Part shown: positions 1 to 64,000 of the stretch, one piece after another
Layout of the letters: each line of letters opens with the position of its first letter
How positions within the stretch are numbered: the first letter of the stretch is position 1
Origin: Thermoanaerobacter kivui
Lineage (GTDB): Bacteria; Bacillota; Thermoanaerobacteria; Thermoanaerobacterales; Thermoanaerobacteraceae
Direction: 5' to 3'
Length of the DNA: 64,000 nt
Assembly: GCF_000763575.1 (NCBI RefSeq)
Contig: NZ_CP009170.1
Span: 459,501-523,500, forward strand
Translations under genes and position numbers: made by a program
The notes under the pieces: model-generated
Seen by the model: only the letters and a program-made list of their open reading frames with translations
The model's database searches: none
Told to the model about the DNA's origin: nothing

Positions 1-918
1 AATTCAATAAAATACCGTATGATATATACTTTTGCAGGTATAGGCCTGATAGTCAGCATTTTAAGTCTTTTGGTGGCTTCTTTTATAACAAAACCTCTAA
101 AGCGGCTAACAGATGCTGTAAATATCTTGTCTCAAGGGAAGTTGGATTACAAGGTAGATGTGAGAAGCAACGACGAAATAGGAAAATTGGCAGGAGCTTT
201 TAATAAAATGAGTTTAAATCTCATGAAATTGGACGAAGAACGCAAAAGATTTGTCTCAGATGCCTCTCATGAACTTAAAACCCCTCTTGCGTCAGTGAAG
301 GCTTTGGTTGGATCACTAATAGACAGCAGAAATACCGATGTACATTTTTATAAAGAAATATTGAGAGATGTGGACAGTGAACTTGATAGGATGACGAGAT
401 TGGTCAATGACCTTTTAGAATTAGCCAGAATGGACAAAATTAAATCAGTAAGATTAAAGAAATGCGAAATTAGTGAAATCATATTGGACGTCATAGAAAG
501 TCTCACTCCTCTTGCAAAGACGAAAGAAATAAACCTTGCCTTTCAAGGGAAAAGTAATGTTTTTGCGGAAGTGGAGGCGGATAGATTTTATAGAATGGTG
601 TATAATATAGTAGAAAATGGAATAAAATACACCTATAATGGTGGGAATGTCATAGTGGGTTTAAAGGAAGATGAAAATAATATTTATATAACAATTGCTG
701 ACAACGGAATGGGCATAAGTGAAGAAACCCTTCCAAAAATATTTGACAGGTTTACAAGAGGCGATACCGCAAGGTCTAAAAAGAGTGGCGGTTTTGGCTT
801 GGGCCTTGCTATTGCTAAAGAGATAATAGACATCCACGAAGGCAAAGTCACAGTGGAAAGTAAAGTGGGAGAAGGAACGGTATTTAAAATTTCCATACCC
901 AAAAAGAGAAGGAATTAA
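1..918 (+). CDS. Sensor histidine kinase, 3' part (5' end outside the window)
   Basis: The frame is open to base 1 with no stop, so the gene starts upstream; the ATG at 19 is internal. Visible order: the end of a membrane segment, a HAMP linker (about residues 30-80 of the visible part), a HisKA helix with the phosphoacceptor His in SHELKTPL, then the HATPase domain with the N box (NIVENGIKYT), G1 box (DNGMG), F box (FDRFTRG) and G2 box (GFGLGLAIAK). All boxes are intact, so this should be an active membrane kinase that phosphorylates a response regulator, probably encoded just upstream. The signal it senses is not visible. The next gene encodes a germination-type lipoprotein, but 83 bp separate them and a functional link is only possible. 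Confidence 0.93.
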   Translation, partial: NSIKYRMIYTFAGIGLIVSILSLLVASFITKPLKRLTDAVNILSQGKLDYKVDVRSNDEIGKLAGAFNKMSLNLMKLDEERKRFVSDASHELKTPLASVKALVGSLIDSRNTDVHFYKEILRDVDSELDRMTRLVNDLLELARMDKIKSVRLKKCEISEIILDVIESLTPLAKTKEINLAFQGKSNVFAEVEADRFYRMVYNIVENGIKYTYNGGNVIVGLKEDENNIYITIADNGMGISEETLPKIFDRFTRGDTARSKKSGGFGLGLAIAKEIIDIHEGKVTVESKVGEGTVFKISIPKKRRN

Positions 919-1001
919 GCTTTTTTTAATAATTTTTTATGTTTATTTAATGTTTGTGTAACAAAAGTATAGTATGATTAAAGCAGAGGGAGGGAATAAA
1001 G

Positions 1002-2441
1002 GTGAAAAGAATTGCCTTATTGTTGATAGGTTTATTTATTTTAACGCTGTCGGGGTGTTTTACGAAAGTTAATAGCAACGATGAAAATGCACCTATCAAT
1101 CCAAAACCTGTGGTGCAAGATGTGTCAAAAGAGATTTCTCTTTATTTTTTAAATGATAAAATGAATGGCCTTATTTTAGAAAAAAGGCTTATTCCAAAAG
1201 AGGCTGATGTTTTAAAACAAGTTGTAACTGAAATGATTAAAGGACCGATAGATGAATACGCAAGGCCAGTGTTTCCCAATGGTACAAAGCTACTTTCTAT
1301 AGAATTACAAGAGGGAACTGCTTTTGTAAATTTATCCAAAGAATTTTTACAAGACAGTGAAGATGAAGAAATAGACAAATTAAGAGTTGCGGCACTCATA
1401 AATGCTTTGACCGATATACCCGGAGTTGACAGTGTTCAAATACTGGTAGAAGGAAATAAAATTGATGCGGTAGGGAAATACAAAATAGGTTTAGATCCTT
1501 TAAAAAGAATGATATTAATAGGAGATGTATACAATAACCCAGATAGGATAAAGAAATTACAAGAAAGAGCAGATTTAGGGAAAGAAACATGGCGTTTTGA
1601 CCCTATCCAACTCCTTAGAAAAGAAGGCGGTATAATAGGGATTGGAAGTGAAGATGATTTGACTTTAAAAAGCGAAGATAATGGTGTAGCTTATGTAGAG
1701 GCGGTACACGATAACAAAATGTACAGCATAACGTTGGTTCAGCCTCTTGGTAAAGGCAGTAACTATATTTGGGTTATAGACAATGTCAAAGCCAAGTTTA
1801 CTCAAATACCTGAAGCAAATCCTTTTAAAGGAGAATCTTTCATATACGGTATAGTGAAGGCTATTGACTATCAAAACAGAATTATAACAATTGAAAGAGA
1901 ATACCAAGACTCTCAGGACGTAAGAAATCAAGTAGGGCCGGATATAAAGGTATTGCCTGATGCTATTATACATTTTCAAGCGAAAGTAGGCTATGACAGC
2001 CAAGGAGGATTTAAGTATGCGGAAAAAGACATAAACTTTGCAGAAATAAAAGTAGGTGATGAACTGGGTATAATACTAAATAAGGATAAAGAAGCGAGGG
2101 CTATAATAGTTTCGGATAGAAGTAACATATCTTATGAGCCTAATATAAAAGTAATATCTCCTGTAAGAAACAATGTTGTGACAAGTCCATTTAAAGTAAT
2201 AGGCAAAGCGAGAGTATTTGAAGGGAATGTGAATATAAGACTTGTTGACAGCTATGGAAATGTTTTAAATGAGACTTTTGTACAAGCACGTAATGCTGCT
2301 CCTTCTTGGGGAGATTTTGAGGCTATAATTTCTTATAAGCCTTTAAAAGAGCCTCAAAACGGCATTCTTCAAGTTTTCTCTTTAAGTCCTAAAGATGGTT
2401 CTGTGCAAAACCTCGTTTCTATTCCATTAAAACTTAAGTGA
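1002..2441 (+). CDS. GerMN-domain lipoprotein with C-terminal Gmad2 domain
   Basis: A 479-residue exported lipoprotein. The N-terminal signal peptide ends in the lipobox LSGC (Cys19). A GerMN domain follows (about 45-160; MNGLILEKRLIP, VFPNGTKLLSIEL, AFVNLSKEF), then a middle region, and a C-terminal immunoglobulin-like Gmad2 domain (about 385-479; SPVRNNVVTSPFKVIGKA). GerM proteins act in spore formation and germination in Bacillus, and related kinase-lipoprotein pairs occur in clostridia. The start is GTG at 1002 behind a GAGGGAGGG ribosome site. It may monitor the envelope together with the upstream kinase; that role is inference. Confidence 0.85.
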   Translation: MKRIALLLIGLFILTLSGCFTKVNSNDENAPINPKPVVQDVSKEISLYFLNDKMNGLILEKRLIPKEADVLKQVVTEMIKGPIDEYARPVFPNGTKLLSIELQEGTAFVNLSKEFLQDSEDEEIDKLRVAALINALTDIPGVDSVQILVEGNKIDAVGKYKIGLDPLKRMILIGDVYNNPDRIKKLQERADLGKETWRFDPIQLLRKEGGIIGIGSEDDLTLKSEDNGVAYVEAVHDNKMYSITLVQPLGKGSNYIWVIDNVKAKFTQIPEANPFKGESFIYGIVKAIDYQNRIITIEREYQDSQDVRNQVGPDIKVLPDAIIHFQAKVGYDSQGGFKYAEKDINFAEIKVGDELGIILNKDKEARAIIVSDRSNISYEPNIKVISPVRNNVVTSPFKVIGKARVFEGNVNIRLVDSYGNVLNETFVQARNAAPSWGDFEAIISYKPLKEPQNGILQVFSLSPKDGSVQNLVSIPLKLK

Positions 2442-2444
2442 AAA

Positions 2445-2963
2445 TTAACTTTGTTTGTGCTTTAAAGCCAATTGTATGCTTTTTGCAATCACTTCGGCTA
2501 GCTCAAACACAAATCCTAATCTTACGGAGTTTAAAGGAATTGAATTATATACGTCGACGATTCCAACTATTGAAATGTCTCCTACGGGAGGAAGCATTTT
2601 CCCCACACCTTTTCCAGGGTACAGTGGGGCTTTTTTTATTGAAATTTTTCCGACACTTTCTTTATCACCTAAACAGGCATCTATAGCTACAATTTTGCTA
2701 TCAAGGTGCCTCTTTTTTATGTATTTTATGTTTTCCTCCAAATTCATGGCGTGGATTGGGGATTTTAACGTACCGTAAACGAAATAATTTGAGGGAATAG
2801 TTTTGGAAAGCAAGTCACCCACAATAGGTCCTAATGAATCGCTTATAAATTTGTCTGTGCCAATGCATAAAAAAATTGAATTAGGATTTAAATATGTACT
2901 TAAAAAATTTGATATGAAATAAATCGCATTTGAGTCATCATATTTAAGCCTTAATTCATCCAT
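2445..2963 (-). CDS. yyaC: Spore protease YyaC-like protein (DUF1256)
   Basis: A 172-residue protein on the minus strand, convergent with the lipoprotein gene (3 bp between stops). Family-typical stretches are LCIGTDKFISDSLGPIVG near residues 31-48, the GTLKSPIHAMNL segment and VAIDACLG. YyaC has the fold of the germination protease GPR and is a sporulation protein of poorly known role. Length is normal for the family and nothing is missing. The start ATG at 2963 has a GGAGG-type site upstream on the minus strand. Confidence 0.85.
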   Translation of the reverse strand: MDELRLKYDDSNAIYFISNFLSTYLNPNSIFLCIGTDKFISDSLGPIVGDLLSKTIPSNYFVYGTLKSPIHAMNLEENIKYIKKRHLDSKIVAIDACLGDKESVGKISIKKAPLYPGKGVGKMLPPVGDISIVGIVDVYNSIPLNSVRLGFVFELAEVIAKSIQLALKHKQS

Positions 2964-3057
2964 CTATAAATAGCCTCCTTTACAAATAAGCTGAATTAAA
3001 ACCTTTATGACAAGCAATAATAAAAATGTGCAATATTAATAAAAGGAATGGTTGTTG

Positions 3058-3663
3058 ATGAAGAGGCTAAAATATTTGGCTTTGATTACTTCAATTGCTC
3101 TTTTTACTACTATGTTTATGTTGAAGACAAAGTTTGAAGAACCTATTTATTTCTCTCAACAAAATTTGTGGAATAAAAATGAAACCCAGCTTACAAAAGA
3201 AAATGAGGCGATTTGTGTAGAAGAGAAAACTGCCAGTTCAAAAGTAGATAAAGAAGAAAAAGAAATGGCAAAAAGAAACCAAAGAAGTGAAAACGCCATA
3301 AAAGTAAAGATTTTCAAAGAGAAAATGTTGGAGGACCTGCTTAAACAAAAAAACATAGAAGTTTATGATTTGGGAAATAACAAAAAAGTGCAAAAGGAAA
3401 ATAATGGCTATAACAACATAATAATTACTCCAGAGAAGATTTTACAAGTGCAAAATGAGATGGAACCTTCACAAAAAATCAGAGTAATGAATATTATCCT
3501 TAAATTAGGGACAGAGGATATGAACGAAATTATGAAAATAGCTCAGAAGGGCTTGACACAAAAGGATAATGACAAAATAATGGAAATATTAAAAAATAAG
3601 CTTTCTTCTGAAGATGTTAGGTACCTTGTAGAAATAGCAAATGAATATTTTGCAAAAAAATAA
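3058..3663 (+). CDS. Hypothetical membrane-anchored protein
   Basis: I do not recognise the family. The protein has one N-terminal membrane segment (about residues 4-22), a long charged Lys/Glu-rich stretch (about 40-100), and a C-terminal helical part with two similar helices that mention thresholds of repeated LGTEDMNEIMKIA and LSSEDVRYLVEIA type, suggestive of a small repeat pair. I chose ATG 3058 over two in-frame TTGs at 3052 and 3055 because AAAGGA at 3042-3047 is correctly spaced from it. It lies next to yyaC, divergently, so a sporulation role is conceivable but not shown. Confidence 0.6.
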   Translation: MKRLKYLALITSIALFTTMFMLKTKFEEPIYFSQQNLWNKNETQLTKENEAICVEEKTASSKVDKEEKEMAKRNQRSENAIKVKIFKEKMLEDLLKQKNIEVYDLGNNKKVQKENNGYNNIIITPEKILQVQNEMEPSQKIRVMNIILKLGTEDMNEIMKIAQKGLTQKDNDKIMEILKNKLSSEDVRYLVEIANEYFAKK

Positions 3664-3688
3664 ACCCTTTCTTAAAATTAGAAGGGGT
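3664..3688 (+). repeat. Left flanking hairpin repeat of palindromic element copy 1
   Basis: A 25-bp stem-loop (arms ACCCTTT and AAGGGGT) starting directly after the stop codon at 3661-3663. The same 25 bp recur as a direct repeat at 3952-3976 with 22 of 25 matches, where the hairpin is followed by a T tract. The element between them thus appears to sit inside a duplicated transcription terminator. Confidence 0.65.
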
Positions 3689-3951
3689 CAGCTTATAGAC
3701 AAACTTTCGAAAATAGAATATTTTGCATAAGGAACGACTTGTGACAAAGCGGCAACAAAACTTAGCAAGACCAAGGGTGGAGGCAGGGCCGTAGCCAAGG
3801 ATGGCGAAGGCGGGCACTAAGACAAGGATGTCGAATGTGCCCGGTACCCTGCCGGAACCCGAAGGTCGAGCTTAGTTTTGTCGCTTTGGAACATCGGAAT
3901 GACGATGCAAAATATCCTATTTTAAAAATTTTTGACTTTGTAAACAAGCTG
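3689..3951 (+). mobile_element. Palindromic MITE-like element, copy 1
   Basis: A noncoding, GC-rich, highly self-complementary element in an AT-rich background. Its core (3712-3921) ends in inverted repeats AATAGAATATTTTGCAT (3712-3728) and ATGCAAAATATCCTATT (3905-3921), one mismatch. Inside, nested arms pair: 3755-3766 with 3870-3881, 3769-3772 with 3864-3867, 3775-3778 with 3857-3860, GGCAGGG with CCCTGCC, and GGGCAC with GTGCCC at the tip. A second copy lies inverted at 36789-37054. Several differences between copies are paired and keep base pairing. No transposase gene is present, so movement in trans by an unseen enzyme is inferred. ORFs crossing it are not credible genes. Confidence 0.8.
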
Positions 3952-3980
3952 ACCCTTTGTTAAAATCAGAAAGGGTTTTT
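3952..3980 (+). terminator. Intrinsic terminator / right flanking repeat of element copy 1
   Basis: Stem ACCCTTT / AAAGGGT followed by TTTTT on the plus strand. It is the direct repeat partner of 3664-3688 and overlaps the last codons of the minus-strand gene ending at 3966. It would end transcription coming from the plus-strand gene at 3058-3663. Confidence 0.7.
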
Positions 3981-6353
3981 AAATTTCGCTAATTTATTTA
4001 TAAGATTTTTAAACTGATAGTTTACTTCTTTGCCGTTTACCATTACAGAGATAAAACCAAAGTCATTGTATATGTCATTGGTATTGCCTTCTACGTCGGT
4101 ACCATAAGTTGTGATGTATCTTATTTCATCATTTAAAGTAGTGTAAAACTTGCTTTTGCTGTTATATATAATCCACACATTTTTACCTGTATTTTTGTTA
4201 AATTCTTTTAGAGTTTCTTCAAATAAAGCAGCTTCTTTTACGTCTTTAAAACCATCACTTCCCCATACTGGTTTAGGAAGTATGACAAAAAGGTTATCTC
4301 CTTTTACATTTTTCAATTGTTCTTTAAACCAAGTCCATTGGTTTTTATCGGGACTTAAAAGACTTCCACTGCGATTGTTAAGTACAATAAATGTAGAATT
4401 GTTATAATTATATACTTTATACTTATCACCGGTGGTGATATATTTAACCTTCAAATTATTTAAGACTTTTTCATTTACATCTCCTAAAAATATAGCCAGT
4501 GGGTATTCTTTGTTTGCAATATCAGCCGCTTTTAAAGATATTTGCAACTTCAAAAGGGTGTTGTATTTTGTATCGCCAAATACCATAAACTTAAAAGAAT
4601 TAGAAGTATTTTTCACAGGCACTTCTTTATTTGATGGGTCTATCTGTGTAAATTCTGTAACTTTAGGAAGTACTGACGTGTCAAATTCTGAACCTTGCCC
4701 TACTTTAACGGGTAAAATGGCTTTTTCTCCCAGTATATTTACGACAAGTGCACCATTCACATCGAAATTAGAGGATATAAATACTCCCTTGCTATCTATA
4801 TTGCCAATGTTGTTATAAACATCCCAAGTGATATCTTGCGGTTCTATTAAAGCTCTGTAACCTTTTATGTTCTTTGCTGTGACTGTTATGGGTACTGCTT
4901 TGTTTTTATCAACGACTATATTAGCAGGGTTAAACCGTATATCCACAGGCTTGTCAAGAGAATTTATCTTGATAGTCCCAATGACATTGCCTACTCTTGC
5001 AGTTATAATGCCTTCTCCCACGCTTGTTGGCATAAAAGTGTTACCACTGAATACTCCAGTAATCCCATTTACTGAAAATAAAACTTCTTCGGGATTAATT
5101 GTGACAGGATTGTAATTTTCATCGTATCCTTTAACTGTAATTGTTCTGTGAAGTCCTTTAAACACGTTAGTATCTGATACTTCTAATTTTAAAGCGTATA
5201 GATTTCCCTTAGGAGCTGTGTTAAATATTCCTATTCCATTTGCTACTTTTCTTTCATAGCCTTCAGGAGCATAATTTGCAAGTTTAGCGTCAGTATCCCC
5301 CAATGGCCTTATAGCCATTTGTGTTGACCCGCCACCGTCTAAGTTTAAAGCATCATATGCACCTAAAGATATCATTAAATTTGCCATTTCTTTTTGTGTC
5401 ATTCCACGGCTTGAAGTGCCGTCAACAGTTGCGATGATCAAATATTTTTTGTCTTTAGTATATCCAATTGCTGTTCGTGCTGTGTAGCCTTTTATTTCAT
5501 GAGTGAAAGGCGCAATTTTTCCGTCTTTTACAAGGATTGTGCCGCCACTTACAGCCATTTTGAGATTTTGAAAGGGAGGATTTGTATTTATGTCTTTTTG
5601 TATTATATCTCCTGGCTTTAAAGTGAGTAAATTTTCACCTACATAACCTGCACCAGCCAACACATATCCGCCTTGTGGTATTTCGACAGAAGGCTGTCCT
5701 TGACGCACTTCTAATACCCTGTCGTTACCATCTACAACCACTTCTACTAACTGAGGTATATTTTTGTTTGCCCCCGGAGATGTTGTAAACCAGTCTCTTG
5801 TAAACATTACTAAATACTCAAAAGTGCTACTTATTTTATTTATTGCGGCAAGAGGAAGTTTTGTGCCGTTTGGAAGAGTAACGGACATGCTTTTTGACCA
5901 ATATTCTATAGAGGGAACCCCATTTGCGTCAATGAAAAAAGTAGCCAATTTACCCACATTTGAAGGGTCTGTTATTAACCTTCCATCTTTTACTGTTGCT
6001 CCTATTACGAATCCTGTTTTTGTATCGAAGAAATCGCCATTCACAGCAGCTACGGCACCATAAGCATTTGCCATATCCCGCACCGTCATTCTATCTTTTA
6101 TGCCAGTGGGATTGAAAATCACCGATACATCAGTGTATTTATCAGTCAAATCCACTTTTAACACATTTATGTTTATCCATCCTTCAGTCGTAAAATAGGT
6201 TATATTTTTATGTACAACTCCCTTACTTAAATTTTCCGTAAATTCTTTTGTCTCAAGGATTGTATATGTATCAGCCTTTACATTTTGTATTGGAAAAGCT
6301 AAGAATAGAAGAAGAATGCTGATACATAAAGATAAGATTTTTTTAATGCGCAA
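3966..6353 (-). CDS. Exported phosphodiester glycosidase (NAGPA-type) with Ig-like and phosphoesterase-like domains
   Basis: A 795-residue secreted protein. The signal peptide is residues 1-27 (NVKA end). A NAGPA/phosphodiester glycosidase domain follows (about 80-380) with the hallmark NGDFFD (105-110) and DGGGST (339-344). Ig-like domains span about 385-550. The C-terminus (about 585-790) resembles a calcineurin-type phosphoesterase but its motifs are degenerate: GDTK where GDxH is expected (593-596), LGDVNE, and no GNH or GHxH. It probably acts on cell-wall or surface glycan phosphodiesters, with the last domain possibly binding only. Start TTG 6353 has an AGGAGGG site upstream. The last codons overlap the terminator repeat. 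Confidence 0.8.
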   Translation of the reverse strand: MRIKKILSLCISILLLFLAFPIQNVKADTYTILETKEFTENLSKGVVHKNITYFTTEGWININVLKVDLTDKYTDVSVIFNPTGIKDRMTVRDMANAYGAVAAVNGDFFDTKTGFVIGATVKDGRLITDPSNVGKLATFFIDANGVPSIEYWSKSMSVTLPNGTKLPLAAINKISSTFEYLVMFTRDWFTTSPGANKNIPQLVEVVVDGNDRVLEVRQGQPSVEIPQGGYVLAGAGYVGENLLTLKPGDIIQKDINTNPPFQNLKMAVSGGTILVKDGKIAPFTHEIKGYTARTAIGYTKDKKYLIIATVDGTSSRGMTQKEMANLMISLGAYDALNLDGGGSTQMAIRPLGDTDAKLANYAPEGYERKVANGIGIFNTAPKGNLYALKLEVSDTNVFKGLHRTITVKGYDENYNPVTINPEEVLFSVNGITGVFSGNTFMPTSVGEGIITARVGNVIGTIKINSLDKPVDIRFNPANIVVDKNKAVPITVTAKNIKGYRALIEPQDITWDVYNNIGNIDSKGVFISSNFDVNGALVVNILGEKAILPVKVGQGSEFDTSVLPKVTEFTQIDPSNKEVPVKNTSNSFKFMVFGDTKYNTLLKLQISLKAADIANKEYPLAIFLGDVNEKVLNNLKVKYITTGDKYKVYNYNNSTFIVLNNRSGSLLSPDKNQWTWFKEQLKNVKGDNLFVILPKPVWGSDGFKDVKEAALFEETLKEFNKNTGKNVWIIYNSKSKFYTTLNDEIRYITTYGTDVEGNTNDIYNDFGFISVMVNGKEVNYQFKNLINKLAKFKNPF

Positions 6354-6726
6354 TTATATCCCTCCTGTTGTTTTTTTTATTGTGTTTTACGTACGTTTTC
6401 TTTAGCAAGTTAATTGTAGCATTGTATTATTACAGGTATATTACAAAAAGATAAATATTTGGTTAACATTTATTATTTGCTGAGAAAATAAAATTAAAAC
6501 ACTAAGTTTATCCTAAGGATAAAGTTATTTTAATTAAGCTTGTTATTATGAGTGAAAGTTCAAAAAATTCTCTGCTTATACTTTAAAGCGTACAGTTTAA
6601 AATATGGCGTATTCTTAAAAAAATTAAAGATTGCAAGCGATAAATCAATAAAACGGCCATTTTTAAGCTTCTATGCCTATTGTGAAATTTTGTTTTTTCT
6701 ATTATAATTTATTTCGTCACTGATAG
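6354..6726. other. Intergenic region between glycosidase gene and tRNA cluster
   Basis: 373 bp, very AT-rich, with no convincing ORF. It holds the ribosome site of the minus-strand gene (6361-6367), a palindrome TTTATCC-TAA-GGATAAA at 6507-6523 that could be an operator, and the tRNA promoter at 6680-6708. The promoter of the minus-strand gene must lie here, but I cannot point to a clear pair of boxes. Confidence 0.6.
6680..6708 (+). promoter_or_regulatory. Sigma-A promoter of the tRNA cluster
   Basis: TTGTGA (6680-6685), 17-bp spacer, TATAAT (6703-6708), ending 18 bp before tRNA-Pro. Confidence 0.6.
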
Positions 6727-6802
6727 CGGGATGTGGCGCAGTTGGTAGCGCACGTGCTTTGGGAGCATGGGGTCGGGGGTTCAAGTCCCTCCATCCCGAC
6801 CA
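6727..6802 (+). tRNA. tRNA-Pro (anticodon TGG)
   Basis: Full cloverleaf: acceptor CGGGATG / CATCCCG, anticodon loop TTTGGGA with TGG, T arm GGGGG-TTCAAGT-CCCTC, discriminator A and encoded CCA (6800-6802). Confidence 0.96.
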
Positions 6803-6806
6803 GTGT

Positions 6807-6882
6807 GGTCGTATAGCTCAGCTGGGAGAGCACCTGCCTTACAAGCAGGGGGTCATAGGTTCGAGTCCTATTGCGACCACCA
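6807..6882 (+). tRNA. tRNA-Val (anticodon TAC)
   Basis: Cloverleaf with acceptor GGTCGTA / TGCGACC, anticodon arm CCTGC-CTTACAA-GCAGG (TAC), T arm ATAGG-TTCGAGT-CCTAT and encoded CCA (6880-6882). Only 4 bp separate it from tRNA-Pro. Confidence 0.96.
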
Positions 6883-6907
6883 TTATTTATATAAAAATCA
6901 AAAGTGT

Positions 6908-6993
6908 GGAGGGATACCCAAGCGGCCAAAGGGGGCAGACTGTAAATCTGTTGGCTATCGCCTTCGATGGTTCGAATCCATCTCCCTCCACCA
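6908..6993 (+). tRNA. tRNA-Tyr (anticodon GTA)
   Basis: An 86-nt class II tRNA with a long variable arm: acceptor GGAGGGA / TCCCTCC, anticodon GTA in the loop TGTAAAT, T arm GATGG-TTCGAAT-CCATC, encoded CCA (6991-6993). Confidence 0.96.
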
Positions 6994-7002
6994 TCGAAAA
7001 AG

Positions 7003-7024
7003 AAGACCGAAAGGTCTTTTTTTA
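7003..7024 (+). terminator. Terminator of the tRNA cluster
   Basis: Stem AAGACC-GAAA-GGTCTT followed by a T tract. Confidence 0.85.
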
Positions 7025-7042
7025 TTTTCTCCCTCAAGCATC

Positions 7043-7070
7043 TTGACATGGTAAAAAAGTGTAGTATAAT
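7043..7070 (+). promoter_or_regulatory. Promoter of rubrerythrin gene
   Basis: TTGACA (7043-7048), 16-bp spacer, TATAAT (7065-7070). Both boxes match the sigma-A consensus exactly, which suggests strong expression. Confidence 0.85.
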
Positions 7071-7132
7071 ATTATTTGAAAGAGAAAATTATTATCTCCT
7101 GATAAAAATATTGAATTAAGGAGGAAATATTT

Positions 7133-7636
7133 ATGAGAGAAATGACAAAACACAATTTAAGTGAAGCTTACGCTGGAGAAAGCCAGGCTCACATGAAGTA
7201 TCAAATTTTTGCTGATGTAGCTGAAAAAGAAGGAAAACCTAACATCGCAAGACTTTTCAGAGCTATTTCTTATGCTGAATTGGTACATGCTACAAATCAC
7301 TATAAGATTCTTGGAGAAGTTGGAAATACTGTTGAGAATCTTGAAAAAGCAATAGCAGGTGAAACATTTGAGGTAGAAGAAATGTATCCTGCTTATAACG
7401 CTGTTGCAGAGCTTCAGGAAGAGGCTGGAGCTAAAAAGAGCATACATTATGCCATAGAAGCAGAAAAAATACACGCAAAATTGTATACTGAGGCAAAAGA
7501 AGCTGCCTTAAAAGGAGAAGACATTAAAATATCAAAAGTTTACATATGCCCTGTTTGCGGATATACATCTGTTGACGTATTGCCAGAAAAATGTCCTGTT
7601 TGCGGCGTTCCGGGAGAAAAGTTTGTGGCATTTTAA
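7133..7636 (+). CDS. Rubrerythrin
   Basis: A 167-residue cytoplasmic peroxidase that detoxifies hydrogen peroxide in anaerobes. The N-terminal ferritin-like four-helix domain (about 1-130) carries the diiron ligands (ESQAHMKY near 16-23, the SYAELVHA helix, EAEKIH). The C-terminal rubredoxin-type domain binds one iron through CPVCG and CPVCG. Length is a little shorter than the classic 190-residue enzyme. It is monocistronic, with a consensus promoter, an AAGGAGG site and a strong terminator. Confidence 0.95.
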   Translation: MREMTKHNLSEAYAGESQAHMKYQIFADVAEKEGKPNIARLFRAISYAELVHATNHYKILGEVGNTVENLEKAIAGETFEVEEMYPAYNAVAELQEEAGAKKSIHYAIEAEKIHAKLYTEAKEAALKGEDIKISKVYICPVCGYTSVDVLPEKCPVCGVPGEKFVAF

Positions 7637-7653
7637 ATATAATTTTTCAAATC

Positions 7654-7686
7654 AAAAAAGAGCATGTTTTGTCATGCTCTTTTTTG
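7654..7686 (+). terminator. Terminator after rubrerythrin
   Basis: Long stem AAAAAAGAGCATG / CATGCTCTTTTTT around a TTTTGT loop. Confidence 0.9.
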
Positions 7687-7751
7687 ATGCAGTGTGTGTA
7701 AAACGTCAGCAACCTACACAGTTGTGACACACACCTTTAATGCAAAAATGT

Positions 7752-7780
7752 TTGACATAGCAAATAAATTGTGGTATAGT
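7752..7780 (+). promoter_or_regulatory. Promoter of the SAM riboswitch-metK unit
   Basis: TTGACA (7752-7757), 17-bp spacer, TATAGT (7775-7780). Confidence 0.8.
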
Positions 7781-7800
7781 AAACAACAGAAAATTTAATA

Positions 7801-7950
7801 ACATGCTCTTATCAAGAGAGGTGGAGGGAAAGAGCCCGATGAAACCCAGCAACCTGTCCTATAGGACAAGGTGCTAATTCTCTCAGAAGCATGCTTCTGA
7901 AAGATGAGGGTATGTGCCTCTTCTTTTGGAAGGGGTTTTATTTTGTTTTT
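7801..7950 (+). ncRNA. SAM-I (S-box) riboswitch with terminator
   Basis: The S-box core is plain: AGAGAGGTGGAGGGA, GCCCGATGAAACCCAGCAACC and AAGGTGCTAATTC. The P1 arms are 7801-7813 and 7903-7915. An expression-platform terminator follows: CCTCTTC / GAAGGGG with a T-rich tail (7917-7950). S-adenosylmethionine binding stabilises P1 and lets the terminator form, so metK is switched off when SAM is plentiful. Confidence 0.95.
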
Positions 7951-7968
7951 AAGGAGGAATAGAAAAAA

Positions 7969-9156
7969 ATGCGTAGACTGTTTACATCTGAATCAGTCAC
8001 AGAGGGGCATCCTGATAAAATTTGTGATCAGATTTCTGACGCAATATTAGATGAAATTTTGAAAAAAGATCCCTATGCCAGAGTTGCTTGTGAGACTGCT
8101 GTAACTACCGGTTTGGTTTTAGTAATGGGTGAAATTACTACAGATTGTTATGTAGACATACCGAAAGTTGTAAGGAAAGTAGTAGAAGAAATTGGCTATA
8201 CTAGAGCAAAATTCGGTTTTGACGCTGATACTTGTGCGGTTATCACTTCTATTGATGAGCAATCACCGGATATTGCCCTCGGTGTAGACAAGGCATTAGA
8301 AGCTAAAAGAGGAGAACTTTCAGATTCGGAAATTGAGGCTATTGGCGCTGGAGACCAGGGTTTAATGTTTGGTTTTGCTTGCGATGAAACAGAAGAATTA
8401 ATGCCTATGCCTATAATGCTAGCTCACAAGCTTGCAAGAAGACTGGCGGAAGTTAGAAAGAACGGGACATTAAGCTATTTAAGACCAGATGGTAAAACAC
8501 AAGTAACAGTAGAGTATGAAGATGACAGGCCTGTGAGGGTAGATTCTGTTGTAGTATCAGCTCAACATGCACCTGAGATTGATCACGATACTATTGAAAG
8601 AGATATTATTGAACATGTAATAAAACCTATAATTCCTGAAAATATGATAGATGATAAGACTAAAATTTTTGTAAATCCCACAGGAAGGTTTGTAATTGGT
8701 GGACCTCAAGGTGATAGCGGACTTACAGGAAGAAAAATTATTGTAGACACCTATGGCGGATATGCAAGGCACGGAGGCGGAGCTTTTTCTGGTAAAGACC
8801 CTACAAAAGTTGATAGATCCGCAAGTTATGCTGCAAGATATGTGGCAAAAAATATTGTGGCAGCAGGACTTGCTAAGAAGTGTGAAGTGCAATTAGCTTA
8901 TGCGATAGGTGTTGCTACACCTCTTGAAATAGGTATTGATACTTTTGGCACAGGTAAAATATCAGATGAAAAGATTTCGGAAATTGTAAAACAAGTTTTT
9001 GATTTAAGACCTGCAGCTATAATTAGGGATTTAGATTTAAGAAGACCTATTTATAGACAAGTTGCAGCTTATGGCCACTTTGGAAGACACGACTTAGACC
9101 TCCCATGGGAGAAAACAGACAAAGTAGATATATTAAGAAAATTGGCAGGAATATAA
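7969..9156 (+). CDS. metK: S-adenosylmethionine synthetase
   Basis: A 395-residue enzyme making SAM from methionine and ATP. Signature motifs are present: [20 protein letters not shown] at the start, [13 protein letters not shown], and [17 protein letters not shown]. Length is normal. ATG 7969 follows AAGGAGGA. It is controlled by the SAM-I riboswitch directly upstream and ends in a GC-rich hairpin. Confidence 0.98.
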
Positions 9157-9162
9157 ATTTGA

Positions 9163-9197
9163 AAGCCCGGGTAAACCCGGGCTTCTGGCATTTTTTA
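9163..9197 (+). terminator. Terminator after metK
   Basis: Perfect 9-bp stem AAGCCCGGG-TAAA-CCCGGGCTT; the T run (9191-9197) comes 6 bases after the stem. Confidence 0.75.
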
Positions 9198-9354
9198 TAT
9201 ATCTTTTTTAATGCCATAGAATTTATGTTTTGTAAACGCTTCGCTACCTTAATTATACCACAAAAATTGAAAAAAAGAAATGAATTGGCTTTAATTTGCT
9301 TTAAATATAAGGTAAAATTAAATAAAGAAAAGAATTAAAACAGGAGAATCGGCT

Positions 9355-11562
9355 ATGATTGACATAGAGGGTGTAGTTGAAGAAATAATTTTTAGAAATG
9401 AACAAAATGGTTATACGGTTTTAGAATTAAGTACCCAAGGTTTAGTAGTCACTGCTGTAGGTTATATGCCTTATGTAAACATTGGGGAAAGAATTAAAAT
9501 TGAAGGAGAATGGGTAGAACATCCTGATTATGGTGAGCAAATTAGGGTTTTAAATTATGAAACCTTGGCTCCCACCACTTTAGAAGGAATAGAAAAGTTT
9601 TTATCTTCTGGCTTAATTCCTGGAATAGGTCCTATTACAGCAAGAAAAATTGTAAAAAAGTTTGGCGTAGATTCTTTAAATATAATTGAAACTGCACCAG
9701 AAAGATTAAAAGAAATAAAAGGTCTAAGCGATGAGAAGATAAAAAGAATTTGTGAAGCTTATGAAATGCAAAAGGGCATAAAAGAAGTGATGGTGTTTTT
9801 GCAGGGGTACGGTATTTCCACTGCAATGGCTATAAAGATTTATAAAGAATACGGAAACAACGCGATTGAAATTATTAAGCAAAACCCTTACAGATTGGCT
9901 GACGATATATTTGGAATAGGATTTAAAACTGCAGACAAAATAGCAGAGAGCCTAGGAGTTGACCCTCATTCTCTATATCGCATATCTTCTGGTACTCGAT
10001 ATGTTTTGATGCAGTATGCGGCAAATGGTCACACCTATGTGCCAAAAGAATTGTTAAAAAAAGAAGCAGCAAGTTTGTTAGAAGTAAGTGAAGAAGAAGT
10101 AGAAGATTCTTTTGTGCTTTTAGTACAAAATGAAAAAATACATATTGAAACTTTTGAAGATGATACTGTAGGAATTTACTATATACCTTACTATATAGCT
10201 GAATTACACACAGCAGAGAGATTGTTTAACATGACACTAATGGAAAATGAAGATTTAGGCATAGATGTCCAAAAAGAAATTAGAAATTTTGAAAAAGAAA
10301 CAGGTATTTTGTTGGCAGAAAATCAAAAATTGGCTGTGGAAGAAGCTGTTAAAAATTCTGTTGTTGTCATAACGGGAGGTCCAGGCACAGGAAAGACTAC
10401 GATAATAAATTGTATAATACGTATTTTTGAAAAAGCTGGTAAAAAAGTGGCTCTTGCAGCCCCAACAGGAAGAGCCGCAAAAAGGATAACGGAAGCTACT
10501 GGAAAAGAGGCAAAAACTATTCATAGGCTTTTAGAATATACTTATTCGGAGGAAGAAGGGAAGGGCTTTAACAAAAATGAAAAAGACCCATTAAAATACG
10601 ACGTTATAATAGTTGACGAAGCTTCAATGGTAGATATATTGCTTATGAATGCTTTATTAAAAGCCCTACCTATAGGGGCAAAACTGATTTTAGTAGGGGA
10701 TGCTGATCAGCTTCCATCTGTTGGAGCCGGAAATGTCCTAAGAGATATAATAGACAGTGGAATAGTAAAAGTGATACGTTTAAAAGAAATTTTTAGACAG
10801 CAAAAGCAAAGTTTGATAGTAGTAAATGCTCACAAGATAAATAATGGAGAATATCCAACCTATAACGATAAAAATAGTGATTTCTTTTTTATAAATGCTA
10901 ACACCCAAGAGGATATATTAAAAACCATATTGGAGCTTGTGACAAACAGACTTCCTAAAGCTTATGGATTTCATCCTATTAATGATATTCAAGTACTTAC
11001 CCCTATGAGAAAAGGGATAATTGGTGTTCACAATTTAAATTTAGAGCTGCAAAAAGCATTAAATCCCCACGACAAAACTAAAGCCGAAAAAATAATGAAG
11101 GAATTTGTCTTCAGGGTTGGGGATAAAGTGATGCAAATAAAAAATAACTACAAGATAAAATGGAAAAAAGGCGATGAAGAAGGAGAAGGAGTGTTTAACG
11201 GAGATATAGGAATAATTCAATCAATAGACGAAGAATTACAGGAATTGACTGTATATTTTGACGATGAAAAATTTGTCACTTATGACTTTTCTGATTTGGA
11301 TGAACTAAATTTGTCTTATGCTATAACAGTGCACAAAAGCCAAGGCAGTGAATTTCCTGTTGTCATAATGCCAATTACTTATGGGCCTCCTATGCTACTT
11401 ACAAGAAACCTTTTATACACTGCCGTTACAAGGGCAAAGAAATTGGTTATTTTGGTGGGTCAAGAGAAATATTTGAAATTTATGATTGACAACAATAGAA
11501 TCTCAAAAAGATATTCAGGGCTTCTTTCAAGGCTTAAAAAAGCACTTTTGTATGTAAACTAA
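9355..11562 (+). CDS. recD2: RecD2-type DNA helicase
   Basis: A 735-residue SF1B helicase of the RecD/TraA family, the type found without RecBC. An OB-like N-terminus is followed by helix-hairpin-helix elements (GLIPGIGPITARKIVKKFG), Walker A GGPGTGKTT (about 342-350), Walker B VDEASMVD, LVGDADQLPSVGAG, and the C-terminal helicase motif YAITVHKSQGSEFP. It moves 5' to 3' on DNA and supports repair. It stands alone between metK and comF; the ribosome site is CAGGAGA before ATG 9355. Confidence 0.92.
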   Translation: MIDIEGVVEEIIFRNEQNGYTVLELSTQGLVVTAVGYMPYVNIGERIKIEGEWVEHPDYGEQIRVLNYETLAPTTLEGIEKFLSSGLIPGIGPITARKIVKKFGVDSLNIIETAPERLKEIKGLSDEKIKRICEAYEMQKGIKEVMVFLQGYGISTAMAIKIYKEYGNNAIEIIKQNPYRLADDIFGIGFKTADKIAESLGVDPHSLYRISSGTRYVLMQYAANGHTYVPKELLKKEAASLLEVSEEEVEDSFVLLVQNEKIHIETFEDDTVGIYYIPYYIAELHTAERLFNMTLMENEDLGIDVQKEIRNFEKETGILLAENQKLAVEEAVKNSVVVITGGPGTGKTTIINCIIRIFEKAGKKVALAAPTGRAAKRITEATGKEAKTIHRLLEYTYSEEEGKGFNKNEKDPLKYDVIIVDEASMVDILLMNALLKALPIGAKLILVGDADQLPSVGAGNVLRDIIDSGIVKVIRLKEIFRQQKQSLIVVNAHKINNGEYPTYNDKNSDFFFINANTQEDILKTILELVTNRLPKAYGFHPINDIQVLTPMRKGIIGVHNLNLELQKALNPHDKTKAEKIMKEFVFRVGDKVMQIKNNYKIKWKKGDEEGEGVFNGDIGIIQSIDEELQELTVYFDDEKFVTYDFSDLDELNLSYAITVHKSQGSEFPVVIMPITYGPPMLLTRNLLYTAVTRAKKLVILVGQEKYLKFMIDNNRISKRYSGLLSRLKKALLYVN

Positions 11563-11620
11563 ATATTACGATTTTACACAAAATAGAGGAAAATTTACTG
11601 TAAAATGATAATTTTTTAAT

Positions 11621-11646
11621 TAATTTTAATTTAATAATGCCGATAT
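11621..11646 (+). promoter_or_regulatory. Candidate sigma-28 (SigD) promoter upstream of comF
   Basis: A perfect GCCGATAT -10 (11639-11646) with TAAT 14 bases upstream (11621-11624). The consensus is TAAA-N15-GCCGATAT, so the -35 is weaker. It would start transcription about 35 bp before comF and links this gene to the flagellar regulon. Confidence 0.6.
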
Positions 11647-11688
11647 AAAATATAAAAGAAAAGTGAATTGCAATAAGGGGCAATAAAG

Positions 11689-12378
11689 ATGATTTTTTTA
11701 GACCTTTTATTTCCACCAAAAACAACCTGTATTATTTGTAAAACTGCTATAAAAACAGGATATTTATGCGACAAATGCAAAAGCACATTAAAATTTATTG
11801 AGGGTAATAGGTGTAATATTTGTGGTAAACCAATAGACTATGAAGGAACATGTCTTGATTGCTTAGAGCATGGCCATGAATTTAAACAAAATATAAGTCC
11901 TTTTGAATACGATGGTGTTCTAAAAGACTTAATAGGGCGGTTCAAATATTTCAAAGAAAGAGAATTGGCACCTTTTTTTGCAGACTATATGGCTAATGCA
12001 GTTAAAAAAATGGACTGGCCTATCGATGTCATAGTACCTGTTCCTCTTCACAAAATTAGACTTGACGAAAGAGGTTACAATCAGTCAGAACTTTTGGCAA
12101 GAGAACTTTCTTATCGGTTGAATATTTTTATGTCTAAAGCTTTAAGAAGAGTGAGAAATACAACAACACAGACTGCTTTGCACAAAGAAGAGAGGATAGA
12201 AAACGTAAAGGGTGCTTTTAAAGTGACTTACAAAGATACTATTGTTGGGAAAAATGTGCTACTGGTAGACGACGTGTTGACAACAGGCGCTACTTTGAAC
12301 GAGTGTGCCAAAGTCTTAAAAGAAAATGGGGTAAAAGATGTATATGTGGTTACTATAGCAACTGGCAAAAATATGTGA
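11689..12378 (+). CDS. comF: ComF-family phosphoribosyltransferase-like protein
   Basis: A 229-residue ComF. Two N-terminal zinc-binding Cys pairs (CIICK...CDKC and CNICG...CLDC) are followed by a PRTase domain with the PRPP loop LLVDDVLTTGAT near 193-204. ComF supports DNA uptake during transformation in Bacillus and works with the ComFA helicase, which is not visible here. In B. subtilis comFC also precedes yvyF-flgM, so this position is conserved. Confidence 0.9.
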   Translation: MIFLDLLFPPKTTCIICKTAIKTGYLCDKCKSTLKFIEGNRCNICGKPIDYEGTCLDCLEHGHEFKQNISPFEYDGVLKDLIGRFKYFKERELAPFFADYMANAVKKMDWPIDVIVPVPLHKIRLDERGYNQSELLARELSYRLNIFMSKALRRVRNTTTQTALHKEERIENVKGAFKVTYKDTIVGKNVLLVDDVLTTGATLNECAKVLKENGVKDVYVVTIATGKNM

Positions 12379-12415
12379 TGGGGAGTTTGAAGTATCAAAA
12401 AGGGGATGAAAAGAA

Positions 12416-12832
12416 ATGGAAATAAGAAATTGTAAAAGGTGCGGAAGGCTTTACACGTATACAGGAATTGATTTATGTCCAGAATGTTATAGACAGGATG
12501 AAGAAGATTTTATGAAAGTGCGGGATTATTTAGATGCTCACCCTTCAGCTACCATGCTGGAAATATCTCAAAATACACAGGTTTCTACAAAGAAAATAAT
12601 GGATTTTTTAAAGGAAGGCAGGCTTATTTTAACCTCTAATAACGTCAATATAGGTCTTAGGTGCGAAAAATGTGGTAAACCAATACTTACAGGTAGGTTT
12701 TGTGACGAGTGCAAAACCAAATTAGCTAAGGAACTAATGAAAGGCTATTCGATTCAATCCGAGAATAAAGAAGATGAAAAACAGACAGGAGAAAGGCTGT
12801 ACGTTTATGAAAACCAAAAAAAGAAAAAATGA
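12416..12832 (+). CDS. yvyF: Flagellar operon protein YvyF (TIGR03826)
   Basis: A 138-residue protein with an N-terminal zinc ribbon (CKRCG...CPEC), a middle helix-turn-helix-like part (TMLEISQNTQVSTKKIMDFL) and a second Cys cluster (CEKCGKPI...CDEC). This is the layout of YvyF, a regulator-like protein always found between comF and flgM in Firmicutes. Its molecular role is not well known. It sits 37 bp after comF and probably shares its transcript. Confidence 0.85.
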   Translation: MEIRNCKRCGRLYTYTGIDLCPECYRQDEEDFMKVRDYLDAHPSATMLEISQNTQVSTKKIMDFLKEGRLILTSNNVNIGLRCEKCGKPILTGRFCDECKTKLAKELMKGYSIQSENKEDEKQTGERLYVYENQKKKK

Positions 12833-12841
12833 TTTTTATAT

Positions 12842-12868
12842 TAAACTTTTAAATTATTAAGTCGATAT
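12842..12868 (+). promoter_or_regulatory. Sigma-28 (SigD) promoter of flgM
   Basis: TAAA (12842-12845), 15-bp spacer, GTCGATAT (12861-12868), 7 of 8 bases matching GCCGATAT. It lies 22 bp before the flgM start. Confidence 0.8.
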
Positions 12869-12890
12869 TAGTAGTACGGGGGTGTTAAAA

Positions 12891-13166
12891 ATGAAAATTT
12901 ATAACAACAATATTGAAAAAATAATGTCAGTTTATCGAGTAGATCCGGTAGAAAAGGTTACCAGCAAGAAAGCGGAGATAAAAGATAAAGTTGAGATATC
13001 AGAAGAAGCAATTAAACTTGCACAAAGTTCAATTGAATTTGAAAAGATTAAGAATCAAAAGATTGAAAACATAAAGTCAATGCTTAATGCAGGAACTTAC
13101 AATGTAAAAGCTGAAGATGTGGCGGATGCTATTCTTAAGGGAATATTGTTGAATAAAAAAATTTAA
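12891..13166 (+). CDS. flgM: Anti-sigma-28 factor FlgM
   Basis: A 91-residue negative regulator that holds the flagellar sigma factor inactive until the hook-basal body is complete. The C-terminal helical part (VEISEEAIKLAQ..., LNAGTYNVKAEDVADAILKGIL) is typical. I chose ATG 12891 over the in-frame GTG at 12882 because the ACGGGGGTG ribosome site fits only the ATG. The gene has its own sigma-28 promoter, giving feedback control. Confidence 0.9.
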   Translation: MKIYNNNIEKIMSVYRVDPVEKVTSKKAEIKDKVEISEEAIKLAQSSIEFEKIKNQKIENIKSMLNAGTYNVKAEDVADAILKGILLNKKI

Positions 13167-13182
13167 AAAGGGTGTGCTGGCA

Positions 13183-13659
13183 ATGGCTAATAGCCAAAAG
13201 CTTGTAGATGTATTAAGGGGAGAAACAGAAATTTACAAAGTTTTATTAGACTTAGCGATAAAAAAAACTGATATTATAATTGCAGGGAAAGTAAAAGAAT
13301 TAGATGAAATAGTTCAAATAGAGAAGCAACTTATAAAAAAACTTATGGAATTAGAAGAACAAAGAGAGGATATATTGGAGAAGATTGATATAGAAGGCAA
13401 AATGACAATAACCGACTTGATAGAATCCATTTCTTCAGAAGAAGCAGAAAACCTAAGAGATATCAAATATAATCTGACTAATATTTTAAAAGAACTTGAA
13501 GAAAGAAACAAATTAAATGCTGCTTTAATTGAACAAGCGTTAGAATATATAAACTATTCTATTCAAACAATATCAAGTGCCTTAGAAAGTGATGATGGTG
13601 TTTATGGGAATAGTGGCAATATAAAAAGATACACCAGCCTAATTGACAAAAAGGCATAG
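13183..13659 (+). CDS. flgN: FlgN-type flagellar chaperone
   Basis: A 158-residue, almost fully helical coiled-coil protein, typical of FlgN/YvyG export chaperones for the hook-filament junction proteins FlgK and FlgL, which are encoded next. ATG 13183 is preferred to GTG 13174, since the AAGGGTG site abuts the GTG. It lies 16 bp after flgM. Confidence 0.88.
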   Translation: MANSQKLVDVLRGETEIYKVLLDLAIKKTDIIIAGKVKELDEIVQIEKQLIKKLMELEEQREDILEKIDIEGKMTITDLIESISSEEAENLRDIKYNLTNILKELEERNKLNAALIEQALEYINYSIQTISSALESDDGVYGNSGNIKRYTSLIDKKA

Positions 13660-13669
13660 GGGGATGAAG

Positions 13670-15118
13670 ATGTCTACTTTTCAAGGATTAGAAATAGCAA
13701 AGACAGGATTGTTTGTAAGCCAAAAGGCTTTGGATGTCACTGGACACAATATTGCAAATGCTAATACTCCTGGGTATACTCGTCAAGTAGTAGATATGGC
13801 CTCAATTGCACCACCTACTACTTTTGGCATGTATGACCAATGGGGAAAAGTTATAGGAGAAGGCGTAAAAATACAGGATATAAGGCAAATCCGCGACCAA
13901 TTTTTAGACAACCAATTCAGAAGGGAAAATAAATTTTTGGGTGAATGGGAAACAAAAGCGCAAGTTTTAGCTGCTGTTGAAGATATATTTAACGAACCTT
14001 CAGATAGCGGAATAAACACAGTGCTTAATGACTTTTTTAATTCCCTTCAAGAGTTATCCAAGAATCCCGAAAGTTTGACGGTAAGAGCGGAAGTTAGAGA
14101 GCGAGCTATTGCTCTTGCTGATACTTTTAATACTGTATATCAGCATCTTTATGATAAATTAAACGAATTGAATTCTACCATACAAAGTAGGATTTCAGAA
14201 ATAAATTCTTATGCCGACAGAATAAGCAAATTAAACAATGAAATATATAGATTTGAACTTAGCGGACAGACAGCAAATGACCTAAGAGACCAGAGAAATC
14301 TCCTTGTCGATCAGCTTTCTAAGTTGGTGAATATTACTACTTATGAAGATTCTAATGGAAATTTCAGAATCGACATAGCTGGACAAGCTTTAGTTGATGG
14401 GTCGACTGCTTTTACTATGAGTATGGATAGCACTGGAAATGTCGTATGGGATTTGACGGGAACCTCTGTAAACCCTTCAAGTGGTATATTAAAAGGCTTA
14501 CTTGATATGAGAGATGGAGATGGCACCAACGGGATAAAAGGAGTACCCTATTATATAAATGAATGGAATAAACTGGCATATAGCATAGCGAAGGAAATAA
14601 ATGCTGTCCATGAGTCAGGTTATGGTCTGGATGGGTCTCATGATATTCCCCTTTTTGGTGGTTTTGATACGACTGGGGCATACGATTCAAAAGTTCAATA
14701 TGCGCAATTAATTAAAGTAAGTTCACAAATATTAGCATCAGATGGACTTCAAAAGATAGCTGCAGCTTCTGATCCTAATGCTTTACCGGGAGATAATACA
14801 AATGCTTTACAACTTATTGGACTGAGGGATATACCTATTCAAGGACTGAATGGAGCAACATTTGATGATTTTGCAAGGTCTTTAATATCAAATCTTGGAG
14901 TGGATGCCCAGCAGGCCAATATGATGCAACAAAATCAGCAGGTCATGGTGAAACAGATTGATTTAAACAGACAATCGGTATCTGGTGTATCCTTAGACGA
15001 AGAGATGACAAACATGTTAAAGTATCAAAAATCCTATGCTGCTTCTGCAAGAGTGATAACAGTTATGGATGAACTTTTAGATACTCTTATAAATAGGATG
15101 GGCATTGTAGGAAGATAA
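13670..15118 (+). CDS. flgK: Flagellar hook-associated protein FlgK
   Basis: A 482-residue junction protein between hook and filament (HAP1). The conserved N-terminus (FQGLEIAKTGLFVSQKALDV, GHNIANANTPGYTRQ) and C-terminus (VSLDEEMTNMLKYQKSYAAS) form the D0 coiled coil. ATG 13670 is spaced best from AGGGGG (13658-13663); ATG 13664 is possible. FlgN is the predicted chaperone. Confidence 0.96.
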   Translation: MSTFQGLEIAKTGLFVSQKALDVTGHNIANANTPGYTRQVVDMASIAPPTTFGMYDQWGKVIGEGVKIQDIRQIRDQFLDNQFRRENKFLGEWETKAQVLAAVEDIFNEPSDSGINTVLNDFFNSLQELSKNPESLTVRAEVRERAIALADTFNTVYQHLYDKLNELNSTIQSRISEINSYADRISKLNNEIYRFELSGQTANDLRDQRNLLVDQLSKLVNITTYEDSNGNFRIDIAGQALVDGSTAFTMSMDSTGNVVWDLTGTSVNPSSGILKGLLDMRDGDGTNGIKGVPYYINEWNKLAYSIAKEINAVHESGYGLDGSHDIPLFGGFDTTGAYDSKVQYAQLIKVSSQILASDGLQKIAAASDPNALPGDNTNALQLIGLRDIPIQGLNGATFDDFARSLISNLGVDAQQANMMQQNQQVMVKQIDLNRQSVSGVSLDEEMTNMLKYQKSYAASARVITVMDELLDTLINRMGIVGR

Positions 15119-15119
15119 T

Positions 15120-15151
15120 ATGTCATCCTGAGACGAAGCCGAAGGATCTCA
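15120..15151. repeat. Short dispersed-repeat fragment between flgK and flgL
   Basis: A GC-rich imperfect hairpin with arms CTGAGA and TCTCAG. It resembles the GTCATCCTGAG...GAAGGATCTC type repeats common between genes of many bacteria. No second full copy was seen in this window; 3893-3903 contains a short related piece. Confidence 0.45.
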
Positions 15152-15199
15152 GACCCAAGAGGAATACCATACAGTATTAGACTAAGGCAGGTGTAAAAA

Positions 15200-16093
15200 A
15201 TGAGAATTACAGATAACATGCTTATAACGAATTTTTTAAACAACTACAACAATAACCTTGAACGATTACAAAAAAATCAAAACATGTTATCTACAGGCAA
15301 AAGAATATCAAGGCCTTCTGATGACCCTGTTGCAGTAGCTACAAGCCTACGTATTCGAACAGATATGACAAGAAATGATGCTTATACCAAAAATGCCGAT
15401 GATGCAAAATCCTGGTTGGACATAACTGATACTGCTTTAAGTCAATTGAATGACCTGTTACAGCGCACAAGAGAATTAGCAGTTGAAGGATCTAATGGGA
15501 CTTTGACACAAACAGATATGCAAAAAATAGCTAACGAGATAGAGCAGTTAAAAACGCAGATGATACAAGTAGGGAATACTCAATACAATGGAAGGTATAT
15601 ATTTGCAGGTTTTAAAACTACAACCCAGCCTTTTAGTGAGACCAAGAATTCTTATAGTGGTGATAATGGTGTAATAGAGTTTGAAGTAGGTGCTGGGGGA
15701 AATAAAATAGCTGTAAATGTAACTGGAGATAAAGTTTTTAATGTAGATTCGACAGGAATTTCTCAACTTCTTACTGTGATGGATAAACTAAAAAATGCAT
15801 TAGACTCGGGAGACCACCAGGCTGTAAGCAGCATGATAGCTGAGGTGGATAAGCAGCTGGAAAATGTTTTATCTGTAAGGGCAGAAGTAGGAGCAAAGTC
15901 AAATAGATTAGACCTCATACAAAATAGGCTCCAAAGTGATAATTATAACTTTACAGCCTTACTGTCTAAAAATGAAGATGCAGATTTGGCCCAAGTTATT
16001 ACAAATCTCAAAATGGATGAAAATGTATATAGAGCATCACTAGCTGCGGGAGCTCGTATTATGCAACCTAGTCTTATAGACTTTTTAAGGTGA
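15200..16093 (+). CDS. flgL: Flagellar hook-associated protein FlgL
   Basis: A 297-residue flagellin-like HAP3. The N-terminus (MRITDNMLITNFLNNYNNN..., GKRISRPSDDPVAVA) and C-terminus (YRASLAAGARIMQPSLIDFL) are the conserved D0/D1 regions. It joins FlgK to the filament. It is separated from flgK by 81 bp that hold the small repeat. Confidence 0.95.
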   Translation: MRITDNMLITNFLNNYNNNLERLQKNQNMLSTGKRISRPSDDPVAVATSLRIRTDMTRNDAYTKNADDAKSWLDITDTALSQLNDLLQRTRELAVEGSNGTLTQTDMQKIANEIEQLKTQMIQVGNTQYNGRYIFAGFKTTTQPFSETKNSYSGDNGVIEFEVGAGGNKIAVNVTGDKVFNVDSTGISQLLTVMDKLKNALDSGDHQAVSSMIAEVDKQLENVLSVRAEVGAKSNRLDLIQNRLQSDNYNFTALLSKNEDADLAQVITNLKMDENVYRASLAAGARIMQPSLIDFLR

Positions 16094-16097
16094 TAAT

Positions 16098-16655
16098 ATG
16101 AATATAGTGATAAATCAAACTTTTGGCAGGATAGGTATAGACACTACTCCTGCCCAAATTTCTATACAAAGCCCAAAAGCAGACCTTGAAATAGAACAAA
16201 TACCTGCAAAAATGGAAATAGACAAAAAACTTCCGCAAGTGCATATAGACCAATATCAGTGTTTTTATGAAGCAGGGCTTAAAAATATCTTTGACCTTGT
16301 ACATGATGAGGCAGAGAGGAGTAAAAAGATAGCTTTGGATGCTATAGGTAAAATTGCTGAAGATGGGGATATATTAGCTTCTATAGAAACTCACCAAGAT
16401 GCAATTGTAAGTTTAAGTGAAGAAGCCTTGATTCAGGATATAGATTTCAACGTTGACCTCATGCCAAAGTCAAGGCCTAAAATATGGTTTGAAGGATATT
16501 TAAAGATAAATTGGGAATTGGGTGGTGTAGAAATAAAAGCAATCCCTCACAAGGTTGTAATATCTGCAACACCAGCTCATGTAGAAATATACCTAAGGCA
16601 ATATCCTTCGATAAAAATAGAGTATATAGGGAATCACGTTGATAAGAGGATATGA
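16098..16655 (+). CDS. yviE: YviE-like protein (DUF6470)
   Basis: A 185-residue protein in the place of B. subtilis yviE, between flgL and fliW. Its alternating short beta-like repeats (ISIQSPKADLEIEQIPAKME, IDKKLPQVHID) are typical of DUF6470. The function is unknown. It starts 4 bp after flgL, so it is clearly in the operon, and overlaps no other gene once fliW is started at 16681. Confidence 0.82.
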   Translation: MNIVINQTFGRIGIDTTPAQISIQSPKADLEIEQIPAKMEIDKKLPQVHIDQYQCFYEAGLKNIFDLVHDEAERSKKIALDAIGKIAEDGDILASIETHQDAIVSLSEEALIQDIDFNVDLMPKSRPKIWFEGYLKINWELGGVEIKAIPHKVVISATPAHVEIYLRQYPSIKIEYIGNHVDKRI

Positions 16656-16680
16656 TTTAAAAGAAAGTGAGGAATTTGGG

Positions 16681-17133
16681 ATGGAACTTAATACAAAAAA
16701 TTTTGGAATTATCCATTACAATGAAGAGGATGTCATTTACTTCGAAGAAGGTATTCCGGGTTTTGAAGAATTGCACAATTTCTTGATAATTGGCGATGAA
16801 AGTGAAGATATGCCTTTTAAATGGCTTCAATCAATAGATAACCCTGACATAGCCTTTGTAGTCATTGACCCCAGAGTTTTTAAGCCGGATTATACCTTTG
16901 AAATTGATGAAGAATTAAAAAATTTTCTGGCGGTAGAGGATGTAAATCACCTTTTAATATTCGTGATTGTGGTAATCCCCGAGAAGATAGAAGAGATGAC
17001 TGCCAACCTGAAAGCTCCTATAATTATAAACGCTGAAAACAACAGAGGGGCCCAGATTATACTGGATAATGATAAATACCTGATAAAACATCCTATACTG
17101 GAGGAACTTAAAAATGCTTATTCTCACGCGTAA
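16681..17133 (+). CDS. fliW: Flagellar assembly factor FliW
   Basis: A 150-residue protein that binds either flagellin or CsrA. When flagellin is exported, FliW is freed and blocks CsrA, which lets flagellin mRNA be translated. Typical features: IHYNEEDVIYFEEGIPGFEE near the start, MPFKWLQSIDNPDIAFVVIDP. ATG 16681 fits the GTGAGGA site and the usual family start better than upstream TTG 16639. Its 3' end overlaps csrA by 20 bp. Confidence 0.93.
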   Translation: MELNTKNFGIIHYNEEDVIYFEEGIPGFEELHNFLIIGDESEDMPFKWLQSIDNPDIAFVVIDPRVFKPDYTFEIDEELKNFLAVEDVNHLLIFVIVVIPEKIEEMTANLKAPIIINAENNRGAQIILDNDKYLIKHPILEELKNAYSHA

Positions 17134-17341
17134 AATAGGTCAATCCATAATTATAGGGGAAAATGTAGAAGTAAAGATAGTAAGTATTGAAGAAGGGAAA
17201 GTAAAACTGGGGATTACCGCTCCAAAAGAAGTGACTGTATTAAGAAAAGAACTCATAGAAGTAATGGATGAAAATATAAAGGCGGCAAGTGTGAGCAAAG
17301 AAGCTGTAAAGGAGATAGAAAAATTTATCAAAAAACGCTAA
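17114..17341 (+). CDS. csrA: Carbon storage regulator CsrA
   Basis: A 75-residue RNA-binding dimer (MLILTRKIGQSIIIGENVEV). It represses flagellin translation by binding GGA motifs in the hag leader. A good candidate site is seen at 17425-17436. It is translationally linked to fliW by a 20-bp overlap. Confidence 0.96.
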   Translation: MLILTRKIGQSIIIGENVEVKIVSIEEGKVKLGITAPKEVTVLRKELIEVMDENIKAASVSKEAVKEIEKFIKKR

Positions 17342-17365
17342 AGTAAATCAAAAATATATCGATAT
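17339..17365 (+). promoter_or_regulatory. Sigma-28 (SigD) promoter of the flagellin gene
   Basis: TAAA (17339-17342), 15-bp spacer, ATCGATAT (17358-17365), 6 of 8 bases matching GCCGATAT. The -35 overlaps the csrA stop codon. Confidence 0.7.
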
Positions 17366-17424
17366 ATATAGTGGAAACAAAAGATAAAGCAGTTGGCCAA
17401 CTGTGGACCTTAAAAACTTAAAAA

Positions 17425-17461
17425 GGCAAGGATGCCAAATAAAAAATTCAAGGAGGAAGGA
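17425..17461 (+). promoter_or_regulatory. Candidate CsrA-binding sites in the hag leader
   Basis: A small hairpin GGC-AAGGAT-GCC (17425-17436) shows the AAGGAT loop that CsrA favours. A second set of GGA motifs lies in the Shine-Dalgarno region (17451-17461), about 20-30 nt downstream. This two-site arrangement is as known for B. subtilis hag. A perfect 14-bp palindrome, CAGTTGGCCAACTG, lies upstream at 17390-17403. Confidence 0.6.
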
Positions 17462-17465
17462 TAGT

Positions 17466-18992
17466 ATGATTATCAATCACAACTTAAGCGCGTTAAACGC
17501 ATGGAGAGCACTTTCAATTAATACTGCAAACACACAAAAAGCATTAGAGAAACTCTCATCGGGCCTTAGAATCAACCGCGCTGGCGACGATGCTGCAGGT
17601 CTAGCTATCAGCGAGAAGATGAGAGGGCAGATCCGGGGGTTGGAACAGGCTAGCCGTAATGCCCAGGATGCGATTTCCCTCATTCAAACGGCTGAGGGCG
17701 GCTTGAATGAGGTGCATTCAATTCTTCAAAGGATGAGAGAACTGGCTGTTCAGGCAGCCAATGGGACCTTGACCAATGATGACAGGGCCGCCATTCAGGC
17801 TGAAATCGATAACCTCAAAAACGAGGTAAACCGCATTGCCAATCAAACCGAATTCAATACGATGAAGCTTCTGAATGGTTCCCTGGGCACGAAGGTTACT
17901 ATTACCAGCGGAAATGAAGTTACAGCTGCTAGCGTGACGGGAACTATTTCTACTACAGGTTCGTTTACCATTGACCTTATTCGAGTTGGAGCAGCTCATG
18001 TTTTGTGGTCGAATGCGCCAACTAAAGATGATGGGTCAGGGAATGCTACCTCTGTAAGTTTAGACACTACATCGTCACTTAATACCTTATTTGGCAGCGG
18101 TGCATTCGACGGAACCCAGCAACTGGTTATCTCACAGGGAAGTCAAACGATTAACGTGGCATTAAAAGGGGATGATACAATTGCAGGTATAATCAATACG
18201 ATAAACCAGCGTGCACAAGAATTGAAGATGAATATTACTGCTTCCTTTGATAGTGTTAATGGGAAGATTTTACTTACTTCAACCGAAACTGGTATGGCCA
18301 ACAGTATCACTGTAAGCGAAGTAGGCTTTACATCAAATGTTACTTTCGGCTGGGATGACCAAACGACTGCTGCTGATTATCAGTACACGGTAACAAACAA
18401 CACTACGGGCATCACATCTGCCACATTGAGTTCTGCAACGAAGTCTGCAACTATAAACGACACTACTTCTGGTCTGACAGGTGTTACAGTAGTCTTCGGT
18501 AATACTGCTTCAGGTACGGCTGCTACTATTAACATCACTTCCAATGCGGTAGACATGCATATTGGTGCTAATGAAAATCAGGTAATGGAAATTGCCCTCA
18601 ATGATATGCGGGCAACGGCCCTTGGAGTTGGGGCGATTGGTAAAGATATAAACGGCAATACCAGAACGTCCCAATTTGCCAACCTAAATGACATCGATGT
18701 GTCAACCTCATCTAATGCAGAAGACGCAATTATTACTATTGACAAAGCAATTAATGAGGTCTCTGCCGAACGCTCCAAGCTTGGTGCCTACCAGAACCGC
18801 CTTGAACACACCATCAACAACCTGTCCGTGGCTGCCGAAAACCTCACTGCCGCCGAGTCCCGTATCCGCGACGTAGACATGGCTCAAGAAATGATGGAAT
18901 TCACAAAGAACAATATACTCAACCAAGCAGCGACAGCAATGCTCGCTCAGGCAAATCAATTACCACAGACTGTATTACAATTACTCAGATAA
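17466..18992 (+). CDS. hag: Flagellin
   Basis: A 508-residue filament protein. The conserved N-terminus (MIINHNLSALNAWRALSIN..., LSSGLRINRAGDDAAGLAIS) and C-terminus (FTKNNILNQAATAMLAQANQ) enclose a Thr/Ser-rich variable domain of roughly 250 residues (about 160-400), larger than in B. subtilis Hag (about 300 residues in all). ATG 17466 follows AAGGAGGAAGG. The conserved ends are clearly more GC-rich than neighbouring genes, which suggests recombination or strong codon selection. It is controlled by sigma-28 and probably by CsrA/FliW. Confidence 0.97.
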   Translation: MIINHNLSALNAWRALSINTANTQKALEKLSSGLRINRAGDDAAGLAISEKMRGQIRGLEQASRNAQDAISLIQTAEGGLNEVHSILQRMRELAVQAANGTLTNDDRAAIQAEIDNLKNEVNRIANQTEFNTMKLLNGSLGTKVTITSGNEVTAASVTGTISTTGSFTIDLIRVGAAHVLWSNAPTKDDGSGNATSVSLDTTSSLNTLFGSGAFDGTQQLVISQGSQTINVALKGDDTIAGIINTINQRAQELKMNITASFDSVNGKILLTSTETGMANSITVSEVGFTSNVTFGWDDQTTAADYQYTVTNNTTGITSATLSSATKSATINDTTSGLTGVTVVFGNTASGTAATINITSNAVDMHIGANENQVMEIALNDMRATALGVGAIGKDINGNTRTSQFANLNDIDVSTSSNAEDAIITIDKAINEVSAERSKLGAYQNRLEHTINNLSVAAENLTAAESRIRDVDMAQEMMEFTKNNILNQAATAMLAQANQLPQTVLQLLR

Positions 18993-18997
18993 TAAAG

Positions 18998-19025
18998 AGG
19001 GAGGCTTTGCCTCCCTTAAATCATA
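18998..19025 (+). terminator. Terminator after flagellin
   Basis: Perfect stem AGGGAGGC-TTT-GCCTCCCT (18998-19016) with an AT-rich tail. Confidence 0.8.
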
Positions 19026-19347
19026 TTTTTGGCTTTTAAGTCTCTTGTTTTCAATATATAAACATGCAAGCCCCACTGGTTCATTGAGCAGTTTGATGTT
19101 GTCATATTGGATGAGAGAATACAATAATGTTTAATTGATAATTGGTTGGATGTAAATCTGGGATACTCGAAAGATATTTAGTTTCTTTTGCTTTTAAGAG
19201 GAGTTCATGCTGTTTAGTCATAGCGGTAAAAATCAAGTTTATCTTACAAAATCAGCATTAGGGAGAAATTGCGAAAAAACTTTTTCCCTTTAAAAATTGA
19301 TGATATAATTATTTTAAGAGACAAGCTTAAAGGGAAGTGATGAGAAA
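19026..19347. other. Intergenic region between hag and the R-M genes
   Basis: About 320 bp without a credible ORF. A TATAAT box lies near 19304-19309, some 40 bp before the methyltransferase start, and probably belongs to its promoter. Nothing else stands out. Confidence 0.5.
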
Positions 19348-20310
19348 GTGCAAACATTGAATTTGATAGAGACTTTAGACAAATCATCAAGTATTTTAAA
19401 TAACGCTAAGCCTTTTTTAAAATGGGCAGGCGGAAAAACACAGTTATTAGATGAGTTATATAAGAGGTTGCCATCTACAATACTTCAAAAAGGTGAAATA
19501 GAAAGATATGTAGAGCCTTTCGTGGGTGGCGGTGCATTCTTTTTCTTTCTGAAGAAAAATTTTAAGATAAAAGAGTCATTTTTGATGGACATAAATAAGG
19601 AATTGATAGTTGGCTATAAAGCCGTTCAAAATAATGTAAATGAATTGATTCATGAGTTAAAAGAAATGGAAGAGAAGTATTTGAAATTGTCAGAAGAAGA
19701 CAGGAAAAATTTTTACTACAGGATTAGAGAGGAGTACAATAAACAGAAGGACAATTTTGACTATGTAAATTACAATTTGGATTGGGTAAAGAGAGCTGCG
19801 TATTTGATTTTTTTGAATAGGACATGCTTCAATGGACTGTACAGATTAAACAAAAAAGGTGAATTTAACGTGCCTTTTGGGAAGTATAAAAATCCTACTA
19901 TTTGTGATGATTACAATTTAATTGAAGTAAGTAAAGCATTAGAGAATACAGAGATTATTTGTGCGGATTTTGAAGAAAGTGAAAAATATATAGCTAAGAA
20001 TACCCTAGTTTACCTTGATCCTCCTTACCGTCCTCTAAACAGTACGTCTAATTTTACAAGTTATAATGAGGATGGGTTTGATGATGATGACCAGAGGCGG
20101 TTAGCTCAGTTTTTTAAAGAAATGGATAAAAGAGGAGCTTATCTTATTCTCAGCAATTCAGACCCTAAAAATGAAGACCCTCAGGATGACTTTTTCGACA
20201 AACTATACGCCGGATTTATTATTGAAAGAGTAAAGGCGAAAAGATATATTAACAGTGATGGCAGTAAAAGAGGAGAGATAAACGAATTGGTTATAAGGAA
20301 TTATGGATAG
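19348..20310 (+). CDS. Dam-type DNA adenine methyltransferase (R-M system)
   Basis: A 320-residue D12-class N6-adenine methyltransferase. The SAM-binding motif I is KPFLKWAGGKTQLL plus EPFVGGGAFFFF; the catalytic motif IV is DPPY in VYLDPPYRPL. Similarity to DpnM/MboA enzymes points to GATC as target. GTG 19348 is the start: the nearby ATG at 19340 runs into a stop after six codons. It opens a three-gene M-R-M operon, inserted between hag and flaG, which are neighbours in B. subtilis. Confidence 0.9.
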   Translation: MQTLNLIETLDKSSSILNNAKPFLKWAGGKTQLLDELYKRLPSTILQKGEIERYVEPFVGGGAFFFFLKKNFKIKESFLMDINKELIVGYKAVQNNVNELIHELKEMEEKYLKLSEEDRKNFYYRIREEYNKQKDNFDYVNYNLDWVKRAAYLIFLNRTCFNGLYRLNKKGEFNVPFGKYKNPTICDDYNLIEVSKALENTEIICADFEESEKYIAKNTLVYLDPPYRPLNSTSNFTSYNEDGFDDDDQRRLAQFFKEMDKRGAYLILSNSDPKNEDPQDDFFDKLYAGFIIERVKAKRYINSDGSKRGEINELVIRNYG

Positions 20311-20320
20311 GGGGCTAAAA

Positions 20321-21241
20321 ATGAAGGAGTTATATCTCAAATTTTTGAATGTGGTAAGCGAAGAGGAAGTAATAGAGAAATTTCATGATACGTTAATTGA
20401 TACAAACAGAGGATATAACTTTTTTGTTGACTGGAATAAAGTAAAAAAGCATGTTGAGAGATATAAGGTAGAAATAAATATTCTGAACAGCTTGATTGGT
20501 AGTAAAAAGTTTGATGATGATTTGAGAAAAATTTTATTGAATTATCCTCAGGTATTACCTGTAATACCGATTTTATTGGCGATAAGAGAACTTAACTTTA
20601 AGGTGATACGGGATTTTGCTGATAAAAATTCAGACATTGTAGACTATAACTTTAGGGTTAGGACTCTTACTTTAGAAGAAGTTGAAAGTATTGTAGAGTT
20701 TTTTAATAAGACTGGTTTGAAGGATTTCTTTGTTGGAATGGCTACTAGAAACTTGCAGGACTATGTGATGGGCGTAGAGGTGGGCATGGATACCCACGCA
20801 AGGAAAAATAGAAGTGGAGATGCGATGGAATTATTACTAAAACCAATTGTTGAGAAGCTAGCTTTCAAAAATGGATTTAAGACGGTGCTTTTTCAGAAAA
20901 AGTTTGGATATCTAAAAACTAACTATGGCATAGAGGTTGATTCTGCGATCAGAAATAGAAAAGCTGATTTTATCTTAATAAATCATACGGGTAAGGTTGT
21001 AAACATAGAAGTAAATTTTTATTCAGGAACAGGTTCAAAACCCCAAGAAATAGTGGATTCATACATAGAAAGGCAAAATGAACTAAAAGATAATGGGTTT
21101 GAATTTATTTGGATTACAGATGGAGATGCCTGGAGGGGGCAAAAGAATCAGATTCGAAAAGGTTTTGAGAAAATAGATTATTTGTTAAATCTTCATTTTG
21201 TGCGCATTGGGTTATTGGAGGAAGTATTATGCAGAATATAG
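20321..21241 (+). CDS. DpnII/MboI-family type II restriction endonuclease
   Basis: A 306-residue protein between two methyltransferases. The DpnII/MboI-type look includes the N-terminal helical part and a C-terminal PD-(D/E)xK-like core (IEVDSAIRNRKADFILI, then VVNIEVNFYSGTGSKPQEI, then FIWITDGDAW). By family it should cut unmethylated GATC. ATG 20321 with TAGGGGG upstream is preferred to 20303. It starts 10 bp after the first methyltransferase gene. Confidence 0.87.
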   Translation: MKELYLKFLNVVSEEEVIEKFHDTLIDTNRGYNFFVDWNKVKKHVERYKVEINILNSLIGSKKFDDDLRKILLNYPQVLPVIPILLAIRELNFKVIRDFADKNSDIVDYNFRVRTLTLEEVESIVEFFNKTGLKDFFVGMATRNLQDYVMGVEVGMDTHARKNRSGDAMELLLKPIVEKLAFKNGFKTVLFQKKFGYLKTNYGIEVDSAIRNRKADFILINHTGKVVNIEVNFYSGTGSKPQEIVDSYIERQNELKDNGFEFIWITDGDAWRGQKNQIRKGFEKIDYLLNLHFVRIGLLEEVLCRI

Positions 21242-22008
21242 AATTTAGAAAGGAAATTACAACTGTATGGTCTTTTCCTGAAAGGGGAAATTGGAAGACG
21301 CATAATGGAAGCTACAGAGGCAATTTTGCACCTCAGATTCCAAGAAACGTCATATTGAGGTATTCTAACGAGGGAGATATTGTACTCGATCCAATGGTTG
21401 GGAGCGGCACAACTTTAATAGAAGCCAAATTATTGAATAGACGTGGTATAGGGTTTGATATAAATCCTGAGAGTGTAGAGTTAGCGAAAAGAAATTTAGA
21501 ATTTGATGGAGAGTACAAGTATGAGCAGATTGTAAGGGTAGGGGATGTGAGAAATTTAAAAGAGATTAGCGACAGCAGCATTGATTTAATAATAACGCAT
21601 CCACCGTATTTAAATATCATAAAGTATTCAAATGGGAGAATAGAAGGGGACTTATCAAATATATCTGATGTTAAAAAATTTTGCGATGAGTTAGAAAAAG
21701 GAGTTATCGAACTTTATAGAGTTTTGAAAGAAGACAGATATTGTGCTATTTTAATAGGAGATACAAGAAAAAGCGGGCATTATATACCTCTTTCATATTA
21801 TGTAATGAGACTTTTCCTTAAGAATGGCTTTGTATTAAAGGAGGACATTATAAAAGTTCAACATAATTGTAAGTCTACACCTTATTGGGAAAAACAAGTT
21901 GAGAAATATAACTTTTATATGATTATGCATGAACATTTATTTATATTTAGAAAGCCTAAAAAAGATGAAAATTTAAACAAAATAAAATATAGCACGGGCT
22001 TATACTAA
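21229..22008 (+). CDS. Second DNA methyltransferase of the R-M system
   Basis: A 259-residue beta-class amino methyltransferase: catalytic motif IV comes first as THPPY (near 123) with motif I DPMVGSGTTLIEAKLL (about 53-68) before it. In MboI/DpnII systems a second enzyme of this kind protects single-stranded or newly entered DNA. It overlaps the endonuclease gene by 13 bp, so the three genes form one operon. A GC-rich terminator follows. Confidence 0.85.
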   Translation: MQNIEFRKEITTVWSFPERGNWKTHNGSYRGNFAPQIPRNVILRYSNEGDIVLDPMVGSGTTLIEAKLLNRRGIGFDINPESVELAKRNLEFDGEYKYEQIVRVGDVRNLKEISDSSIDLIITHPPYLNIIKYSNGRIEGDLSNISDVKKFCDELEKGVIELYRVLKEDRYCAILIGDTRKSGHYIPLSYYVMRLFLKNGFVLKEDIIKVQHNCKSTPYWEKQVEKYNFYMIMHEHLFIFRKPKKDENLNKIKYSTGLY

Positions 22009-22030
22009 ACGGCGGGTACTTCCCGCCATT
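22008..22030. terminator. Terminator between R-M operon and asnB
   Basis: Stem GGCGGG-TACTT-CCCGCC (22011-22027) between convergent genes; it may serve both. Confidence 0.7.
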
Positions 22031-22048
22031 TAGCGTATTTTTATTTTA

Positions 22049-23890
22049 TTACACTATAGAGATTTTATATTCTTTTAGCCACATGTTTATTTGTACGAAA
22101 TAGGCAAAAAGTTGGGCTGAGCCCATAAGCTGTGAAAACCAGGCAGGGTCATAGGCTTTTGCATCTGTTTCTATAAGTTCTGCAACTATTTTTTTATCTA
22201 CAAGTTGCAAAAGTGGGGATGTACTGTCGTTAATTATTTGCTTTAGCCATTTTTTAACGATGTTTTTAAATACAGGATTGTGTGTTTTAGGGTAGGGACT
22301 CTTTTTTCTTTCGATTACTTCATTTGGGATGTAACCTTTTAGAGCATATCTAAGTATCCCTTTTTCCCTTCCATTTAAATTTTTCATTTCCCAAGGTATA
22401 TTCCAGACATATTCTACAAGCCTGTAGTCTAAAAAAGGTACTCTAGCTTCAAAACCTACTGCCATGCTCATTCTGTCCATTCTATCAAGAAGCATGGGCA
22501 TAAATCTTGTTATGTTAAGGTAAAATATCTCCCTCATTCGGGTATTTTTGGGGTCTTCTCCATTCAGCTTTGGCACTTCATTTAAAGCTTCATTATATCT
22601 ATCATTTAAGTATTCTATAGGTCTTATATATTTTACAACTTCTGGCAAAAGCAATTTCATGCGTTCATTGACTATTCTTATCCATGGGAAGGTGTGACTT
22701 TCAAGCGCTTCTTTGTGTCTAAACCAGGGATAGCCTCCAAAAACTTCATCAGCACCTTCTCCTGATAAAGCGACTGTTGCCCCTTTTTTTACTTCTTTTA
22801 AAAATAGATATAAAGATGAATCTATATCTGCCATACCTGGAAGGTCTCGAGCGTACAAGGCTGGCTTTAGAGCATCTGCAAGTTCTCCATTATCTATAAA
22901 TACATAGTTATGGTTTGTGTCAAGTTTATTTGCAACAAATTTTACCCAGTCTGCGTCAGAGCTTGGTTGAAATTCGTTTGGCATAAAATATTTATCATTA
23001 CCCACATAATCTACAGAATATGTTATAAGTTTGTGACCTTTTTGTTTTAATTCTTCATTTGCGAAGAAAGATACAGCAGTTGAATCAAGTCCACCTGATA
23101 GCAACGAACACAAAGGTACGTCTGAAACAAGTTGTCTTACTGATGAGTCTTTAAGGAGATACCTTATTTTTTCCGCCGTTTTCTCAAGGCTATCTTCATG
23201 GGGAATACTTTGTAATGACCAATATTTGTTTATGTTTACTCCATTTTTGGTAAATATGAGGTAATGCCCGGCTTTTAATTCTTTAATGTCTTTAAAGACA
23301 CCACATCCGGGAGTTCTTGAAGGGCCCATTACAAATATTTCTGCAAGACCTTGAGAGTCTATCTCGGGTTTTACATGAGGATGCGCTAATATTGCTTTGA
23401 TTTCTGAGCCAAATATCAAAGACCCATTTTTAATGGTATAAAATAGTGGCTTTATTCCGAGATGGTCCCTGGCAATAAAAAGCCTATTTTGCACTTCATC
23501 CCATATTGCAAAAGCAAATATTCCATTAAATTTTTTAACACATAAAGGACCCCATTCTATATAAGATGTCAAAATAATTTCAGTATCTGAACGGGTTTTA
23601 AAAATATATCCCAAGGATATGAGTTCATTTTTTAATTCATCCATATTGTAGAGTTCTCCATTATGGATAATGACAAAATTTTTTTCACCATATTTTTTTA
23701 TCATTGGTTGACTACCGCCTTGTGGATCTATTACAATTAATCGACGATGGCCTAAAGCACAATGTTTTGACAACCATATTCCAGAGCCGTCAGGTCCTCT
23801 TTTTTTAAGAGTGTCTGTCATTTTTTCGATTACTTCATTTTGAAGTGACAAGTCCATATTAAAGTTAACCCATCCCGTTATTCCACACAT
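22049..23890 (-). CDS. asnB: Asparagine synthase (glutamine-hydrolysing)
   Basis: A 613-residue class II amidotransferase. The mature N-terminus is MCGITGWV, so Cys2 is the glutaminase nucleophile; this fixes the start at 23890 with AGGAGG just upstream, although the frame is open further. The glutaminase domain (RGPDGSGIW, HNGELYN) is followed by the synthetase domain with the PP-loop LLSGGLDST. It makes asparagine from aspartate, glutamine and ATP. It is divergent from the Spo0E-like gene. Confidence 0.95.
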   Translation of the reverse strand: MCGITGWVNFNMDLSLQNEVIEKMTDTLKKRGPDGSGIWLSKHCALGHRRLIVIDPQGGSQPMIKKYGEKNFVIIHNGELYNMDELKNELISLGYIFKTRSDTEIILTSYIEWGPLCVKKFNGIFAFAIWDEVQNRLFIARDHLGIKPLFYTIKNGSLIFGSEIKAILAHPHVKPEIDSQGLAEIFVMGPSRTPGCGVFKDIKELKAGHYLIFTKNGVNINKYWSLQSIPHEDSLEKTAEKIRYLLKDSSVRQLVSDVPLCSLLSGGLDSTAVSFFANEELKQKGHKLITYSVDYVGNDKYFMPNEFQPSSDADWVKFVANKLDTNHNYVFIDNGELADALKPALYARDLPGMADIDSSLYLFLKEVKKGATVALSGEGADEVFGGYPWFRHKEALESHTFPWIRIVNERMKLLLPEVVKYIRPIEYLNDRYNEALNEVPKLNGEDPKNTRMREIFYLNITRFMPMLLDRMDRMSMAVGFEARVPFLDYRLVEYVWNIPWEMKNLNGREKGILRYALKGYIPNEVIERKKSPYPKTHNPVFKNIVKKWLKQIINDSTSPLLQLVDKKIVAELIETDAKAYDPAWFSQLMGSAQLFAYFVQINMWLKEYKISIV

Positions 23891-24030
23891 AAAAATCCTC
23901 CTAAAATTTAAATCTATAAGTAAATATATTCTCTTTTTTTGCCATTGATACATGTTATAATTTTCTAATGAACTTTTAATTTTTACATGATATAATAAAA
24001 ACATAAATGTTTTAGGAGGATGCGGCTTAT

Positions 24031-24216
24031 ATGGAGAAAGTGATAAAAGAGCATTATTACGAAGAAAACGACATTGCTGAAAGAATAAAGCTTTTAAAAA
24101 AGAAATTAAATGAATGCAATATAGAGCTTCCCAAAGCTTTAGAGCTGAGCCGTGAATTAGACGAATTGATTGTTATGTACATGAAAAGAGAAAAACAAGT
24201 AAAACAGGTAAAATAA
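24031..24216 (+). CDS. Spo0E-like aspartyl-phosphate phosphatase
   Basis: A 61-residue, two-helix protein with the SQELD-type motif as SRELDELI (residues about 40-47). Spo0E proteins dephosphorylate Spo0A~P and delay sporulation. Promoter box TATAAT near 23992; ribosome site AGGAGG at about 24014. The 3' end overlaps its own terminator. Confidence 0.85.
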   Translation: MEKVIKEHYYEENDIAERIKLLKKKLNECNIELPKALELSRELDELIVMYMKREKQVKQVK

Positions 24217-24240
24217 AGTGCTGTTTTACTTGTTTTTCTT
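24193..24240 (+). terminator. Terminator overlapping the spo0E-like 3' end
   Basis: Perfect 15-bp stem (24193-24207 with 24221-24235) ending in a T-rich tract. The left arm lies within the last codons of the gene. Confidence 0.88.
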
Positions 24241-24267
24241 TTTGCGTGAAAATTACATAAAAAACTT

Positions 24268-24294
24268 TAAACTTTTTAAAATATATGTCGATAT
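24268..24294 (+). promoter_or_regulatory. Sigma-28 (SigD) promoter of flaG-fliD-fliS
   Basis: TAAA (24268-24271), 15-bp spacer, GTCGATAT (24287-24294), the same -10 as the flgM promoter. Confidence 0.8.
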
Positions 24295-24358
24295 TTATAA
24301 TAGCAAAAAGGGAAGTTGTTACAAATGATAAATTTTTATTCCAGGAGGTAATAACGGC

Positions 24359-24700
24359 ATGTTGCAGGGGATAAATACTGCGGGAACGGGGCAAGTAAAT
24401 TCGCAGTTTAAAAGAGATAGTGCGTTAGTAGAGGAAATAAAAGCAGTAAAAGATATACTTAGTAAACCTGTGGATGAAGCTAAACTTAATAGTGAGCTTA
24501 ATAAAGAAAATAGAAAAATAAGCATTAACGATCATACATATTTTGAATTTTCTGTACACAAGCCTACAAACACAATAGTGGTCAAAATTGTTGATAGCGA
24601 TAAAAATGAAGTTATTGACGAGATTCCTCCTGAAAAAATACTTGACCTTGTGGCAGGATTATGGAAAATAGCTGGACTTTTTGTGGATAGAAAAATATAG
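24359..24700 (+). CDS. flaG: FlaG-family flagellar protein
   Basis: A 113-residue protein with a variable N-terminus and the conserved C-terminal core (FEFSVHKPTNTIVVKIVDSD...VIDEIPPEKILDLVAGLW). FlaG (YvyC) affects filament length in other bacteria. It is the first gene of a sigma-28 operon. Ribosome site CCAGGAGGT. Confidence 0.9.
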   Translation: MLQGINTAGTGQVNSQFKRDSALVEEIKAVKDILSKPVDEAKLNSELNKENRKISINDHTYFEFSVHKPTNTIVVKIVDSDKNEVIDEIPPEKILDLVAGLWKIAGLFVDRKI

Positions 24701-24715
24701 TTGGGGGTATGAAAA

Positions 24716-26170
24716 ATGGATCCAATAAGTATGAATAGCTACAATGTGAGCAATTTATTGAGAATCAGTGGTCTTGCGACAGGACTCGATACTGATTCTA
24801 TGGTACAGCAGTTAATAAGAGCTGCCAGTATTCCTCTTGATAGATTAGAACAACAAAAGCAATGGTATCAATGGCAACAAGAGGGTTTAAGGGATATAAA
24901 CAGTCAGCTTATGTCACTCCGAAATGACAATGTTTTTAAGCTCAAACTGCAGGGAACTTTTATGGCAAAAACTGTTACATCGTCAAATTCTTCAGTTGCT
25001 ACCGCTACAGCAGGGGCAAATGCGGTGAATGGGACTTATACAATTAACGTAACTTCATTGGCTGAGGCGCCCACGTATGTTACAACTCCAACAGCTACTA
25101 CTATAAATAATACTGGTGGAGATGTTATGCTAACTTTAAATGGGCAATCATTGGTAATAAAAAATAATGCAACCATAGGCGATGTTGTCACTGCAATAAA
25201 TAATTTAACTTCCCAAACTAATGTAAGTGCCACTTATGACAGTACATTAAACAAATTGTTTTTAGTTTCTAGCAAAACAGGTTCTCAATCTACTATTACT
25301 CTGACAGCTAATGATACTAATGGGCAAACTGTTTTGCAAAATTTAGGATTGCCAACATCTGGTATAAATGTAACAGGTAGCAATGCATCCTTCAGCTTTA
25401 ATGGTTTTTCAATGACAAGCCCTACAAATAACATAACAGTTGCAGGAATAAACATTACTCTTACGGGCACAGGCACTACAACTCTCACTGTTTCAACGGA
25501 TGTTGACAAAATATATAACACAATAAAAAGCTTTGTTGACAGTTACAATGATATAATTACAAAGATTAATGCAAAGCTTACAGAAAAAAGATATTACGAT
25601 TATCCACCTTTGACTTCTGAACAAAAGCAAGCTATGAAAGACAGTGATATAACTTTATGGGAACAAAAAGCTCGTTCTGGGGATTTGGCTAATGACGAAA
25701 CTCTTATGAGAATATATTATTCTATGAGAAATGTCGTTTCTTCTACAGTTTCCGGTGTAGGCTCTTTAAGTTCAATTGGTATTACTACAGGCCAATGGTA
25801 TGAAGGTGGGAAGTTATATATTGACGAAACAAAGCTTAGAGATGCTATTGCAACCAATCCTCAATTGGTAATGAATATATTTACAGGTACCTCAACTTCT
25901 CAAGGTATTGCACAGCAGCTTTACGATACCTTAAACAGTGGCATTGATGCCATAACTCAAAAAGCAGGTAGTACCACACAGCTTTATGATACAAGTTTTA
26001 TAGGAAACAGAATAAGAGAAATAGATGATAGGATTGCTCAAATGCAAGATTATCTAAATAACCTTGAACAGAGATATTATGCACAATTTACACAGTTAGA
26101 GATGTATGTAAGCCAAATGAATTCACAAAGTGCGTGGCTAAGCCAGCAAATTGGTGTTATGACGAAATAA
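24716..26170 (+). CDS. fliD: Flagellar filament cap protein FliD
   Basis: A 484-residue HAP2. The N-terminal conserved part (LLRISGLATGLDTDSMVQQLI), the Thr/Asn-rich central domain and the C-terminal coiled coil (IREIDDRIAQMQDYLNNLEQRYYAQFTQLE, split here only for description) are typical. It caps the filament and folds incoming flagellin. Start ATG 24716 behind TTGGGGG. Confidence 0.95.
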   Translation: MDPISMNSYNVSNLLRISGLATGLDTDSMVQQLIRAASIPLDRLEQQKQWYQWQQEGLRDINSQLMSLRNDNVFKLKLQGTFMAKTVTSSNSSVATATAGANAVNGTYTINVTSLAEAPTYVTTPTATTINNTGGDVMLTLNGQSLVIKNNATIGDVVTAINNLTSQTNVSATYDSTLNKLFLVSSKTGSQSTITLTANDTNGQTVLQNLGLPTSGINVTGSNASFSFNGFSMTSPTNNITVAGINITLTGTGTTTLTVSTDVDKIYNTIKSFVDSYNDIITKINAKLTEKRYYDYPPLTSEQKQAMKDSDITLWEQKARSGDLANDETLMRIYYSMRNVVSSTVSGVGSLSSIGITTGQWYEGGKLYIDETKLRDAIATNPQLVMNIFTGTSTSQGIAQQLYDTLNSGIDAITQKAGSTTQLYDTSFIGNRIREIDDRIAQMQDYLNNLEQRYYAQFTQLEMYVSQMNSQSAWLSQQIGVMTK

Positions 26171-26184
26171 AAGGGGGTGCAGCA

Positions 26185-26571
26185 ATGGTAAATCCGTATC
26201 AGCAATATAAAGAGAATGCAATTTTGACTGCCAGTCCTGAAGAGCTTGTTTTAATGCTTTATAATGGTATAGTAAGGTTTATAGAAGAAGCAAAAGGGGC
26301 GATAGAAAAAAAAGATTACATGGCAGCTAATAACAGCATACAGAGGGCACAAGACATTATTACAGAGCTTATGCTTACCTTGGATATGAATTATGACATA
26401 TCTAAAAACTTGTACAGCCTCTATGACTATATGCTAAGAAGATTAATTGATGCTAATGTAAAAAAAGACGTGACAATTTTAGAAGAAGTAAAAGGGTTTG
26501 CAATAGAATTAAGAGATACTTGGAGTCTAGCCCTTAATAAGGTTAGAGAGAAAGTCTATGCAAAGGGTTGA
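26185..26571 (+). CDS. fliS: Flagellin export chaperone FliS
   Basis: A 128-residue helical chaperone that binds the flagellin C-terminus in the cytoplasm. Typical start MVNPYQQYKENAILTASPEE and LVLMLYNGIVRFIEEA. ATG 26185 has AAGGGGGTG at the right distance; the open frame extends upstream into fliD but without need. Confidence 0.95.
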   Translation: MVNPYQQYKENAILTASPEELVLMLYNGIVRFIEEAKGAIEKKDYMAANNSIQRAQDIITELMLTLDMNYDISKNLYSLYDYMLRRLIDANVKKDVTILEEVKGFAIELRDTWSLALNKVREKVYAKG

Positions 26572-26575
26572 TGAG

Positions 26576-27046
26576 ATGCATAATAATGTAGAAAAGCTTA
26601 CTCAAATTGTACAGGATAAAATTCAAAGATTGAAAGAACTTTATGAGGTTACTGAAAAAATAGGTGTATCTATAACTTCCAACAATTTAGAAGAATTGAA
26701 AAATTTACTTACTACAAAGCAAAAAATTATAGAAGAAATTGACAAATTAGATGCCGATTTTATACCTTTATATAATGTTTTTAAAAAGCAAAATAAAGTG
26801 GAAAGTATTTTTGCTTTGGAAGGGAAAGTTACGGAAGAAATAAGTAAATTGAAAGCACTCTTTATAGAAACAAAAGCCCTTTTGGAAAAAATAAAAGAGA
26901 AAGACGATAAAAATCTTCAAAATATAACTGCTATTTCCGAAAAAATAGAAAACAAATTAGAGGAATTGTCAAAGAATAAAGAAGGGTACATAGAATATCT
27001 TAAATACTATACACCTGACAGTTATTTTTTAGATAAAAAACGCTAA
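26576..27046 (+). CDS. FliT/FlgN-like flagellar chaperone (putative)
   Basis: A 156-residue coiled-coil protein in the place of fliT in B. subtilis. No sharp motif, so the call rests on position and helical content. ATG 26576, 4 bp after the fliS stop, suits AAGGGT at 26562-26567; an upstream in-frame ATG at 26558 would overlap fliS. Confidence 0.65.
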   Translation: MHNNVEKLTQIVQDKIQRLKELYEVTEKIGVSITSNNLEELKNLLTTKQKIIEEIDKLDADFIPLYNVFKKQNKVESIFALEGKVTEEISKLKALFIETKALLEKIKEKDDKNLQNITAISEKIENKLEELSKNKEGYIEYLKYYTPDSYFLDKKR

Positions 27047-27076
27047 AAGAAGCGGCAAATCGCCGCTTCTTTAAAT
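27046..27076. terminator. Bidirectional terminator between fliT-like gene and chemoreceptor
   Basis: Perfect 11-bp stem AAAGAAGCGGC / GCCGCTTCTTT with 5-nt loop, between convergent genes. Confidence 0.85.
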
Positions 27077-29185
27077 TTAAATTTTAAATTTATTTATTGT
27101 ACTCATCAAGGTATTTGCAATATTGCTCAAATCTTGTGCGGATTTTGATATTTCTTCTATTGCAGTTTTTTGCTCTTCTGTTGCGGAAGATATTTCTTCG
27201 GTTGAAGCGGCAGCTTCTTCTGTTACTGCGGCGATATTTTGTATCGAATCTAACATTTCACTTCTGCTTTGAGAAATTTTCAACATTGATTCATTAAGTT
27301 TATTAAGTTCTTCTACGATTCTATTTACTGCTTGCTGAATGCCGTAGAAAGTGTGAACTGTTTTTGCTAAAGATTCATTTTGTTGTTCTATAGAAGCACT
27401 TGCTTCTTCTACTACTTTATAAGTATCGTCAATATTTTGTTGTATTTCTTTTATAATAGCTTCGATATTTTTAGCGGCTTCAGAAGACTGATTAGCCAAT
27501 TTTCTAACTTCATCAGCTACTACGGCAAAACCGCGACCGGCTTCTCCTGCACGGGCTGCTTCAATTGCAGCATTTAATGATAAAAGATTGGTTTGGTCAG
27601 CTATTGCGGTTATTGTTTCTACAATTTTTCCTATTTCATGAGATTTTTTCTTTAAATAGGAAGTAGATTCTTTCACTTTGCTGTGCATTAGTTCTGTGAC
27701 TTTAGTCTTTTCGCTTAATTCTTTTATATTTTCTAATCCAGTATTTGCTGCTTTTGTTACAGAATCAGTTTCTTCATTTATATTCATTGAATTTTTCATT
27801 GTCACATCTAAATTTTGACTTAACAAATTGGTAATAGTTGCAGCTTTTTCAGCTTCTTTTGCTTGCTCCTGCGCGCCTTTTGCTATTTCTTCCATAGCTG
27901 CAACTACTTCATTTGTGATTTGCTCAGCTTTATTTGATGCAAAGGATACTTTTTTAGAATATTCGTATACAGAATTTGCGGCAGATAATACGTCGGCTAC
28001 TAAGCTTTTTATACCATCTATCATAAGGTTGAAGCTTAAAGCTAGCTTGCCTATTTCGTCGTTTGATTTCACTTCTACTTCTTGTGTCATATCCCCATTT
28101 GCAGCTTTGCTCATTACTGTCATGACTTTTCCTATTTTTGAAGTAATATTTTTTGAGAAGAAATATGCTACTAATATTCCTATTAAAAGACTTATTAAAC
28201 TAAAAATTATTGTGTTGTATTTTATTTGAGAAGTTTTTTCAGCAAGTTCTGAAGAATCCATGGTTATTGCAGCTTTCCAACCAAAATTATTTAAAGTTTT
28301 TACAGATGCAAATTTATTTGTTCCATTGTCATTGTACTCAAAATTTCCTTCTTGCATAGAGAGAATCTTTTTACCGTAATCGTATTTTGTTATGTAGGAA
28401 AATAAATTTTTCTTATCTTTATCAGCGATTATAATGCCTTCATTAGAAATTAAATACACATTTCCTGTTTTCCCTACTTTTATAGAAGAAATCATGTTAG
28501 AAAGAGAATCTAAATTTATGTCAAAAGCCAAAACTCCTACGACATCAGAAGCAGCAGAAGTTAAAGAACTTCTAACGGCTTTTGAAACAGTAACTACTCC
28601 TCCATTTGTCCCATCATTGCTGTAAGGGCCAGTCCATATTATTGCATCCGGATTTTCAATAGCTTTTTTATACCATTCCTGGCTGGTAGGGTCATAGTTT
28701 GGGTCGAGGGGAAGGTCAGGAGATTGAATTATTTTTTTATCTGGTGTTGCAAAATAAATAAGAGATATTTTAGTACTTTTTGCTTTTAAAATGGTTGTAA
28801 ATAAATCTTGTAAATTCTTTTTATTAGTTTCGAAATCACCTTGTCCTAAATTTAGAATTTGAGGATTGGCAGAGAGAATAATAAGTTGAGTTTCAATATC
28901 ATTTTTGAAAAGGTCTACATAATTATTTATTAGTCCTAATGTATCAGCATTAGAGAGGTTAATAGTATCTTGTAAAGTTTTTATTGATTTGCTTGTAGAC
29001 ATATAACCAGTGAAAGCAAGAGGTACGATTATTATAAAGGCTATGAAGGTCATTAATTTAGCAAATATGCCGCTGCCACTGTTTGAAAGCTTTAGTCTAA
29101 CGTTTGCATTAGGAATTTTGAAAAACGAAATTTTAGAGAACCTTAGTTTTAACTCTTTCTTTTGAATTCCTTTTTGCCTTTTCAT
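27077..29185 (-). CDS. Methyl-accepting chemotaxis protein with dCache-type sensor
   Basis: A 702-residue transmembrane chemoreceptor. Order: cytoplasmic start, TM1 (about 40-62), extracellular double-Cache region (about 65-325; [54 protein letters not shown]), TM2 (about 330-352), HAMP (about 353-405), and a signalling domain with the tip [20 protein letters not shown]. dCache receptors often bind amino acids or organic acids; the ligand here is unknown. It is inserted after the flagellar operon in opposite orientation. No sigma-28 promoter was found for it. Confidence 0.92.
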
Positions 29186-29415
29186 TAGTTAAACACCTCC
29201 AAAGTGGGTGAATTAAGTTATGCAAGCGGTTGTATAAATATATTATACCACTGTTAGATGGATTTTACAATAAAATGTCGGAATTTGTATTTTGAGATCG
29301 TAAAAATTTTATTAAAATTTTATTGCTATTTAAGGTTTAAGGTGATATAATACACGTATAATATAATCGAAAGATTATATTGAACCAAAAATTCAAAGTG
29401 AGGGGATTATTAGTT

Positions 29416-29613
29416 ATGTATCAAGACAAAGTGTTAGTGTGCAAAGATTGTGGAAAAGAGTTTGTGTGGACAGCAGGAGAACAACAGTTTTATGCGGAGA
29501 AAGGCTTTCAAAATGAGCCTGTAAGATGTAAAGCGTGCAGAGAAGCGAAAAAAAGAAGAAACCATCAGTACAATGCTAGAAGAGACAAGAAAGCTTTTGG
29601 CATGAGCAGATAA
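29416..29613 (+). CDS. Small zinc-ribbon protein
   Basis: A 65-residue protein with four cysteines in two pairs (CKDCGKEFVWT...CKACREAKKRR) and a basic tail, matching the probable zinc-binding zf-trcl family of unknown function; nucleic acid binding is likely. ATG 29416 fits the GTGAGGGG site; an upstream in-frame TTG at 29380 lacks one. Confidence 0.8.
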   Translation: MYQDKVLVCKDCGKEFVWTAGEQQFYAEKGFQNEPVRCKACREAKKRRNHQYNARRDKKAFGMSR

Positions 29614-29680
29614 TCCCCTTACTTTTTCGCAAGAAAAGTAAAGAGGATTATACAAAAGACACCATTTTGGTGTCTTTTTT
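29610..29680 (+). terminator. Two consecutive hairpins after the zinc-ribbon gene
   Basis: The first hairpin (29610-29651) is long: outer arms ATAATCC / GGATTAT and inner arms CTTACTTTT / AAAAGTAAAG. The second (29654-29680) is a classic terminator, AAAAGACACCA / TGGTGTCTTTT with T tail. Confidence 0.85.
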
Positions 29681-29693
29681 ACACTTCAGAACT

Positions 29694-29754
29694 TTTTCCA
29701 CATTGTTAAAAGCGAATTTAAAAGTTATTCACAAACTTATCCACATTATCCACA
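29694..29754 (+). promoter_or_regulatory. Cluster of DnaA boxes
   Basis: Two directly adjacent perfect TTATCCACA boxes (29737-29745, 29746-29754) and two one-mismatch boxes, TTATTCACA (29725-29733) and TTTTCCACA (29694-29702). All four face the same way within 61 bp. An AT-rich stretch of about 100 bp follows. No replication genes are nearby, so a main origin is unlikely; a DnaA-titrating cluster or DnaA control of the amino acid transporter downstream is possible. Confidence 0.7.
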
Positions 29755-29952
29755 GATTTTTATTTCACAACATATTTTTTTCTTTCTAAAAAAATTTCCT
29801 GTCCTCTTTAAAGAAAAAAATATTGAAATTTTATTCATATGATATTATAATTATGAAAGCAAAAGGTCAGAAAATCTATTTGTAGCAGTTATTTATAATT
29901 GACATTTTTTATGAATTTACAAAATTTTTATAAAGAGGAGAGGAGAAGAAAA
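29755..29952. other. AT-rich leader before the amino acid ABC transporter
   Basis: About 200 bp, strongly AT-rich, with runs of A and T. A TTGACA at 29900-29905 could be a -35 box but no good -10 follows at the right distance. The ribosome site AGAGGAGAGGAG is at about 29934-29945. No riboswitch recognised. Confidence 0.45.
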
Positions 29953-30735
29953 ATGAATAAAAAAACATTATTTGTTTTCTTAACAATGACAATTATTTTG
30001 GGTTTAATTTTATCCGCTTGTGGCAACAAACCAGCTAATACTTTGGACAAAATTAAGGAAAAAGGCGTTATCGTAATGGGTACAAGTGCAGATTTTCCTC
30101 CTTATGAGTTCCATAAAGTAGAAGGAAACAAAGATACAATAGTGGGGTTTGACGTTGATATAGCAAATGCCATTGCGAAAAAATTAGGGGTTAAGCTGGA
30201 GATAAAAGATATGGACTTTAAAGGGTTGATTCCAGCTCTTCAAGCAGGGCGTATAGATATGATAGTTGCTGGTATGACTCCAACCCCGGATAGAGCCGAA
30301 AATGTTGACTTTTCAGACCTTTATTACAACAGCCAACAAGTTGTGGTTGTAAAAAATGATAGTCCGATTTTGAAGTTTGATGACTTAAAAGGTAAAACTG
30401 TGGCGGTACAAATAGGTACCACTTCTGAAGAAGCTGCTAAAAAAATACCAGATGTAAATTTGAAGCAGCTAAATCGTGTTGGAGACGCCTTCATGGATTT
30501 AAAAAATGGCAGATGTGATGCAATAGTATTGGAGGATACTGTGGCAAATGCATATTTAAAAGAATACAAAGACATGAAGATACTTTCCATGAAAGAAATC
30601 AACACCGAGGAAGGTGGTATGGCTGTTGCAGTGGCTAAAGGAAATAAAGAATTAGTGAATATAATAAACGAAGTGATAAAAGAGTTAAAAACAAGTGGCG
30701 AATATGACAAACTTGTAGATAAATGGTTTAAGTAA
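29953..30735 (+). CDS. Polar amino acid ABC transporter, substrate-binding lipoprotein
   Basis: A 260-residue lipoprotein with lipobox LSAC and an SBP_bac_3 domain (GTSADFPPYEFH, GFDVDIANAIAKKLG, LQAGRIDMIVAGMTPTPDRA). Family members bind arginine, glutamine or histidine. ATG 29953 follows the AGAGGAG site; an upstream frame extension is not needed. It is the first gene of a complete three-gene transporter. Confidence 0.93.
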   Translation: MNKKTLFVFLTMTIILGLILSACGNKPANTLDKIKEKGVIVMGTSADFPPYEFHKVEGNKDTIVGFDVDIANAIAKKLGVKLEIKDMDFKGLIPALQAGRIDMIVAGMTPTPDRAENVDFSDLYYNSQQVVVVKNDSPILKFDDLKGKTVAVQIGTTSEEAAKKIPDVNLKQLNRVGDAFMDLKNGRCDAIVLEDTVANAYLKEYKDMKILSMKEINTEEGGMAVAVAKGNKELVNIINEVIKELKTSGEYDKLVDKWFK

Positions 30736-30743
30736 TGATGAAA

Positions 30744-30784
30744 TTTAGTGGAGAATTTTCAAAATAGTTCTCCACTAAAATTTT
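30744..30784 (+). terminator. Hairpin between binding-protein and permease genes
   Basis: Perfect 12-bp stem TTTAGTGGAGAA / TTCTCCACTAAA followed by a short T-containing tail. Such elements reduce read-through or stabilise the upstream mRNA, which gives more binding protein than permease. Confidence 0.75.
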
Positions 30785-30802
30785 GCAGAAAGGAAGATTT
30801 TT

Positions 30803-31465
30803 ATGAGTGTAGATTTTTTGAGCATGGTAAAATACAGTCATTTATTTGTAAGCGGCCTTCTCATGACTTTAAAACTCACCTTTTTAGCAGTGACTATAGG
30901 AGTTATATTAGGCCTGATTGTTGCTCTTATTAAAATGTCTTCTATAAAACCTATAAGCTTTATAGGCGCAAGCTATGTTGAAATTATAAGAGGTACTCCT
31001 CTTTTGGTACAACTTTTATTGATATATAACGGTCTTATGCAATTTGGAATAGATATACCAGCTTTTACAGCAGGAGTTTCTGCTCTTGCCATAAATAGCG
31101 CTGCTTATGTTGCAGAGATTATAAGGGCAGGCATACAAGCTGTAGACCCTGGGCAAAACGAAGCAGCTCGTTCCCTTGGCATGACTCATGCTATGGCGAT
31201 GAGGTATGTGATAATTCCCCAGGCAATAAAAAATATTTTACCTGCTTTGGGAAATGAATTTATCGTGATGCTCAAAGAATCAGCTATTGTATCAGTAATA
31301 GGCTTTGCTGACCTTACAAGGCAAGCAGATATTATACAAAGCATTACTTATAAATATTTCGAACCTTACATCATAATTGCAGCCATATATTTTGTAATGA
31401 CATTTATCTTTTCAAGACTCCTTGGAATCTTTGAAAGGAGGTTGAGGGCTGGTGATACTCGTTAA
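30803..31465 (+). CDS. Polar amino acid ABC transporter, permease
   Basis: A 220-residue HisM/GlnP-type membrane protein with about five membrane segments and the EAA loop [22 protein letters not shown]. It forms the channel with the ATPase encoded next, with which it overlaps by 14 bp. Ribosome site AGAAAGGAAG. Confidence 0.93.
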
Positions 31466-32174
31466 AGATGTGCATAAAACTTTTGGCAATTTAGAAGTGT
31501 TAAAAGGTGTAAGTCTAAACGTAAATAAGGGAGAAGTTGTTGTGATAATAGGACCAAGCGGTTCAGGGAAAAGTACCCTTTTAAGGTGTATAAACATTTT
31601 GGAAGTGCCTACTAAAGGAGAAATCTACATTGAAGGAGTCAAAATAAACGACAAAAAAGTAAACATCAATAAGATAAGGCAAAAAGTAGGGATGGTTTTT
31701 CAGCATTTTAATTTGTTTCCACACTTAACGGCTTTAGAGAATGTAACTTTAGCTCCTATTAAAGTGAAAAAGATGGACAAAAAAGCCGCTGAGAATATAG
31801 CTTTGGGCTTACTGGAAAAAGTAGGTCTTTTAGACAAAAAAGACGAGTATCCTATTAAACTTTCAGGCGGTCAAAAGCAAAGACTTGCAATTGCAAGGGC
31901 ATTAGCTATGCAGCCAGATATTATGCTTTTTGATGAGCCCACATCAGCCCTTGACCCTGAAATGGTAAAAGAAGTTTTAAACGTCATGAAAGGATTGGCT
32001 AATGAAGGAATGACGATGGTAGTTGTCACTCATGAGATGGGGTTTGCGAGGGAAGTAGGAGATAGAGTCATTTTTATGGACGATGGAATGATAATTGAAG
32101 AAGGGACGCCAGAAGATATTTTCTACAATACAAAAAATGAAAGGACAAAAGAATTTATAAGTAAGATTTTGTAA
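31452..32174 (+). CDS. Polar amino acid ABC transporter, ATPase
   Basis: A 240-residue GlnQ-type ATPase: Walker [11 protein letters not shown] loop, signature [15 protein letters not shown], Walker [15 protein letters not shown], switch His in [12 protein letters not shown] 31452 overlaps the permease 3' end, which suggests translational coupling. Confidence 0.95.
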
Positions 32175-32176
32175 AG

Positions 32177-32202
32177 GCACTCTGAAAAGGAGTGCTTTTT
32201 TC
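32177..32202 (+). terminator. Terminator of the amino acid transporter operon
   Basis: Stem GCACTC / GAGTGC with TTTTTT. Confidence 0.82.
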
Positions 32203-32279
32203 TTTCCACATATTGCAGGAATATTGTTTTTTATGTAGAATTATATTAAATAGAAGGATAATGAGAGGGGTTTGATACT

Positions 32280-32825
32280 ATGAATATCACAGTAAGCGGT
32301 AAAAATGGCATGACAGTTACGGATGGACTAAGGGATGCGGTTATAAAAAATGTGAGCAAATTAGGCAAATATTTTTCAGAAGATACTGAAGTGAGGACTG
32401 TTTTAAGTGTACAGAAAAACAATCACATTGCGGAAATTACAATACCTTTTAAGGGTATTATATTTAGAGCTGAAGAAGTCAGCGATGACATGTATGTGTC
32501 AATTGATAGGGTTGTAGACAAAATAGAAAAACAAATACTCAAACACAAGGCAAAGCTTAAAAATAGATTTGGTGCTAATGAGTCAATAAGGTTTGAAATT
32601 CCACCTGTTTATGAAGAAGCTAAGGGAGAAGAGGAAGAGGGTTCCTTTGAAATAGTTAAAACAAAGAAGTTCCCTATAAAGCCTATGTCACCTGAGGAAG
32701 CAATTCTTCAGATGAACCTTTTGGGACATAACTTCTTTGTATTTACAAATGCCGATACTGACACTATAAATGTCGTATACAAAAGAAAAGATGGGAAATA
32801 TGGCTTAATAGAGCCAATAGAATAA
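32280..32825 (+). CDS. hpf: Ribosome hibernation promoting factor (long form)
   Basis: A 181-residue HPF. The N-terminal RaiA-like domain (about 1-100) binds the 30S subunit; the C-terminal domain (about 120-181; MSPEEAILQMNLLGHNFFVF) dimerises ribosomes into 100S particles. It lies upstream of secA-prfB as in B. subtilis (yvyD), but with several genes inserted. A strong terminator follows. Confidence 0.94.
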   Translation: MNITVSGKNGMTVTDGLRDAVIKNVSKLGKYFSEDTEVRTVLSVQKNNHIAEITIPFKGIIFRAEEVSDDMYVSIDRVVDKIEKQILKHKAKLKNRFGANESIRFEIPPVYEEAKGEEEEGSFEIVKTKKFPIKPMSPEEAILQMNLLGHNFFVFTNADTDTINVVYKRKDGKYGLIEPIE

Positions 32826-32845
32826 AACTACATAAGAAGCTAAAA

Positions 32846-32877
32846 AATTGGGGATAGGCTCTATCCCCAATTTTTTT
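32846..32877 (+). terminator. Terminator after hpf
   Basis: Stem ATTGGGGATAG-GCT-CTATCCCCAAT plus seven T. Confidence 0.92.
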
Positions 32878-32954
32878 GTCTAAAAAGAAGGAATTTTAAA
32901 TTTTGTATAGAATATATTTTTAGTGTGGACAAATTTTAATAGGGTGTGAAGATA

Positions 32955-33596
32955 ATGGGTGAAATAACAAAAGATACAGTAAATTCGATGGAAGAGTATA
33001 TAAATAAAATTCAAGGAGTACTATCCAGTAGGGTAGTTGTAGAGAATGGTGAAATAACAGAAATTCACGTGTTGGCTGACAGTACAAGGAATGCAAAGCA
33101 GATTGCAAGAGATGTGCAATCTGTCATAATGGCGCAGTTTGGAATTGATATAAATCACAAGATTGTCAGTGTAGCGCAAATTGATACTGGAGAAAATCTC
33201 CAAGGAGAACAGAGGCTTGTTTTTTCAAGCTATTCATTTATAAATAATGGACTTACCAGTGAAGCAAGAGTTATCCTCACAAGAGGTGATGAGGTTTTTG
33301 AAGGATATGCTGAAGGACCTAATACTGCAAGCAATAAATATAAAATAATTGCCAATGCTACACTGGACTCTATTTCTAAGTTGATTCCCAAAAACCATTT
33401 ATTTTTATTGGAAGATGTCGATATATTTAATATAGCAAAAAACAGGATAATAGTTGTAGGGGTTACTCATGTGACAAATAACCAGGAGGAACTCCTTACC
33501 GGGTCTTGTCTTATAAAAAAAGATGAAGGGGAAGCTGTGGTAAAAGCCACATTAGACGCCGTCAACAGGCGTGTAATGTCAATTACGTCCCGTTAG
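32955..33596 (+). CDS. Conserved-looking hypothetical protein
   Basis: A 213-residue soluble protein that I cannot name. The N-terminal 80 residues (ITKDTVNSMEEYINKIQGVL..., RNAKQIARDVQSVIMAQFGI) look like a small alpha/beta unit, and the rest holds two similar beta-beta-alpha units with acidic loops and helices (NTASNKYKIIANATLDSISK and EGEAVVKATLDAVNRRVMSI), suggesting an internal repeat. No signal peptide. ATG 32955 suits AGGGTGTG better than GTG 32946. Confidence 0.6.
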   Translation: MGEITKDTVNSMEEYINKIQGVLSSRVVVENGEITEIHVLADSTRNAKQIARDVQSVIMAQFGIDINHKIVSVAQIDTGENLQGEQRLVFSSYSFINNGLTSEARVILTRGDEVFEGYAEGPNTASNKYKIIANATLDSISKLIPKNHLFLLEDVDIFNIAKNRIIVVGVTHVTNNQEELLTGSCLIKKDEGEAVVKATLDAVNRRVMSITSR

Positions 33597-33603
33597 TTTT
33601 TTA

Positions 33604-33786
33604 ACACCCAAACCGCTTAAAAGTTGCTTAGCGTAGCGTTACCTGAAGCCTAAGGGCAGAAAGTTTAACAGCAAAGGAGGGTTTCAGGATGAACAAAACG
33701 ACACTTATAAAAATATTGTTAGTTTTAATGGCACTTGCATTAGCAGGAGGTGCAAATTATGCATGGGGTTAAGCGGTTTGAGGTGT
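33604..33786 (+). promoter_or_regulatory. Structured leader closing around a short ORF
   Basis: A long-range stem joins 33610-33620 (AAACCGCTTAA) to 33769-33779 (11 perfect pairs), extended by 33604-33608 with 33782-33786. The second arm covers the stop codon of the 27-codon ORF. Inside, CCTGAA (33642-33647) can pair with TTCAGG (33683-33688), next to the ORF's start and ribosome site. I could not match it to a known riboswitch class. It lies directly upstream of the HD-GYP gene. Confidence 0.5.
33689..33772 (+). CDS. Short ORF, 27 residues, signal-peptide-like
   Basis: Starts MNKTTLIKILLVLMALALAG and ends NYAWG. It has a strong ribosome site, AAAGGAGG (33673-33680), 8 bp before the ATG. The sequence is a basic start plus a hydrophobic core, so it could be a membrane peptide, a leader peptide, or a precursor whose tail is released outside the cell. 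It sits within a long-range stem and 44 bp before the HD-GYP gene. Coding is supported only by start context and composition. Confidence 0.5.
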   Translation: MNKTTLIKILLVLMALALAGGANYAWG

Positions 33787-33816
33787 ATTTTTTAAAGTAA
33801 AAATAGGAGGTTTATT

Positions 33817-35091
33817 ATGCTTAACAAAAGAGTAAAAATATATATTTCTACAATAACAGTATTGGGTTTGTCTTTTATTATTTATTCTATACTAAACACA
33901 CCTATAAATAGAATTATAGATATAATTTTATTTGGGTTATTTGCTATTTTAGCTGAATCAATGCCAATATATGTAACAAAAGAAATTACAGTATCTGTTG
34001 CATTTGCAGTTGATTTAATGGCTGTACTTATTTTTGGCCCATATGAAGGTGCTTTGATTGCTGCTATAGGTATTGGTTTTCAAATTGGAAAACATATGGA
34101 TGGTAGAGTAAGACATATATTTAATTTTCCTTATTATAAAACATTATTTAATATTTCTCAATTAGCTTTAAGTGTTGGCATTGCTGGTTTAATATATAAA
34201 TATACTGGAGGTATTCCAGGTAATTACATATATCCTCAACACCTTTTATCTGCAATATTGGCAGCAATTGTATATTATATTTTAAATACGTCTATTATAG
34301 CAATATTATTGTCTCTTTTGATGAATAAATCCTTCATCTACATTCTCACAAAGGACTTTAAATGGGCAGTTCCAAACTTTCTTTTTCTTGCCTTTTTAGG
34401 TATAGTTATGTCAGAAGCTTTTGTAAGAATAGGGTATATAAGTCTCATTTTACTCTTCATACCCCTTTTTATGATTCGCTATATGTTTAAGCTTTACATG
34501 GACTCAAAGCAGTCTTATTACGACACAATAAATGTGCTTGTAAAGGCTCTTGATGCAAAGGATAAATATACAGCGGGTCATTCAAAAAATGTAGAAAAAA
34601 TTGCGGCTTTACTTTGTAGAGAATTTGGTTTTAGTGAGTCTCACACTGAAATGGTGAGGATTGCAGCCCTTTTACATGACATAGGAAAGATTGGAGTAAA
34701 AGAAGAGGTTTTAAATAAGCCAGGGAAGTTAACTGATGAAGAATTAAGCATAATAAAAGAACATCCCCAAAAAGGCTATGAAATTTTAAGAGATGTTCCG
34801 GCTTTAAAGGAGGCCTCTCTATGGGTGAAATACCATCACGAGTGGTACGATGGAAGTGGATATCCCGATGGCATAAAAGGTGACGAAATACCATTGGAAG
34901 CGCAGATACTTTCCCTCGCAGACGTTTTCGATGCTTTAGTTTCAGACAGGCCCTACCGAAAGGCTTTTTCACAAGAGGAAGCTTATAAAATAATTTTAGA
35001 ACATGAAAGGACGCAGTTTAGCCCTAAAATAATAAACGCCTTTAAAAAAGCTTTTGAAAAGAATAGGGAGGAGTTTAAGCATGATATTTGA
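33817..35091 (+). CDS. Membrane HD-GYP-domain protein
   Basis: A 424-residue protein. The N-terminal half (about 1-225) has several membrane segments and resembles membrane sensor regions; the C-terminal half is an HD-GYP domain with the HD pair in LLHDIGKIGV and the GYP motif in HHEWYDGSGYPDG. HD-GYP enzymes hydrolyse cyclic di-GMP. The following gene, DUF5317, overlaps by 11 bp. Ligand unknown. Ribosome site AGGAGG before ATG 33817. Confidence 0.88.
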   Translation: MLNKRVKIYISTITVLGLSFIIYSILNTPINRIIDIILFGLFAILAESMPIYVTKEITVSVAFAVDLMAVLIFGPYEGALIAAIGIGFQIGKHMDGRVRHIFNFPYYKTLFNISQLALSVGIAGLIYKYTGGIPGNYIYPQHLLSAILAAIVYYILNTSIIAILLSLLMNKSFIYILTKDFKWAVPNFLFLAFLGIVMSEAFVRIGYISLILLFIPLFMIRYMFKLYMDSKQSYYDTINVLVKALDAKDKYTAGHSKNVEKIAALLCREFGFSESHTEMVRIAALLHDIGKIGVKEEVLNKPGKLTDEELSIIKEHPQKGYEILRDVPALKEASLWVKYHHEWYDGSGYPDGIKGDEIPLEAQILSLADVFDALVSDRPYRKAFSQEEAYKIILEHERTQFSPKIINAFKKAFEKNREEFKHDI

Positions 35092-35665
35092 TTCACTTGG
35101 TGCTTCTCTAATTTACGGAACTTTAAGAAGAGGAAAAATCAGCGGAATTGCTGATATTGACATAAAAAAACCCAGCCTTTTTATAGCTGCTTTTGTTTTG
35201 GAGTTTGGCATGTTAAACCTTGCTAATAAGTTTCACGTCATTATGGAATACCGGTTTTATATCCACTTCTTTGTTTATCTTTTGCTTTTCATAGGATTGT
35301 GGTACAATAGAGATAACAAGTATTTTAGAATAATAAGCATTGGAGTGCTTTTAAATTTTATCGTTATATTTGTCAACGGAGGAAGGATGCCTGTCTCTGT
35401 TGATGCTTTAAAGGCAGCGGGACTTAATAATCTCATCCCTGACCTTCAGGCAAATAAAATTGCTACACATCAGGTTTTGACAAGTTCTACACGGTTAAAA
35501 TTTTTAGCAGATGTCTTAGTGTTGCCGAAACCTTATCCACTGCCAAAAGCCTTCAGCATAGGAGATTTTATAATGGCAACAGGTACATTTTTACTTGTTA
35601 CAAATGCAATGCTTAAAAAGGTGAAGAGTCATGATAGCGCAAGAAAGAAGGAACAAAATAGTTGA
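35081..35665 (+). CDS. DUF5317 membrane protein
   Basis: A 194-residue protein with about four membrane segments and the DUF5317-type stretches TLRRGKISG near the start, FVNGGRMPVS, and KFLADVLVLPKPYPLPKAFSIGDF (described in parts: LADVLVLP and SIGDF). Function unknown; it is often next to HD-GYP or GGDEF proteins. ATG 35081 follows GGGAGGAG and overlaps the HD-GYP gene, so the two are coupled. Confidence 0.75.
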   Translation: MIFDSLGASLIYGTLRRGKISGIADIDIKKPSLFIAAFVLEFGMLNLANKFHVIMEYRFYIHFFVYLLLFIGLWYNRDNKYFRIISIGVLLNFIVIFVNGGRMPVSVDALKAAGLNNLIPDLQANKIATHQVLTSSTRLKFLADVLVLPKPYPLPKAFSIGDFIMATGTFLLVTNAMLKKVKSHDSARKKEQNS

Positions 35666-36143
35666 AATTTTAAAAAATGCTAAAGAGCCTATATCCGGCT
35701 CTGACCTTGCTAAAAGGTTTGGAGTGACAAGGCAGATTATTGTGCAGGACATAGCTATTTTAAGGGCTAAAGGGATTAAAATATTGTCTACCCCTCAAGG
35801 TTATATAATAGACATTGTAAAAGAAAACACTGTAAAAAGGGTTTTTGCTGTCAAACACGGATATGACAGGACAGAGGAGGAGTTAAATTTAATAGTTGAC
35901 AATGGCGGAAAAGTGCTAGATGTAATTGTAGAGCATCCCTTCTATGGGGAGATAAAAGGCCTTTTAATGCTTTCTTCAAGGTATGATGTAAGTAAATTCA
36001 TGGAGTTTGTAAAAGAAGGAAAAGCGACCCTTTTGTCTTCTCTGACGGATGGAGTGCATCTTCACACTGTTGAAGGGGAAAATAAAGAGGTACTAGATAG
36101 AATACAAAAGGTCTTAAAGGAAAAAGGCTTTTTAATAGAATAA
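35631..36143 (+). CDS. niaR: Niacin-responsive repressor NiaR
   Basis: A 170-residue regulator: N-terminal HTH_11 domain (about 5-60; ISGSDLAKRFGVTRQIIVQD) and a C-terminal 3H domain named for its three conserved His (HPFYGEI, DGVHLHTVEG). NiaR binds nicotinic acid and represses NAD synthesis or niacin uptake genes. It overlaps the DUF5317 gene by 35 bp. A likely target operator is seen just downstream before the ECF gene. Confidence 0.88.
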   Translation: MIAQERRNKIVEILKNAKEPISGSDLAKRFGVTRQIIVQDIAILRAKGIKILSTPQGYIIDIVKENTVKRVFAVKHGYDRTEEELNLIVDNGGKVLDVIVEHPFYGEIKGLLMLSSRYDVSKFMEFVKEGKATLLSSLTDGVHLHTVEGENKEVLDRIQKVLKEKGFLIE

Positions 36144-36149
36144 GGATTT

Positions 36150-36187
36150 AACCACTTTAAAAATTTTTAAAAAGTGGTTATTTTATT
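36150..36187 (+). terminator. Terminator after niaR
   Basis: Stem AACCACTTT / AAAGTGGTT followed by a T-rich tail. Confidence 0.75.
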
Positions 36188-36188
36188 A

Positions 36189-36218
36189 TTGACAGGTGTA
36201 TATACATCTGTGTATACT
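36189..36218 (+). promoter_or_regulatory. Promoter with NiaR-type operator
   Basis: TTGACA (36189-36194), 18-bp spacer, TATACT (36213-36218). The near-perfect 20-bp palindrome ACAGGTGTATATACATCTGT (36192-36211) covers the -35 and spacer, so a bound repressor would block RNA polymerase. NiaR, encoded upstream, is the obvious candidate. Confidence 0.7.
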
Positions 36219-36252
36219 ATAATTATGAAAGTTAAAGAATGGGGGTTTTAAT

Positions 36253-36753
36253 GTGAAGACAAGAGAAATTACTATTGGAGGACTTTTAGCAGCATTGGCA
36301 CTTGTTATACCATTGGCTTTTGGAGGAGTATTAGGGATAGTTATTCCACCTTTCTCAGCCACACTAGCATCTCATGTACCTGTAATGCTGGCAATGCTTA
36401 TAAGTCCTGCAACAGCAGTATTTGTAGGTATTGTATCTGCGATAGGATTTTTAATAAAATTGGGACCTGTAATAGCAGCAAGAGCGGCGGTTCACGCAGT
36501 GTTTGGCTATGTTGGAGCTAAAATGATACAAAGAGGATATTCTTTTCCCGTGGCGTTAGCTGTTACACTTCCAATACATGCTGTTTTAGAAGCAATTGTG
36601 GTGATGCCTTTTGGATTTGATTTTTACAAGGCTTTTGTGGTTGTAGGAGTAGGGACAATGATTCATCACACAATAGATTCTGCAATTGCATTGGCGGTGT
36701 TTTACGCACTAAATCCTATCTTAAAGTCTAAAGCTGTGAACATAAAAAATTAA
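36253..36753 (+). CDS. ECF transporter S component, probably for niacin
   Basis: A 166-residue membrane protein with about five to six segments, of the NiaX type. It would capture vitamin outside and use the shared ECF module, not encoded here. The niacin call rests on niaR next door and the palindrome over its promoter. GTG 36253 is the start: the overlapping ATG at 36251 runs straight into TGA. Confidence 0.78.
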   Translation: MKTREITIGGLLAALALVIPLAFGGVLGIVIPPFSATLASHVPVMLAMLISPATAVFVGIVSAIGFLIKLGPVIAARAAVHAVFGYVGAKMIQRGYSFPVALAVTLPIHAVLEAIVVMPFGFDFYKAFVVVGVGTMIHHTIDSAIALAVFYALNPILKSKAVNIKN

Positions 36754-36765
36754 CTTTTTAAAAGG

Positions 36766-36788
36766 AAACGTCTCATTTTGAGATGTTT
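36766..36788 (+). repeat. Left flanking hairpin repeat of palindromic element copy 2
   Basis: Stem-loop AAACGTCTC-ATTTT-GAGATGTTT, 12 bp after the ECF gene. It is a near copy of the terminator at 37055-37084 on the other side of the element. Confidence 0.6.
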
Positions 36789-37054
36789 TAGCTTGATAAC
36801 AAAGTTAAAAAAATTATTTAAAGTAGATATTTTACATCGTTGCTCCGGAGTTCCAAAGCGACAAAGCTAAGCGCGACTTTCGGATTCCGGCAGGGTGCCG
36901 GGCACATTCGACGTCCTGTCTCAGGTGCCCGCCTCCGCCATCACAAGGCTACGGCCCTGCCTCCATCCTCAGTCTTGCTAAGCTTTGTTAGCGCTTTGTC
37001 ACAAGTCGCAACTTATGTAAAATATCTACTTTACGAAAGTTTGTCATCAGCCTG
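36789..37054 (-). mobile_element. Palindromic MITE-like element, copy 2 (inverted)
   Basis: Second copy of the element at 3689-3951, in the opposite orientation. The core has exact 16-bp terminal inverted repeats AGTAGATATTTTACAT (36822-36837) and its complement (37015-37030). The same nested arms are present, e.g. 36861-36872 with 36977-36988. Similarity to copy 1 extends past the core to about 30-45 bp on each side. No transposase. The ORF that crosses it has no ribosome site. Confidence 0.8.
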
Positions 37055-37084
37055 AAACGCCTCAATTTTGAGGCGTTCTTTTTT
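37055..37084 (+). terminator. Terminator / right flanking repeat of element copy 2
   Basis: Stem AAACGCCTC / GAGGCGTTC around AATTTT, then six T. Probably the original terminator of the ECF gene, now separated from it by the element. Confidence 0.78.
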
Positions 37085-37137
37085 GTGAAAATTGTATGAA
37101 GAGAGTGTAAAATATTCTTTAAAAAAACTGTTTTTTA

Positions 37138-37166
37138 TTGTCATTGAGATTTCATAGTGATATAAT
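37138..37166 (+). promoter_or_regulatory. Promoter of secA
   Basis: TTGTCA (37138-37143), 17-bp spacer, TATAAT (37161-37166). Confidence 0.75.
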
Positions 37167-37201
37167 ATATAGTTGATTAATAACCTTAGAAGGTGATAAA
37201 A

Positions 37202-39895
37202 ATGTTGAGCTTAGTTGAAAAAATATTTGGCAGCTACAGTGAAAGAGAAGTTAAGAGATTGGAACCAATTGCCGATAAGGTTTTGTCATATGAAGATCAA
37301 ATGGCAAGACTTACGGATGCAGAGCTTAGGGCGAAAACAGATGAATTTAAAAATAGATTGAAAAATGGTGAAACTCTTGATGATATACTTCCCGAGGCTT
37401 TTGCGGTGGTAAGAGAGGCCGCTTGGAGAACTCTTAAAATGAAACATTTTAGAGTGCAGGTGATAGGCGGCATTGTCCTTCACCAAGGACGTATTGCTGA
37501 AATGAAAACTGGTGAAGGAAAAACTCTTGTCGCAACATTACCTGCATATCTTAATGCTTTAGAAGGCAAGGGAGTTCATATTGTAACTGTCAATGACTAT
37601 TTGGCAAAAAGAGACCGCGATTGGATGGGCAAAATATACGAATTTTTAGGTTTAAGTGTTGGAGTGATACTCCATGATATGGGCCCAGAAGAAAGAAAAA
37701 AAGCCTACGCTGCAGATATAACATATGGGACTAACAATGAATTCGGATTTGACTATTTAAGAGATAACATGGTTATATACAAAGAAGACATGGTACAAAG
37801 AGAGCTCAATTATGCTATAGTGGACGAGGTAGACAGTATATTGATAGACGAAGCGAGGACTCCTCTTATCATATCAGGCATAGGCGAAAAATCCACTGAC
37901 ATGTATAAATTAGCTGACAGGTTTGTAAGGACCCTTAGAAGAGATGAAGACTACGTGGTTGACGAGAAGGCGAAAGCTGTAAGTTTAACTGAAAAAGGCG
38001 TTGTAAAAGCGGAAAAATTTTTTGGCATAAAAAATCTTGCAGATATTGAAAATATGGAAATTTCTCATCACATTAACCAGGCATTGAAAGCTCACGCCAT
38101 AATGAAAAGAGATATAGACTATGTGGTAAAAGATGGTCAAGTCATTATAGTGGATGAATTTACAGGAAGGCTTATGTTTGGGAGAAGGTACAGTGAAGGC
38201 CTACATCAGGCTATTGAGGCAAAGGAAGGGGTTAAGGTAGAAAGAGAAAGCAAAACTTTAGCCACCATAACATTCCAGAATTACTTTAGAATGTATAAAA
38301 AATTAGCTGGTATGACAGGTACAGCTCAAACAGAAGAGCAAGAATTTAGGGCTATTTATGGATTAGATGTTGTAGTAATACCGACTAATAAGCCGATGAT
38401 AAGAATAGACCATCCTGATGTGATATACAAAACAGAAGAAGCCAAGTTTAAAGCTGTTGTTGAGGACATTGTAGAACATCATAAAAAAGGTCAGCCTGTT
38501 CTAGTTGGTACCATTTCTATTGAAAAATCTGAAAAATTAAGCGCCATGTTAAAGAAAAGAGGGATACCTCATCAAGTATTAAATGCAAAGTACCATGAAA
38601 AAGAAGCAGAGATAATAGCACAGGCAGGAAGAAAAGGAGCAGTTACAATTGCTACAAACATGGCAGGCCGTGGTACTGATATCCTTTTAGGAGGTAATCC
38701 TGAATTTATAGCTAAGAAAAAGATGCATGAGGAGGGCTACTCAAAAGAAATTATTAACGAAGCTGCAGGATATGGCCCTGTTTCAGGCGAGGAAGTTAAA
38801 AAAGCCCGCGAGAGATATTTTGAGCTTCTTGAAGAGGCGAAAAAAGAGACTGAAAAAGAACACGATGAGGTTGTAAAGCTGGGTGGGCTTTACATTATAG
38901 GTACTGAAAGGCACGAAGCTAGGAGAATAGACAATCAGTTGAGAGGACGTGCAGGCCGTCAAGGTGACCCAGGAGAATCAAGATTTTATATATCTTTAGA
39001 AGACGACCTTATGAGACTTTTTGGCTCAGAAAGAGTAAAGAACATGATGGACAGTCTGGGAATTGATGATGACCAGCCCATAGAGCATAAGATTTTGACA
39101 AAACAAATAGAGCAGGCCCAGAAAAAGGTAGAGGGTATAAACTTTGACACTAGAAAACACGTTTTGCAGTATGACGATGTAATGAACAAACAAAGAGAGA
39201 TAATATATGCCCAAAGGAGAAAGGTACTTGAAGGTGAAAACTTAAAAGAGTCTATTCTTGAGATGGTAAAAAGTATAATAGAGAGAAATGTTGAGATATA
39301 TACTGCAGGAAGTAAGTATCCTGAGGAATGGGATATAAAAGGGCTTTTAGACCATCTTTACGACATGTTCCTTGAAAAAGACAGCGTGGTTATTGATGTT
39401 GATATAGATAGGCTTGACAAAGATGTCTTGACTGACATAATATATGAAGAGGCTGTAAGGCAATATGAGAAAAAAGAAGCGGAAATTGGTCCAGAGCAAA
39501 TGAGGGAAATTGAGCGAATAGTTCTTTTAAGGGTTGTAGATACTAAGTGGATGGACCACATAGACGAAATGGACCAATTGCGTCAAGGCATAGGCTTAAG
39601 AGCTTATGGACAAGTGGACCCTCTTATTGAGTACAAAAAAATAGCTTTTGATATGTTTGAAGACTTGATACAAAGCATACAAGAGGATACTGTTAAATTC
39701 TTGTATCACATTCAAATTAATAAAGACAATATGATTCAAAGAGAACAGGTGGCGAAACCTATTTCCACTAATGTAGACGCAGAAGAGAAAAAACAGCCAG
39801 TTGTTAAAGGCAAAAAAGTTGGCAGAAATGACCCATGTCCTTGTGGCAGTGGTAAAAAGTATAAAAAATGTTGTGGTGCCAATATAAAATACTAA
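37202..39895 (+). CDS. secA: Preprotein translocase ATPase SecA
   Basis: An 897-residue motor that pushes preproteins through SecYEG. Walker [11 protein letters not shown] (near 102), Walker [17 protein letters not shown], preprotein cross-linking domain, the second helicase half ([15 protein letters not shown]), and the C-terminal zinc motif [13 protein letters not shown]. Length is normal. ATG 37202 fits AGAAGGTG better than in-frame GTG 37193. The gene is followed 16 bp later by prfB, as in B. subtilis. Confidence 0.97.
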
Positions 39896-39911
39896 AAAGG
39901 AGAGATGCAGT

Positions 39912-41019
39912 TTGTTGCAGGATTACAAAGCAGAAGTTTCAAACATGATTGAAGAAATAAAAGAAATGGGGGTTTCTCTTTGACATAGAAAGTGTCAAAA
40001 GAGAAATAGAAGAAATAGACAAAAAGATGTCTGATCCTGCTTTTTGGAGCGATATAAAAAAGTCACAGGAATTAGCTAAAAAACAAAAAGCCTTAAAAGA
40101 ACTTTTAGAAGAGTACAATTCTCTTGTGTCAAAATGGGAAGACTTAAATACACTTATTGAATTGGGTTTAGAAGAAGGGGATGAGTCGATAACTGACGAA
40201 GTAGACAAGGAATACAAAGAGCTCAAGAAAAAGTTAGAGGATTTAAAGATAAAAACACTATTAAATGGCCCCTATGATAAAAACAATGCCATACTTTCTA
40301 TTCATGCAGGTTCAGGTGGTACAGAGGCTCAAGATTGGGCTGAAATGCTACTTCGCATGTATACAAGATGGGCTAATGACAAAGGTTTTGAAGTAGAAAC
40401 CCTTGACTATTTGCAAGGAGAAGAAGCAGGAATAAAAAGTGTCACTCTTATGATAAAAGGGCCTTTTGCCTATGGATATCTTAAATCAGAGGCGGGTGTT
40501 CACCGCCTTGTGAGGATATCTCCTTTTGATGCGGCAGGTAGAAGGCATACTTCATTTGCACTTGTGGAAGTACTTCCTGAATTAGAAAATGATATTGAAG
40601 TGGAAATAAGGCCTGAGGATTTAAAAATTGACACTTATAGGGCTTCGGGTGCGGGAGGACAGTATGTAAATAAGACGGAGTCTGCTGTAAGGATTACCCA
40701 CCTTCCAACAGGCATAGTGGTTTCCTGTCAGAGTGAAAGGTCTCAGATTCAAAACAGAGAAACTGCCATGAAAATGCTTAAAGCTAAACTTTTGGACCTC
40801 ATGATGAAAGAGAAGAAAGAAAAAATCGAAGACTTAAAAGGAGAGCATAGAGAGGCAGCATGGGGCAACCAAATAAGATCTTATGTCTTCCAGCCCTATA
40901 CTCTTGTAAAAGACCACAGGACAAATTATGAGGTGGGAAATGTTCAGGCAGTGATGGATGGGGAAATAGATGGATTTATAAACGCTTACCTAAAGCAAAA
41001 ATCACAAGGGATATCTTAA
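39912..41019 (+). CDS. prfB: Peptide chain release factor 2, with programmed +1 frameshift
   Basis: The reading frame from TTG 39912 (ribosome site AAAGGAGA) runs 23 codons to CTT TGA C at 39978-39984; a +1 shift past this TGA continues in the long frame to 41019, giving 368 residues. GGGGG at 39968-39972 is the usual internal Shine-Dalgarno-like stimulator. The GGQ motif is in ASGAGGQYVNKTESAV; the tripeptide anticodon region SPF (RISPFDAAG) reads UGA and UAA. The shift is autoregulatory: low RF2 favours it. Start could also be TTG 39915. Confidence 0.93.
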
Positions 41020-41070
41020 AAGGTATCCCTTTAAATTTAATCTATGTATTTTGCGAGAAAGGAGTAAGTC

Positions 41071-43209
41071 ATGAATAGGATAAAGGATATATTAAAGAAA
41101 GAATTTGGATTAAAAGACTTTCAAGTGGAAAATACAATAAAGCTTATTGATGAAGGAAATACAATTCCTTTTATTGCAAGGTACAGGAAAGAAGCGACAG
41201 GAAGTTTGTCAGATGAGGTTTTAAGAAATTTTTATGACCGACTTACATATTTGAGAAACCTTGAAGAGAAGAAACAGGATACTATAAGGTTAATTGATGA
41301 ACAGGGAAAACTGACAGAGGAGATAAAAGCAAAAATAGAAAATGCCACAACTTTACAAGAAGTAGAGGACATATACAGGCCTTTTAGGCCAAAAAGAAGG
41401 ACAAGGGCGACCATTGCGAAAGAAAAAGGCTTGGAACCTCTTGCAAAGGTTATTTCTTCAAATGATGTAACAGATGGGGATGTAAAGGAATACGCAAAGC
41501 CTTATCTTAATGAAAATGTTCCAACAGTTGAAGAAGCATACCAAGGAGCAATGGATATAATTGCAGAGGATATATCTGATGACGCTGATATAAGGAAATA
41601 CATAAGGAGTTTTACATGGAATAACGGAATTATAGTGACACAGGCATTAAAAGAGGAGAGGTCTCCTTATGAGATGTATTATGACTATAAAGAAGCTGTA
41701 AAGACAATACCGCCTCATAGGATTCTTGCGATAAACAGGGCAGAAAGGGAAAAATACATATCTGTAAAAATTGAGATAGATAGTGAGAAAATAATAAATA
41801 GGCTTATAGAATCAAAAGTAAATAAAGCTTCAATATTTGCAGAGTATTACAAGAAAGCAATTGAAGATTCCTACAAAAGGCTTATTGCGCCTTCAATAGA
41901 GAGAGAGATAAGGAATGCTCTTACGGAAAAAGCAGAAGAAAAGGCAATAATAGTTTTTAAAGAAAATCTAAAAAGTCTTTTACTCCAGCCGCCAATAAAA
42001 GGACATGTTGTTATGGGATTCGACCCTGCCTATAGGACAGGATGTAAAATTGCTGTTGTAGATGAAACGGGAAAACTTTTGGACACTGCTACAGTATATC
42101 CTACTCCTCCTCAAAATGATTTTGAAAATTCTAAAAAGGTTTTAAAAGAGTTAATAGAAAAATACAATGTCACTTTAATCGCTTTGGGAAATGGAACTGC
42201 TTCAAGAGAGAGTGAAATGTTTATAGCAGAGCTTATAAAAGAACTTTCAAGAGAAGTAAAATATGTGATAGTGAATGAAGCAGGGGCATCAGTCTATTCT
42301 GCTTCTCCAATAGGTACAGAGGAATTTCCTGATATAAACGTAAGTTTAAGAGGAGCTATCTCACTGGCGCGAAGGCTTCAAGACCCATTGGCAGAGCTTG
42401 TAAAAATTGATCCAAAGTCCATCGGGGTAGGACAGTATCAACACGATGTAGACCAGAAAAAACTGGGAGATGCTTTAAACGGTGTTGTAGAAGATTGTGT
42501 AAACAGCGTAGGTGTTGATTTAAACACTGCATCAGTATCTCTTTTAAAATACGTTTCAGGGATAAATGCTGCTATTGCCAAGAATATTGTTGAATATCGA
42601 AACCAAATAGGCAAGTTTACAAATAGGGAGCAGCTTAAAAATGTAAAAAGATTAGGAGATACTACTTTTACACAATGTGCGGGTTTTTTGAGAATTTTGG
42701 ACGGTGACAATATCTTTGACTCAACAGCAGTTCACCCAGAGAGGTACGAAACCTTAGAAAAGCTTTTAGAAAAATTTGGGTATAAAAAAGAAAAATTAGA
42801 TAGAAAAAAGTTAAAAGACTTTGCTAATTCTTTAGAAGAATACGGATTAGAGAAGATTTCAGAGGAATACGATATAGGACTTCCTACTCTTTATGACATA
42901 GTTTCAGAGCTTAAAAAACCTGGAAGAGATCCCAGAGAGGATTTGCCTAAGCCAATTTTGAGGTCTGATGTAATGACTATAAATGAGCTAAAACCAGGCA
43001 TGGAACTTATGGGAACAGTTAGGAATGTCACTGATTTTGGCTGCTTTGTAGATATAGGGGTTCATACTGATGGGCTTGTTCATATTTCTGAGATGTCTCA
43101 AGGCTACATAAAGCATCCTCTTGATGTGGTTTCAGTGGGAGACATTGTAAAAGTGAGAGTTTTAAGTGTTGACATTGAGAGAAATAGAATTTCTCTTTCA
43201 ATGAAATAA
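41071..43209 (+). CDS. tex: Tex-family transcription accessory protein
   Basis: A 712-residue RNA-binding protein: N-terminal Tex_N helical part, YqgF/RuvX-like domain (about 315-420; GFDPAYRTGCKIAVVDE), helix-hairpin-helix (about 480-560; LLKYVSGINAAIAKNIVEYR), C-terminal S1 domain (about 640-712; GTVRNVTDFGCFVDIGVHTD). Complete. It probably acts on transcription or RNA, role not well defined. Ribosome site AGAAAGGAG. Confidence 0.95.
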   Translation: MNRIKDILKKEFGLKDFQVENTIKLIDEGNTIPFIARYRKEATGSLSDEVLRNFYDRLTYLRNLEEKKQDTIRLIDEQGKLTEEIKAKIENATTLQEVEDIYRPFRPKRRTRATIAKEKGLEPLAKVISSNDVTDGDVKEYAKPYLNENVPTVEEAYQGAMDIIAEDISDDADIRKYIRSFTWNNGIIVTQALKEERSPYEMYYDYKEAVKTIPPHRILAINRAEREKYISVKIEIDSEKIINRLIESKVNKASIFAEYYKKAIEDSYKRLIAPSIEREIRNALTEKAEEKAIIVFKENLKSLLLQPPIKGHVVMGFDPAYRTGCKIAVVDETGKLLDTATVYPTPPQNDFENSKKVLKELIEKYNVTLIALGNGTASRESEMFIAELIKELSREVKYVIVNEAGASVYSASPIGTEEFPDINVSLRGAISLARRLQDPLAELVKIDPKSIGVGQYQHDVDQKKLGDALNGVVEDCVNSVGVDLNTASVSLLKYVSGINAAIAKNIVEYRNQIGKFTNREQLKNVKRLGDTTFTQCAGFLRILDGDNIFDSTAVHPERYETLEKLLEKFGYKKEKLDRKKLKDFANSLEEYGLEKISEEYDIGLPTLYDIVSELKKPGRDPREDLPKPILRSDVMTINELKPGMELMGTVRNVTDFGCFVDIGVHTDGLVHISEMSQGYIKHPLDVVSVGDIVKVRVLSVDIERNRISLSMK

Positions 43210-43304
43210 AAAAATTTTTTAATTAGTACCCCCTAAAAATTTATTTCTTCCTCCGAAATTATATAGTGAAAATAAGGTAAATCAAACAAAGGAGGAAGAA
43301 GAGT

Positions 43305-43955
43305 ATGAAGAAAATATTAGCTTTTGTGCTTATGGGGTTACTCGTTTTTTCTTCTGCTTTAACAGTCTATGCAAAGCCAGATAAGGCGAAACATGAGCTA
43401 AAAATTAAAACAGAAACTAAATTAGAGGCAAAAGGAGAAACTAAAAATAAGGTAGAAGCCCAAACGCAGACAAAATTAGAAGCTAGCGTGAAAGCTAAGG
43501 AATTTAAAGGGAAGGTATCTGTCAACAAAAAAGAGATAAAATTTGACACACCTCCAGTGATAAAAGAAGGAAGAACCTTAATCCCTGTGCGGGCTATAAT
43601 GAATGGTTTTGGGGCAAAAGTGGACTGGGACGAAGAAACCAATACAGTTACTATTACAAAAGGCGATATAACAATTCAACTTGTTTTAGGTGAGACAAAA
43701 GTTTTAGTAAACGGTAAAGAAGTTACTTTAGACGTTCCGGCAATGGAAATAAGCAATAGAACATTTGTGCCAATTAGATTTATATCTGAGATTTTAGGGG
43801 GAAAAGTAAATTACGATAAAAAAACAGGAGATATAGAAATTGAAGAAGAGAATCAAACGGAAATAGAAAATAATTCTGAAGAAAGTACAGTATCTCAGGA
43901 TGTGTACGGAAATACAAATGAGACAGTTACAAACAGTGTATACGGCACCGAATGA
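43305..43955 (+). CDS. Exported stalk-domain (copper amine oxidase N-type) protein
   Basis: A 216-residue secreted protein. Signal peptide 1-23 (AFVLMGLLVFSSALTVYA), a Lys/Glu-rich spacer (about 24-66), then two copies of the stalk domain (about 67-180; IKEGRTLIPVRAIMNGFGAK, EISNRTFVPIRFISEILGGK) and an Asn/Glu-rich tail. Such domains are common on clostridial surfaces and are thought to bind or present, not to catalyse. The same domain is fused to the binding protein at 48055. Confidence 0.85.
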   Translation: MKKILAFVLMGLLVFSSALTVYAKPDKAKHELKIKTETKLEAKGETKNKVEAQTQTKLEASVKAKEFKGKVSVNKKEIKFDTPPVIKEGRTLIPVRAIMNGFGAKVDWDEETNTVTITKGDITIQLVLGETKVLVNGKEVTLDVPAMEISNRTFVPIRFISEILGGKVNYDKKTGDIEIEEENQTEIENNSEESTVSQDVYGNTNETVTNSVYGTE

Positions 43956-43976
43956 AGATGTAGAAAGCAATGATTA

Positions 43977-44009
43977 AAAAATGCCAGCATTCTAAATGCT
44001 GGCATTTTT
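43977..44009 (+). terminator. Terminator before the chelatase cluster
   Basis: Stem AAATGCCAGCATT / AATGCTGGCATTT with 2-3 nt loop and T tail; very strong. Confidence 0.93.
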
Positions 44010-44035
44010 ATTTTGTTATTGTTTTGACTATTGTT

Positions 44036-44067
44036 TTGTTCATCTTGTCGTGTTATAATTATAATAA
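44036..44067 (+). promoter_or_regulatory. Candidate promoter and Fur-type palindrome upstream of cobN
   Basis: TTGTTC (44036-44041), 18-bp spacer, TATAAT (44060-44065). The perfect palindrome TTATAATTATAA (44053-44064) lies over the -10 region and resembles half-sites of Fur, Zur or PerR boxes. Control by a metal-sensing Fur-family regulator would suit the genes, but the match is to an AT-rich word and is weak evidence. Confidence 0.4.
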
Positions 44068-44149
44068 AAATAACATCCTTAAAAGTATACTCTATATACA
44101 TTAACTTCGTCACATTTGTTAGTGTTTTAAGCGAAGGAGGGGAGATTTT

Positions 44150-47100
44150 GTGAAAAGAATTACGGCTGTAGTATGGCATAGTTATGCAACACTTCTAAGA
44201 AAGGTGAGTGAGGAATTAAAAGGAGTTTTGGATGTAAAAGTTTATTCAGCACGCCTTCTTGAAGAAGGGAAAGAAGATATTGATGAACTTTATAAAGAAA
44301 TGGAAGAATCAGATTTGCTGTTTTTCTATCGATCATCGGGAGAAAGTGTATGGACGGAACTGGAGTCCAAAGTAAAAACCATGAATAAACCGGTTGTTTG
44401 TACTGCTTTTGACCCTACATTTTGGTCCATGTCAAATGTTAATATAAGCATACCTGCAAAATGTTATGCTTACATGACACAGGGAGGTAATGAAAATTTC
44501 CTCCAAATGTTTTTGATGCTGGCAGCGGAAGTACTTGGCTTAAATGTTTCTTATTCAGAACCAAAGGAATATCCGTGGGAAGGGATCTATCATCCTGATG
44601 CTTCAAAAATCTTTTCTTCTGTTGAAGAATATTTTTCTTGGTATAAAATACACAGAAAAAATAATATAGCGAACAAAAATTTTACCCAAATACCAACAGT
44701 AGGTTTGCTCTTTGCACGCAGTTATTGGGTAAATAATAATACAGCTGTAGAGGACATGTTGATACGTACCTTAGAAGAAAAAGGATTGAATGTTATACCT
44801 GTTTTCTGTTATTCCGTGAAAGATGATGGACTTGGTACAAGAAGTGCCGGAGAGGTTGTACGGCAATATTTTATAAAAGAAGGAAAACCTTTAATCAATG
44901 CCTTGATAAAACTTATGTCTTTCTTTTTGGAAAGCAGTAAGCAGGAGTTTGATAAGAAAGAAACAGCTTCTAAAGGTGTATCCTTGTTACAAGAATTGGG
45001 GGTGCCTGTATTTGAACCGGTGGTATCTTATTATAAGACAATCGAGGAATGGCAAGAAGATCCTCAAGGTTTGAATACGGATATTTCGTGGACAATAGCG
45101 ATGCCTGAGTTTGAGGGAGTGATAGAACCTATATTTATTGGAGCAATCGAGCGAAAAGATGGCTTCGAGAGGCGGGTACCAGTGGAAGAAAGGATAAAAA
45201 AGCTGGTTGATCGCATAAACAAATGGATAATGCTTCAGTTAAAGCCTGTTCAGGCAAGAAAGGTAGCTTTTATACTTCATAATAATCCTTGTGCATCTGT
45301 GGAAGCAACAGTTGGAGGAGGAGCAAATTTAGATACTTTAGAAAGTGTGGCTCGTATACTGAGTTGCATGAAAGAAAGGGGTTATGATGTAGAACTCCCT
45401 GCTGATGGCAAAGAGTTGATTAAAACAATTATGGAAAGAAAAGCTATATCTGAATTCAGATGGACAACCATTGACGAGATTGTTAATAAAGGCGGAGTGA
45501 TTAAATTCATGGATGTGGATGAATATTGCCGCTGGTTTGATACATTGGAACCAGAGGTTAAAAAGCGCATAACAGAGGCATGGGGTAATCCGCCAGGGGA
45601 AGAAATGAATGGTGTTCCAGCGGCAATGGTTTATGATGGGAAGATTGCCATAACCGGTGTAAAACTTGGCAATGCCTATGTGTGTGTACAGCCCAAGAGG
45701 GGATGTGCAGGTTCCAGGTGTGATGGACGGGTTTGTAAGATACTGCATGACCCTGATATTCCACCACCCCACCAGTATTTGGCTACTTACAAATATCTGG
45801 AAGAGCAAGTAGATGTAATTGTTCATGTAGGAACCCATGGTAATCTTGAGTTTTTGCCAGGGAAAGGAGTTGCACTGTCACAAAATTGTTATCCAGACAT
45901 TGCTATTGGTAATATTCCTCATTTATACATATATAATGCGGATAATCCTCCAGAAGGAACTATTGCCAAGAGGAGAAGTTATGCTACTCTTGTTGATCAT
46001 ATGCAAACTGTGATGACACAGGGAGGGCTCTATGATGAACTTGCCGAGCTTGATAGATATATGGAGGAATATGAAAAGGCTAAAGTTGCGGATCCTGCAA
46101 GAGCCCATGCATTAAAGCATATGATAATAGACGAAATAAAGCGGACAAATCTTGACAAGCAGATACCGCTGGAAAACGCTCATGATTCTTTTGAAGAAGT
46201 AGCTGAAAGGGTTCATGCTTTGCTTTCGGTAATCAGGAATACACAGATTCAGGACGGGCAGCATATATTTGGGGATATCCCTGAAGGGGAGCGGCGTGTA
46301 GAGTTTATAAATTCTATTATGCGTTTTGATAGTGGCAATGAAGTTTCTTTGAGACGTGTCGTAGCAAGGCTTATGAACTTAGAGCTTTCTGAACTTCTCA
46401 GTGATCAGAGTAAAATTTGTTTAAAATATGGTAAATCCTATGGGGCTCTTTTGGAAGAAGTTGATAGAGTTTCTAAAGCCTTTTTAGCTCATCTTATTGA
46501 GGGTATAGAGATAGATACAAATCTTGCAAGAGAGGTATTGAAAGAAAAGTTTGTTTGTGAAGAAGCTTTGAAAGATTTAAATGCTCTTTTGCCACGGGTA
46601 ATGGACTTAAACGAAAGGGTTGAAGCTTCGAAAGAGATAGATGCTCTCTTGTCTGGTTTTGAAGGTAAATACATTCCAGCAGGACCGTCGGGTTTGATTA
46701 CAAGAGGCAGAGATGACGTTTTGCCGACAGGCAGGAACTTTTATTCATTGGATCCTTACAGAGTTCCTACTAAAGCAGCATATGAGGTAGGAAAACGTCT
46801 TGCAGAAAAGGTGATAGAAAAGTACTTGAAGGAAGAAGGGCGTTATCCCGAGAATATTGCTATATACTGGATGTGCAATGACATCATGTGGGCTGACGGC
46901 GAAGGATTGGGGCAGATGCTTTACCTTTTAGGTGTACGCCCAAAATGGTTGCCAAACGGCCGGGTAAGTGGTATTGAAGTGATTCCACTTGAAGAACTTG
47001 GACGACCGAGGATTGATCTAACAGTTAGGGTTTCAGGAATTACGAGGGATAACTTTCCAAATTGCATTGAATTGTTAGATGAAGCTATTCAGACTGTTGC

Positions 47101-48031
47101 TGCTTTGGATGAGCCCGAAGAACAGAACTTTGTCAGAAAACATACGCTTTCCCAATTGAAGGGTAGTAAAGGGGAGGAAGCATGGAGAAATGCCACATTA
47201 AGGATATTTGCTTCTAAACCTGGCACCTATTCTGCAGGCGTTAATCTTGCTGTTTATGCTTCGGCATGGAAAGAAGAAAAGGACCTTGCAGATATCTTTG
47301 TTTATTGGAATGGATATGCTTACGGCAAGAACACATTTGGCAAAGAGGCTTTCAAAGAACTTCAGTCAAGTCTTAAAACAGTGGATGTGACTTATAACAA
47401 AGTTGTATGCGATGAATATGACCTTTTTGGTTGCTGCTGTTATTTTGGTACTCATGGTGGTATGACGGCAGCGGCAAGGGTGGCTTCCGGAAAGGAGGTG
47501 AAAACCTACTACGGCGATACCAGGGAACCCGAACATGTTGAAGTGAGAACCTTAGCGGATGAAGTGCGAAGGGTTGTAAGGACCAAGCTTTTAAATCCAA
47601 AATGGATAGAAGGACAGAAACGGCACGGCTATAAGGGAGCGAGTGACATTTCCAAGCGTATAGGGCGTGTTTATGGCTGGGAAGCGACTACCCAAGAGGT
47701 AGATGATTGGATTTTTGATGATATTGCGAAAACCTTTATTCTCAACAGAGAAAATCGACAGTTTTTTAAAGAAAATAATCCGTGGGCAATGGAGGAAATA
47801 GTCCGCCGTCTCTTAGAAGCTGAGCAAAGGGGATTGTGGAAGGCTGACCCACAAGTATTAGAAAGTTTAAGAGAAACGTATCTTGAAATAGAAGGTTGGC
47901 TGGAAGAAGACATGGGTGACGTAAAGGGAGAGTTTCAAGGCGGTGCCATTGATATCCTCACAGCGGAAGAAGTTTCTGATTGGGGAGCCAAGATGAAAGA
48001 AGTCAAAGCAAAGCTGGGAGAGGAAAATTAA
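44150..48031 (+). CDS. cobN: CobN-type large chelatase subunit
   Basis: A 1293-residue CobN/ChlH-family protein, the porphyrin- or corrin-binding large subunit of cobalt or magnesium chelatase. Family marks are RGCAGSRCDGRVCK, HVGTHGNLEFLPGKGVALS, LYIYNADNPPEGTIAKRRSYA, IAIYWMCNDIMWADGEGLGQ, YFGTHGGMT. Length matches CobN. With ChlI/ChlD ATPase subunits encoded at 51570-53596, a full three-part chelatase is present. No cobalamin biosynthesis genes are in the window, so the metal and ring are not settled. GTG 44150 follows GAAGGAGGGGAG. It begins the metal cluster. Confidence 0.92.
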   Translation: MKRITAVVWHSYATLLRKVSEELKGVLDVKVYSARLLEEGKEDIDELYKEMEESDLLFFYRSSGESVWTELESKVKTMNKPVVCTAFDPTFWSMSNVNISIPAKCYAYMTQGGNENFLQMFLMLAAEVLGLNVSYSEPKEYPWEGIYHPDASKIFSSVEEYFSWYKIHRKNNIANKNFTQIPTVGLLFARSYWVNNNTAVEDMLIRTLEEKGLNVIPVFCYSVKDDGLGTRSAGEVVRQYFIKEGKPLINALIKLMSFFLESSKQEFDKKETASKGVSLLQELGVPVFEPVVSYYKTIEEWQEDPQGLNTDISWTIAMPEFEGVIEPIFIGAIERKDGFERRVPVEERIKKLVDRINKWIMLQLKPVQARKVAFILHNNPCASVEATVGGGANLDTLESVARILSCMKERGYDVELPADGKELIKTIMERKAISEFRWTTIDEIVNKGGVIKFMDVDEYCRWFDTLEPEVKKRITEAWGNPPGEEMNGVPAAMVYDGKIAITGVKLGNAYVCVQPKRGCAGSRCDGRVCKILHDPDIPPPHQYLATYKYLEEQVDVIVHVGTHGNLEFLPGKGVALSQNCYPDIAIGNIPHLYIYNADNPPEGTIAKRRSYATLVDHMQTVMTQGGLYDELAELDRYMEEYEKAKVADPARAHALKHMIIDEIKRTNLDKQIPLENAHDSFEEVAERVHALLSVIRNTQIQDGQHIFGDIPEGERRVEFINSIMRFDSGNEVSLRRVVARLMNLELSELLSDQSKICLKYGKSYGALLEEVDRVSKAFLAHLIEGIEIDTNLAREVLKEKFVCEEALKDLNALLPRVMDLNERVEASKEIDALLSGFEGKYIPAGPSGLITRGRDDVLPTGRNFYSLDPYRVPTKAAYEVGKRLAEKVIEKYLKEEGRYPENIAIYWMCNDIMWADGEGLGQMLYLLGVRPKWLPNGRVSGIEVIPLEELGRPRIDLTVRVSGITRDNFPNCIELLDEAIQTVAALDEPEEQNFVRKHTLSQLKGSKGEEAWRNATLRIFASKPGTYSAGVNLAVYASAWKEEKDLADIFVYWNGYAYGKNTFGKEAFKELQSSLKTVDVTYNKVVCDEYDLFGCCCYFGTHGGMTAAARVASGKEVKTYYGDTREPEHVEVRTLADEVRRVVRTKLLNPKWIEGQKRHGYKGASDISKRIGRVYGWEATTQEVDDWIFDDIAKTFILNRENRQFFKENNPWAMEEIVRRLLEAEQRGLWKADPQVLESLRETYLEIEGWLEEDMGDVKGEFQGGAIDILTAEEVSDWGAKMKEVKAKLGEEN

Positions 48032-48054
48032 AAATCTTGAAGGAGGGTTTTATA

Positions 48055-49455
48055 ATGAAAAAGAAGATTTGCTTTTTGATGATTTTTGTTTTACTGATGT
48101 CTTTGTTGCCTGCTTTTGGACTTGCCAATCCGGTTAAGGCTCAGGAAACACAGGTTTATTTAAACGGTGTAAAAATAAATATGGGGGATGCTTTACCCTG
48201 CATAGTGAATGGACGCACAATGGTGCCTGTAAGGCTCTTTTCTGAAAACCTTGGTGCAACGGTAAAATGGGATAATACTACACAGACTGTAACAATACAG
48301 AGCGAAGATGTCAGTGTAAAATTAATCATTGGCAAAAAGGAAGCTGTTGTAAATGGCAAAAACAAAACACTTGATGCTGCACCTATGGTTATCTCTGGAA
48401 GGACGATGGTTCCATTAAGATTTATAGCGGAAGCCTTCGGTGCTGTTGTGAAGTGGGACAAAGAGGCGTCTAAGGCAGTAGTAGTTTGGAATGTTAAAAT
48501 CAAGGATTCTACAGGAAATGACGTGACAGTACCTGCAGGCTTGAACAGATTAGTGGTTTTAAATACTGATGCAGCAGAGTCCTTGCGTATTTTACAAATT
48601 CCTGATGAGTTCATAGTTGGTGTGAGTGATACTGTAAAAACAGATCCTTATCTCGGTTTTGAAAACAAAGAGAGTGTGGGAAGCTGGCAAAAACCTAATT
48701 TTGAAAAGATTCTGTCAGTAAAACCTCAGGCAGTTATCACTTATGGGAAGTGGCCTGATACAACATTGGAGGACAATTTAAAACCTGCCGGTATAAAGGT
48801 TATAAGGCTTGACCTTTATAAACCCGAGACATATGACAATGACCTCAAAACATTGGCTAAAATATTTGGAAGGGTAAAGACAGCCGAGGAGTTTATACAA
48901 TGGAAGGCAAATAAAACAGCCGTTGTAGTAGACAGGGTAAAGGATTTGAAACCAGAAAATAAGGTTAAGGTGTTTGGAATATGGAGTAGTTCTCTGACGG
49001 CAACCACATGGAAAACCTTTGCCCAAAACACTGCTGTTCATCAAGGGTTGGAATCAGCTGGTGGAATCAATGTTGCCCGTGATATGAAGGATTACCCAGA
49101 AATAAGCCCGGAATGGGTTTTAGAAAAAAATCCTGACAAAATAGTTATAGGTACCTACGATAAGGATGTAATTGGGTATAGTGTAAAAGATAATACGAAT
49201 GTTTCAAAATTAAGAGATAGTGCTCTCGTTAATCCTGTTATAAGTCAAACTAATGCAGGGAAGAACAAAGAGGTCTATATAATTTCTACTAAATTGTTCG
49301 GAGGAAATAAAACATATTTGGGGAGCCTTTACCTTGCCAAGTGGTTATATCCTGATCGATTTAAGGATGTCAATCCTAGTCAAATTTTGAAAGAGTACTT
49401 TGAAAAATGGCTGGGGATACCTATGAAAGGCGTATGGGCTTATCCAGAGCCATAA
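48055..49455 (+). CDS. Binding protein of BtuF/FecB type with N-terminal stalk domains
   Basis: A 466-residue exported protein. The signal peptide (MKKKICFLMIFVLLMSLLPA...) is almost identical to those at 56669 and 59493. Two stalk domains follow (about 33-145; VNGRTMVPVRLFSENLGATV, ISGRTMVPLRFIAEAFGAVV), then a periplasmic-binding domain of the cobalamin/iron-siderophore class (about 155-466; GGINVARDMKDYPEISPEWV). It has no lipobox Cys, so retention may rely on the stalk domains. ATG 48055 follows AAGGAGGG, 23 bp after cobN. Confidence 0.85.
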   Translation: MKKKICFLMIFVLLMSLLPAFGLANPVKAQETQVYLNGVKINMGDALPCIVNGRTMVPVRLFSENLGATVKWDNTTQTVTIQSEDVSVKLIIGKKEAVVNGKNKTLDAAPMVISGRTMVPLRFIAEAFGAVVKWDKEASKAVVVWNVKIKDSTGNDVTVPAGLNRLVVLNTDAAESLRILQIPDEFIVGVSDTVKTDPYLGFENKESVGSWQKPNFEKILSVKPQAVITYGKWPDTTLEDNLKPAGIKVIRLDLYKPETYDNDLKTLAKIFGRVKTAEEFIQWKANKTAVVVDRVKDLKPENKVKVFGIWSSSLTATTWKTFAQNTAVHQGLESAGGINVARDMKDYPEISPEWVLEKNPDKIVIGTYDKDVIGYSVKDNTNVSKLRDSALVNPVISQTNAGKNKEVYIISTKLFGGNKTYLGSLYLAKWLYPDRFKDVNPSQILKEYFEKWLGIPMKGVWAYPEP

Positions 49456-49483
49456 AACTGCAACGCAGAGGTGAAAGTATTTC

Positions 49484-50641
49484 GTGCCTAAATATCGAAA
49501 AGGTTTGTTAAAATTACTACTATTGTGTTTGATAACATGCATTTTTAGCTGTTTTGGGTTGCAAGTGGCATCGGGTGCAGGAGGTAATTCTCCTACACCC
49601 GATGAATATAGTTCAGGCTGTCATTTAGCTCAAGTAAAGATTGCAGAAATATTTCGGCATAACGGTAGTTATCCTTATTCCATAGCAGTAAAAGTAGGAG
49701 AAAAAGATGCGATAAATCGTGCAGGTGTAAGTCTTTCTGTTGCTATGTATGCCTTAGGTGTGAAGCCAGTATGGGATGCTGCTGGTAATATAATAGGCAT
49801 AGAGGTTATTGATACGGCTGACTTGGGAAGGCACCGTATTGATGCTTTTATAGTAATAGATAAAGATGTTTCCAAAAATTTCTATTCTTCTCTTATGTTG
49901 ATGGACCGGGCATATCGCAAAATTTTAGCGTGTTCATACAATACACTGATTGAGAAATATCCAGAACTTAAAGATTCCTTAGATAGCACTTTAAAACCAC
50001 TGGGCAATTATGATAAAGGAAATGAACCATTAGAAGAAAACCCTATGGCTCTTCATTGGGCAGAAGAAGTAAAAACATTTTTGTCAAAGGGATATGATTC
50101 GACTTCTGCAGGGGAAATGTCAATAAACTTAAGAAAAGTTGATTCTGATGAAAAAGCACTTCCTAAAGATGCCGAGGTCATAAATGCTTCTATTCAGGGT
50201 AGTACAAATACTATGGAGATAATATTCGGCAACGAGACTGGAAGTGGTACAGGTTCGGGAAGTGGTGCAAGGACAGACAATGAAGCTGCTTCAAAAGGTG
50301 TATTGACTGCTTCTTCTAAAAACGATGAAAAAAGCGAGAGTAAGAAATTAGGAAACAAAGAGGGATATGCCATAGAAACAAAACCACAGGCTCCATCGAA
50401 TGCATCTCAAGAAGCAAATCTTCAGGACAAATCCATTTCGAATCAAAAAGATACAGGTAAAGAAAGCAGCAGTGGTGGAGGTGGCGGAGGTTCAGGAACC
50501 GGACATGTTTATGAAGTTACTGTAGAAAATCAGCAGATTCCCCAAAAAAATCCGACATATTCTACTTTTGTATATTTATTTATACCATTAACGCTGATAA
50601 CTGGTATGATATACCAGAATAAAAAAGGATATTTGAGGTGA
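49484..50641 (+). CDS. Exported, membrane-anchored CobN-like domain protein
   Basis: A 385-residue protein: signal peptide (about 1-33), a folded part (about 44-200), a low-complexity Gly/Ser linker (about 250-345) and a C-terminal membrane segment (about 360-378) with a basic tail. Residues about 47-145 match CobN residues about 880-985, for example MYALGVKPVWDAAGNIIGIE against LYLLGVRPKWLPNGRVSGIE, then DLGRHRID against ELGRPRID. So a piece of the chelatase large subunit is displayed outside the membrane. It does not contain the CobN metal-site region. The ExbB-like gene starts 5 bp later. Start GTG 49484. Confidence 0.75.
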   Translation: MPKYRKGLLKLLLLCLITCIFSCFGLQVASGAGGNSPTPDEYSSGCHLAQVKIAEIFRHNGSYPYSIAVKVGEKDAINRAGVSLSVAMYALGVKPVWDAAGNIIGIEVIDTADLGRHRIDAFIVIDKDVSKNFYSSLMLMDRAYRKILACSYNTLIEKYPELKDSLDSTLKPLGNYDKGNEPLEENPMALHWAEEVKTFLSKGYDSTSAGEMSINLRKVDSDEKALPKDAEVINASIQGSTNTMEIIFGNETGSGTGSGSGARTDNEAASKGVLTASSKNDEKSESKKLGNKEGYAIETKPQAPSNASQEANLQDKSISNQKDTGKESSSGGGGGGSGTGHVYEVTVENQQIPQKNPTYSTFVYLFIPLTLITGMIYQNKKGYLR

Positions 50642-50646
50642 AGTAA

Positions 50647-51288
50647 ATGATTTTGAGTCAAACATTGCATTGTATAGCCCAGAGTTTGCTTATACCGGTT
50701 ATTGTATTTTTGTATATCTTTTTCTTATGGAGTCTTGTAGAACTGGGAAGTTTTTCGGTGGAAAGTGTACGTAGAAAGAGAATGTCTGCTGACAGGCTTA
50801 TAACTTATTTCAGGAATATTTCTGATTTTAATGACCTTGAAAAATTTATTGAAGAGAGCGAATTACCAAAAAGAGGGAAAGAGATATTGAGCCAGATTTT
50901 TCAAAATAAGGACCTTTCCGCAGACTCCATTTATGTTCTCAAGAAAAAATTAATTGAAGATGAGGAAATAAGGGCAACTAAGGTATTAGAAAAAACCGAT
51001 ATAATAGCAAGACTCGGTCCTCTTGTAGGTTTGATGGGTACATTGATACCATTGGGACCAGGACTTACAGCGATGGCAAATGGTGATATGAAATTATTAG
51101 CCGAATCAATTAGTGTTGCCTTTGACAATACGGTAGTGGGTATGGGAGCAGCAGGTATATCCTATGTTATTTCAAGGATAAGAAGAAGATGGTATGAGGA
51201 ATACCTTAGTACATTGGATGAAATAGCCAATTTATTTATAGAGGTGATAGTTGATGAAAAGGAAAACGAGCAACTTGTCACGCCTTGA
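50647..51288 (+). CDS. MotA/TolQ/ExbB-type proton channel protein
   Basis: A 213-residue protein with the ExbB pattern: one N-terminal membrane helix (about 10-33), a cytoplasmic loop (about 40-110), and two further helices (about 118-142, LGPLVGLMGTLIPLGPGL, and about 148-175, SISVAFDNTVVGMGAAGISY). ExbB/TolQ proteins form proton channels with ExbD/TolR and usually power outer-membrane systems. A Gram-positive cell has no outer membrane, so another partner is likely; the exported CobN-like protein is encoded just upstream and DUF2149 just downstream. Confidence 0.88.
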   Translation: MILSQTLHCIAQSLLIPVIVFLYIFFLWSLVELGSFSVESVRRKRMSADRLITYFRNISDFNDLEKFIEESELPKRGKEILSQIFQNKDLSADSIYVLKKKLIEDEEIRATKVLEKTDIIARLGPLVGLMGTLIPLGPGLTAMANGDMKLLAESISVAFDNTVVGMGAAGISYVISRIRRRWYEEYLSTLDEIANLFIEVIVDEKENEQLVTP

Positions 51289-51553
51289 GGCAGAAAGCGA
51301 AGAATTTAATCCTATGACCTATGTTGTTAATCTTGCCGACCTGATGCTTGTGTTTGCTTGCGGATTGATAATCTCCCTGATGCTCAACGGGAATCCAGGG
51401 AAGATTGTAGGGAAGATTGTACAGATCAAAGAAATTACCAATCAGAGTGAGAATATAAAGGGACAAGCTATAGAAGGAAAAGGCGATTTAGAAAAACTTG
51501 GAGAAGCTTACAAAGATAATAAAACAGGGAAAATCTATATTATTACAAAATAA
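51254..51553 (+). CDS. DUF2149 protein, ExbD-like
   Basis: A 99-residue protein with a single membrane helix (about 24-43) preceded by a short cytoplasmic tail. Asp29 in [14 protein letters not shown] sits where ExbD/TolR/MotB carry their proton-binding Asp. DUF2149 genes are known beside ExbB-like and CobN-like genes in methanogens. It overlaps the ExbB-like gene by 35 bp. Start ATG 51254 after GAGGTGAT. Confidence 0.8.
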
Positions 51554-51569
51554 GAGGAGGAATTTAAAG

Positions 51570-52715
51570 ATGTATTATCCATTCAGTGCAATAGTTGGGC
51601 AAAAATTGATGAAAAAAGCCCTGATTTTAAATGCTATAAATCCCAAATTAGGTGGAGTTTTAATAAGAGGAGAAAAAGGAACAGCTAAATCTACTGCAGT
51701 TCGTGCTTTGGCGGAACTTTTACCAGAAATAAGAGTTGTAGAAGGCTGTCCCTTCGGTTGTGATCCAGACAACCCAGCCCAGATGTGTACAAACTGCAGG
51801 GAAAAGTGGGAAAGGGGAGAAAAACTTCCAGTAACAACTCGAAAGATGCGGGTAGTAGATCTTCCAATAAGTGCTACAGAGGATAGAGTTGTGGGTACAC
51901 TTGATATAGAAAGGGCAATAAAAAAAGGGGAAAAATGCTTTGAACCGGGTGTTCTTGCAGAAGCAAACAGAGGAATTCTTTATGTGGACGAAGTTAATCT
52001 TCTAGATGACCATGTAGTGGATATATTATTGGATTCTGCGGCAATGGGTGTCAACATTGTAGAAAGGGAGGGAGTATCCTTTTCGCATCCCGCTAATTTC
52101 ATTCTTGTAGGGACAATGAATCCAGAAGAAGGGGATTTAAGGCCACAGCTTTTAGACAGGTTTGGGCTTTGTGTATCAGTAGAGGGGATAGACGATCCAT
52201 CAGCCCGTGTAGAGATAATAAAAAACCGTCTTGCCTTTGAAGAAGACCCGGCAAAATTTGCTGAGAAATGGGAAGAGAAGCAGGAGGAATTAAGGCAAAA
52301 AATTTTCAGTGCCAAGCAACTTCTTCCTCATGTCCGTGTTGATGATAAAATGCTTGAGCTGATAGCTCGAATTTCTCTTGATATGGGAGTAGATGGCCAC
52401 CGAGCTGATATAGTTATGATGAAAACAGCAGCAACTATTGCAGCTTATAAAGGGAAGGAGTTAGTAGAAGAGGAGGAAGTGAAAGAGGCTGCAGAGCTTG
52501 TTTTACCTCACAGAATGAGGAAGAAGCCCTTTGAGCAATCACAAATGGATAAGGAAAAGTTAGAACAGATATTAAAAGAACAGCAAAAGCAGCAGCAAAG
52601 TCAACCAAAACCGCAAAATCAACAGCAGCAACGCCAACAAGAACAGCAACGCCAACAACAACAGCAGCAACAAGAAGTTGAAGGAGAAGATAAAAAAAAA
52701 CTGATAAATCTGTAG
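51570..52715 (+). CDS. chlD: ChlI/BchI-type AAA+ chelatase subunit (0-frame product of a split chlD gene)
   Basis: A 381-residue product. Walker A is GEKGTAKST (about 33-41), a four-Cys loop follows ([17 protein letters not shown]), Walker B is [10 protein letters not shown]. After the lid domain comes a Gln-rich linker (about 345-370), typical of ChlD between its AAA and VWA parts. The frame ends at TAG 52713-52715 just after an A9 run (52692-52700). Slipping -1 there continues into the VWA frame without a stop, giving one 675-residue ChlD. The short product could serve as the ChlI/CobS subunit. Ribosome site AAGAGGAGG. Confidence 0.88.
52681..52700 (+). promoter_or_regulatory. Candidate -1 frameshift or slippage site in chlD
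   Basis: AAGGAG (52681-52686) lies 5 bp before an uninterrupted A9 run (52692-52700). An internal Shine-Dalgarno-like sequence upstream of an A-rich slippery run is the known arrangement in E. coli dnaX; A9 alone can also cause RNA polymerase slippage. Confidence 0.6.
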
Positions 52716-53596
52716 AAGAAGAGGAGGGAGAAAATAATAACGGTTCAGAGGAGCAGGTATTTGAGATAGGAGAGGAATTTTCTATCAAAAGGATTATGTT
52801 TTCAAAAGATAAAAATTTAAGAAGAAAGGGTTCAGGGAGAAGAAGTCTTACAAGAATTAATAGCAAGAAAGGAAGGTATGTAAGAAGTAAATTTTATAAT
52901 GAAAACAATGACATAGCCTTTGATGCTACATTGAGAGCGGCTGCTCCTTACCAAAAAAGCCGCAAAAAAGAAGGAGTTGCAATTTCAATTAAAGAATGGG
53001 ATATAAGAGAAAAGGTGAGAGAAAAGAAGATTGGTAATTTTATTGTATTTGTTGTAGATGGAAGTGGATCAATGAATGCTAATCAGCGGATAAAAGCTGC
53101 AAAAGGGGCAATTGTTTCTCTTTTACTTGATGCTTATCAAAAAAGAGATGAAGTTGCAATGATTGTATTTAAAGGAGAAACGGCAGAAGTAGTTTTACCG
53201 CCGACATCTAGTGTAGAACTGGCATATAAGCTGATGGAAGAACTGCCTACAGGAGGAAAAACACCCTTGGCTGAAGGGTTATATAAGGGGCTGGAAGTTA
53301 TAAAAAATGCAAAGTACAGAAATCCTGACATATATCCCATAATTGTATTGATTTCCGATGGCAGAGCTAATGTAAGCAGGGGTTCTAAAAAACCTATTGA
53401 AGAAGTTAAGGAAATGGCATTGTTGATAAAAAAAGAAGAGATAAAATCTATTGTCATTGACGTGGAAAAGGACAATTTCATAACTTTTGGACTTGCCAGA
53501 GAAATTGCAAATCTAATGGATGCAAAGTATTTTAAGATTGATGACCTTAAAGCTGAGAAAATAATAGATGTTGTAAAACAATCCCTGTATGTGTAG
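52701..53596 (+). CDS. chlD: VWA (ChlD/CobT C-terminal) part of the split chlD gene
   Basis: From the A9 run the -1 frame reads an acidic linker ([19 protein letters not shown]), a basic stretch with [10 protein letters not shown], and a von Willebrand A domain with an intact MIDAS: DGSGS, T in [10 protein letters not shown], and D in ISDGRANV. There is no good ribosome site for the internal ATG 52796, and the 81 bp before it keep coding character, so the frame is best read as the second half of ChlD. It couples the AAA+ ring to CobN. Confidence 0.82.
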
Positions 53597-53652
53597 ATAA
53601 GAATATTTCTTGAGATTTAATCAATAAGATACAAAGGAGATAAAATAATTTG

Positions 53653-53680
53653 TTGACAGTAAAAAGTTTTTTAGTATAAT
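53653..53680 (+). promoter_or_regulatory. Promoter of the ABC-2 exporter genes
   Basis: TTGACA (53653-53658), 16-bp spacer, TATAAT (53675-53680), both perfect. Confidence 0.85.
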
Positions 53681-53717
53681 CTTAACAAAATGAGGAAATA
53701 AATGTAGAATCAGGATT

Positions 53718-53740
53718 GAGATCAAGAAGATCTCCTTTTT
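53718..53740 (+). terminator. Attenuator-like hairpin in the exporter leader
   Basis: GAGATC-AAGAA-GATCTC followed by CTTTTT, between the promoter and the first gene. It could end transcription early unless some signal prevents it; the signal is not visible. Confidence 0.55.
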
Positions 53741-53791
53741 AAAGGTAAGAAACCAGAAAAAAGGAAGAAGACCTTGAGGAGTGGGGGAAAA

Positions 53792-54691
53792 TTGAAAAAT
53801 GCTGAAGCTGGTACCTATACACAGGAATATCAAGCTGTAATGATAGAACTGAAAAACGTGATTAAAAAGTATGGTTGTGTAACAGCTGTAGCTGGAATAA
53901 GTTTCCAGGTTTTGCAGGGAGAAATTTTCGGGCTTTTAGGTCCAAATGGGGCAGGGAAGACTACCATCATCCGCATGCTTACCACCCTGCTTAAACCAAC
54001 ATCAGGTGAACTGTATGTAGCCGGTTACTCGGTGACCAGAAACCCGGTAGAGGTCAAACGTCGTATTGGCGTAGTGCCTCAAGTTAACAACTTAGAACGG
54101 GAACTGACCGGACGGGAAAACTTGGTTTTACATGCTATGTTGCATAAAATGTCTCGTATTGAGCGGGAAAAAAGAATAAAAGAATTAATAGATTATGTAG
54201 GACTGTCATCTAAAGCAGATCAACAGGTACAGAACTATTCAGGAGGTATGGCACGGCGTCTTTTAATTGCCCGTGCATTAATGCATCGTCCGCCCATACT
54301 TTTTCTGGATGAACCGACTATCGGACTGGATCCACAGACACGGCGTAAGATCTGGGATCTGATCCAATTGATGAACAAGGACGGAATGACGGTGTTACTG
54401 ACTACTCATTATCTCGAAGAAGCTGACAGCTTATGCCATCGGGTGGGCATCATCGATTATGGACGGATTATTGCATTGGGTACGCCGTCAGAGCTCAAGG
54501 AAAAGCTGGGCCGGTATTGTGTGGAGTTTCTGAATGAACAAGGCACTGAACGGCACTTCTTTGCCACTATTGACGAAGCTCGTGAGTACGCAAGGACAAA
54601 GGACTGCGACACAGTGGTACGGCGCACCAATTTAGAAGATGTTTTCGTGGAGTTGACTGGTCATGAAGCAAGAGAATTGTCCTCAAAATAA
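53792..54691 (+). CDS. ABC-2 type exporter, ATPase
   Basis: A 299-residue DrrA/NodI-type ATPase: Walker A GPNGAGKTT, signature YSGGMARRLLIARAL, Walker B LFLDEPTIGLDPQ, His switch in TTHYLEEAD. A C-terminal extension is as in drug exporters. I chose TTG 53792 after AGGAG 53777-53781; ATG 53840 lacks a ribosome site. Base composition is clearly more GC-rich than the chelatase genes before it. Confidence 0.9.
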   Translation: MKNAEAGTYTQEYQAVMIELKNVIKKYGCVTAVAGISFQVLQGEIFGLLGPNGAGKTTIIRMLTTLLKPTSGELYVAGYSVTRNPVEVKRRIGVVPQVNNLERELTGRENLVLHAMLHKMSRIEREKRIKELIDYVGLSSKADQQVQNYSGGMARRLLIARALMHRPPILFLDEPTIGLDPQTRRKIWDLIQLMNKDGMTVLLTTHYLEEADSLCHRVGIIDYGRIIALGTPSELKEKLGRYCVEFLNEQGTERHFFATIDEAREYARTKDCDTVVRRTNLEDVFVELTGHEARELSSK

Positions 54692-55493
54692 CCCAAAGTT
54701 TATCAGCATCGAGCCGTCAGGAATTTGTGCACTCAAGCGCATGTTCATGAATTGTATGGACTGGGTGCCCATCGTGGTGGCCATGGGACTGGCCTGGCGA
54801 CGGCGCTGGTGGCGCTTTATCATTGGTGGTATCAACCGTCCGCTCATTTTTGTGCTCCTTTTTTTCTGGAATCTGGGTGGGCATACAGTAAGTGCTGAGG
54901 ACAGCTATCTGGGATTTTTGGTGCCTGGTTTAGTGGTGATGGCAGCAGTGTCATCAAGCTATTCTGATCTTGTTAACTGGTTTGTTTTGAGACGTACTTT
55001 TTACCGTGTGCTGGACGAATACATGCTGGCCCCCATTTCTTACAGTTCTCTTTTAATCGGACACGTGCTGGGAGCTGCAAGTAAGGGGTTTGTCTTAGCC
55101 CTGTTACTATTTCTGTTCGTTCGCATTTTTGTGCATGGATTTTTTATATCGCTGTATTTTCTTGTTCAGTTGTTTGTCATTTGTCTGACTTTTGCCTGCT
55201 TAGCCGTTGCCGTAGCTATGGTTGCTGGGAGTGATAAGGATACTTTGATGTTTACTAATTTATTTATATCGCCAATGACATTTTTCTGTGGTACTTTTTT
55301 TCCGGTAGAGCAATTGCCTGGACTACTGTTACACTTAAGCTGGAGCTTGCCTTTGACAGCAGCCACTTATAACTTGCGCTCACTTGCACTGACTGGTACT
55401 GGGCATGTGGATTGGTTTTTACAGAGCCTGGGCTGGCTGACCGGATTTTGCCTTATGGCTTATTTCTTGTTGAAGAGGAAGGTTAATAGTTGA
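54663..55493 (+). CDS. ABC-2 type exporter, permease 1
   Basis: A 276-residue NodJ/DrrB-type membrane protein with about six segments and the ABC-2 signature near NLFISPMTFFCGTFFPVEQLP. It overlaps the ATPase gene by 29 bp. It shares the GC-rich composition of its neighbours. The exported substrate is unknown. Confidence 0.85.
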   Translation: MKQENCPQNNPKFISIEPSGICALKRMFMNCMDWVPIVVAMGLAWRRRWWRFIIGGINRPLIFVLLFFWNLGGHTVSAEDSYLGFLVPGLVVMAAVSSSYSDLVNWFVLRRTFYRVLDEYMLAPISYSSLLIGHVLGAASKGFVLALLLFLFVRIFVHGFFISLYFLVQLFVICLTFACLAVAVAMVAGSDKDTLMFTNLFISPMTFFCGTFFPVEQLPGLLLHLSWSLPLTAATYNLRSLALTGTGHVDWFLQSLGWLTGFCLMAYFLLKRKVNS

Positions 55494-55583
55494 AGATATC
55501 AGACTATTTGTCAGGTAGTTTAGGTTGAAATTACCTATTGTACGGGAGTTGTCAGGATATGCAGAGGTGAGAGGAGGATATTT

Positions 55584-56372
55584 TTGACTAATGGTTTTTA
55601 TTCTGGTAGTGTAGAAAGAGTTGCTTTCTCTCCACCAAGCTGGTACCCCATTATTTGGGAAGAGATGATCTACTGGCGAAACCATTTTTGGCTCTATCTG
55701 GTTATGTATATGCTATCTCCTGTGATTTTCCTGCTTTCTTTTGGCTTTGGTGTGGGGCGTTGGATGCGAATGGCCATGCCAGGTGGTATAAGCTATTTGG
55801 AATTCTTAATACCGGGAGTAGTGGCTCTAACTCTGTTTAACAATGGAGTGACGTCAGTAATAATACGCATGTTTTATACGCGTATTCACTTCCAGACTTT
55901 TGAATCCTATCGACTTGCCCCGATAGGTGAAATTTCCCTGTGTATAGGATATACCCTGGCTGGTGCTATGCGTGGACTGATAGCCGGTTTGATTACGACG
56001 GCAATGGCATTTATGTTTATCCCTGCATTGAAACTTAAGTGGGCTTTTTTCTGGGCGATGCTGTTGGTATCTTTCTGTTTTGGCGCCATGGGTGTCTTTA
56101 TTGGATTATGTTTACGCTCTTTTGACGATCACGCCCTGGTCAGCGAGTTTATACTGGTACCCATGACCTTTTTGAGCGGAACTTTAATTCCGATTGAGCG
56201 TTTACCCGGTTTCTTGCAAGATTGTGTCTGGTTATTTCCTCTTACTCCAGCTGCCCAGTTATTGCGTTCTACGCTATCTGTAAGAGGAGTGGATGCCGGG
56301 CAGGCAGCTTTGGTGGGAGTATGGGGCTTGGCTTTTTTCTTGCTGGGGTGGTGGAGGTTAAAGGAAATGTAG
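55584..56372 (+). CDS. ABC-2 type exporter, permease 2
   Basis: A 262-residue paralogue of the preceding permease (FILVPMTFLSGTLIPIERLP against the same motif). Two different permeases with one ATPase suggest a heterodimeric channel. TTG 55584 is the start, after GAGAGGAGG; there is no better ATG. Confidence 0.85.
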   Translation: MTNGFYSGSVERVAFSPPSWYPIIWEEMIYWRNHFWLYLVMYMLSPVIFLLSFGFGVGRWMRMAMPGGISYLEFLIPGVVALTLFNNGVTSVIIRMFYTRIHFQTFESYRLAPIGEISLCIGYTLAGAMRGLIAGLITTAMAFMFIPALKLKWAFFWAMLLVSFCFGAMGVFIGLCLRSFDDHALVSEFILVPMTFLSGTLIPIERLPGFLQDCVWLFPLTPAAQLLRSTLSVRGVDAGQAALVGVWGLAFFLLGWWRLKEM

Positions 56373-56505
56373 TAATGTAATTCTGAGAAAAAGGTTTTGT
56401 TTATTACATAAATCTGTCTGTGAAAGCGTAACGCACGGGTAGGGTGTATGGGTTACCCAGTGAGCATTAATTTGCAAATTTAAGTTAACTATGAGAGGAG
56501 GTGAT
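56373..56505. other. Leader region before the Cys-rich ORF
   Basis: Contains two possible hairpins: ATGTAAT with ATTACAT (56377-56408 area), and GGGTA (56437-56441) with TACCC (56454-56458). No consensus promoter and no riboswitch that I can name. Confidence 0.4.
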
Positions 56506-56607
56506 ATGAAAGAAAGTAAAGTTCAGATGAGGGAAAACTCAGGAGAAGGGAATCAAGAATGTTGTAAAGAGATGTGCAATGCAAAAAAGATTATCATGTG
56601 CAGTTAA
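56506..56607 (+). CDS. Small Cys-rich ORF, 33 residues
   Basis: Starts MKESKVQMRENSG and carries four Cys in the pattern CC-x3-C-x7-C near its C-terminus, with a Lys-rich end. It has the best ribosome site in the region, GAGAGGAGGTGAT directly before the ATG. It lies between the exporter and a binding protein gene. It could be a small metal-binding peptide or a precursor peptide. No maturation enzyme was recognised nearby. Coding is likely from the start context but not proven. Confidence 0.5.
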   Translation: MKESKVQMRENSGEGNQECCKEMCNAKKIIMCS

Positions 56608-56668
56608 GAAAAATTCTTAACAGAGAAAAATGCAAAATTAAAAATTCCAAAAAGGAGGAAGAGTTTAA

Positions 56669-57775
56669 ATGAAAAAGAAGATTTGCTTTTTGATGATTTT
56701 TGTTTTAATGATGTCTTTGTTATCTGCATGTGGGGTTAATAATTCAAGTCAGACAACAAAATCATCGGCTTCCACACCACAGAAAGTTGTTGTTACCGAT
56801 GCAATTGGTCGTAAGGTTGAGGTCCCTATTCCAGCAAAGAAAATAGTATCAGTTAATGAGAGCGCTACACGGCTTATTTCTTATCTAGATGGATTAGATA
56901 AAGTGGTAGGTATTGAAACTTTATCCAAATTTTCTGATGCTTATAAACCATATCTTTTGGCTCATCCAGAGTTAAAAAATTTACCGCAAGTTGGTAAAGG
57001 GAATAGCTTAAATATGGAGGAGATAATTAAACTTAAACCGGATGTAATCTTTTATGTCCATTATGGAGATATGGATCCGGATAAACTGCAAACACAAACG
57101 CATATCCCTGTTGTGGCACTGAAGTATGGAGAGAAATGTGCATTTAGCGAAGATGTTTATAAATCTTTGCAAATCGTCGGCAGGATTATAGGTAAAGAAA
57201 AAAGAGCACAAGAAGTGGTTGATTATCTTAAAAGATGTGAGCAAGATTTGAACAATAGAACGAAAAATATTTCTGAAGACAAAAAGCCCAAAGTCTATGT
57301 ATGCGGAATAGGTTTTTATGGAGTACATGGCATTGAGAGTACCCAAGGCAAGTATAGACCTTTGAATCTTATTAATGCCAAAAATGTTGCTGATGAAACT
57401 GGAAAAACAGGAAGTATCATAATTGACAAGGAAAAACTTTTAAGTTGGGATCCTGACATCATTTTTATTGATGAATTTGGGCTTTCTTTAGTGAAAGATG
57501 ATTACAAGAAAAATTCCCAGTTTTACCAATCCATAAAAGCGTTTAAAAAAGGACAGGTTTATACACAGTTACCATATGTTTGTTACGACATAAATATTGA
57601 GAATGCCATAGCTGATGCTTATTGGGCAGGAAAAGTGATTTTCCCTGAGCGATTTAAGGATATCAACCCAGAACAAAAAGCTGATGATATTTACAAGTTT
57701 TTTTTGGGTAAACCTTTGTATAAAGATATGAAAAAGAGTTTAAGTGGGTTTAAGAAATTGGACCTTGGCAGTTAA
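56669..57775 (+). CDS. BtuF/FecB-type binding lipoprotein
   Basis: A 368-residue lipoprotein (lipobox LSAC, Cys near 21) with a class III binding-protein fold: VVVTDAIGRKVEVPIPAKKI, VGKGNSLNMEEIIKLKPDVI. Its signal peptide is nearly the same at DNA level as those at 48055 and 59493, up to the lipobox. This family binds corrinoids, haem or siderophores. Ribosome site AAAAAGGAGG before ATG 56669. Confidence 0.88.
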   Translation: MKKKICFLMIFVLMMSLLSACGVNNSSQTTKSSASTPQKVVVTDAIGRKVEVPIPAKKIVSVNESATRLISYLDGLDKVVGIETLSKFSDAYKPYLLAHPELKNLPQVGKGNSLNMEEIIKLKPDVIFYVHYGDMDPDKLQTQTHIPVVALKYGEKCAFSEDVYKSLQIVGRIIGKEKRAQEVVDYLKRCEQDLNNRTKNISEDKKPKVYVCGIGFYGVHGIESTQGKYRPLNLINAKNVADETGKTGSIIIDKEKLLSWDPDIIFIDEFGLSLVKDDYKKNSQFYQSIKAFKKGQVYTQLPYVCYDINIENAIADAYWAGKVIFPERFKDINPEQKADDIYKFFLGKPLYKDMKKSLSGFKKLDLGS

Positions 57776-57835
57776 AAATAAATGGATTGAAATGGGTTTA
57801 AAGGATGATTTTAAAAAGCTGAAAGGGGGTAATTA

Positions 57836-58729
57836 ATGAAAATGAGTTATGAGATTATAAAGAAGACCATTGATGAGCTAAGGGCTTTGGGTGTCAAAGG
57901 TAACCTGTTAGATGTTATTGTAACCCGTTCAACGCGCCTTTTCACACCATGGACTTTTAGCTATATTACTTGTGAAGATGGGTATATAGGTTGTGGAATG
58001 GGCAACAATGGTTTTGATGTCCCAATTGACCTATCTTTTCTTGAAGAGCTCATAAATCTTGATGCTTACAAAGTTATAAACAGGTTAGAGCAAGGTAATA
58101 TGAGGATGTTTGACCTTTCTGTAATAATTTCAATCCTTGCAGCATTATCACATAAATTTATGTGGGATGAAAATGCTTTAAGAGCTCATGGCTTTGATGC
58201 AAAAATGCTATCAAAGCCAGCCCTCTCGGCCATTTTGGATTTAGGTTTAATTGATAGTAAAGATGTTGTAGCTTTTGTTGGATACTTTTATGGTTTTGTT
58301 GCACAAATTTCGACTTTTGTTAAAGAAGTAAATATTTTAGAGTTAGAGCCAATAGGTGATTTTGACATATATAAAGCAAAATCTGAGAATACAAATGTAA
58401 GGGTTTTTCCTTCTTCTAAGAGCAAGGAAGTTTTAGAGCATGCTGATGTTGTAATAATGACAGGTATGACCATAGCTAACGGAACCGTTTTGCCACTTCT
58501 TGAGTTTACTAAAAATGCACGCTTTGTTATGATGATGGGTCCCACTAATACCTTCTATCCTAAGGCGCTGTTTGATGCAGGTGTTGATTTGATAGGTGCT
58601 ATTGTATTTCCAAGCGGAGAACAATTTAAAAAGCGTTTTATCAACAGCCGAGGTTATTGGTACAGCGAAATGGATTTAAAGCATATGTTGATCTGCCCAA
58701 AAGGCAGAATGAAAAAGATAAAACCTTAA
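57836..58729 (+). CDS. DUF364 putative heavy-metal chelation protein
   Basis: A 297-residue cytoplasmic protein with an N-terminal DUF4213-like half and a C-terminal DUF364 half (VVIMTGMTIANGTVLPLLEF, MMMGPTNTFYPKALFDAGVD). The family is linked to metal-cofactor genes and may bind metal or a metallophore; the reaction is unknown. ATG 57836 or 57842; ribosome site AAAGGGGG. Confidence 0.8.
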   Translation: MKMSYEIIKKTIDELRALGVKGNLLDVIVTRSTRLFTPWTFSYITCEDGYIGCGMGNNGFDVPIDLSFLEELINLDAYKVINRLEQGNMRMFDLSVIISILAALSHKFMWDENALRAHGFDAKMLSKPALSAILDLGLIDSKDVVAFVGYFYGFVAQISTFVKEVNILELEPIGDFDIYKAKSENTNVRVFPSSKSKEVLEHADVVIMTGMTIANGTVLPLLEFTKNARFVMMMGPTNTFYPKALFDAGVDLIGAIVFPSGEQFKKRFINSRGYWYSEMDLKHMLICPKGRMKKIKP

Positions 58730-58797
58730 AGATGCTCTGAGGATATTCTTAGGAATTTTGAGCAGACAAAGTTAAAAAGCAAGTAAAAAGGGGGTGA

Positions 58798-59418
58798 ATG
58801 ACAGTGATTCTAAAAACAAATCAGAGGGAACAGGTTATGCCACTTCCAGTTGTGCTGGTTTCCACTGTTAGCAAGGATGGGATACGTAACATTGCTCCGT
58901 GGTCAAATATCACACCAATTTTAAGACCTTTTGACGACATAGTTTTGGCTTCATGGATTAAGCGCGATACTTTAGACAATATCCGGGAAACAGGGGAATT
59001 TGTGATTAATGTACCGCCTGTTGATTTGGCTGATGCAGTAATGATTTGTTCCAAAAATTATCCGCCGGAAGTTGATGAGTTTGAGCAAGCCGGTTTAAAG
59101 CCTCGTCCTTCTAAAAAAGTTAAAGCGCCGGGAATTGAAGGTTGCTTAGCCTGGGTGGAGTGTATGCTGGTAGAGGAAATTAGCAGAAAAAACTATTCAT
59201 TGGTCATTGGTAAAGTAGTGAATTTGGATGTGGATGACTATTACTTCAATAAATACGGGGAGATGGACTACGAGAAGGCCAAACCGCTATCAGTGATGCT
59301 CGGTGACCAAGGTATGTGGTTTACCCGGCCGGTTTTTGCAGGCAGGTATGCTGGTTATGCAGAAATGTTCCTGAACAAAAAGGATGAAGCACCCACGATT
59401 ACCGGCGAAAATGGGTAG
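58798..59418 (+). CDS. Flavin reductase-like FMN-binding protein
   Basis: A 206-residue split-barrel flavoprotein (VVLVSTVSKDGIRNIAPWSN, SWIKRDTLDNIRETGEFVIN). Such proteins pass electrons via FMN; in a metal cluster one likely job is reducing a bound metal, for example Co(III) or Fe(III), but this is inference. Ribosome site AAAAGGGGGTG. Confidence 0.82.
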   Translation: MTVILKTNQREQVMPLPVVLVSTVSKDGIRNIAPWSNITPILRPFDDIVLASWIKRDTLDNIRETGEFVINVPPVDLADAVMICSKNYPPEVDEFEQAGLKPRPSKKVKAPGIEGCLAWVECMLVEEISRKNYSLVIGKVVNLDVDDYYFNKYGEMDYEKAKPLSVMLGDQGMWFTRPVFAGRYAGYAEMFLNKKDEAPTITGENG

Positions 59419-59492
59419 AAATTGGATGACCTGTAGGGAATGTGCTGAAAAGGTTAAAGAGAAAGATTAAAAAATTGAAAGAGGTGTTGAAA

Positions 59493-60593
59493 TTGAAAAA
59501 GAAGATTTGCTTTTTGATGATTTTTGTTCTATTGATGTCATTATTGCCTGCTTTTGGACTTGCCAATCCGGTTAAGCCTGAAGATTCTAAACAAAAGCAG
59601 CAAACTGAAAATAAACAAGAGAAAATTATTGTAAAAGAGCAATTGCTTGACGAAAAAGGACAGATTATAGAAGATGAAGTTTCGATTCTTGCTCCTCCTA
59701 AAAAGGTGGTAGTTTTAGGGTGCTATGGTGCTGAGATGTTAAAAGCGATCGGGGTTGAGAATACAGTAATTGCGGTTGATGATTATACTAAAGAAAAGAA
59801 TGGATGGCCGGACTTTGTCAAAAATATACCTTCTGTAGGAGCTTCAAATACGCCGAGTATAGAGAAGATTATAGAGTTAAAACCTGATTTAGTTATTGAG
59901 GGTTTTTTGGATCCGAAGCTAAAAACACAACTTTTAAATTGCGGAATTCCAGTTCTTAAAATTTACGGCTATAGAACAGAATTGATTACATCAGAAATTG
60001 AAACCTTGGGCAAGGTTTTTAAATGCCAAACACGAGCACATGAATATGCCAACTATATTGAAAAACAATGGCAGGCAATAAGAGATCGCACAAAAGGTTT
60101 GACTGAAAAAGATAAACCTAAGGTTTATTGGGAATCTGGCTTGGGAGATTGGAAAACCCAAAGCTATGGTTCTGGTGCCCACTCTCTTATTGAATGGGCT
60201 GGAGGAATTAATATTGCTGCTGACCAGAAATTATCTTATCCCACAGTAACTCCAGAGTGGGTTGCATCAAAAAATCCAGATGTAATTATTAAATACGTGG
60301 ATGCACCAATAACTGGGTGGAATGGTGATATTAAAAAACTTGAAGAAATACGCCAGCAAATTTTGAATCGTCCTGCTCTTAAAAATACTAATGCCGTAAA
60401 AAATGGACGAGTTTATTTAGTAAGTTCAAAAATTACATGCGCACCTCAAGGTGCAGCGGGAGAATGGTATATTGCTAAGTGGCTTCATCCAGAGCTATTT
60501 AAGGATGTAAATCCGCAATCGATTCACAAAGAGATGCTCAAAAAGTTTTATGGACAGGAATATAAAGGGGTATGGGTTTATCCAGTACAATAA
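59493..60593 (+). CDS. BtuF/FecB-type binding protein
   Basis: A 366-residue exported binding protein with the same signal peptide as the gene at 48055 (KKKICFLMIFVLLMSLLPA). A Gln/Lys/Glu-rich linker follows, then the binding domain (GCYGAEMLKAIGVENTVIAV, YPTVTPEWVASKNPDVIIKY). No lipobox Cys. TTG 59493 with GAGGTG 59481-59486 is the start; upstream frame is open but unneeded. Confidence 0.87.
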   Translation: MKKKICFLMIFVLLMSLLPAFGLANPVKPEDSKQKQQTENKQEKIIVKEQLLDEKGQIIEDEVSILAPPKKVVVLGCYGAEMLKAIGVENTVIAVDDYTKEKNGWPDFVKNIPSVGASNTPSIEKIIELKPDLVIEGFLDPKLKTQLLNCGIPVLKIYGYRTELITSEIETLGKVFKCQTRAHEYANYIEKQWQAIRDRTKGLTEKDKPKVYWESGLGDWKTQSYGSGAHSLIEWAGGINIAADQKLSYPTVTPEWVASKNPDVIIKYVDAPITGWNGDIKKLEEIRQQILNRPALKNTNAVKNGRVYLVSSKITCAPQGAAGEWYIAKWLHPELFKDVNPQSIHKEMLKKFYGQEYKGVWVYPVQ

Positions 60594-60611
60594 GCTTTTG
60601 ATGTTAATATT

Positions 60612-61066
60612 TAAAAGTTCACTGAGTGCAGGAGGGTAATTCTCTTACACTTGATCAAGTAATAAAATTTGCAGGAGGAAATAATATAACGGCTGATTTA
60701 GAACCATCACCAAATACAACAGATGTAAGTGCAGAATGGTTAATAGAGAAAAATCCGGAGGTTATTATATTTGTGTACAGCAGTGATTTATTAGGTTATA
60801 CAATAAACGATTATTCGGCGGTTATGAAATTAGCAAATGATATTAAAAAAGACCCTGTTCTAAGTAAAACAGATGCAGTTAAGAATAATCGAATATATTT
60901 TACAAATATTTCAAATTTATTCAGGTTTAGTGAAGCAGTTTATTTTGCTAAATGGTTTTATCCTGACCGTTTTAAAGATGTCAACCCCGATCAGCTTTTA
61001 AAGGAGTATTTTGAAAAATGGCTGGGGATACCCATGAAAGGCATATGGGTTTATCCTGAAAAATAA
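60612..61066 (+). pseudogene. Decayed 3' part of a BtuF-type binding protein gene
   Basis: Only the C-terminal half of a binding protein remains (about 140 codons; VIKFAGGNNITADLE, PDRFKDVNPDQLLKEYFEKW). Signal peptide and N-terminal lobe are missing, and an extra G near 60636 breaks the frame at the left edge. Its last 100 bp are close to the 3' end of the gene at 48055, so it is probably a partial duplicate. Confidence 0.78.
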
Positions 61067-61073
61067 TGGAGCT

Positions 61074-61105
61074 ATTGAATAGTTCACTCATGTGAACTAT
61101 TCAAT
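61074..61105 (+). promoter_or_regulatory. Perfect 14-bp hairpin before the permease gene
   Basis: ATTGAATAGTTCAC (61074-61087), loop TCAT, exact complementary arm (61092-61105). There is no T tract, so it is more likely an operator, an mRNA stability element or a processing site than a terminator. Confidence 0.6.
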
Positions 61106-61139
61106 ATAAATTAATATAAATTGAGGAAGGTGGATAAAT

Positions 61140-62210
61140 TTGACTGAAAAGCTCAACGAAATATATGCAAAGCATATATGGAAAAGGATTTTCATTATAA
61201 TGATATTGGTGCTGTTATTGGCAGCAGCAGTATTATATGCTGTCGCTGTTGGAGCAGCTTCAATAAGCATAAGTGATGTAATAAAGGTTCTTGCAAACAA
61301 AATATTCCATTTAAAATATACTTACAGCAATAGCTTAGCCGAAACAATAGTTATGCAGCTGAGACTTCCGCGCATATTGTTAGCTGTTCTTACAGGCATA
61401 GCACTTGCAGGAGCTGGAGCAGTTATGCAGGGTATACTTCATAACCCTCTTGTAAGCCCGTATACTTTGGGAATGTCGGGAGCAGCCTCTCTGGGAGCAG
61501 CGATTGGCATTGTACTGGGAAAGAGCATCTTAGGAAACCATTTTGAAGTTGTTGGAACCTATTTAATTGCCTTTAACGCTTTTGTTTTTGGTTTTCTAAC
61601 AATCTTTATCGTAATTGGACTTGCCCGTATAAAAGGAAGCTCTCCCGAAACTCTTGTACTTGCAGGTGTAGCTTTAGGTTATATCTTTTCGGCTGGTGTA
61701 TCAGCATTAAAATACTTTTCAAACAATGAGGCATTAAAAGACCTTGTTGTATGGTTAATGGGGGGCATGTGGGGCGCATCATGGCAGGCCGTGAGTTTAC
61801 TTACACCTGTTGTGGTCATATGTATGGTTATTTTAATGGGTTATGCATGGGATATGAACGCCCTCTCTGCCGGAGAGGATGTAGCAACAAACCTTGGTGT
61901 AAATGTTAAAAGACTTCAGTTCGTATGCCTTACCATAGCTACTTTAGCTGCTTCAGCCACGGTGGCATTTACAGGAGTTATCGGTTTTATTGGTCTAGTA
62001 GCACCTCATGTATCCCGTATATTAATAGGAAGTGATAACAGATTTTTAATTCCATGTTCCTGTGTCATGGGAGCTCTAATTCTTCTTCTTGCAGATACTA
62101 TTGGACGAACGATTATTGCTCCGGTAGAGTTGCCTGTTGGCATAATAATGGGTTTAGTAGGAGGTCCTTATTTTCTTTACATGCTTTTAAGAAGAAAGAA
62201 ATTTCACTAA
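61140..62210 (+). CDS. BtuC/FecCD-type ABC permease
   Basis: A 356-residue membrane protein with about ten segments (GAGAVMQGILHNPLVSPYTL, GFIGLVAPHVSRILIGSDNR). It imports corrinoids, haem or siderophore complexes with the ATPase encoded next and the binding proteins upstream. TTG 61140 after GAGGAAGGTGG. Confidence 0.93.
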   Translation: MTEKLNEIYAKHIWKRIFIIMILVLLLAAAVLYAVAVGAASISISDVIKVLANKIFHLKYTYSNSLAETIVMQLRLPRILLAVLTGIALAGAGAVMQGILHNPLVSPYTLGMSGAASLGAAIGIVLGKSILGNHFEVVGTYLIAFNAFVFGFLTIFIVIGLARIKGSSPETLVLAGVALGYIFSAGVSALKYFSNNEALKDLVVWLMGGMWGASWQAVSLLTPVVVICMVILMGYAWDMNALSAGEDVATNLGVNVKRLQFVCLTIATLAASATVAFTGVIGFIGLVAPHVSRILIGSDNRFLIPCSCVMGALILLLADTIGRTIIAPVELPVGIIMGLVGGPYFLYMLLRRKKFH

Positions 62211-62239
62211 AAAATATAAAAGTATAAAAGGTGATTAGT

Positions 62240-63037
62240 ATGAAAATATCAGTTCAAAATATATGCTTTTTTTACAAAAGTCATAAAGTATTAAATAACA
62301 TAACTGTTGAAATGGAAAAAGGAGAAGTAGTAAGTATCATAGGTCCTAATGGTGCAGGTAAATCCACACTTTTAAAATGTATAGCTCGATTGTTAAAACC
62401 GCAAGAAGGTGTTGTTTATTTAAACGGTAAAGATATTGCATCAAAAGATTTGAAAGAACTTGCCAAAGCGATGGGATATGTACCCCAGGATAGCAGAGAA
62501 ATTTTTCCCTTTACCGTGATGGAAACAGTTCTCATGGGTAGAAAACCTCATTTAAAATGGGGCGTAACAGAAGAAGATCTTAATATTGTCTCAAAAGTCA
62601 TGAAATTTATGGATATAGAAGAACTGGCAGAGAGGTCTCTCGATCAATTAAGCGGAGGACAGAGGCAAAAGGTTTTTGTGGCACGTGCACTGGCACAACA
62701 GCCTGAAATATTTCTCTTTGATGAGCCTACAAGCAACCTTGATATAAGACATCAATTAGAAGTTTTTGAGATAATAAAAAAGATTGCCCAAACAGAGGGC
62801 CGTATAGTTATAGTAGTTGTCCATGATTTAAATCTTGCATCAAGATTTGCAGATAAGTTGGTGATGCTCAAGGATGGGTATATTTACGCTATAGGTAAAC
62901 CTGAGGAAGTTATTACTGAAAATAATATCAGGGAAGTATATGGTGTTTCTGCTTCCATAATAGAGACAGAGTTTGGATTTTATGTTTTACCAATTGAGCC
63001 TCTTGTAGAAGAGGTAGATATTAGAAGTTTTACGTAA
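62240..63037 (+). CDS. BtuD/FepC-type ABC ATPase
   Basis: A 265-residue ATPase: Walker A GPNGAGKST, signature LSGGQRQKVFVARAL, Walker B IFLFDEPTSNLDIR, His switch in VVHDLNLASRF. ATG 62240 fits AAAGGTG better than GTG 62231. It completes an importer with the permease. Confidence 0.94.
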   Translation: MKISVQNICFFYKSHKVLNNITVEMEKGEVVSIIGPNGAGKSTLLKCIARLLKPQEGVVYLNGKDIASKDLKELAKAMGYVPQDSREIFPFTVMETVLMGRKPHLKWGVTEEDLNIVSKVMKFMDIEELAERSLDQLSGGQRQKVFVARALAQQPEIFLFDEPTSNLDIRHQLEVFEIIKKIAQTEGRIVIVVVHDLNLASRFADKLVMLKDGYIYAIGKPEEVITENNIREVYGVSASIIETEFGFYVLPIEPLVEEVDIRSFT

Positions 63038-63042
63038 TCATA

Positions 63043-63148
63043 TTGACAGTGAACTATAAATCTACTATACTAAAGTTAAAGTGAGATTGTAAAAATTTTA
63101 ATAATTTAATAAAGCACACTTATCCTTCCTCCGGGAAGGATTTTTTTT
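63043..63148 (+). ncRNA. Promoter and terminator enclosing a short noncoding unit
   Basis: TTGACA (63043-63048), 17-bp spacer, TATACT (63066-63071), then about 70 bp, then a terminator: ATCCTTCC / GGAAGGAT (63122-63141) with eight T. The spacing would give a transcript of roughly 70 nt without an ORF. A small RNA is possible; the promoter could also be the relic of a lost gene. Confidence 0.45.
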
Positions 63149-63451
63149 ACTATAAAACCAAGTATAAGAGAAAGGGGAGTAGAGAGGGGCAAACCTTTAT
63201 TGACATGAATGTAAGTAGCCTCTATAATGAAATTATGAACATAAGCTCATAATTTCAAAGGAGGAGGTATCAACAGTTGAAATAAAAAGTAAAAAATGGT
63301 ATAGTTTTAATTAAGTGATGATAAGTGCTATTAAACATAAAAAGGATTAAAATGCTATACGATAAAAACAAAACTACATTGATGAACTGAGGAAAAAGGA
63401 AGATTGATAAATGCCCGTTAGAACATCAAAAAGGCAAAGGGGCCAAAAAAC
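63149..63451. other. Noncoding region with an orphan promoter and ribosome site
   Basis: Perfect promoter TTGACA (63200-63205), 17-bp spacer, TATAAT (63223-63228); next a 9-bp hairpin AAATTATGA / TCATAATTT; then AAAGGAGGAGGT near 63258-63269. The only start behind it (TTG) meets a stop after two codons. It looks like the front of a gene whose body has been lost. Confidence 0.5.
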
Positions 63452-63529
63452 ATGGTAGTAATACAGGCTAAACTCATTTTTCTAAATCAAGAAAACAAAC
63501 AAATAGTATTAGACTTTTATAAAGCTTGA
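63452..63529 (+). pseudogene. N-terminal remnant of a TnpB-like (IS200/IS605 group) gene
   Basis: 25 codons, starting MVVIQAKLIFLNQENKQIV, which resembles the beginning of TnpB/IS1341-type proteins, then a stop. The rest of the gene is missing. Short, so the call is tentative. Confidence 0.45.
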
Positions 63530-63591
63530 TACTACATGCACCTCAATATATAATAAGAGATAGTTTAATAAATTTACTGAGGTGTGGGTGG

Positions 63592-64000
63592 ATGAAAATT
63601 AACAAAACTAACATACTAAATTTAATTTTAATAGTCATTTTTGCCATTGCATTAATAGCGGCTATGGTGACTTTTGGGAAGAATTTAACTATACTAATTA
63701 ACAGTCCCGATAAATTTAGGCAGTGGATACACAGCTTTGGAAAGCTTGGTATTATTGTATTTATAGGAGTTCAAATAATTCAAGTGGTGGTATTTGTCAT
63801 ACCAGGAGAAGTAGTGCAAATTGCAGGGGGATACCTTTTTGGGACTTTTTTAGGCACTTTATATTCTGTCATAGGTATTACTATAGGTTCTCTTATTTGC
63901 TTTTTGATAGCGAGAGTTTTAGGTTATAATTTTGTGAGAAGTATTGTTTCAGAGGAAAATTTGAAAAAATTTGATTATATTATAAATAATCCTAAAGGGG
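63592..64000 (+). CDS. TVP38/TMEM64-family membrane protein (3' end outside the window)
   Basis: 136 codons visible, open at the window end. An N-terminal membrane helix (about 8-30) and the conserved part VFIGVQIIQVVVFVIPGEVV and QIAGGYLFGTFLGTLYSVIG mark this DedA-related family of membrane proteins of uncertain transport function. ATG 63592 follows GAGGTGTGGGTGG. Confidence 0.85.
   Translation, partial: MKINKTNILNLILIVIFAIALIAAMVTFGKNLTILINSPDKFRQWIHSFGKLGIIVFIGVQIIQVVVFVIPGEVVQIAGGYLFGTFLGTLYSVIGITIGSLICFLIARVLGYNFVRSIVSEENLKKFDYIINNPKG

Follow-up and report, generated by a model that had tools for sequence, protein, structure and literature searches.

The palindrome that occurs twice in the window, a 64,000-nucleotide stretch of Thermoanaerobacter kivui DNA, is a miniature inverted-repeat transposable element (MITE) of about 265 bp with TCAG...CTGA ends. 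It is almost certainly a terminator-targeting MITE of the IS1182 type. Taking all its parts together, we find it probable that this is a non-autonomous element carrying a TwoAYGGAY-like RNA, for which CsrA would be the likeliest partner. The model is built on the repeat family, the ends shared with an IS1182 element, the duplication of target hairpins, empty sites, similarity to RF01731, loop conservation and covariation. The payload would be an RNA fold of the TwoAYGGAY kind, roughly 160 nt long, with two A-N-GGA hairpins. Its most likely function would be to bind a CsrA dimer, acting as a dispersed CsrA sponge or as a binding site in 3′-UTRs.

A sequence-only reading of the window had described a palindromic element with nested arms in two copies, the second inverted relative to the first, and we find both copies in place and in those orientations. 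Their exact ends are 3688-3952 for copy 1 (plus strand; sequence and genome-wide repeat search) and 36788-37055 for the diverged copy 2 (minus strand; genome match G000:C1:496290-496545), compared with 3689-3951 and 36789-37054 in that reading. Searching with the terminal inverted repeat (TIR) pattern, we located the two TIRs of copy 1 at 3688-3706 (plus strand) and 3934-3952 (minus strand). The palindrome arms thus double as transposon arms, a point beyond the earlier description. The four paired differences that had been proposed between the copies were all recovered when the letters were read: G3725-C3908 is A-T in copy 2, A3760-T3876 is G-C, C3772-G3864 is T-A and G3777-C3858 is A-T. In an alignment of 86 copies these are columns 44-233, 79-201, 91-187 and 96-181, and all four double changes occur in copy 2 only. 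The fold of 3657-3985, which takes in the element and its flanking hairpins, is beyond chance (z = -12.6; 0 of 100 shuffles equally stable). A sigma-70-like site at 3696-3724 (TAGACA-17-TATTTT) was one of five promoter-like matches against 0.8 in shuffles, and we did not count it as evidence. Elsewhere in the window, an Rfam search gave a SAM riboswitch (S box) at 7806-7910 (plus strand, 87.7 bits), and three clustered tRNA genes lie at 6727-6990 (plus strand).

The element belongs to a repeat family. The T. kivui genome holds it in at least 27 places, obtained from 35 matches after pieces were merged by hand; the count is a lower bound as 40 of 62 candidates were scored. Performing BLAST in 61 genomes, we matched the element in all ten genomes of the genus, T. 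kivui included. Six of nine genomes of another group of the same family (g2), which we take from sequence and literature to be Thermoanaerobacterium, gave one diverged match each, and among the 61 genomes no BLAST match fell outside the family. The copies share the ends TCAG-N-Y-TGT-NN-ACAAA, and the TIR pattern found 49 genomic sites against none for a reversed-pattern control. Two full-length elements, L092 2007-3575 and L101 3081-4648, start with the TIR of the MITE and have the same flank organisation. The full-length element encodes an IS1182-family transposase (NF033551, 496 bits, cut-off 270) with DUF772 and DDE domains, so that the ends of the MITE match those of an autonomous IS1182-family element in its own genome. 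Five copies of full length match L092 at 99.6-100% identity across about 1.57 kb; three of the five have a hairpin duplication and two lack it. The non-autonomous MITE would presumably be moved in trans by this transposase.

Other short sequences carry the same TIRs (L090 2994-3179, L094 9155-9347, L095, L099 and L102), several of them between repeated hairpins, which suggests that more MITE families belong to this IS1182 element. We also noticed a 68-71 bp hairpin, CCCGGCACTCA...TGAGTGCCGG, in one arm of L015, L016, L017, L023, L029, L030 and L243, placed between GCGAC and AAACTTAGC. L244, an orthologous copy, lacks this hairpin, and the hairpin loop of L017 is inverted relative to that of L015. 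This is possibly a separate small mobile hairpin.

The element inserts at transcription terminators, typically with one whole copy of the hairpin on each side. At copy 1, the left copy of the target hairpin (CCCTTTCTTAAAATTAGAAGGGG, 3665-3687, no strand assigned) is a 23-bp direct repeat, 87% identical, of the right copy at 3953-3975 (no strand assigned), which is followed by TTTTT at 3976-3980. At copy 2, hairpins read by eye lie at 36767-36787 on the left (AACGTCTCATTTTGAGATGTT) and at 37056-37077 on the right, the latter followed by CTTTTTT (no strand assigned to either); the left one is decayed, and our automatic criterion for flush repeats missed it. Applying that criterion by script to flank-distinct, near-full copies, we found flush direct repeats of 14-31 bp at 63 of 93, compared with 7 of 1837 when flanks were shuffled and re-paired. 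All but one of the 63 repeats are palindromic and fold as a hairpin. Some of the 30 copies that fail the rule have visibly offset or decayed duplications.

Orthologous sites show the terminators without the element as well as with it. The copy 1 site is empty, with a single hairpin, in three genomes (G005, G008 and G009). The same terminator carries an element in the opposite orientation in G002 (G002:C149), where the 23-bp duplication of the hairpin is perfect, and has an insertion in G006 (G006:C33) too. The copy 2 site holds a like element in G007, another subfamily in G001, G002, G005, G008 and G009, a rearranged element in G006, and no element in G003 and G004. Considering both sites, the repeat hits on one terminator are in opposite orientation or of another subfamily.

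We propose that insertion would begin with recognition of the stem-loop of an intrinsic terminator and joining at the feet of the hairpin; joining there would copy the whole terminator hairpin on both sides. After such an insertion, the T-run would be absent from the first hairpin and kept at the second. Without a T-run at the left hairpin, transcription of the upstream gene would be expected to continue across the element and end at the right hairpin. The gene would still be terminated, but the 3′ untranslated part of its transcript would now include the element. Of 97 copies, 73 have on their GGA-sense side an open frame whose end is no more than 200 nt away; for the other side the number is 62. 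A gene-orientation bias of the insertions is not clear among these 97 (30 sense-only, 19 antisense-only, 43 convergent and 5 neither). The side of the T-run did not help to tell the direction of transcription, since both flanks carry A-runs as well as T-runs.

The centre of copy 1 (3738-3895, plus strand) resembles the structured RNA TwoAYGGAY. An Rfam search, which the sequence-only reading had suggested, gave no match on the element at the gathering threshold; in E-value mode, both the window copy and a g2 copy matched RF01731, the window copy at 40.4 bits (E 0.0006-0.001), below the gathering score of 43. Members of RF01731 in G020, G022, G039 and 28 further genomes lie above the gathering score. 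TwoAYGGAY has been catalogued as probably an RNA, from gut, gamma-proteobacterial and Clostridiales sequences (PMC2864571, in the part available); a helix extension with covariation support has been described (PMC7657543, likewise in part). Two hairpins and the stem of the A-Y-GGA-Y motif are present in the element, and the base ahead of GGA is A in the window copy, while most copies have A, C or T there. There is little doubt, in our assessment, that the core is a genuine relative of TwoAYGGAY.

The CsrA-binding hairpin has the consensus CANGGANG. The first GGA hairpin of the window copy, GCCAAGGATGGC (3794-3805, plus strand), and the second, GACAAGGATGTC (3821-3832, plus strand), both have this form. 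Across the 86 copies, the loop G, G and A of the first each have a frequency of 1.0, and its N position varies; the second has 0.97, 1.0 and 1.0. Two CANGGANG sites are present in 69 copies, one in 16 and none in 1, and the opposite strand has none in any of the 86. GGA enrichment failed as independent evidence for CsrA, with 7 occurrences against 6.2 in dinucleotide shuffles (p = 0.44).

The proposed partner is encoded in the same window. A csrA gene lies at 17114-17341 (plus strand; Pfam CsrA, 76.8 bits; PDB matches include 2jpp and 2mf0), with fliW upstream at 16639-17133 (plus strand; Pfam FliW, 154 bits); its tie to the element would be through the GGA hairpins. csrA is present in all ten genomes of the genus. 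In a phylum sample of 398 genomes, in each of which six candidates were scored, 29 genomes had RF01731 matches at E <= 1e-5. Of these positive genomes 28 have csrA, compared with 257 of the 369 negative ones (Fisher p = 0.0006, phylogeny not being taken into account). Two GGA hairpins are kept in the one exception, G213, which gave no match in the CsrA search (the genome is 94% complete). For the count of GGA sites across loci, L260 and L280 were excluded as their contigs end early, and L270 of G020 was not included. TwoAYGGAY was predicted in 2014, from motif matches, to bind CsrA (PMC4333381, in the part available), and the accessible part of PMC4383904 is unrelated to a link between MITEs and CsrA. 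We would give about even chances to binding of the element RNA by CsrA in the cell.

The core is also carried by other sequences. G020, a genome of another family, has 29 RF01731 matches. The 17 that we read have ends unlike those of the Thermoanaerobacter element, which puts the RNA core on at least two transposon types. A script detected exact direct repeats of 9-12 bp that do not form hairpins immediately beyond L219, L221 and L222, and inspection by eye added such repeats at L215, L218 and L226. The core of G153 has GACAAA-type ends and a copy of a terminator hairpin on either side, in which it resembles the Thermoanaerobacter element. The single core in six of the nine g2 genomes is without the Thermoanaerobacter ends, and all six flanks are the ctpA/glycerate-kinase interval. 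At this one locus (L040-L045) the sister-genus core is found in opposite orientations across species.

The sequence-only reading had called for a statistical test of covariation. Performing it on 86 unique near-full copies and 88 pairs, we find significant covariation. Double changes occur in 17 pairs, against 7.5 ± 1.5 in shuffled data (0 of 500 shuffles reach 17), and in 214 cells, against 75 ± 15. The covariation score was 0.104, compared with 0.066 for shuffled data and 0.017-0.029 for slid structures. Pairing is kept in 97.7% of cells, which together with the excess of double changes indicates that changes in the arms keep pairing; we did not see them breaking it as often, the outcome that would speak against that reading. 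Three adjacent pairs, columns 33-35, contribute 125 of the 214 double-changed cells. They are swapped en bloc, no copy being altered on one arm only, a pattern that resembles template switching or palindrome recombination and not stepwise compensation. The inner pairs 53-225, 84-196 and 145-154 have G.U intermediates.

We also asked which strand the changes favor. Counting by parsimony, changes from Watson-Crick pairs to G.T exceed those to A.C in the core (58 v 26, p = 0.0006), and the TIRs gave 22 v 17. When the opposite strand was folded to obtain the structure, the counts were 42 v 24 (p = 0.036), and for pairs common to both strand structures they were 33 v 19 (p = 0.07). For the inner stems, using the union of structures, G.U on the GGA strand exceeded A.C by 67 v 31 (p = 0.0004), and the same changes at unpaired sites had the opposite trend (44 v 60). 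The bias falls short of significance with the pair as the unit of count (24 v 14, p = 0.14), as it does in a second lineage (G020/G022, 18 copies; 37 v 31), which leaves selection on the RNA fold likely but unproven. The earlier claim of selection for an RNA or single-strand DNA fold is thus upheld as far as covariation beyond shuffles goes and weakened by the dominance of the block swap and by a strand bias that is suggestive and absent in the second lineage. We lean towards selection at the RNA level on the GGA strand, and the data of the genus suggest that it is added to palindrome repair at the DNA level.

Could the palindrome be a MITE whose fold serves DNA mobility only, as a cruciform or for recognition by the transposase, with an RNA that has no role? 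We consider this reading, in which template-switching correction of palindromes keeps the arms complementary, rather unlikely. The block swap in columns 33-35, the balance of G.T and A.C in G020 and an insertion orientation that is near random, and flipped at one sister-genus locus, all agree with such an element, as does the recognition of DNA stem-loops by IS1182 relatives (PMC4923244 and PMC5678879, in the parts available). The loops and the junction, however, are non-palindromic and GGA is still kept in nearly all copies, transposons with different ends retain the same core, and the inner stems favor G.U over A.C with the reverse at unpaired sites.

An RNA that serves the transposon itself, recruiting a host RNA-binding protein or protecting transcripts in favor of the element or the transposase mRNA and not of host regulation, is less probable still. 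A core of the CsrB clan on two or more transposon types would suggest a repeated advantage to mobile elements; against this, of the four core matches that a search of the T. kivui genome gave under strict filters, none lies inside a full-length IS1182 copy. The least probable of the alternatives is a free-standing CsrA-binding sRNA owned by the host that only in Thermoanaerobacter was taken up by a transposon. Although six of nine g2 genomes hold one BLAST-detected copy without Thermoanaerobacter ends in the ctpA/glycerate-kinase interval, the core lies in either orientation at that locus, and most positive genomes of the phylum sample (22 of 29) have at least two copies. The reading that we prefer remains the terminator-targeting MITE with a putatively CsrA-binding RNA.

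If CsrA binds the RNA, a selfish or domesticated element would be spreading the binding sites of a global regulator, and the Firmicutes would gain a candidate CsrA-binding RNA of the sort proposed in PMC4333381, the accessible part of which leaves validation open. More tentatively, CsrA sponges in Firmicutes may be mobile, with CsrB-clan RNA on at least two kinds of transposon scattered at terminators as the 3′ ends of many mRNAs. Each genome would then hold a dispersed, evolving pool of CsrA sites whose copy number would tune motility and metabolism, in place of one regulated sRNA gene. The element joins two puzzles, an Rfam family of unproven function that is a predicted CsrA binder and transposons that aim at terminator hairpins, and this pairing of mobile DNA with an RNA regulator is now testable at the bench.

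Three known systems compare with the element. It shares with TwoAYGGAY (RF01731) the overall fold, two GGA hairpin loops, a length of about 160 nt, Clostridia-type hosts and the clan CL00106. It differs in the sub-threshold score of the window copy, in its ANGGA(U) loop, whose second letter is A in that copy, and in being the core of a transposon; TwoAYGGAY did not turn up as a transposon in our literature search, which had subscription papers outside its coverage.

With CsrB/RsmB (RF00018), the element has in common the Rfam clan, paired GGA hairpins and csrA in the host; a yardstick run with E. coli CsrB returned the same clan label as TwoAYGGAY. CsrB, an sRNA from one gene, has many GGA sites; the putative RNA of the element has two canonical ones in each copy, and its copies are spread over terminators. 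Paired GGA hairpins with csrA in the host are thus features of the CsrB/RsmZ kind that the element has; GGA above composition is one that it lacks.

The closest parallel for the insertion is IS1272/TnSha1 of staphylococci, which belongs to the IS1182 family, as does the presumed driver of the MITE. In the available parts of PMC5678879 and PMC4923244, IS1272 targets stem-loops and terminators by structure, not sequence, and one terminator is hit repeatedly and in both orientations, as here. There, the hairpin is deleted with no target duplication; the MITE does not insert in this manner, and duplication of the whole hairpin is its common outcome. Such a duplication was drawn as a possible, hypothetical pathway b in PMC5678879 (as far as the accessible part goes), so the MITE offers natural evidence for one branch of the proposed model of structure-guided transposition. 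Unlike IS1272/TnSha1, it is non-autonomous and carries an RNA.

What the first reader, a model, noticed from the sequence alone, without database searches (positions are those of the whole stretch)
49484..50641. A fragment of CobN displayed outside the cell
The protein has a signal peptide, a C-terminal membrane helix and a domain aligned to CobN residues about 880-985, with shared LGVxPxW, GIEVI and LGRxRID. This places part of a cytoplasmic chelatase on the cell surface, 5 bp before an ExbB-like gene. It may hold a tetrapyrrole or metallophore at the membrane.
Basis: partly seen in the sequence, partly recalled or inferred. Interest (0 to 1): 0.8.

Follow-up and report, generated by a model that had tools for sequence, protein, structure and literature searches.

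The report
Exported stump of an iron-stripping chelatase
In a heat-loving, probably single-membrane bacterium, one domain of a giant metal-inserting/removing enzyme has been kept as a small membrane-anchored surface protein beside the genes of a proton-driven motor, which suggests that such motors can power metal or pigment uptake even where there is no outer membrane to pull on.

Summary
Window 49484-50641 encodes a 385-aa protein with a signal peptide, a real CobN/ChlH domain (Pfam PF02514, E 2.8e-18; AlphaFold model matches only CobN/ChlH/HmuS in the PDB, probability 1.00), a disordered linker and a weak C-terminal membrane helix, 5 bp before an ExbB-like gene.

The interpretation needs correcting. 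The fragment does not come from the cytoplasmic CobN next door. It is a cut-down descendant of exported, C-terminally anchored HmuS-type chelatases: trees place it with an exported 1644-aa CobN (100/98), with which it shares a ~25-aa insertion. Such exported CobNs travel with ExbB + DUF2149 (15 of 23 loci, against 0 of 57 for non-exported CobN), the HmuU/HmuV pair of the Bacteroides heme operon. The fragment keeps about 180 residues of domain V and lacks all seven HmuS residues proposed to contact the tetrapyrrole or metal, so it cannot be a chelatase and probably does not hold a tetrapyrrole as HmuS does.

Best reading: it is the surface arm of an ExbB-DUF2149 proton motor in a corrinoid- or metallophore-uptake locus. 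The genome has no detectable TonB or TonB-dependent receptor. Other Bacillota fill the same slot with unrelated ectodomains. The mechanism is inferred; identity and ancestry are well supported.

The parts
49484..50641 (+). Exported domain-V-only CobN/HmuS fragment: signal peptide aa ~1-31, CobN domain ~36-220, low-complexity linker ~236-355 with GHVYEV motif, C-terminal TM ~358-376
50647..51288 (+). ExbB/TolQ/MotA-like channel subunit (HmuU-like); Thr132 and Thr162 invariant in 33/33 relatives
51251..51553 (+). DUF2149 protein (HmuV-like), one TM with Asp29 conserved in 29/30 Bacillota relatives; ExbD-like only suggestively
49343..51679 (.). 2337-bp block, 99.96% identical to a second copy at C1:1574-1577 kb; spans fragment + ExbB + DUF2149
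44150..48031 (+). Full-length cytosolic CobN (1293 aa, keeps HVGTHG), same strand upstream
47980..49455 (+). Substrate-binding protein (Peripla_BP_2, BtuF/IsdE/FhuD-like) with a copper-amine-oxidase N-terminal stalk domain
51498..52715 (+). ChlI/CobS-type AAA+ subunit (N-terminal part of TIGR02442), cytosolic chelatase motor
52796..53596 (+). ChlD/CobT-type VWA subunit (C-terminal part of TIGR02442)
53774..56372 (+). ABC ATPase and two ABC-2 membrane proteins
56669..63037 (+). Two Peripla_BP_2 binding proteins, DUF364 (putative heavy-metal chelation), flavin reductase, FecCD permease, FecE-type ATPase

Best explanation
The protein is a pseudochelatase: a streamlined relic of an exported, membrane-anchored HmuS-type CobN that lost the head, domains III, IV and VI and half of domain V, but kept the signal peptide, the core of domain V with a lineage-specific helical insertion, and the C-terminal anchor. 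It probably works as the extracytoplasmic arm of an ExbB-DUF2149 proton motor. Its C-terminal helix would sit with the ExbB pentamer and DUF2149; proton flow would move the arm; the domain-V/insert module would push on, dock or unload a surface partner, most simply the stalk-domain binding protein encoded just upstream, releasing a corrinoid, tetrapyrrole or metallophore to the FecCD-type importer. The cytosolic CobN-ChlI-ChlD of the same locus would then change the metal of the imported macrocycle. Shown here: homology, ancestry, gene coupling, conserved proton-channel residues, absence of TonB and TonB-dependent-receptor family matches, purifying selection. Inferred: membrane contacts, movement, partner, substrate.
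For: Exported CobN and ExbB-DUF2149 go together: DUF2149 within 8 kb of 15/23 exported and 0/57 non-exported CobN loci (p 7e-11; loci not independent), and 10 Bacillota loci. Fragment + exported G073a is a clade at 100/98, holding at 95/95 and 99/95 when either fragment group is dropped. Shared insertion LAxSYxxxxxxYPxLxxxLD is absent from cytosolic CobN. The fragment is coupled to ExbB-DUF2149 in all six loci read (window, second copy, G003, G092, G194, G244), and the three genes were copied as one block. In other Bacillota the gene coupled to ExbB encodes an unrelated ectodomain, also with signal peptide and C-terminal TM (20/21). [YF]E[IVLM] before that TM occurs in 5/5 fragments, 9/9 adjacent exported CobNs and 12/20 others. 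Conserved Thr/Asp channel residues. No TonB or TonB-receptor match in the genome. dN/dS 0.25, 0.15 in the CobN part.
Against: No contact between fragment and ExbB or DUF2149 was tested. The C-terminal helix is weakly hydrophobic. DUF2149 resembles ExbD only suggestively (hhalign probability 22%, control 3%). The tail motif is not universal (6/22 exported CobNs outside Bacillota). Some DUF2149 loci have no such adjacent partner (L200, L214). The substrate rests on neighbours only.
Confidence: 0.5

Rival explanations
1. Surface tetrapyrrole/corrinoid or metallophore holder: the domain captures the macrocycle outside the membrane and passes it to the binding protein.
For: Domain V forms the conserved face of the chelatase cleft and is proposed to recognise PPIX in HmuS (PMC12583661). 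Isolated C-terminal CobN and ChlH pieces fold on their own in the PDB (9fpc, titled for corrin and metal sites; 5ewu; 6ys9). Neighbours are uptake genes.
Against: All seven HmuS domain-V ligand residues are changed or absent; domain III with its His and domain VI are missing; SGxxRD, near-invariant in the family, is KDVSK here.
Confidence: 0.2
2. Docking or scaffold protein without mechanical role: it tethers the stalk-domain binding protein or a surface complex near the importer, and ExbB-DUF2149 acts on something else.
For: Most conserved part is a helical surface insertion rather than the old active site. It lies directly after a substrate-binding-protein gene in the window, the second copy and G003.
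Against: It occupies the slot of the C-anchored partner of the motor and was copied together with it.
Confidence: 0.15
3. Decaying leftover of an exported chelatase with no function.
For: Degeneration series 1644 aa (G073a), ~465 aa (G092/G194/G244), 385 aa (window). A third copy in the genome is a 79-aa remnant.
Against: Open in at least four genomes of distant families; dN/dS 0.25 (0.15-0.16 in the folded part) between window and G003; two intact identical copies.
Confidence: 0.08
4. Accessory subunit of the cytosolic CobN-ChlI-ChlD chelatase in the same operon.
For: Same operon-like order in the window and G003.
Against: Signal peptide, anchor, ancestry among exported CobNs; the T. phaeum-like loci lack ChlI/ChlD next to it.
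Confidence: 0.04

Closest known systems
HmuS (BtuS) heme de-chelatase of Bacteroidota, with HmuU (ExbB) and HmuV (DUF2149)
   Same: Best PDB sequence hit; exported with membrane helices; encoded with MotA/TolQ/ExbB and DUF2149 proteins (PMC12583661, PMC10434189)
   Different: HmuS is >1400 aa with six domains and both catalytic His; the fragment has part of domain V only. No HmuY; no TonB-receptor (HmuR-type) match in the genome; no HmuT (DUF2162) among the flanking genes scanned. HmuU/HmuV are assumed in the literature to power the outer-membrane receptor
CobN / ChlH class I chelatase large subunit (PF02514)
   Same: Same fold and motifs over domain V
   Different: Not cytosolic, about 10% of the length, no active site
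ExbB-ExbD-TonB and TolQ-TolR-TolA motors
   Same: ExbB-family channel with conserved Thr, a one-TM partner with conserved Asp, and a third envelope protein encoded beside them
   Different: The third protein has N-out topology and a C-terminal TM; no TonB C-terminal domain or TonB receptor is detected in the genome; DUF2149 is not a recognised ExbD

Membership tests
PF02514 CobN/Mg chelatase | Profile match above gathering score | tested here: met
   65.7 bits against 24.5, partial (profile 725-838)
PF02514 CobN/Mg chelatase | Complete six-domain body with catalytic cavity | tested here: not met
   Only part of domain V present
HmuS de-chelatase | HFG(T/A)HG His-538 in domain III | tested here: not met
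   Domain III absent
HmuS de-chelatase | LSLDHxxEFMGG (His-1209, Glu-1212) and Ser1014/Ser1067/Gln1198/Ser1199/Trp1202 | tested here: not met
   Glu73, Asp126, rest absent
HmuS de-chelatase | Met-79/His-254 heme site and methionine-rich insertion | tested here: not met
   Head and neck absent
HmuS de-chelatase | Export with N- and C-terminal membrane helices | tested here: met
   Hydropathy and model; prediction only
Hmu-type operon | Adjacent ExbB-like (HmuU) and DUF2149 (HmuV) | tested here: met
   PF01618 E 4.5e-11, PF09919 E 3.5e-7
Hmu-type operon | HmuT (DUF2162) and HmuR (TonB-dependent receptor) | tested here: not met
   No DUF2162 among flanking genes scanned (whole genome not searched for it); no TonB-receptor match in the genome
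TonB/TolA force transducer | TonB C-terminal domain, N-in topology | tested here: not met
   No PF03544 match in genome; fragment is N-out (predicted)
ExbB/ExbD-type 5:2 motor | Physical complex driven by proton motive force | not testable with these tools
   Only residue conservation and linkage available

The most novel reading that the evidence does not exclude
ExbB-DUF2149 is a TonB-independent proton motor that drives interchangeable, C-terminally anchored surface ectodomains (full exported CobN, CobN domain-V stumps, or sulfite-oxidase-fold/Big_2 proteins) in single-membrane bacteria, and in HmuS systems it works on the chelatase itself, standing in for the ATP motor ChlI/ChlD used by cytosolic CobN.
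Probability: 0.35. Interest if true: 0.82.

Novelty: new variant of a known kind. Interest (0 to 1): 0.62.

Why it matters
HmuS is a recent answer to how anaerobes take iron from heme, but what powers and assists it (HmuT, HmuU, HmuV) is unknown, and HmuU/HmuV are assumed to serve the TonB receptor. Finding the same ExbB-DUF2149 pair tied to exported chelatases, and to a chelatase stump in a genome without detectable TonB or TonB receptor, argues that the motor acts on the membrane-anchored surface protein itself.

Tried and rejected
Origin from the neighbouring cytosolic CobN: rejected by trees and insertion. Chance similarity or artefact: rejected. Tetrapyrrole holder by the HmuS site: not supported by residues. 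Wider search with a fragment profile in genome contigs returned ordinary CobN/ChlH and exported CobN but no further short fragments; the returned list was cut at 80 loci, so this is weak. Plasmid search of the domain: no match. PDB profile search with DUF2149 gave nothing; ExbB profile found MotA. hhalign DUF2149 against ExbD: weak, though the invariant Asp aligns with the ExbD Asp. A first hhalign run used wrong-strand ExbD sequences and was repeated. Search of the class of G073 for more G073a-like proteins covered only 4 genomes. Some papers of interest (structure paper for 9fpc) are not held.

Full report
Observation. The CobN match is PF02514 at E 2.8e-18 over aa 37-150. CobN and BchH NCBIfam models agree. 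The best solved relative by sequence is the HmuS heme de-chelatase (9d26, E 3.6e-9). The AlphaFold model, built on an alignment of the window protein and CobN domains from fetched loci, is confident for about residues 36-220 (pLDDT mostly 94-98) and disordered from 236 on. Its 20 Foldseek matches with E<0.001 are all CobN, ChlH or HmuS C-terminal regions. Hydropathy gives a strong N-terminal signal-type segment and a weaker C-terminal helix followed by KKGYLR.

Locus. Upstream lie a cytosolic CobN and a stalk-domain substrate-binding protein. Downstream lie ExbB, DUF2149, a ChlI-like AAA+ protein, a VWA protein (together the two halves of TIGR02442), an ABC-2 system, two more binding proteins, DUF364, FecCD and a FecE-type ATPase. 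The genome (2,397,824 bp, one contig) has the size reported for Thermoanaerobacter kivui (2.397 Mbp, PMC4320612; 2,397,805 bp on resequencing, PMC12056078). This identification rests on size only. The genome holds five full CobNs, all without signal or anchor, and two identical copies of the fragment. A 2337-bp block covering fragment, ExbB and DUF2149 is 99.96% identical between the two loci, and identity drops at its edges. A third copy is a 79-aa remnant. No match was found to TonB (PF03544) or the TonB-dependent receptor barrel (PF00593).

Relatives. Among 399 genomes of the phylum only a few carry short fragments: G092 (2,939,057 bp, the size of Thermacetogenium phaeum, PMC3551663), G194 and G244, besides G003 of the same family. 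The other species of the window's genus that were searched lack it. In every case the fragment precedes ExbB and DUF2149. All full-length CobNs read in fragment-carrying genomes are cytosolic. G073 and G182 instead have full-length CobNs of 1398-1688 aa with a signal peptide and a C-terminal helix, beside ExbB, DUF2149 and DUF2162. This is the HmuS-HmuT-HmuU-HmuV set of the Bacteroidota heme operon (HmuT as a membrane protein), described in PMC10434189, PMC12583661 and PMC13227078.

Ancestry. The fragments share with exported G073a an insertion (LAxSYxxxxxxYPxLxxxLDxxLxPL) that neither cytosolic CobN nor the other exported CobNs in the alignment have. In a 62-row tree the fragments form one group with G073a as sister (100/98), and the cytosolic CobNs form a separate clade (97/87). 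The tree program warned that long branches meet; each of the two fragment groups still joined G073a when the other was left out (95/95 and 99/95). So there is a series: exported full chelatase, then ~465-aa fragments with most of domain V, then the 385-aa window form.

Lost function. In HmuS, domain V contributes Ser1014, Ser1067, Gln1198, Ser1199, Trp1202, His1209 and Glu1212 to the proposed porphyrin/metal site, and domain III contributes His538. By alignment, Ser1014 is Glu73 and Ser1067 is Asp126; the rest lie beyond the retained part. Chelatase activity is excluded, and tetrapyrrole holding by the old site is unlikely. Yet the protein is under constraint: dN/dS 0.25 against G003, 0.15-0.16 in the folded part, 0.36 in the linker.

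Motor. DUF2149 occurs in 34 of 399 phylum genomes. Reading these loci shows three kinds of partner: exported CobN (10 loci), the CobN fragments, and about 20 loci where the gene immediately before ExbB encodes another exported, C-terminally anchored protein. Of five of the latter scanned, four have an Oxidored_molyb-like domain at or near the cut-off, and all five have Big_2. Neighbours in one such locus include a Shr-like heme-binding domain protein and an ABC_cobalt permease. In 20 of 21 such loci the partner has a C-terminal hydrophobic helix and is nearly always within 16 bp of ExbB. Outside Bacillota, DUF2149 lies within 8 kb of 15/23 exported CobN loci and 0/57 others (p 7e-11; related species inflate this). 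ExbB Thr132/Thr162 are invariant in 33/33 and DUF2149 Asp29 is kept in 29/30 Bacillota sequences and in 13/13 of a set from the window and other phyla. From general knowledge these match the positions of E. coli ExbB Thr148/Thr181 and ExbD Asp25; the profile comparison aligns the Asp but is weak.

Mechanism. With no detectable TonB or TonB receptor, the simplest target of this motor is the anchored surface protein itself. For exported chelatases it may drive (de)metallation or product release in place of the ATP motor. This fits the reported lack of ATP need in HmuS (PMC12583661), but is inference. For the fragment, which cannot catalyse, a moving or docking arm that unloads the adjacent binding protein is the most economical role. 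The substrate is probably a corrinoid or a metal chelate: a CobN cluster of G194 has CbiZ beside CobN and a binding protein, and a CobN N-terminal remnant in the window's own genome lies in a CbiZ/FecCD-type locus. This is suggestive only.

Verdict. Identity and ancestry are secure; the mechanism is at about 0.5. New variant of a known kind (HmuS-HmuUV), pointing to a wider, undescribed class of ExbB-DUF2149-driven surface proteins. The literature searches found five papers naming DUF2149; the one of them opened here (PMC10434189) and a paper on periplasmic force transducers (PMC12204202) do not propose this in the passages read.

Noticed in passing
L207-L213, L215-L227 (e.g. L217:4261-5955, L213:7693-9369): In about 20 Bacillota loci the gene coupled to ExbB-DUF2149 encodes an exported C-anchored protein unrelated to CobN; those scanned show sulfite-oxidase-like and Big_2 domains, with SLH, Shr-like heme-binding and ABC_cobalt neighbours. 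Looks like an undescribed surface metal/heme uptake class.
   Followed up: partly
L009:17016-17255 (-): Third, broken copy of the fragment: its 5' part joined to a short stretch of the ChlI gene (matches window 52142-52217), suggesting a deletion of the fragment-ExbB-DUF2149 part.
   Followed up: partly
window 62376-63010 and L009:5626-6260: FecE-type ATPase stretch 98.4% identical between the two loci, placed right after the copied module in the second locus.
   Followed up: no
L012:6156-6401: 81-aa ORF matching the first ~70 positions of CobN-Mg_chel (below cut-off), between CbiZ and a Peripla_BP_2/FecCD-type set: remnant of a sixth CobN in a corrinoid-salvage locus.
   Followed up: partly
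L010 and L011: Cytosolic CobNs; in L010 two of them are clustered with dipeptide/nickel-type ABC genes and a methyltransferase, and part of that ABC cluster is repeated at ~84% identity.
   Followed up: no
L060:8496-13430: G073a, a second exported CobN in tandem with a canonical one, has HLGRHA where the family has HxGxHG; possibly already a non-catalytic partner and the ancestor type of the fragments.
   Followed up: partly
L198:10796-14936: An ExbB-DUF2149 pair with DUF3344 proteins in the partner slot, beside a CbiQ-type cobalt transporter and cytosolic CobN; its DUF2149 lacks the conserved Asp.
   Followed up: no
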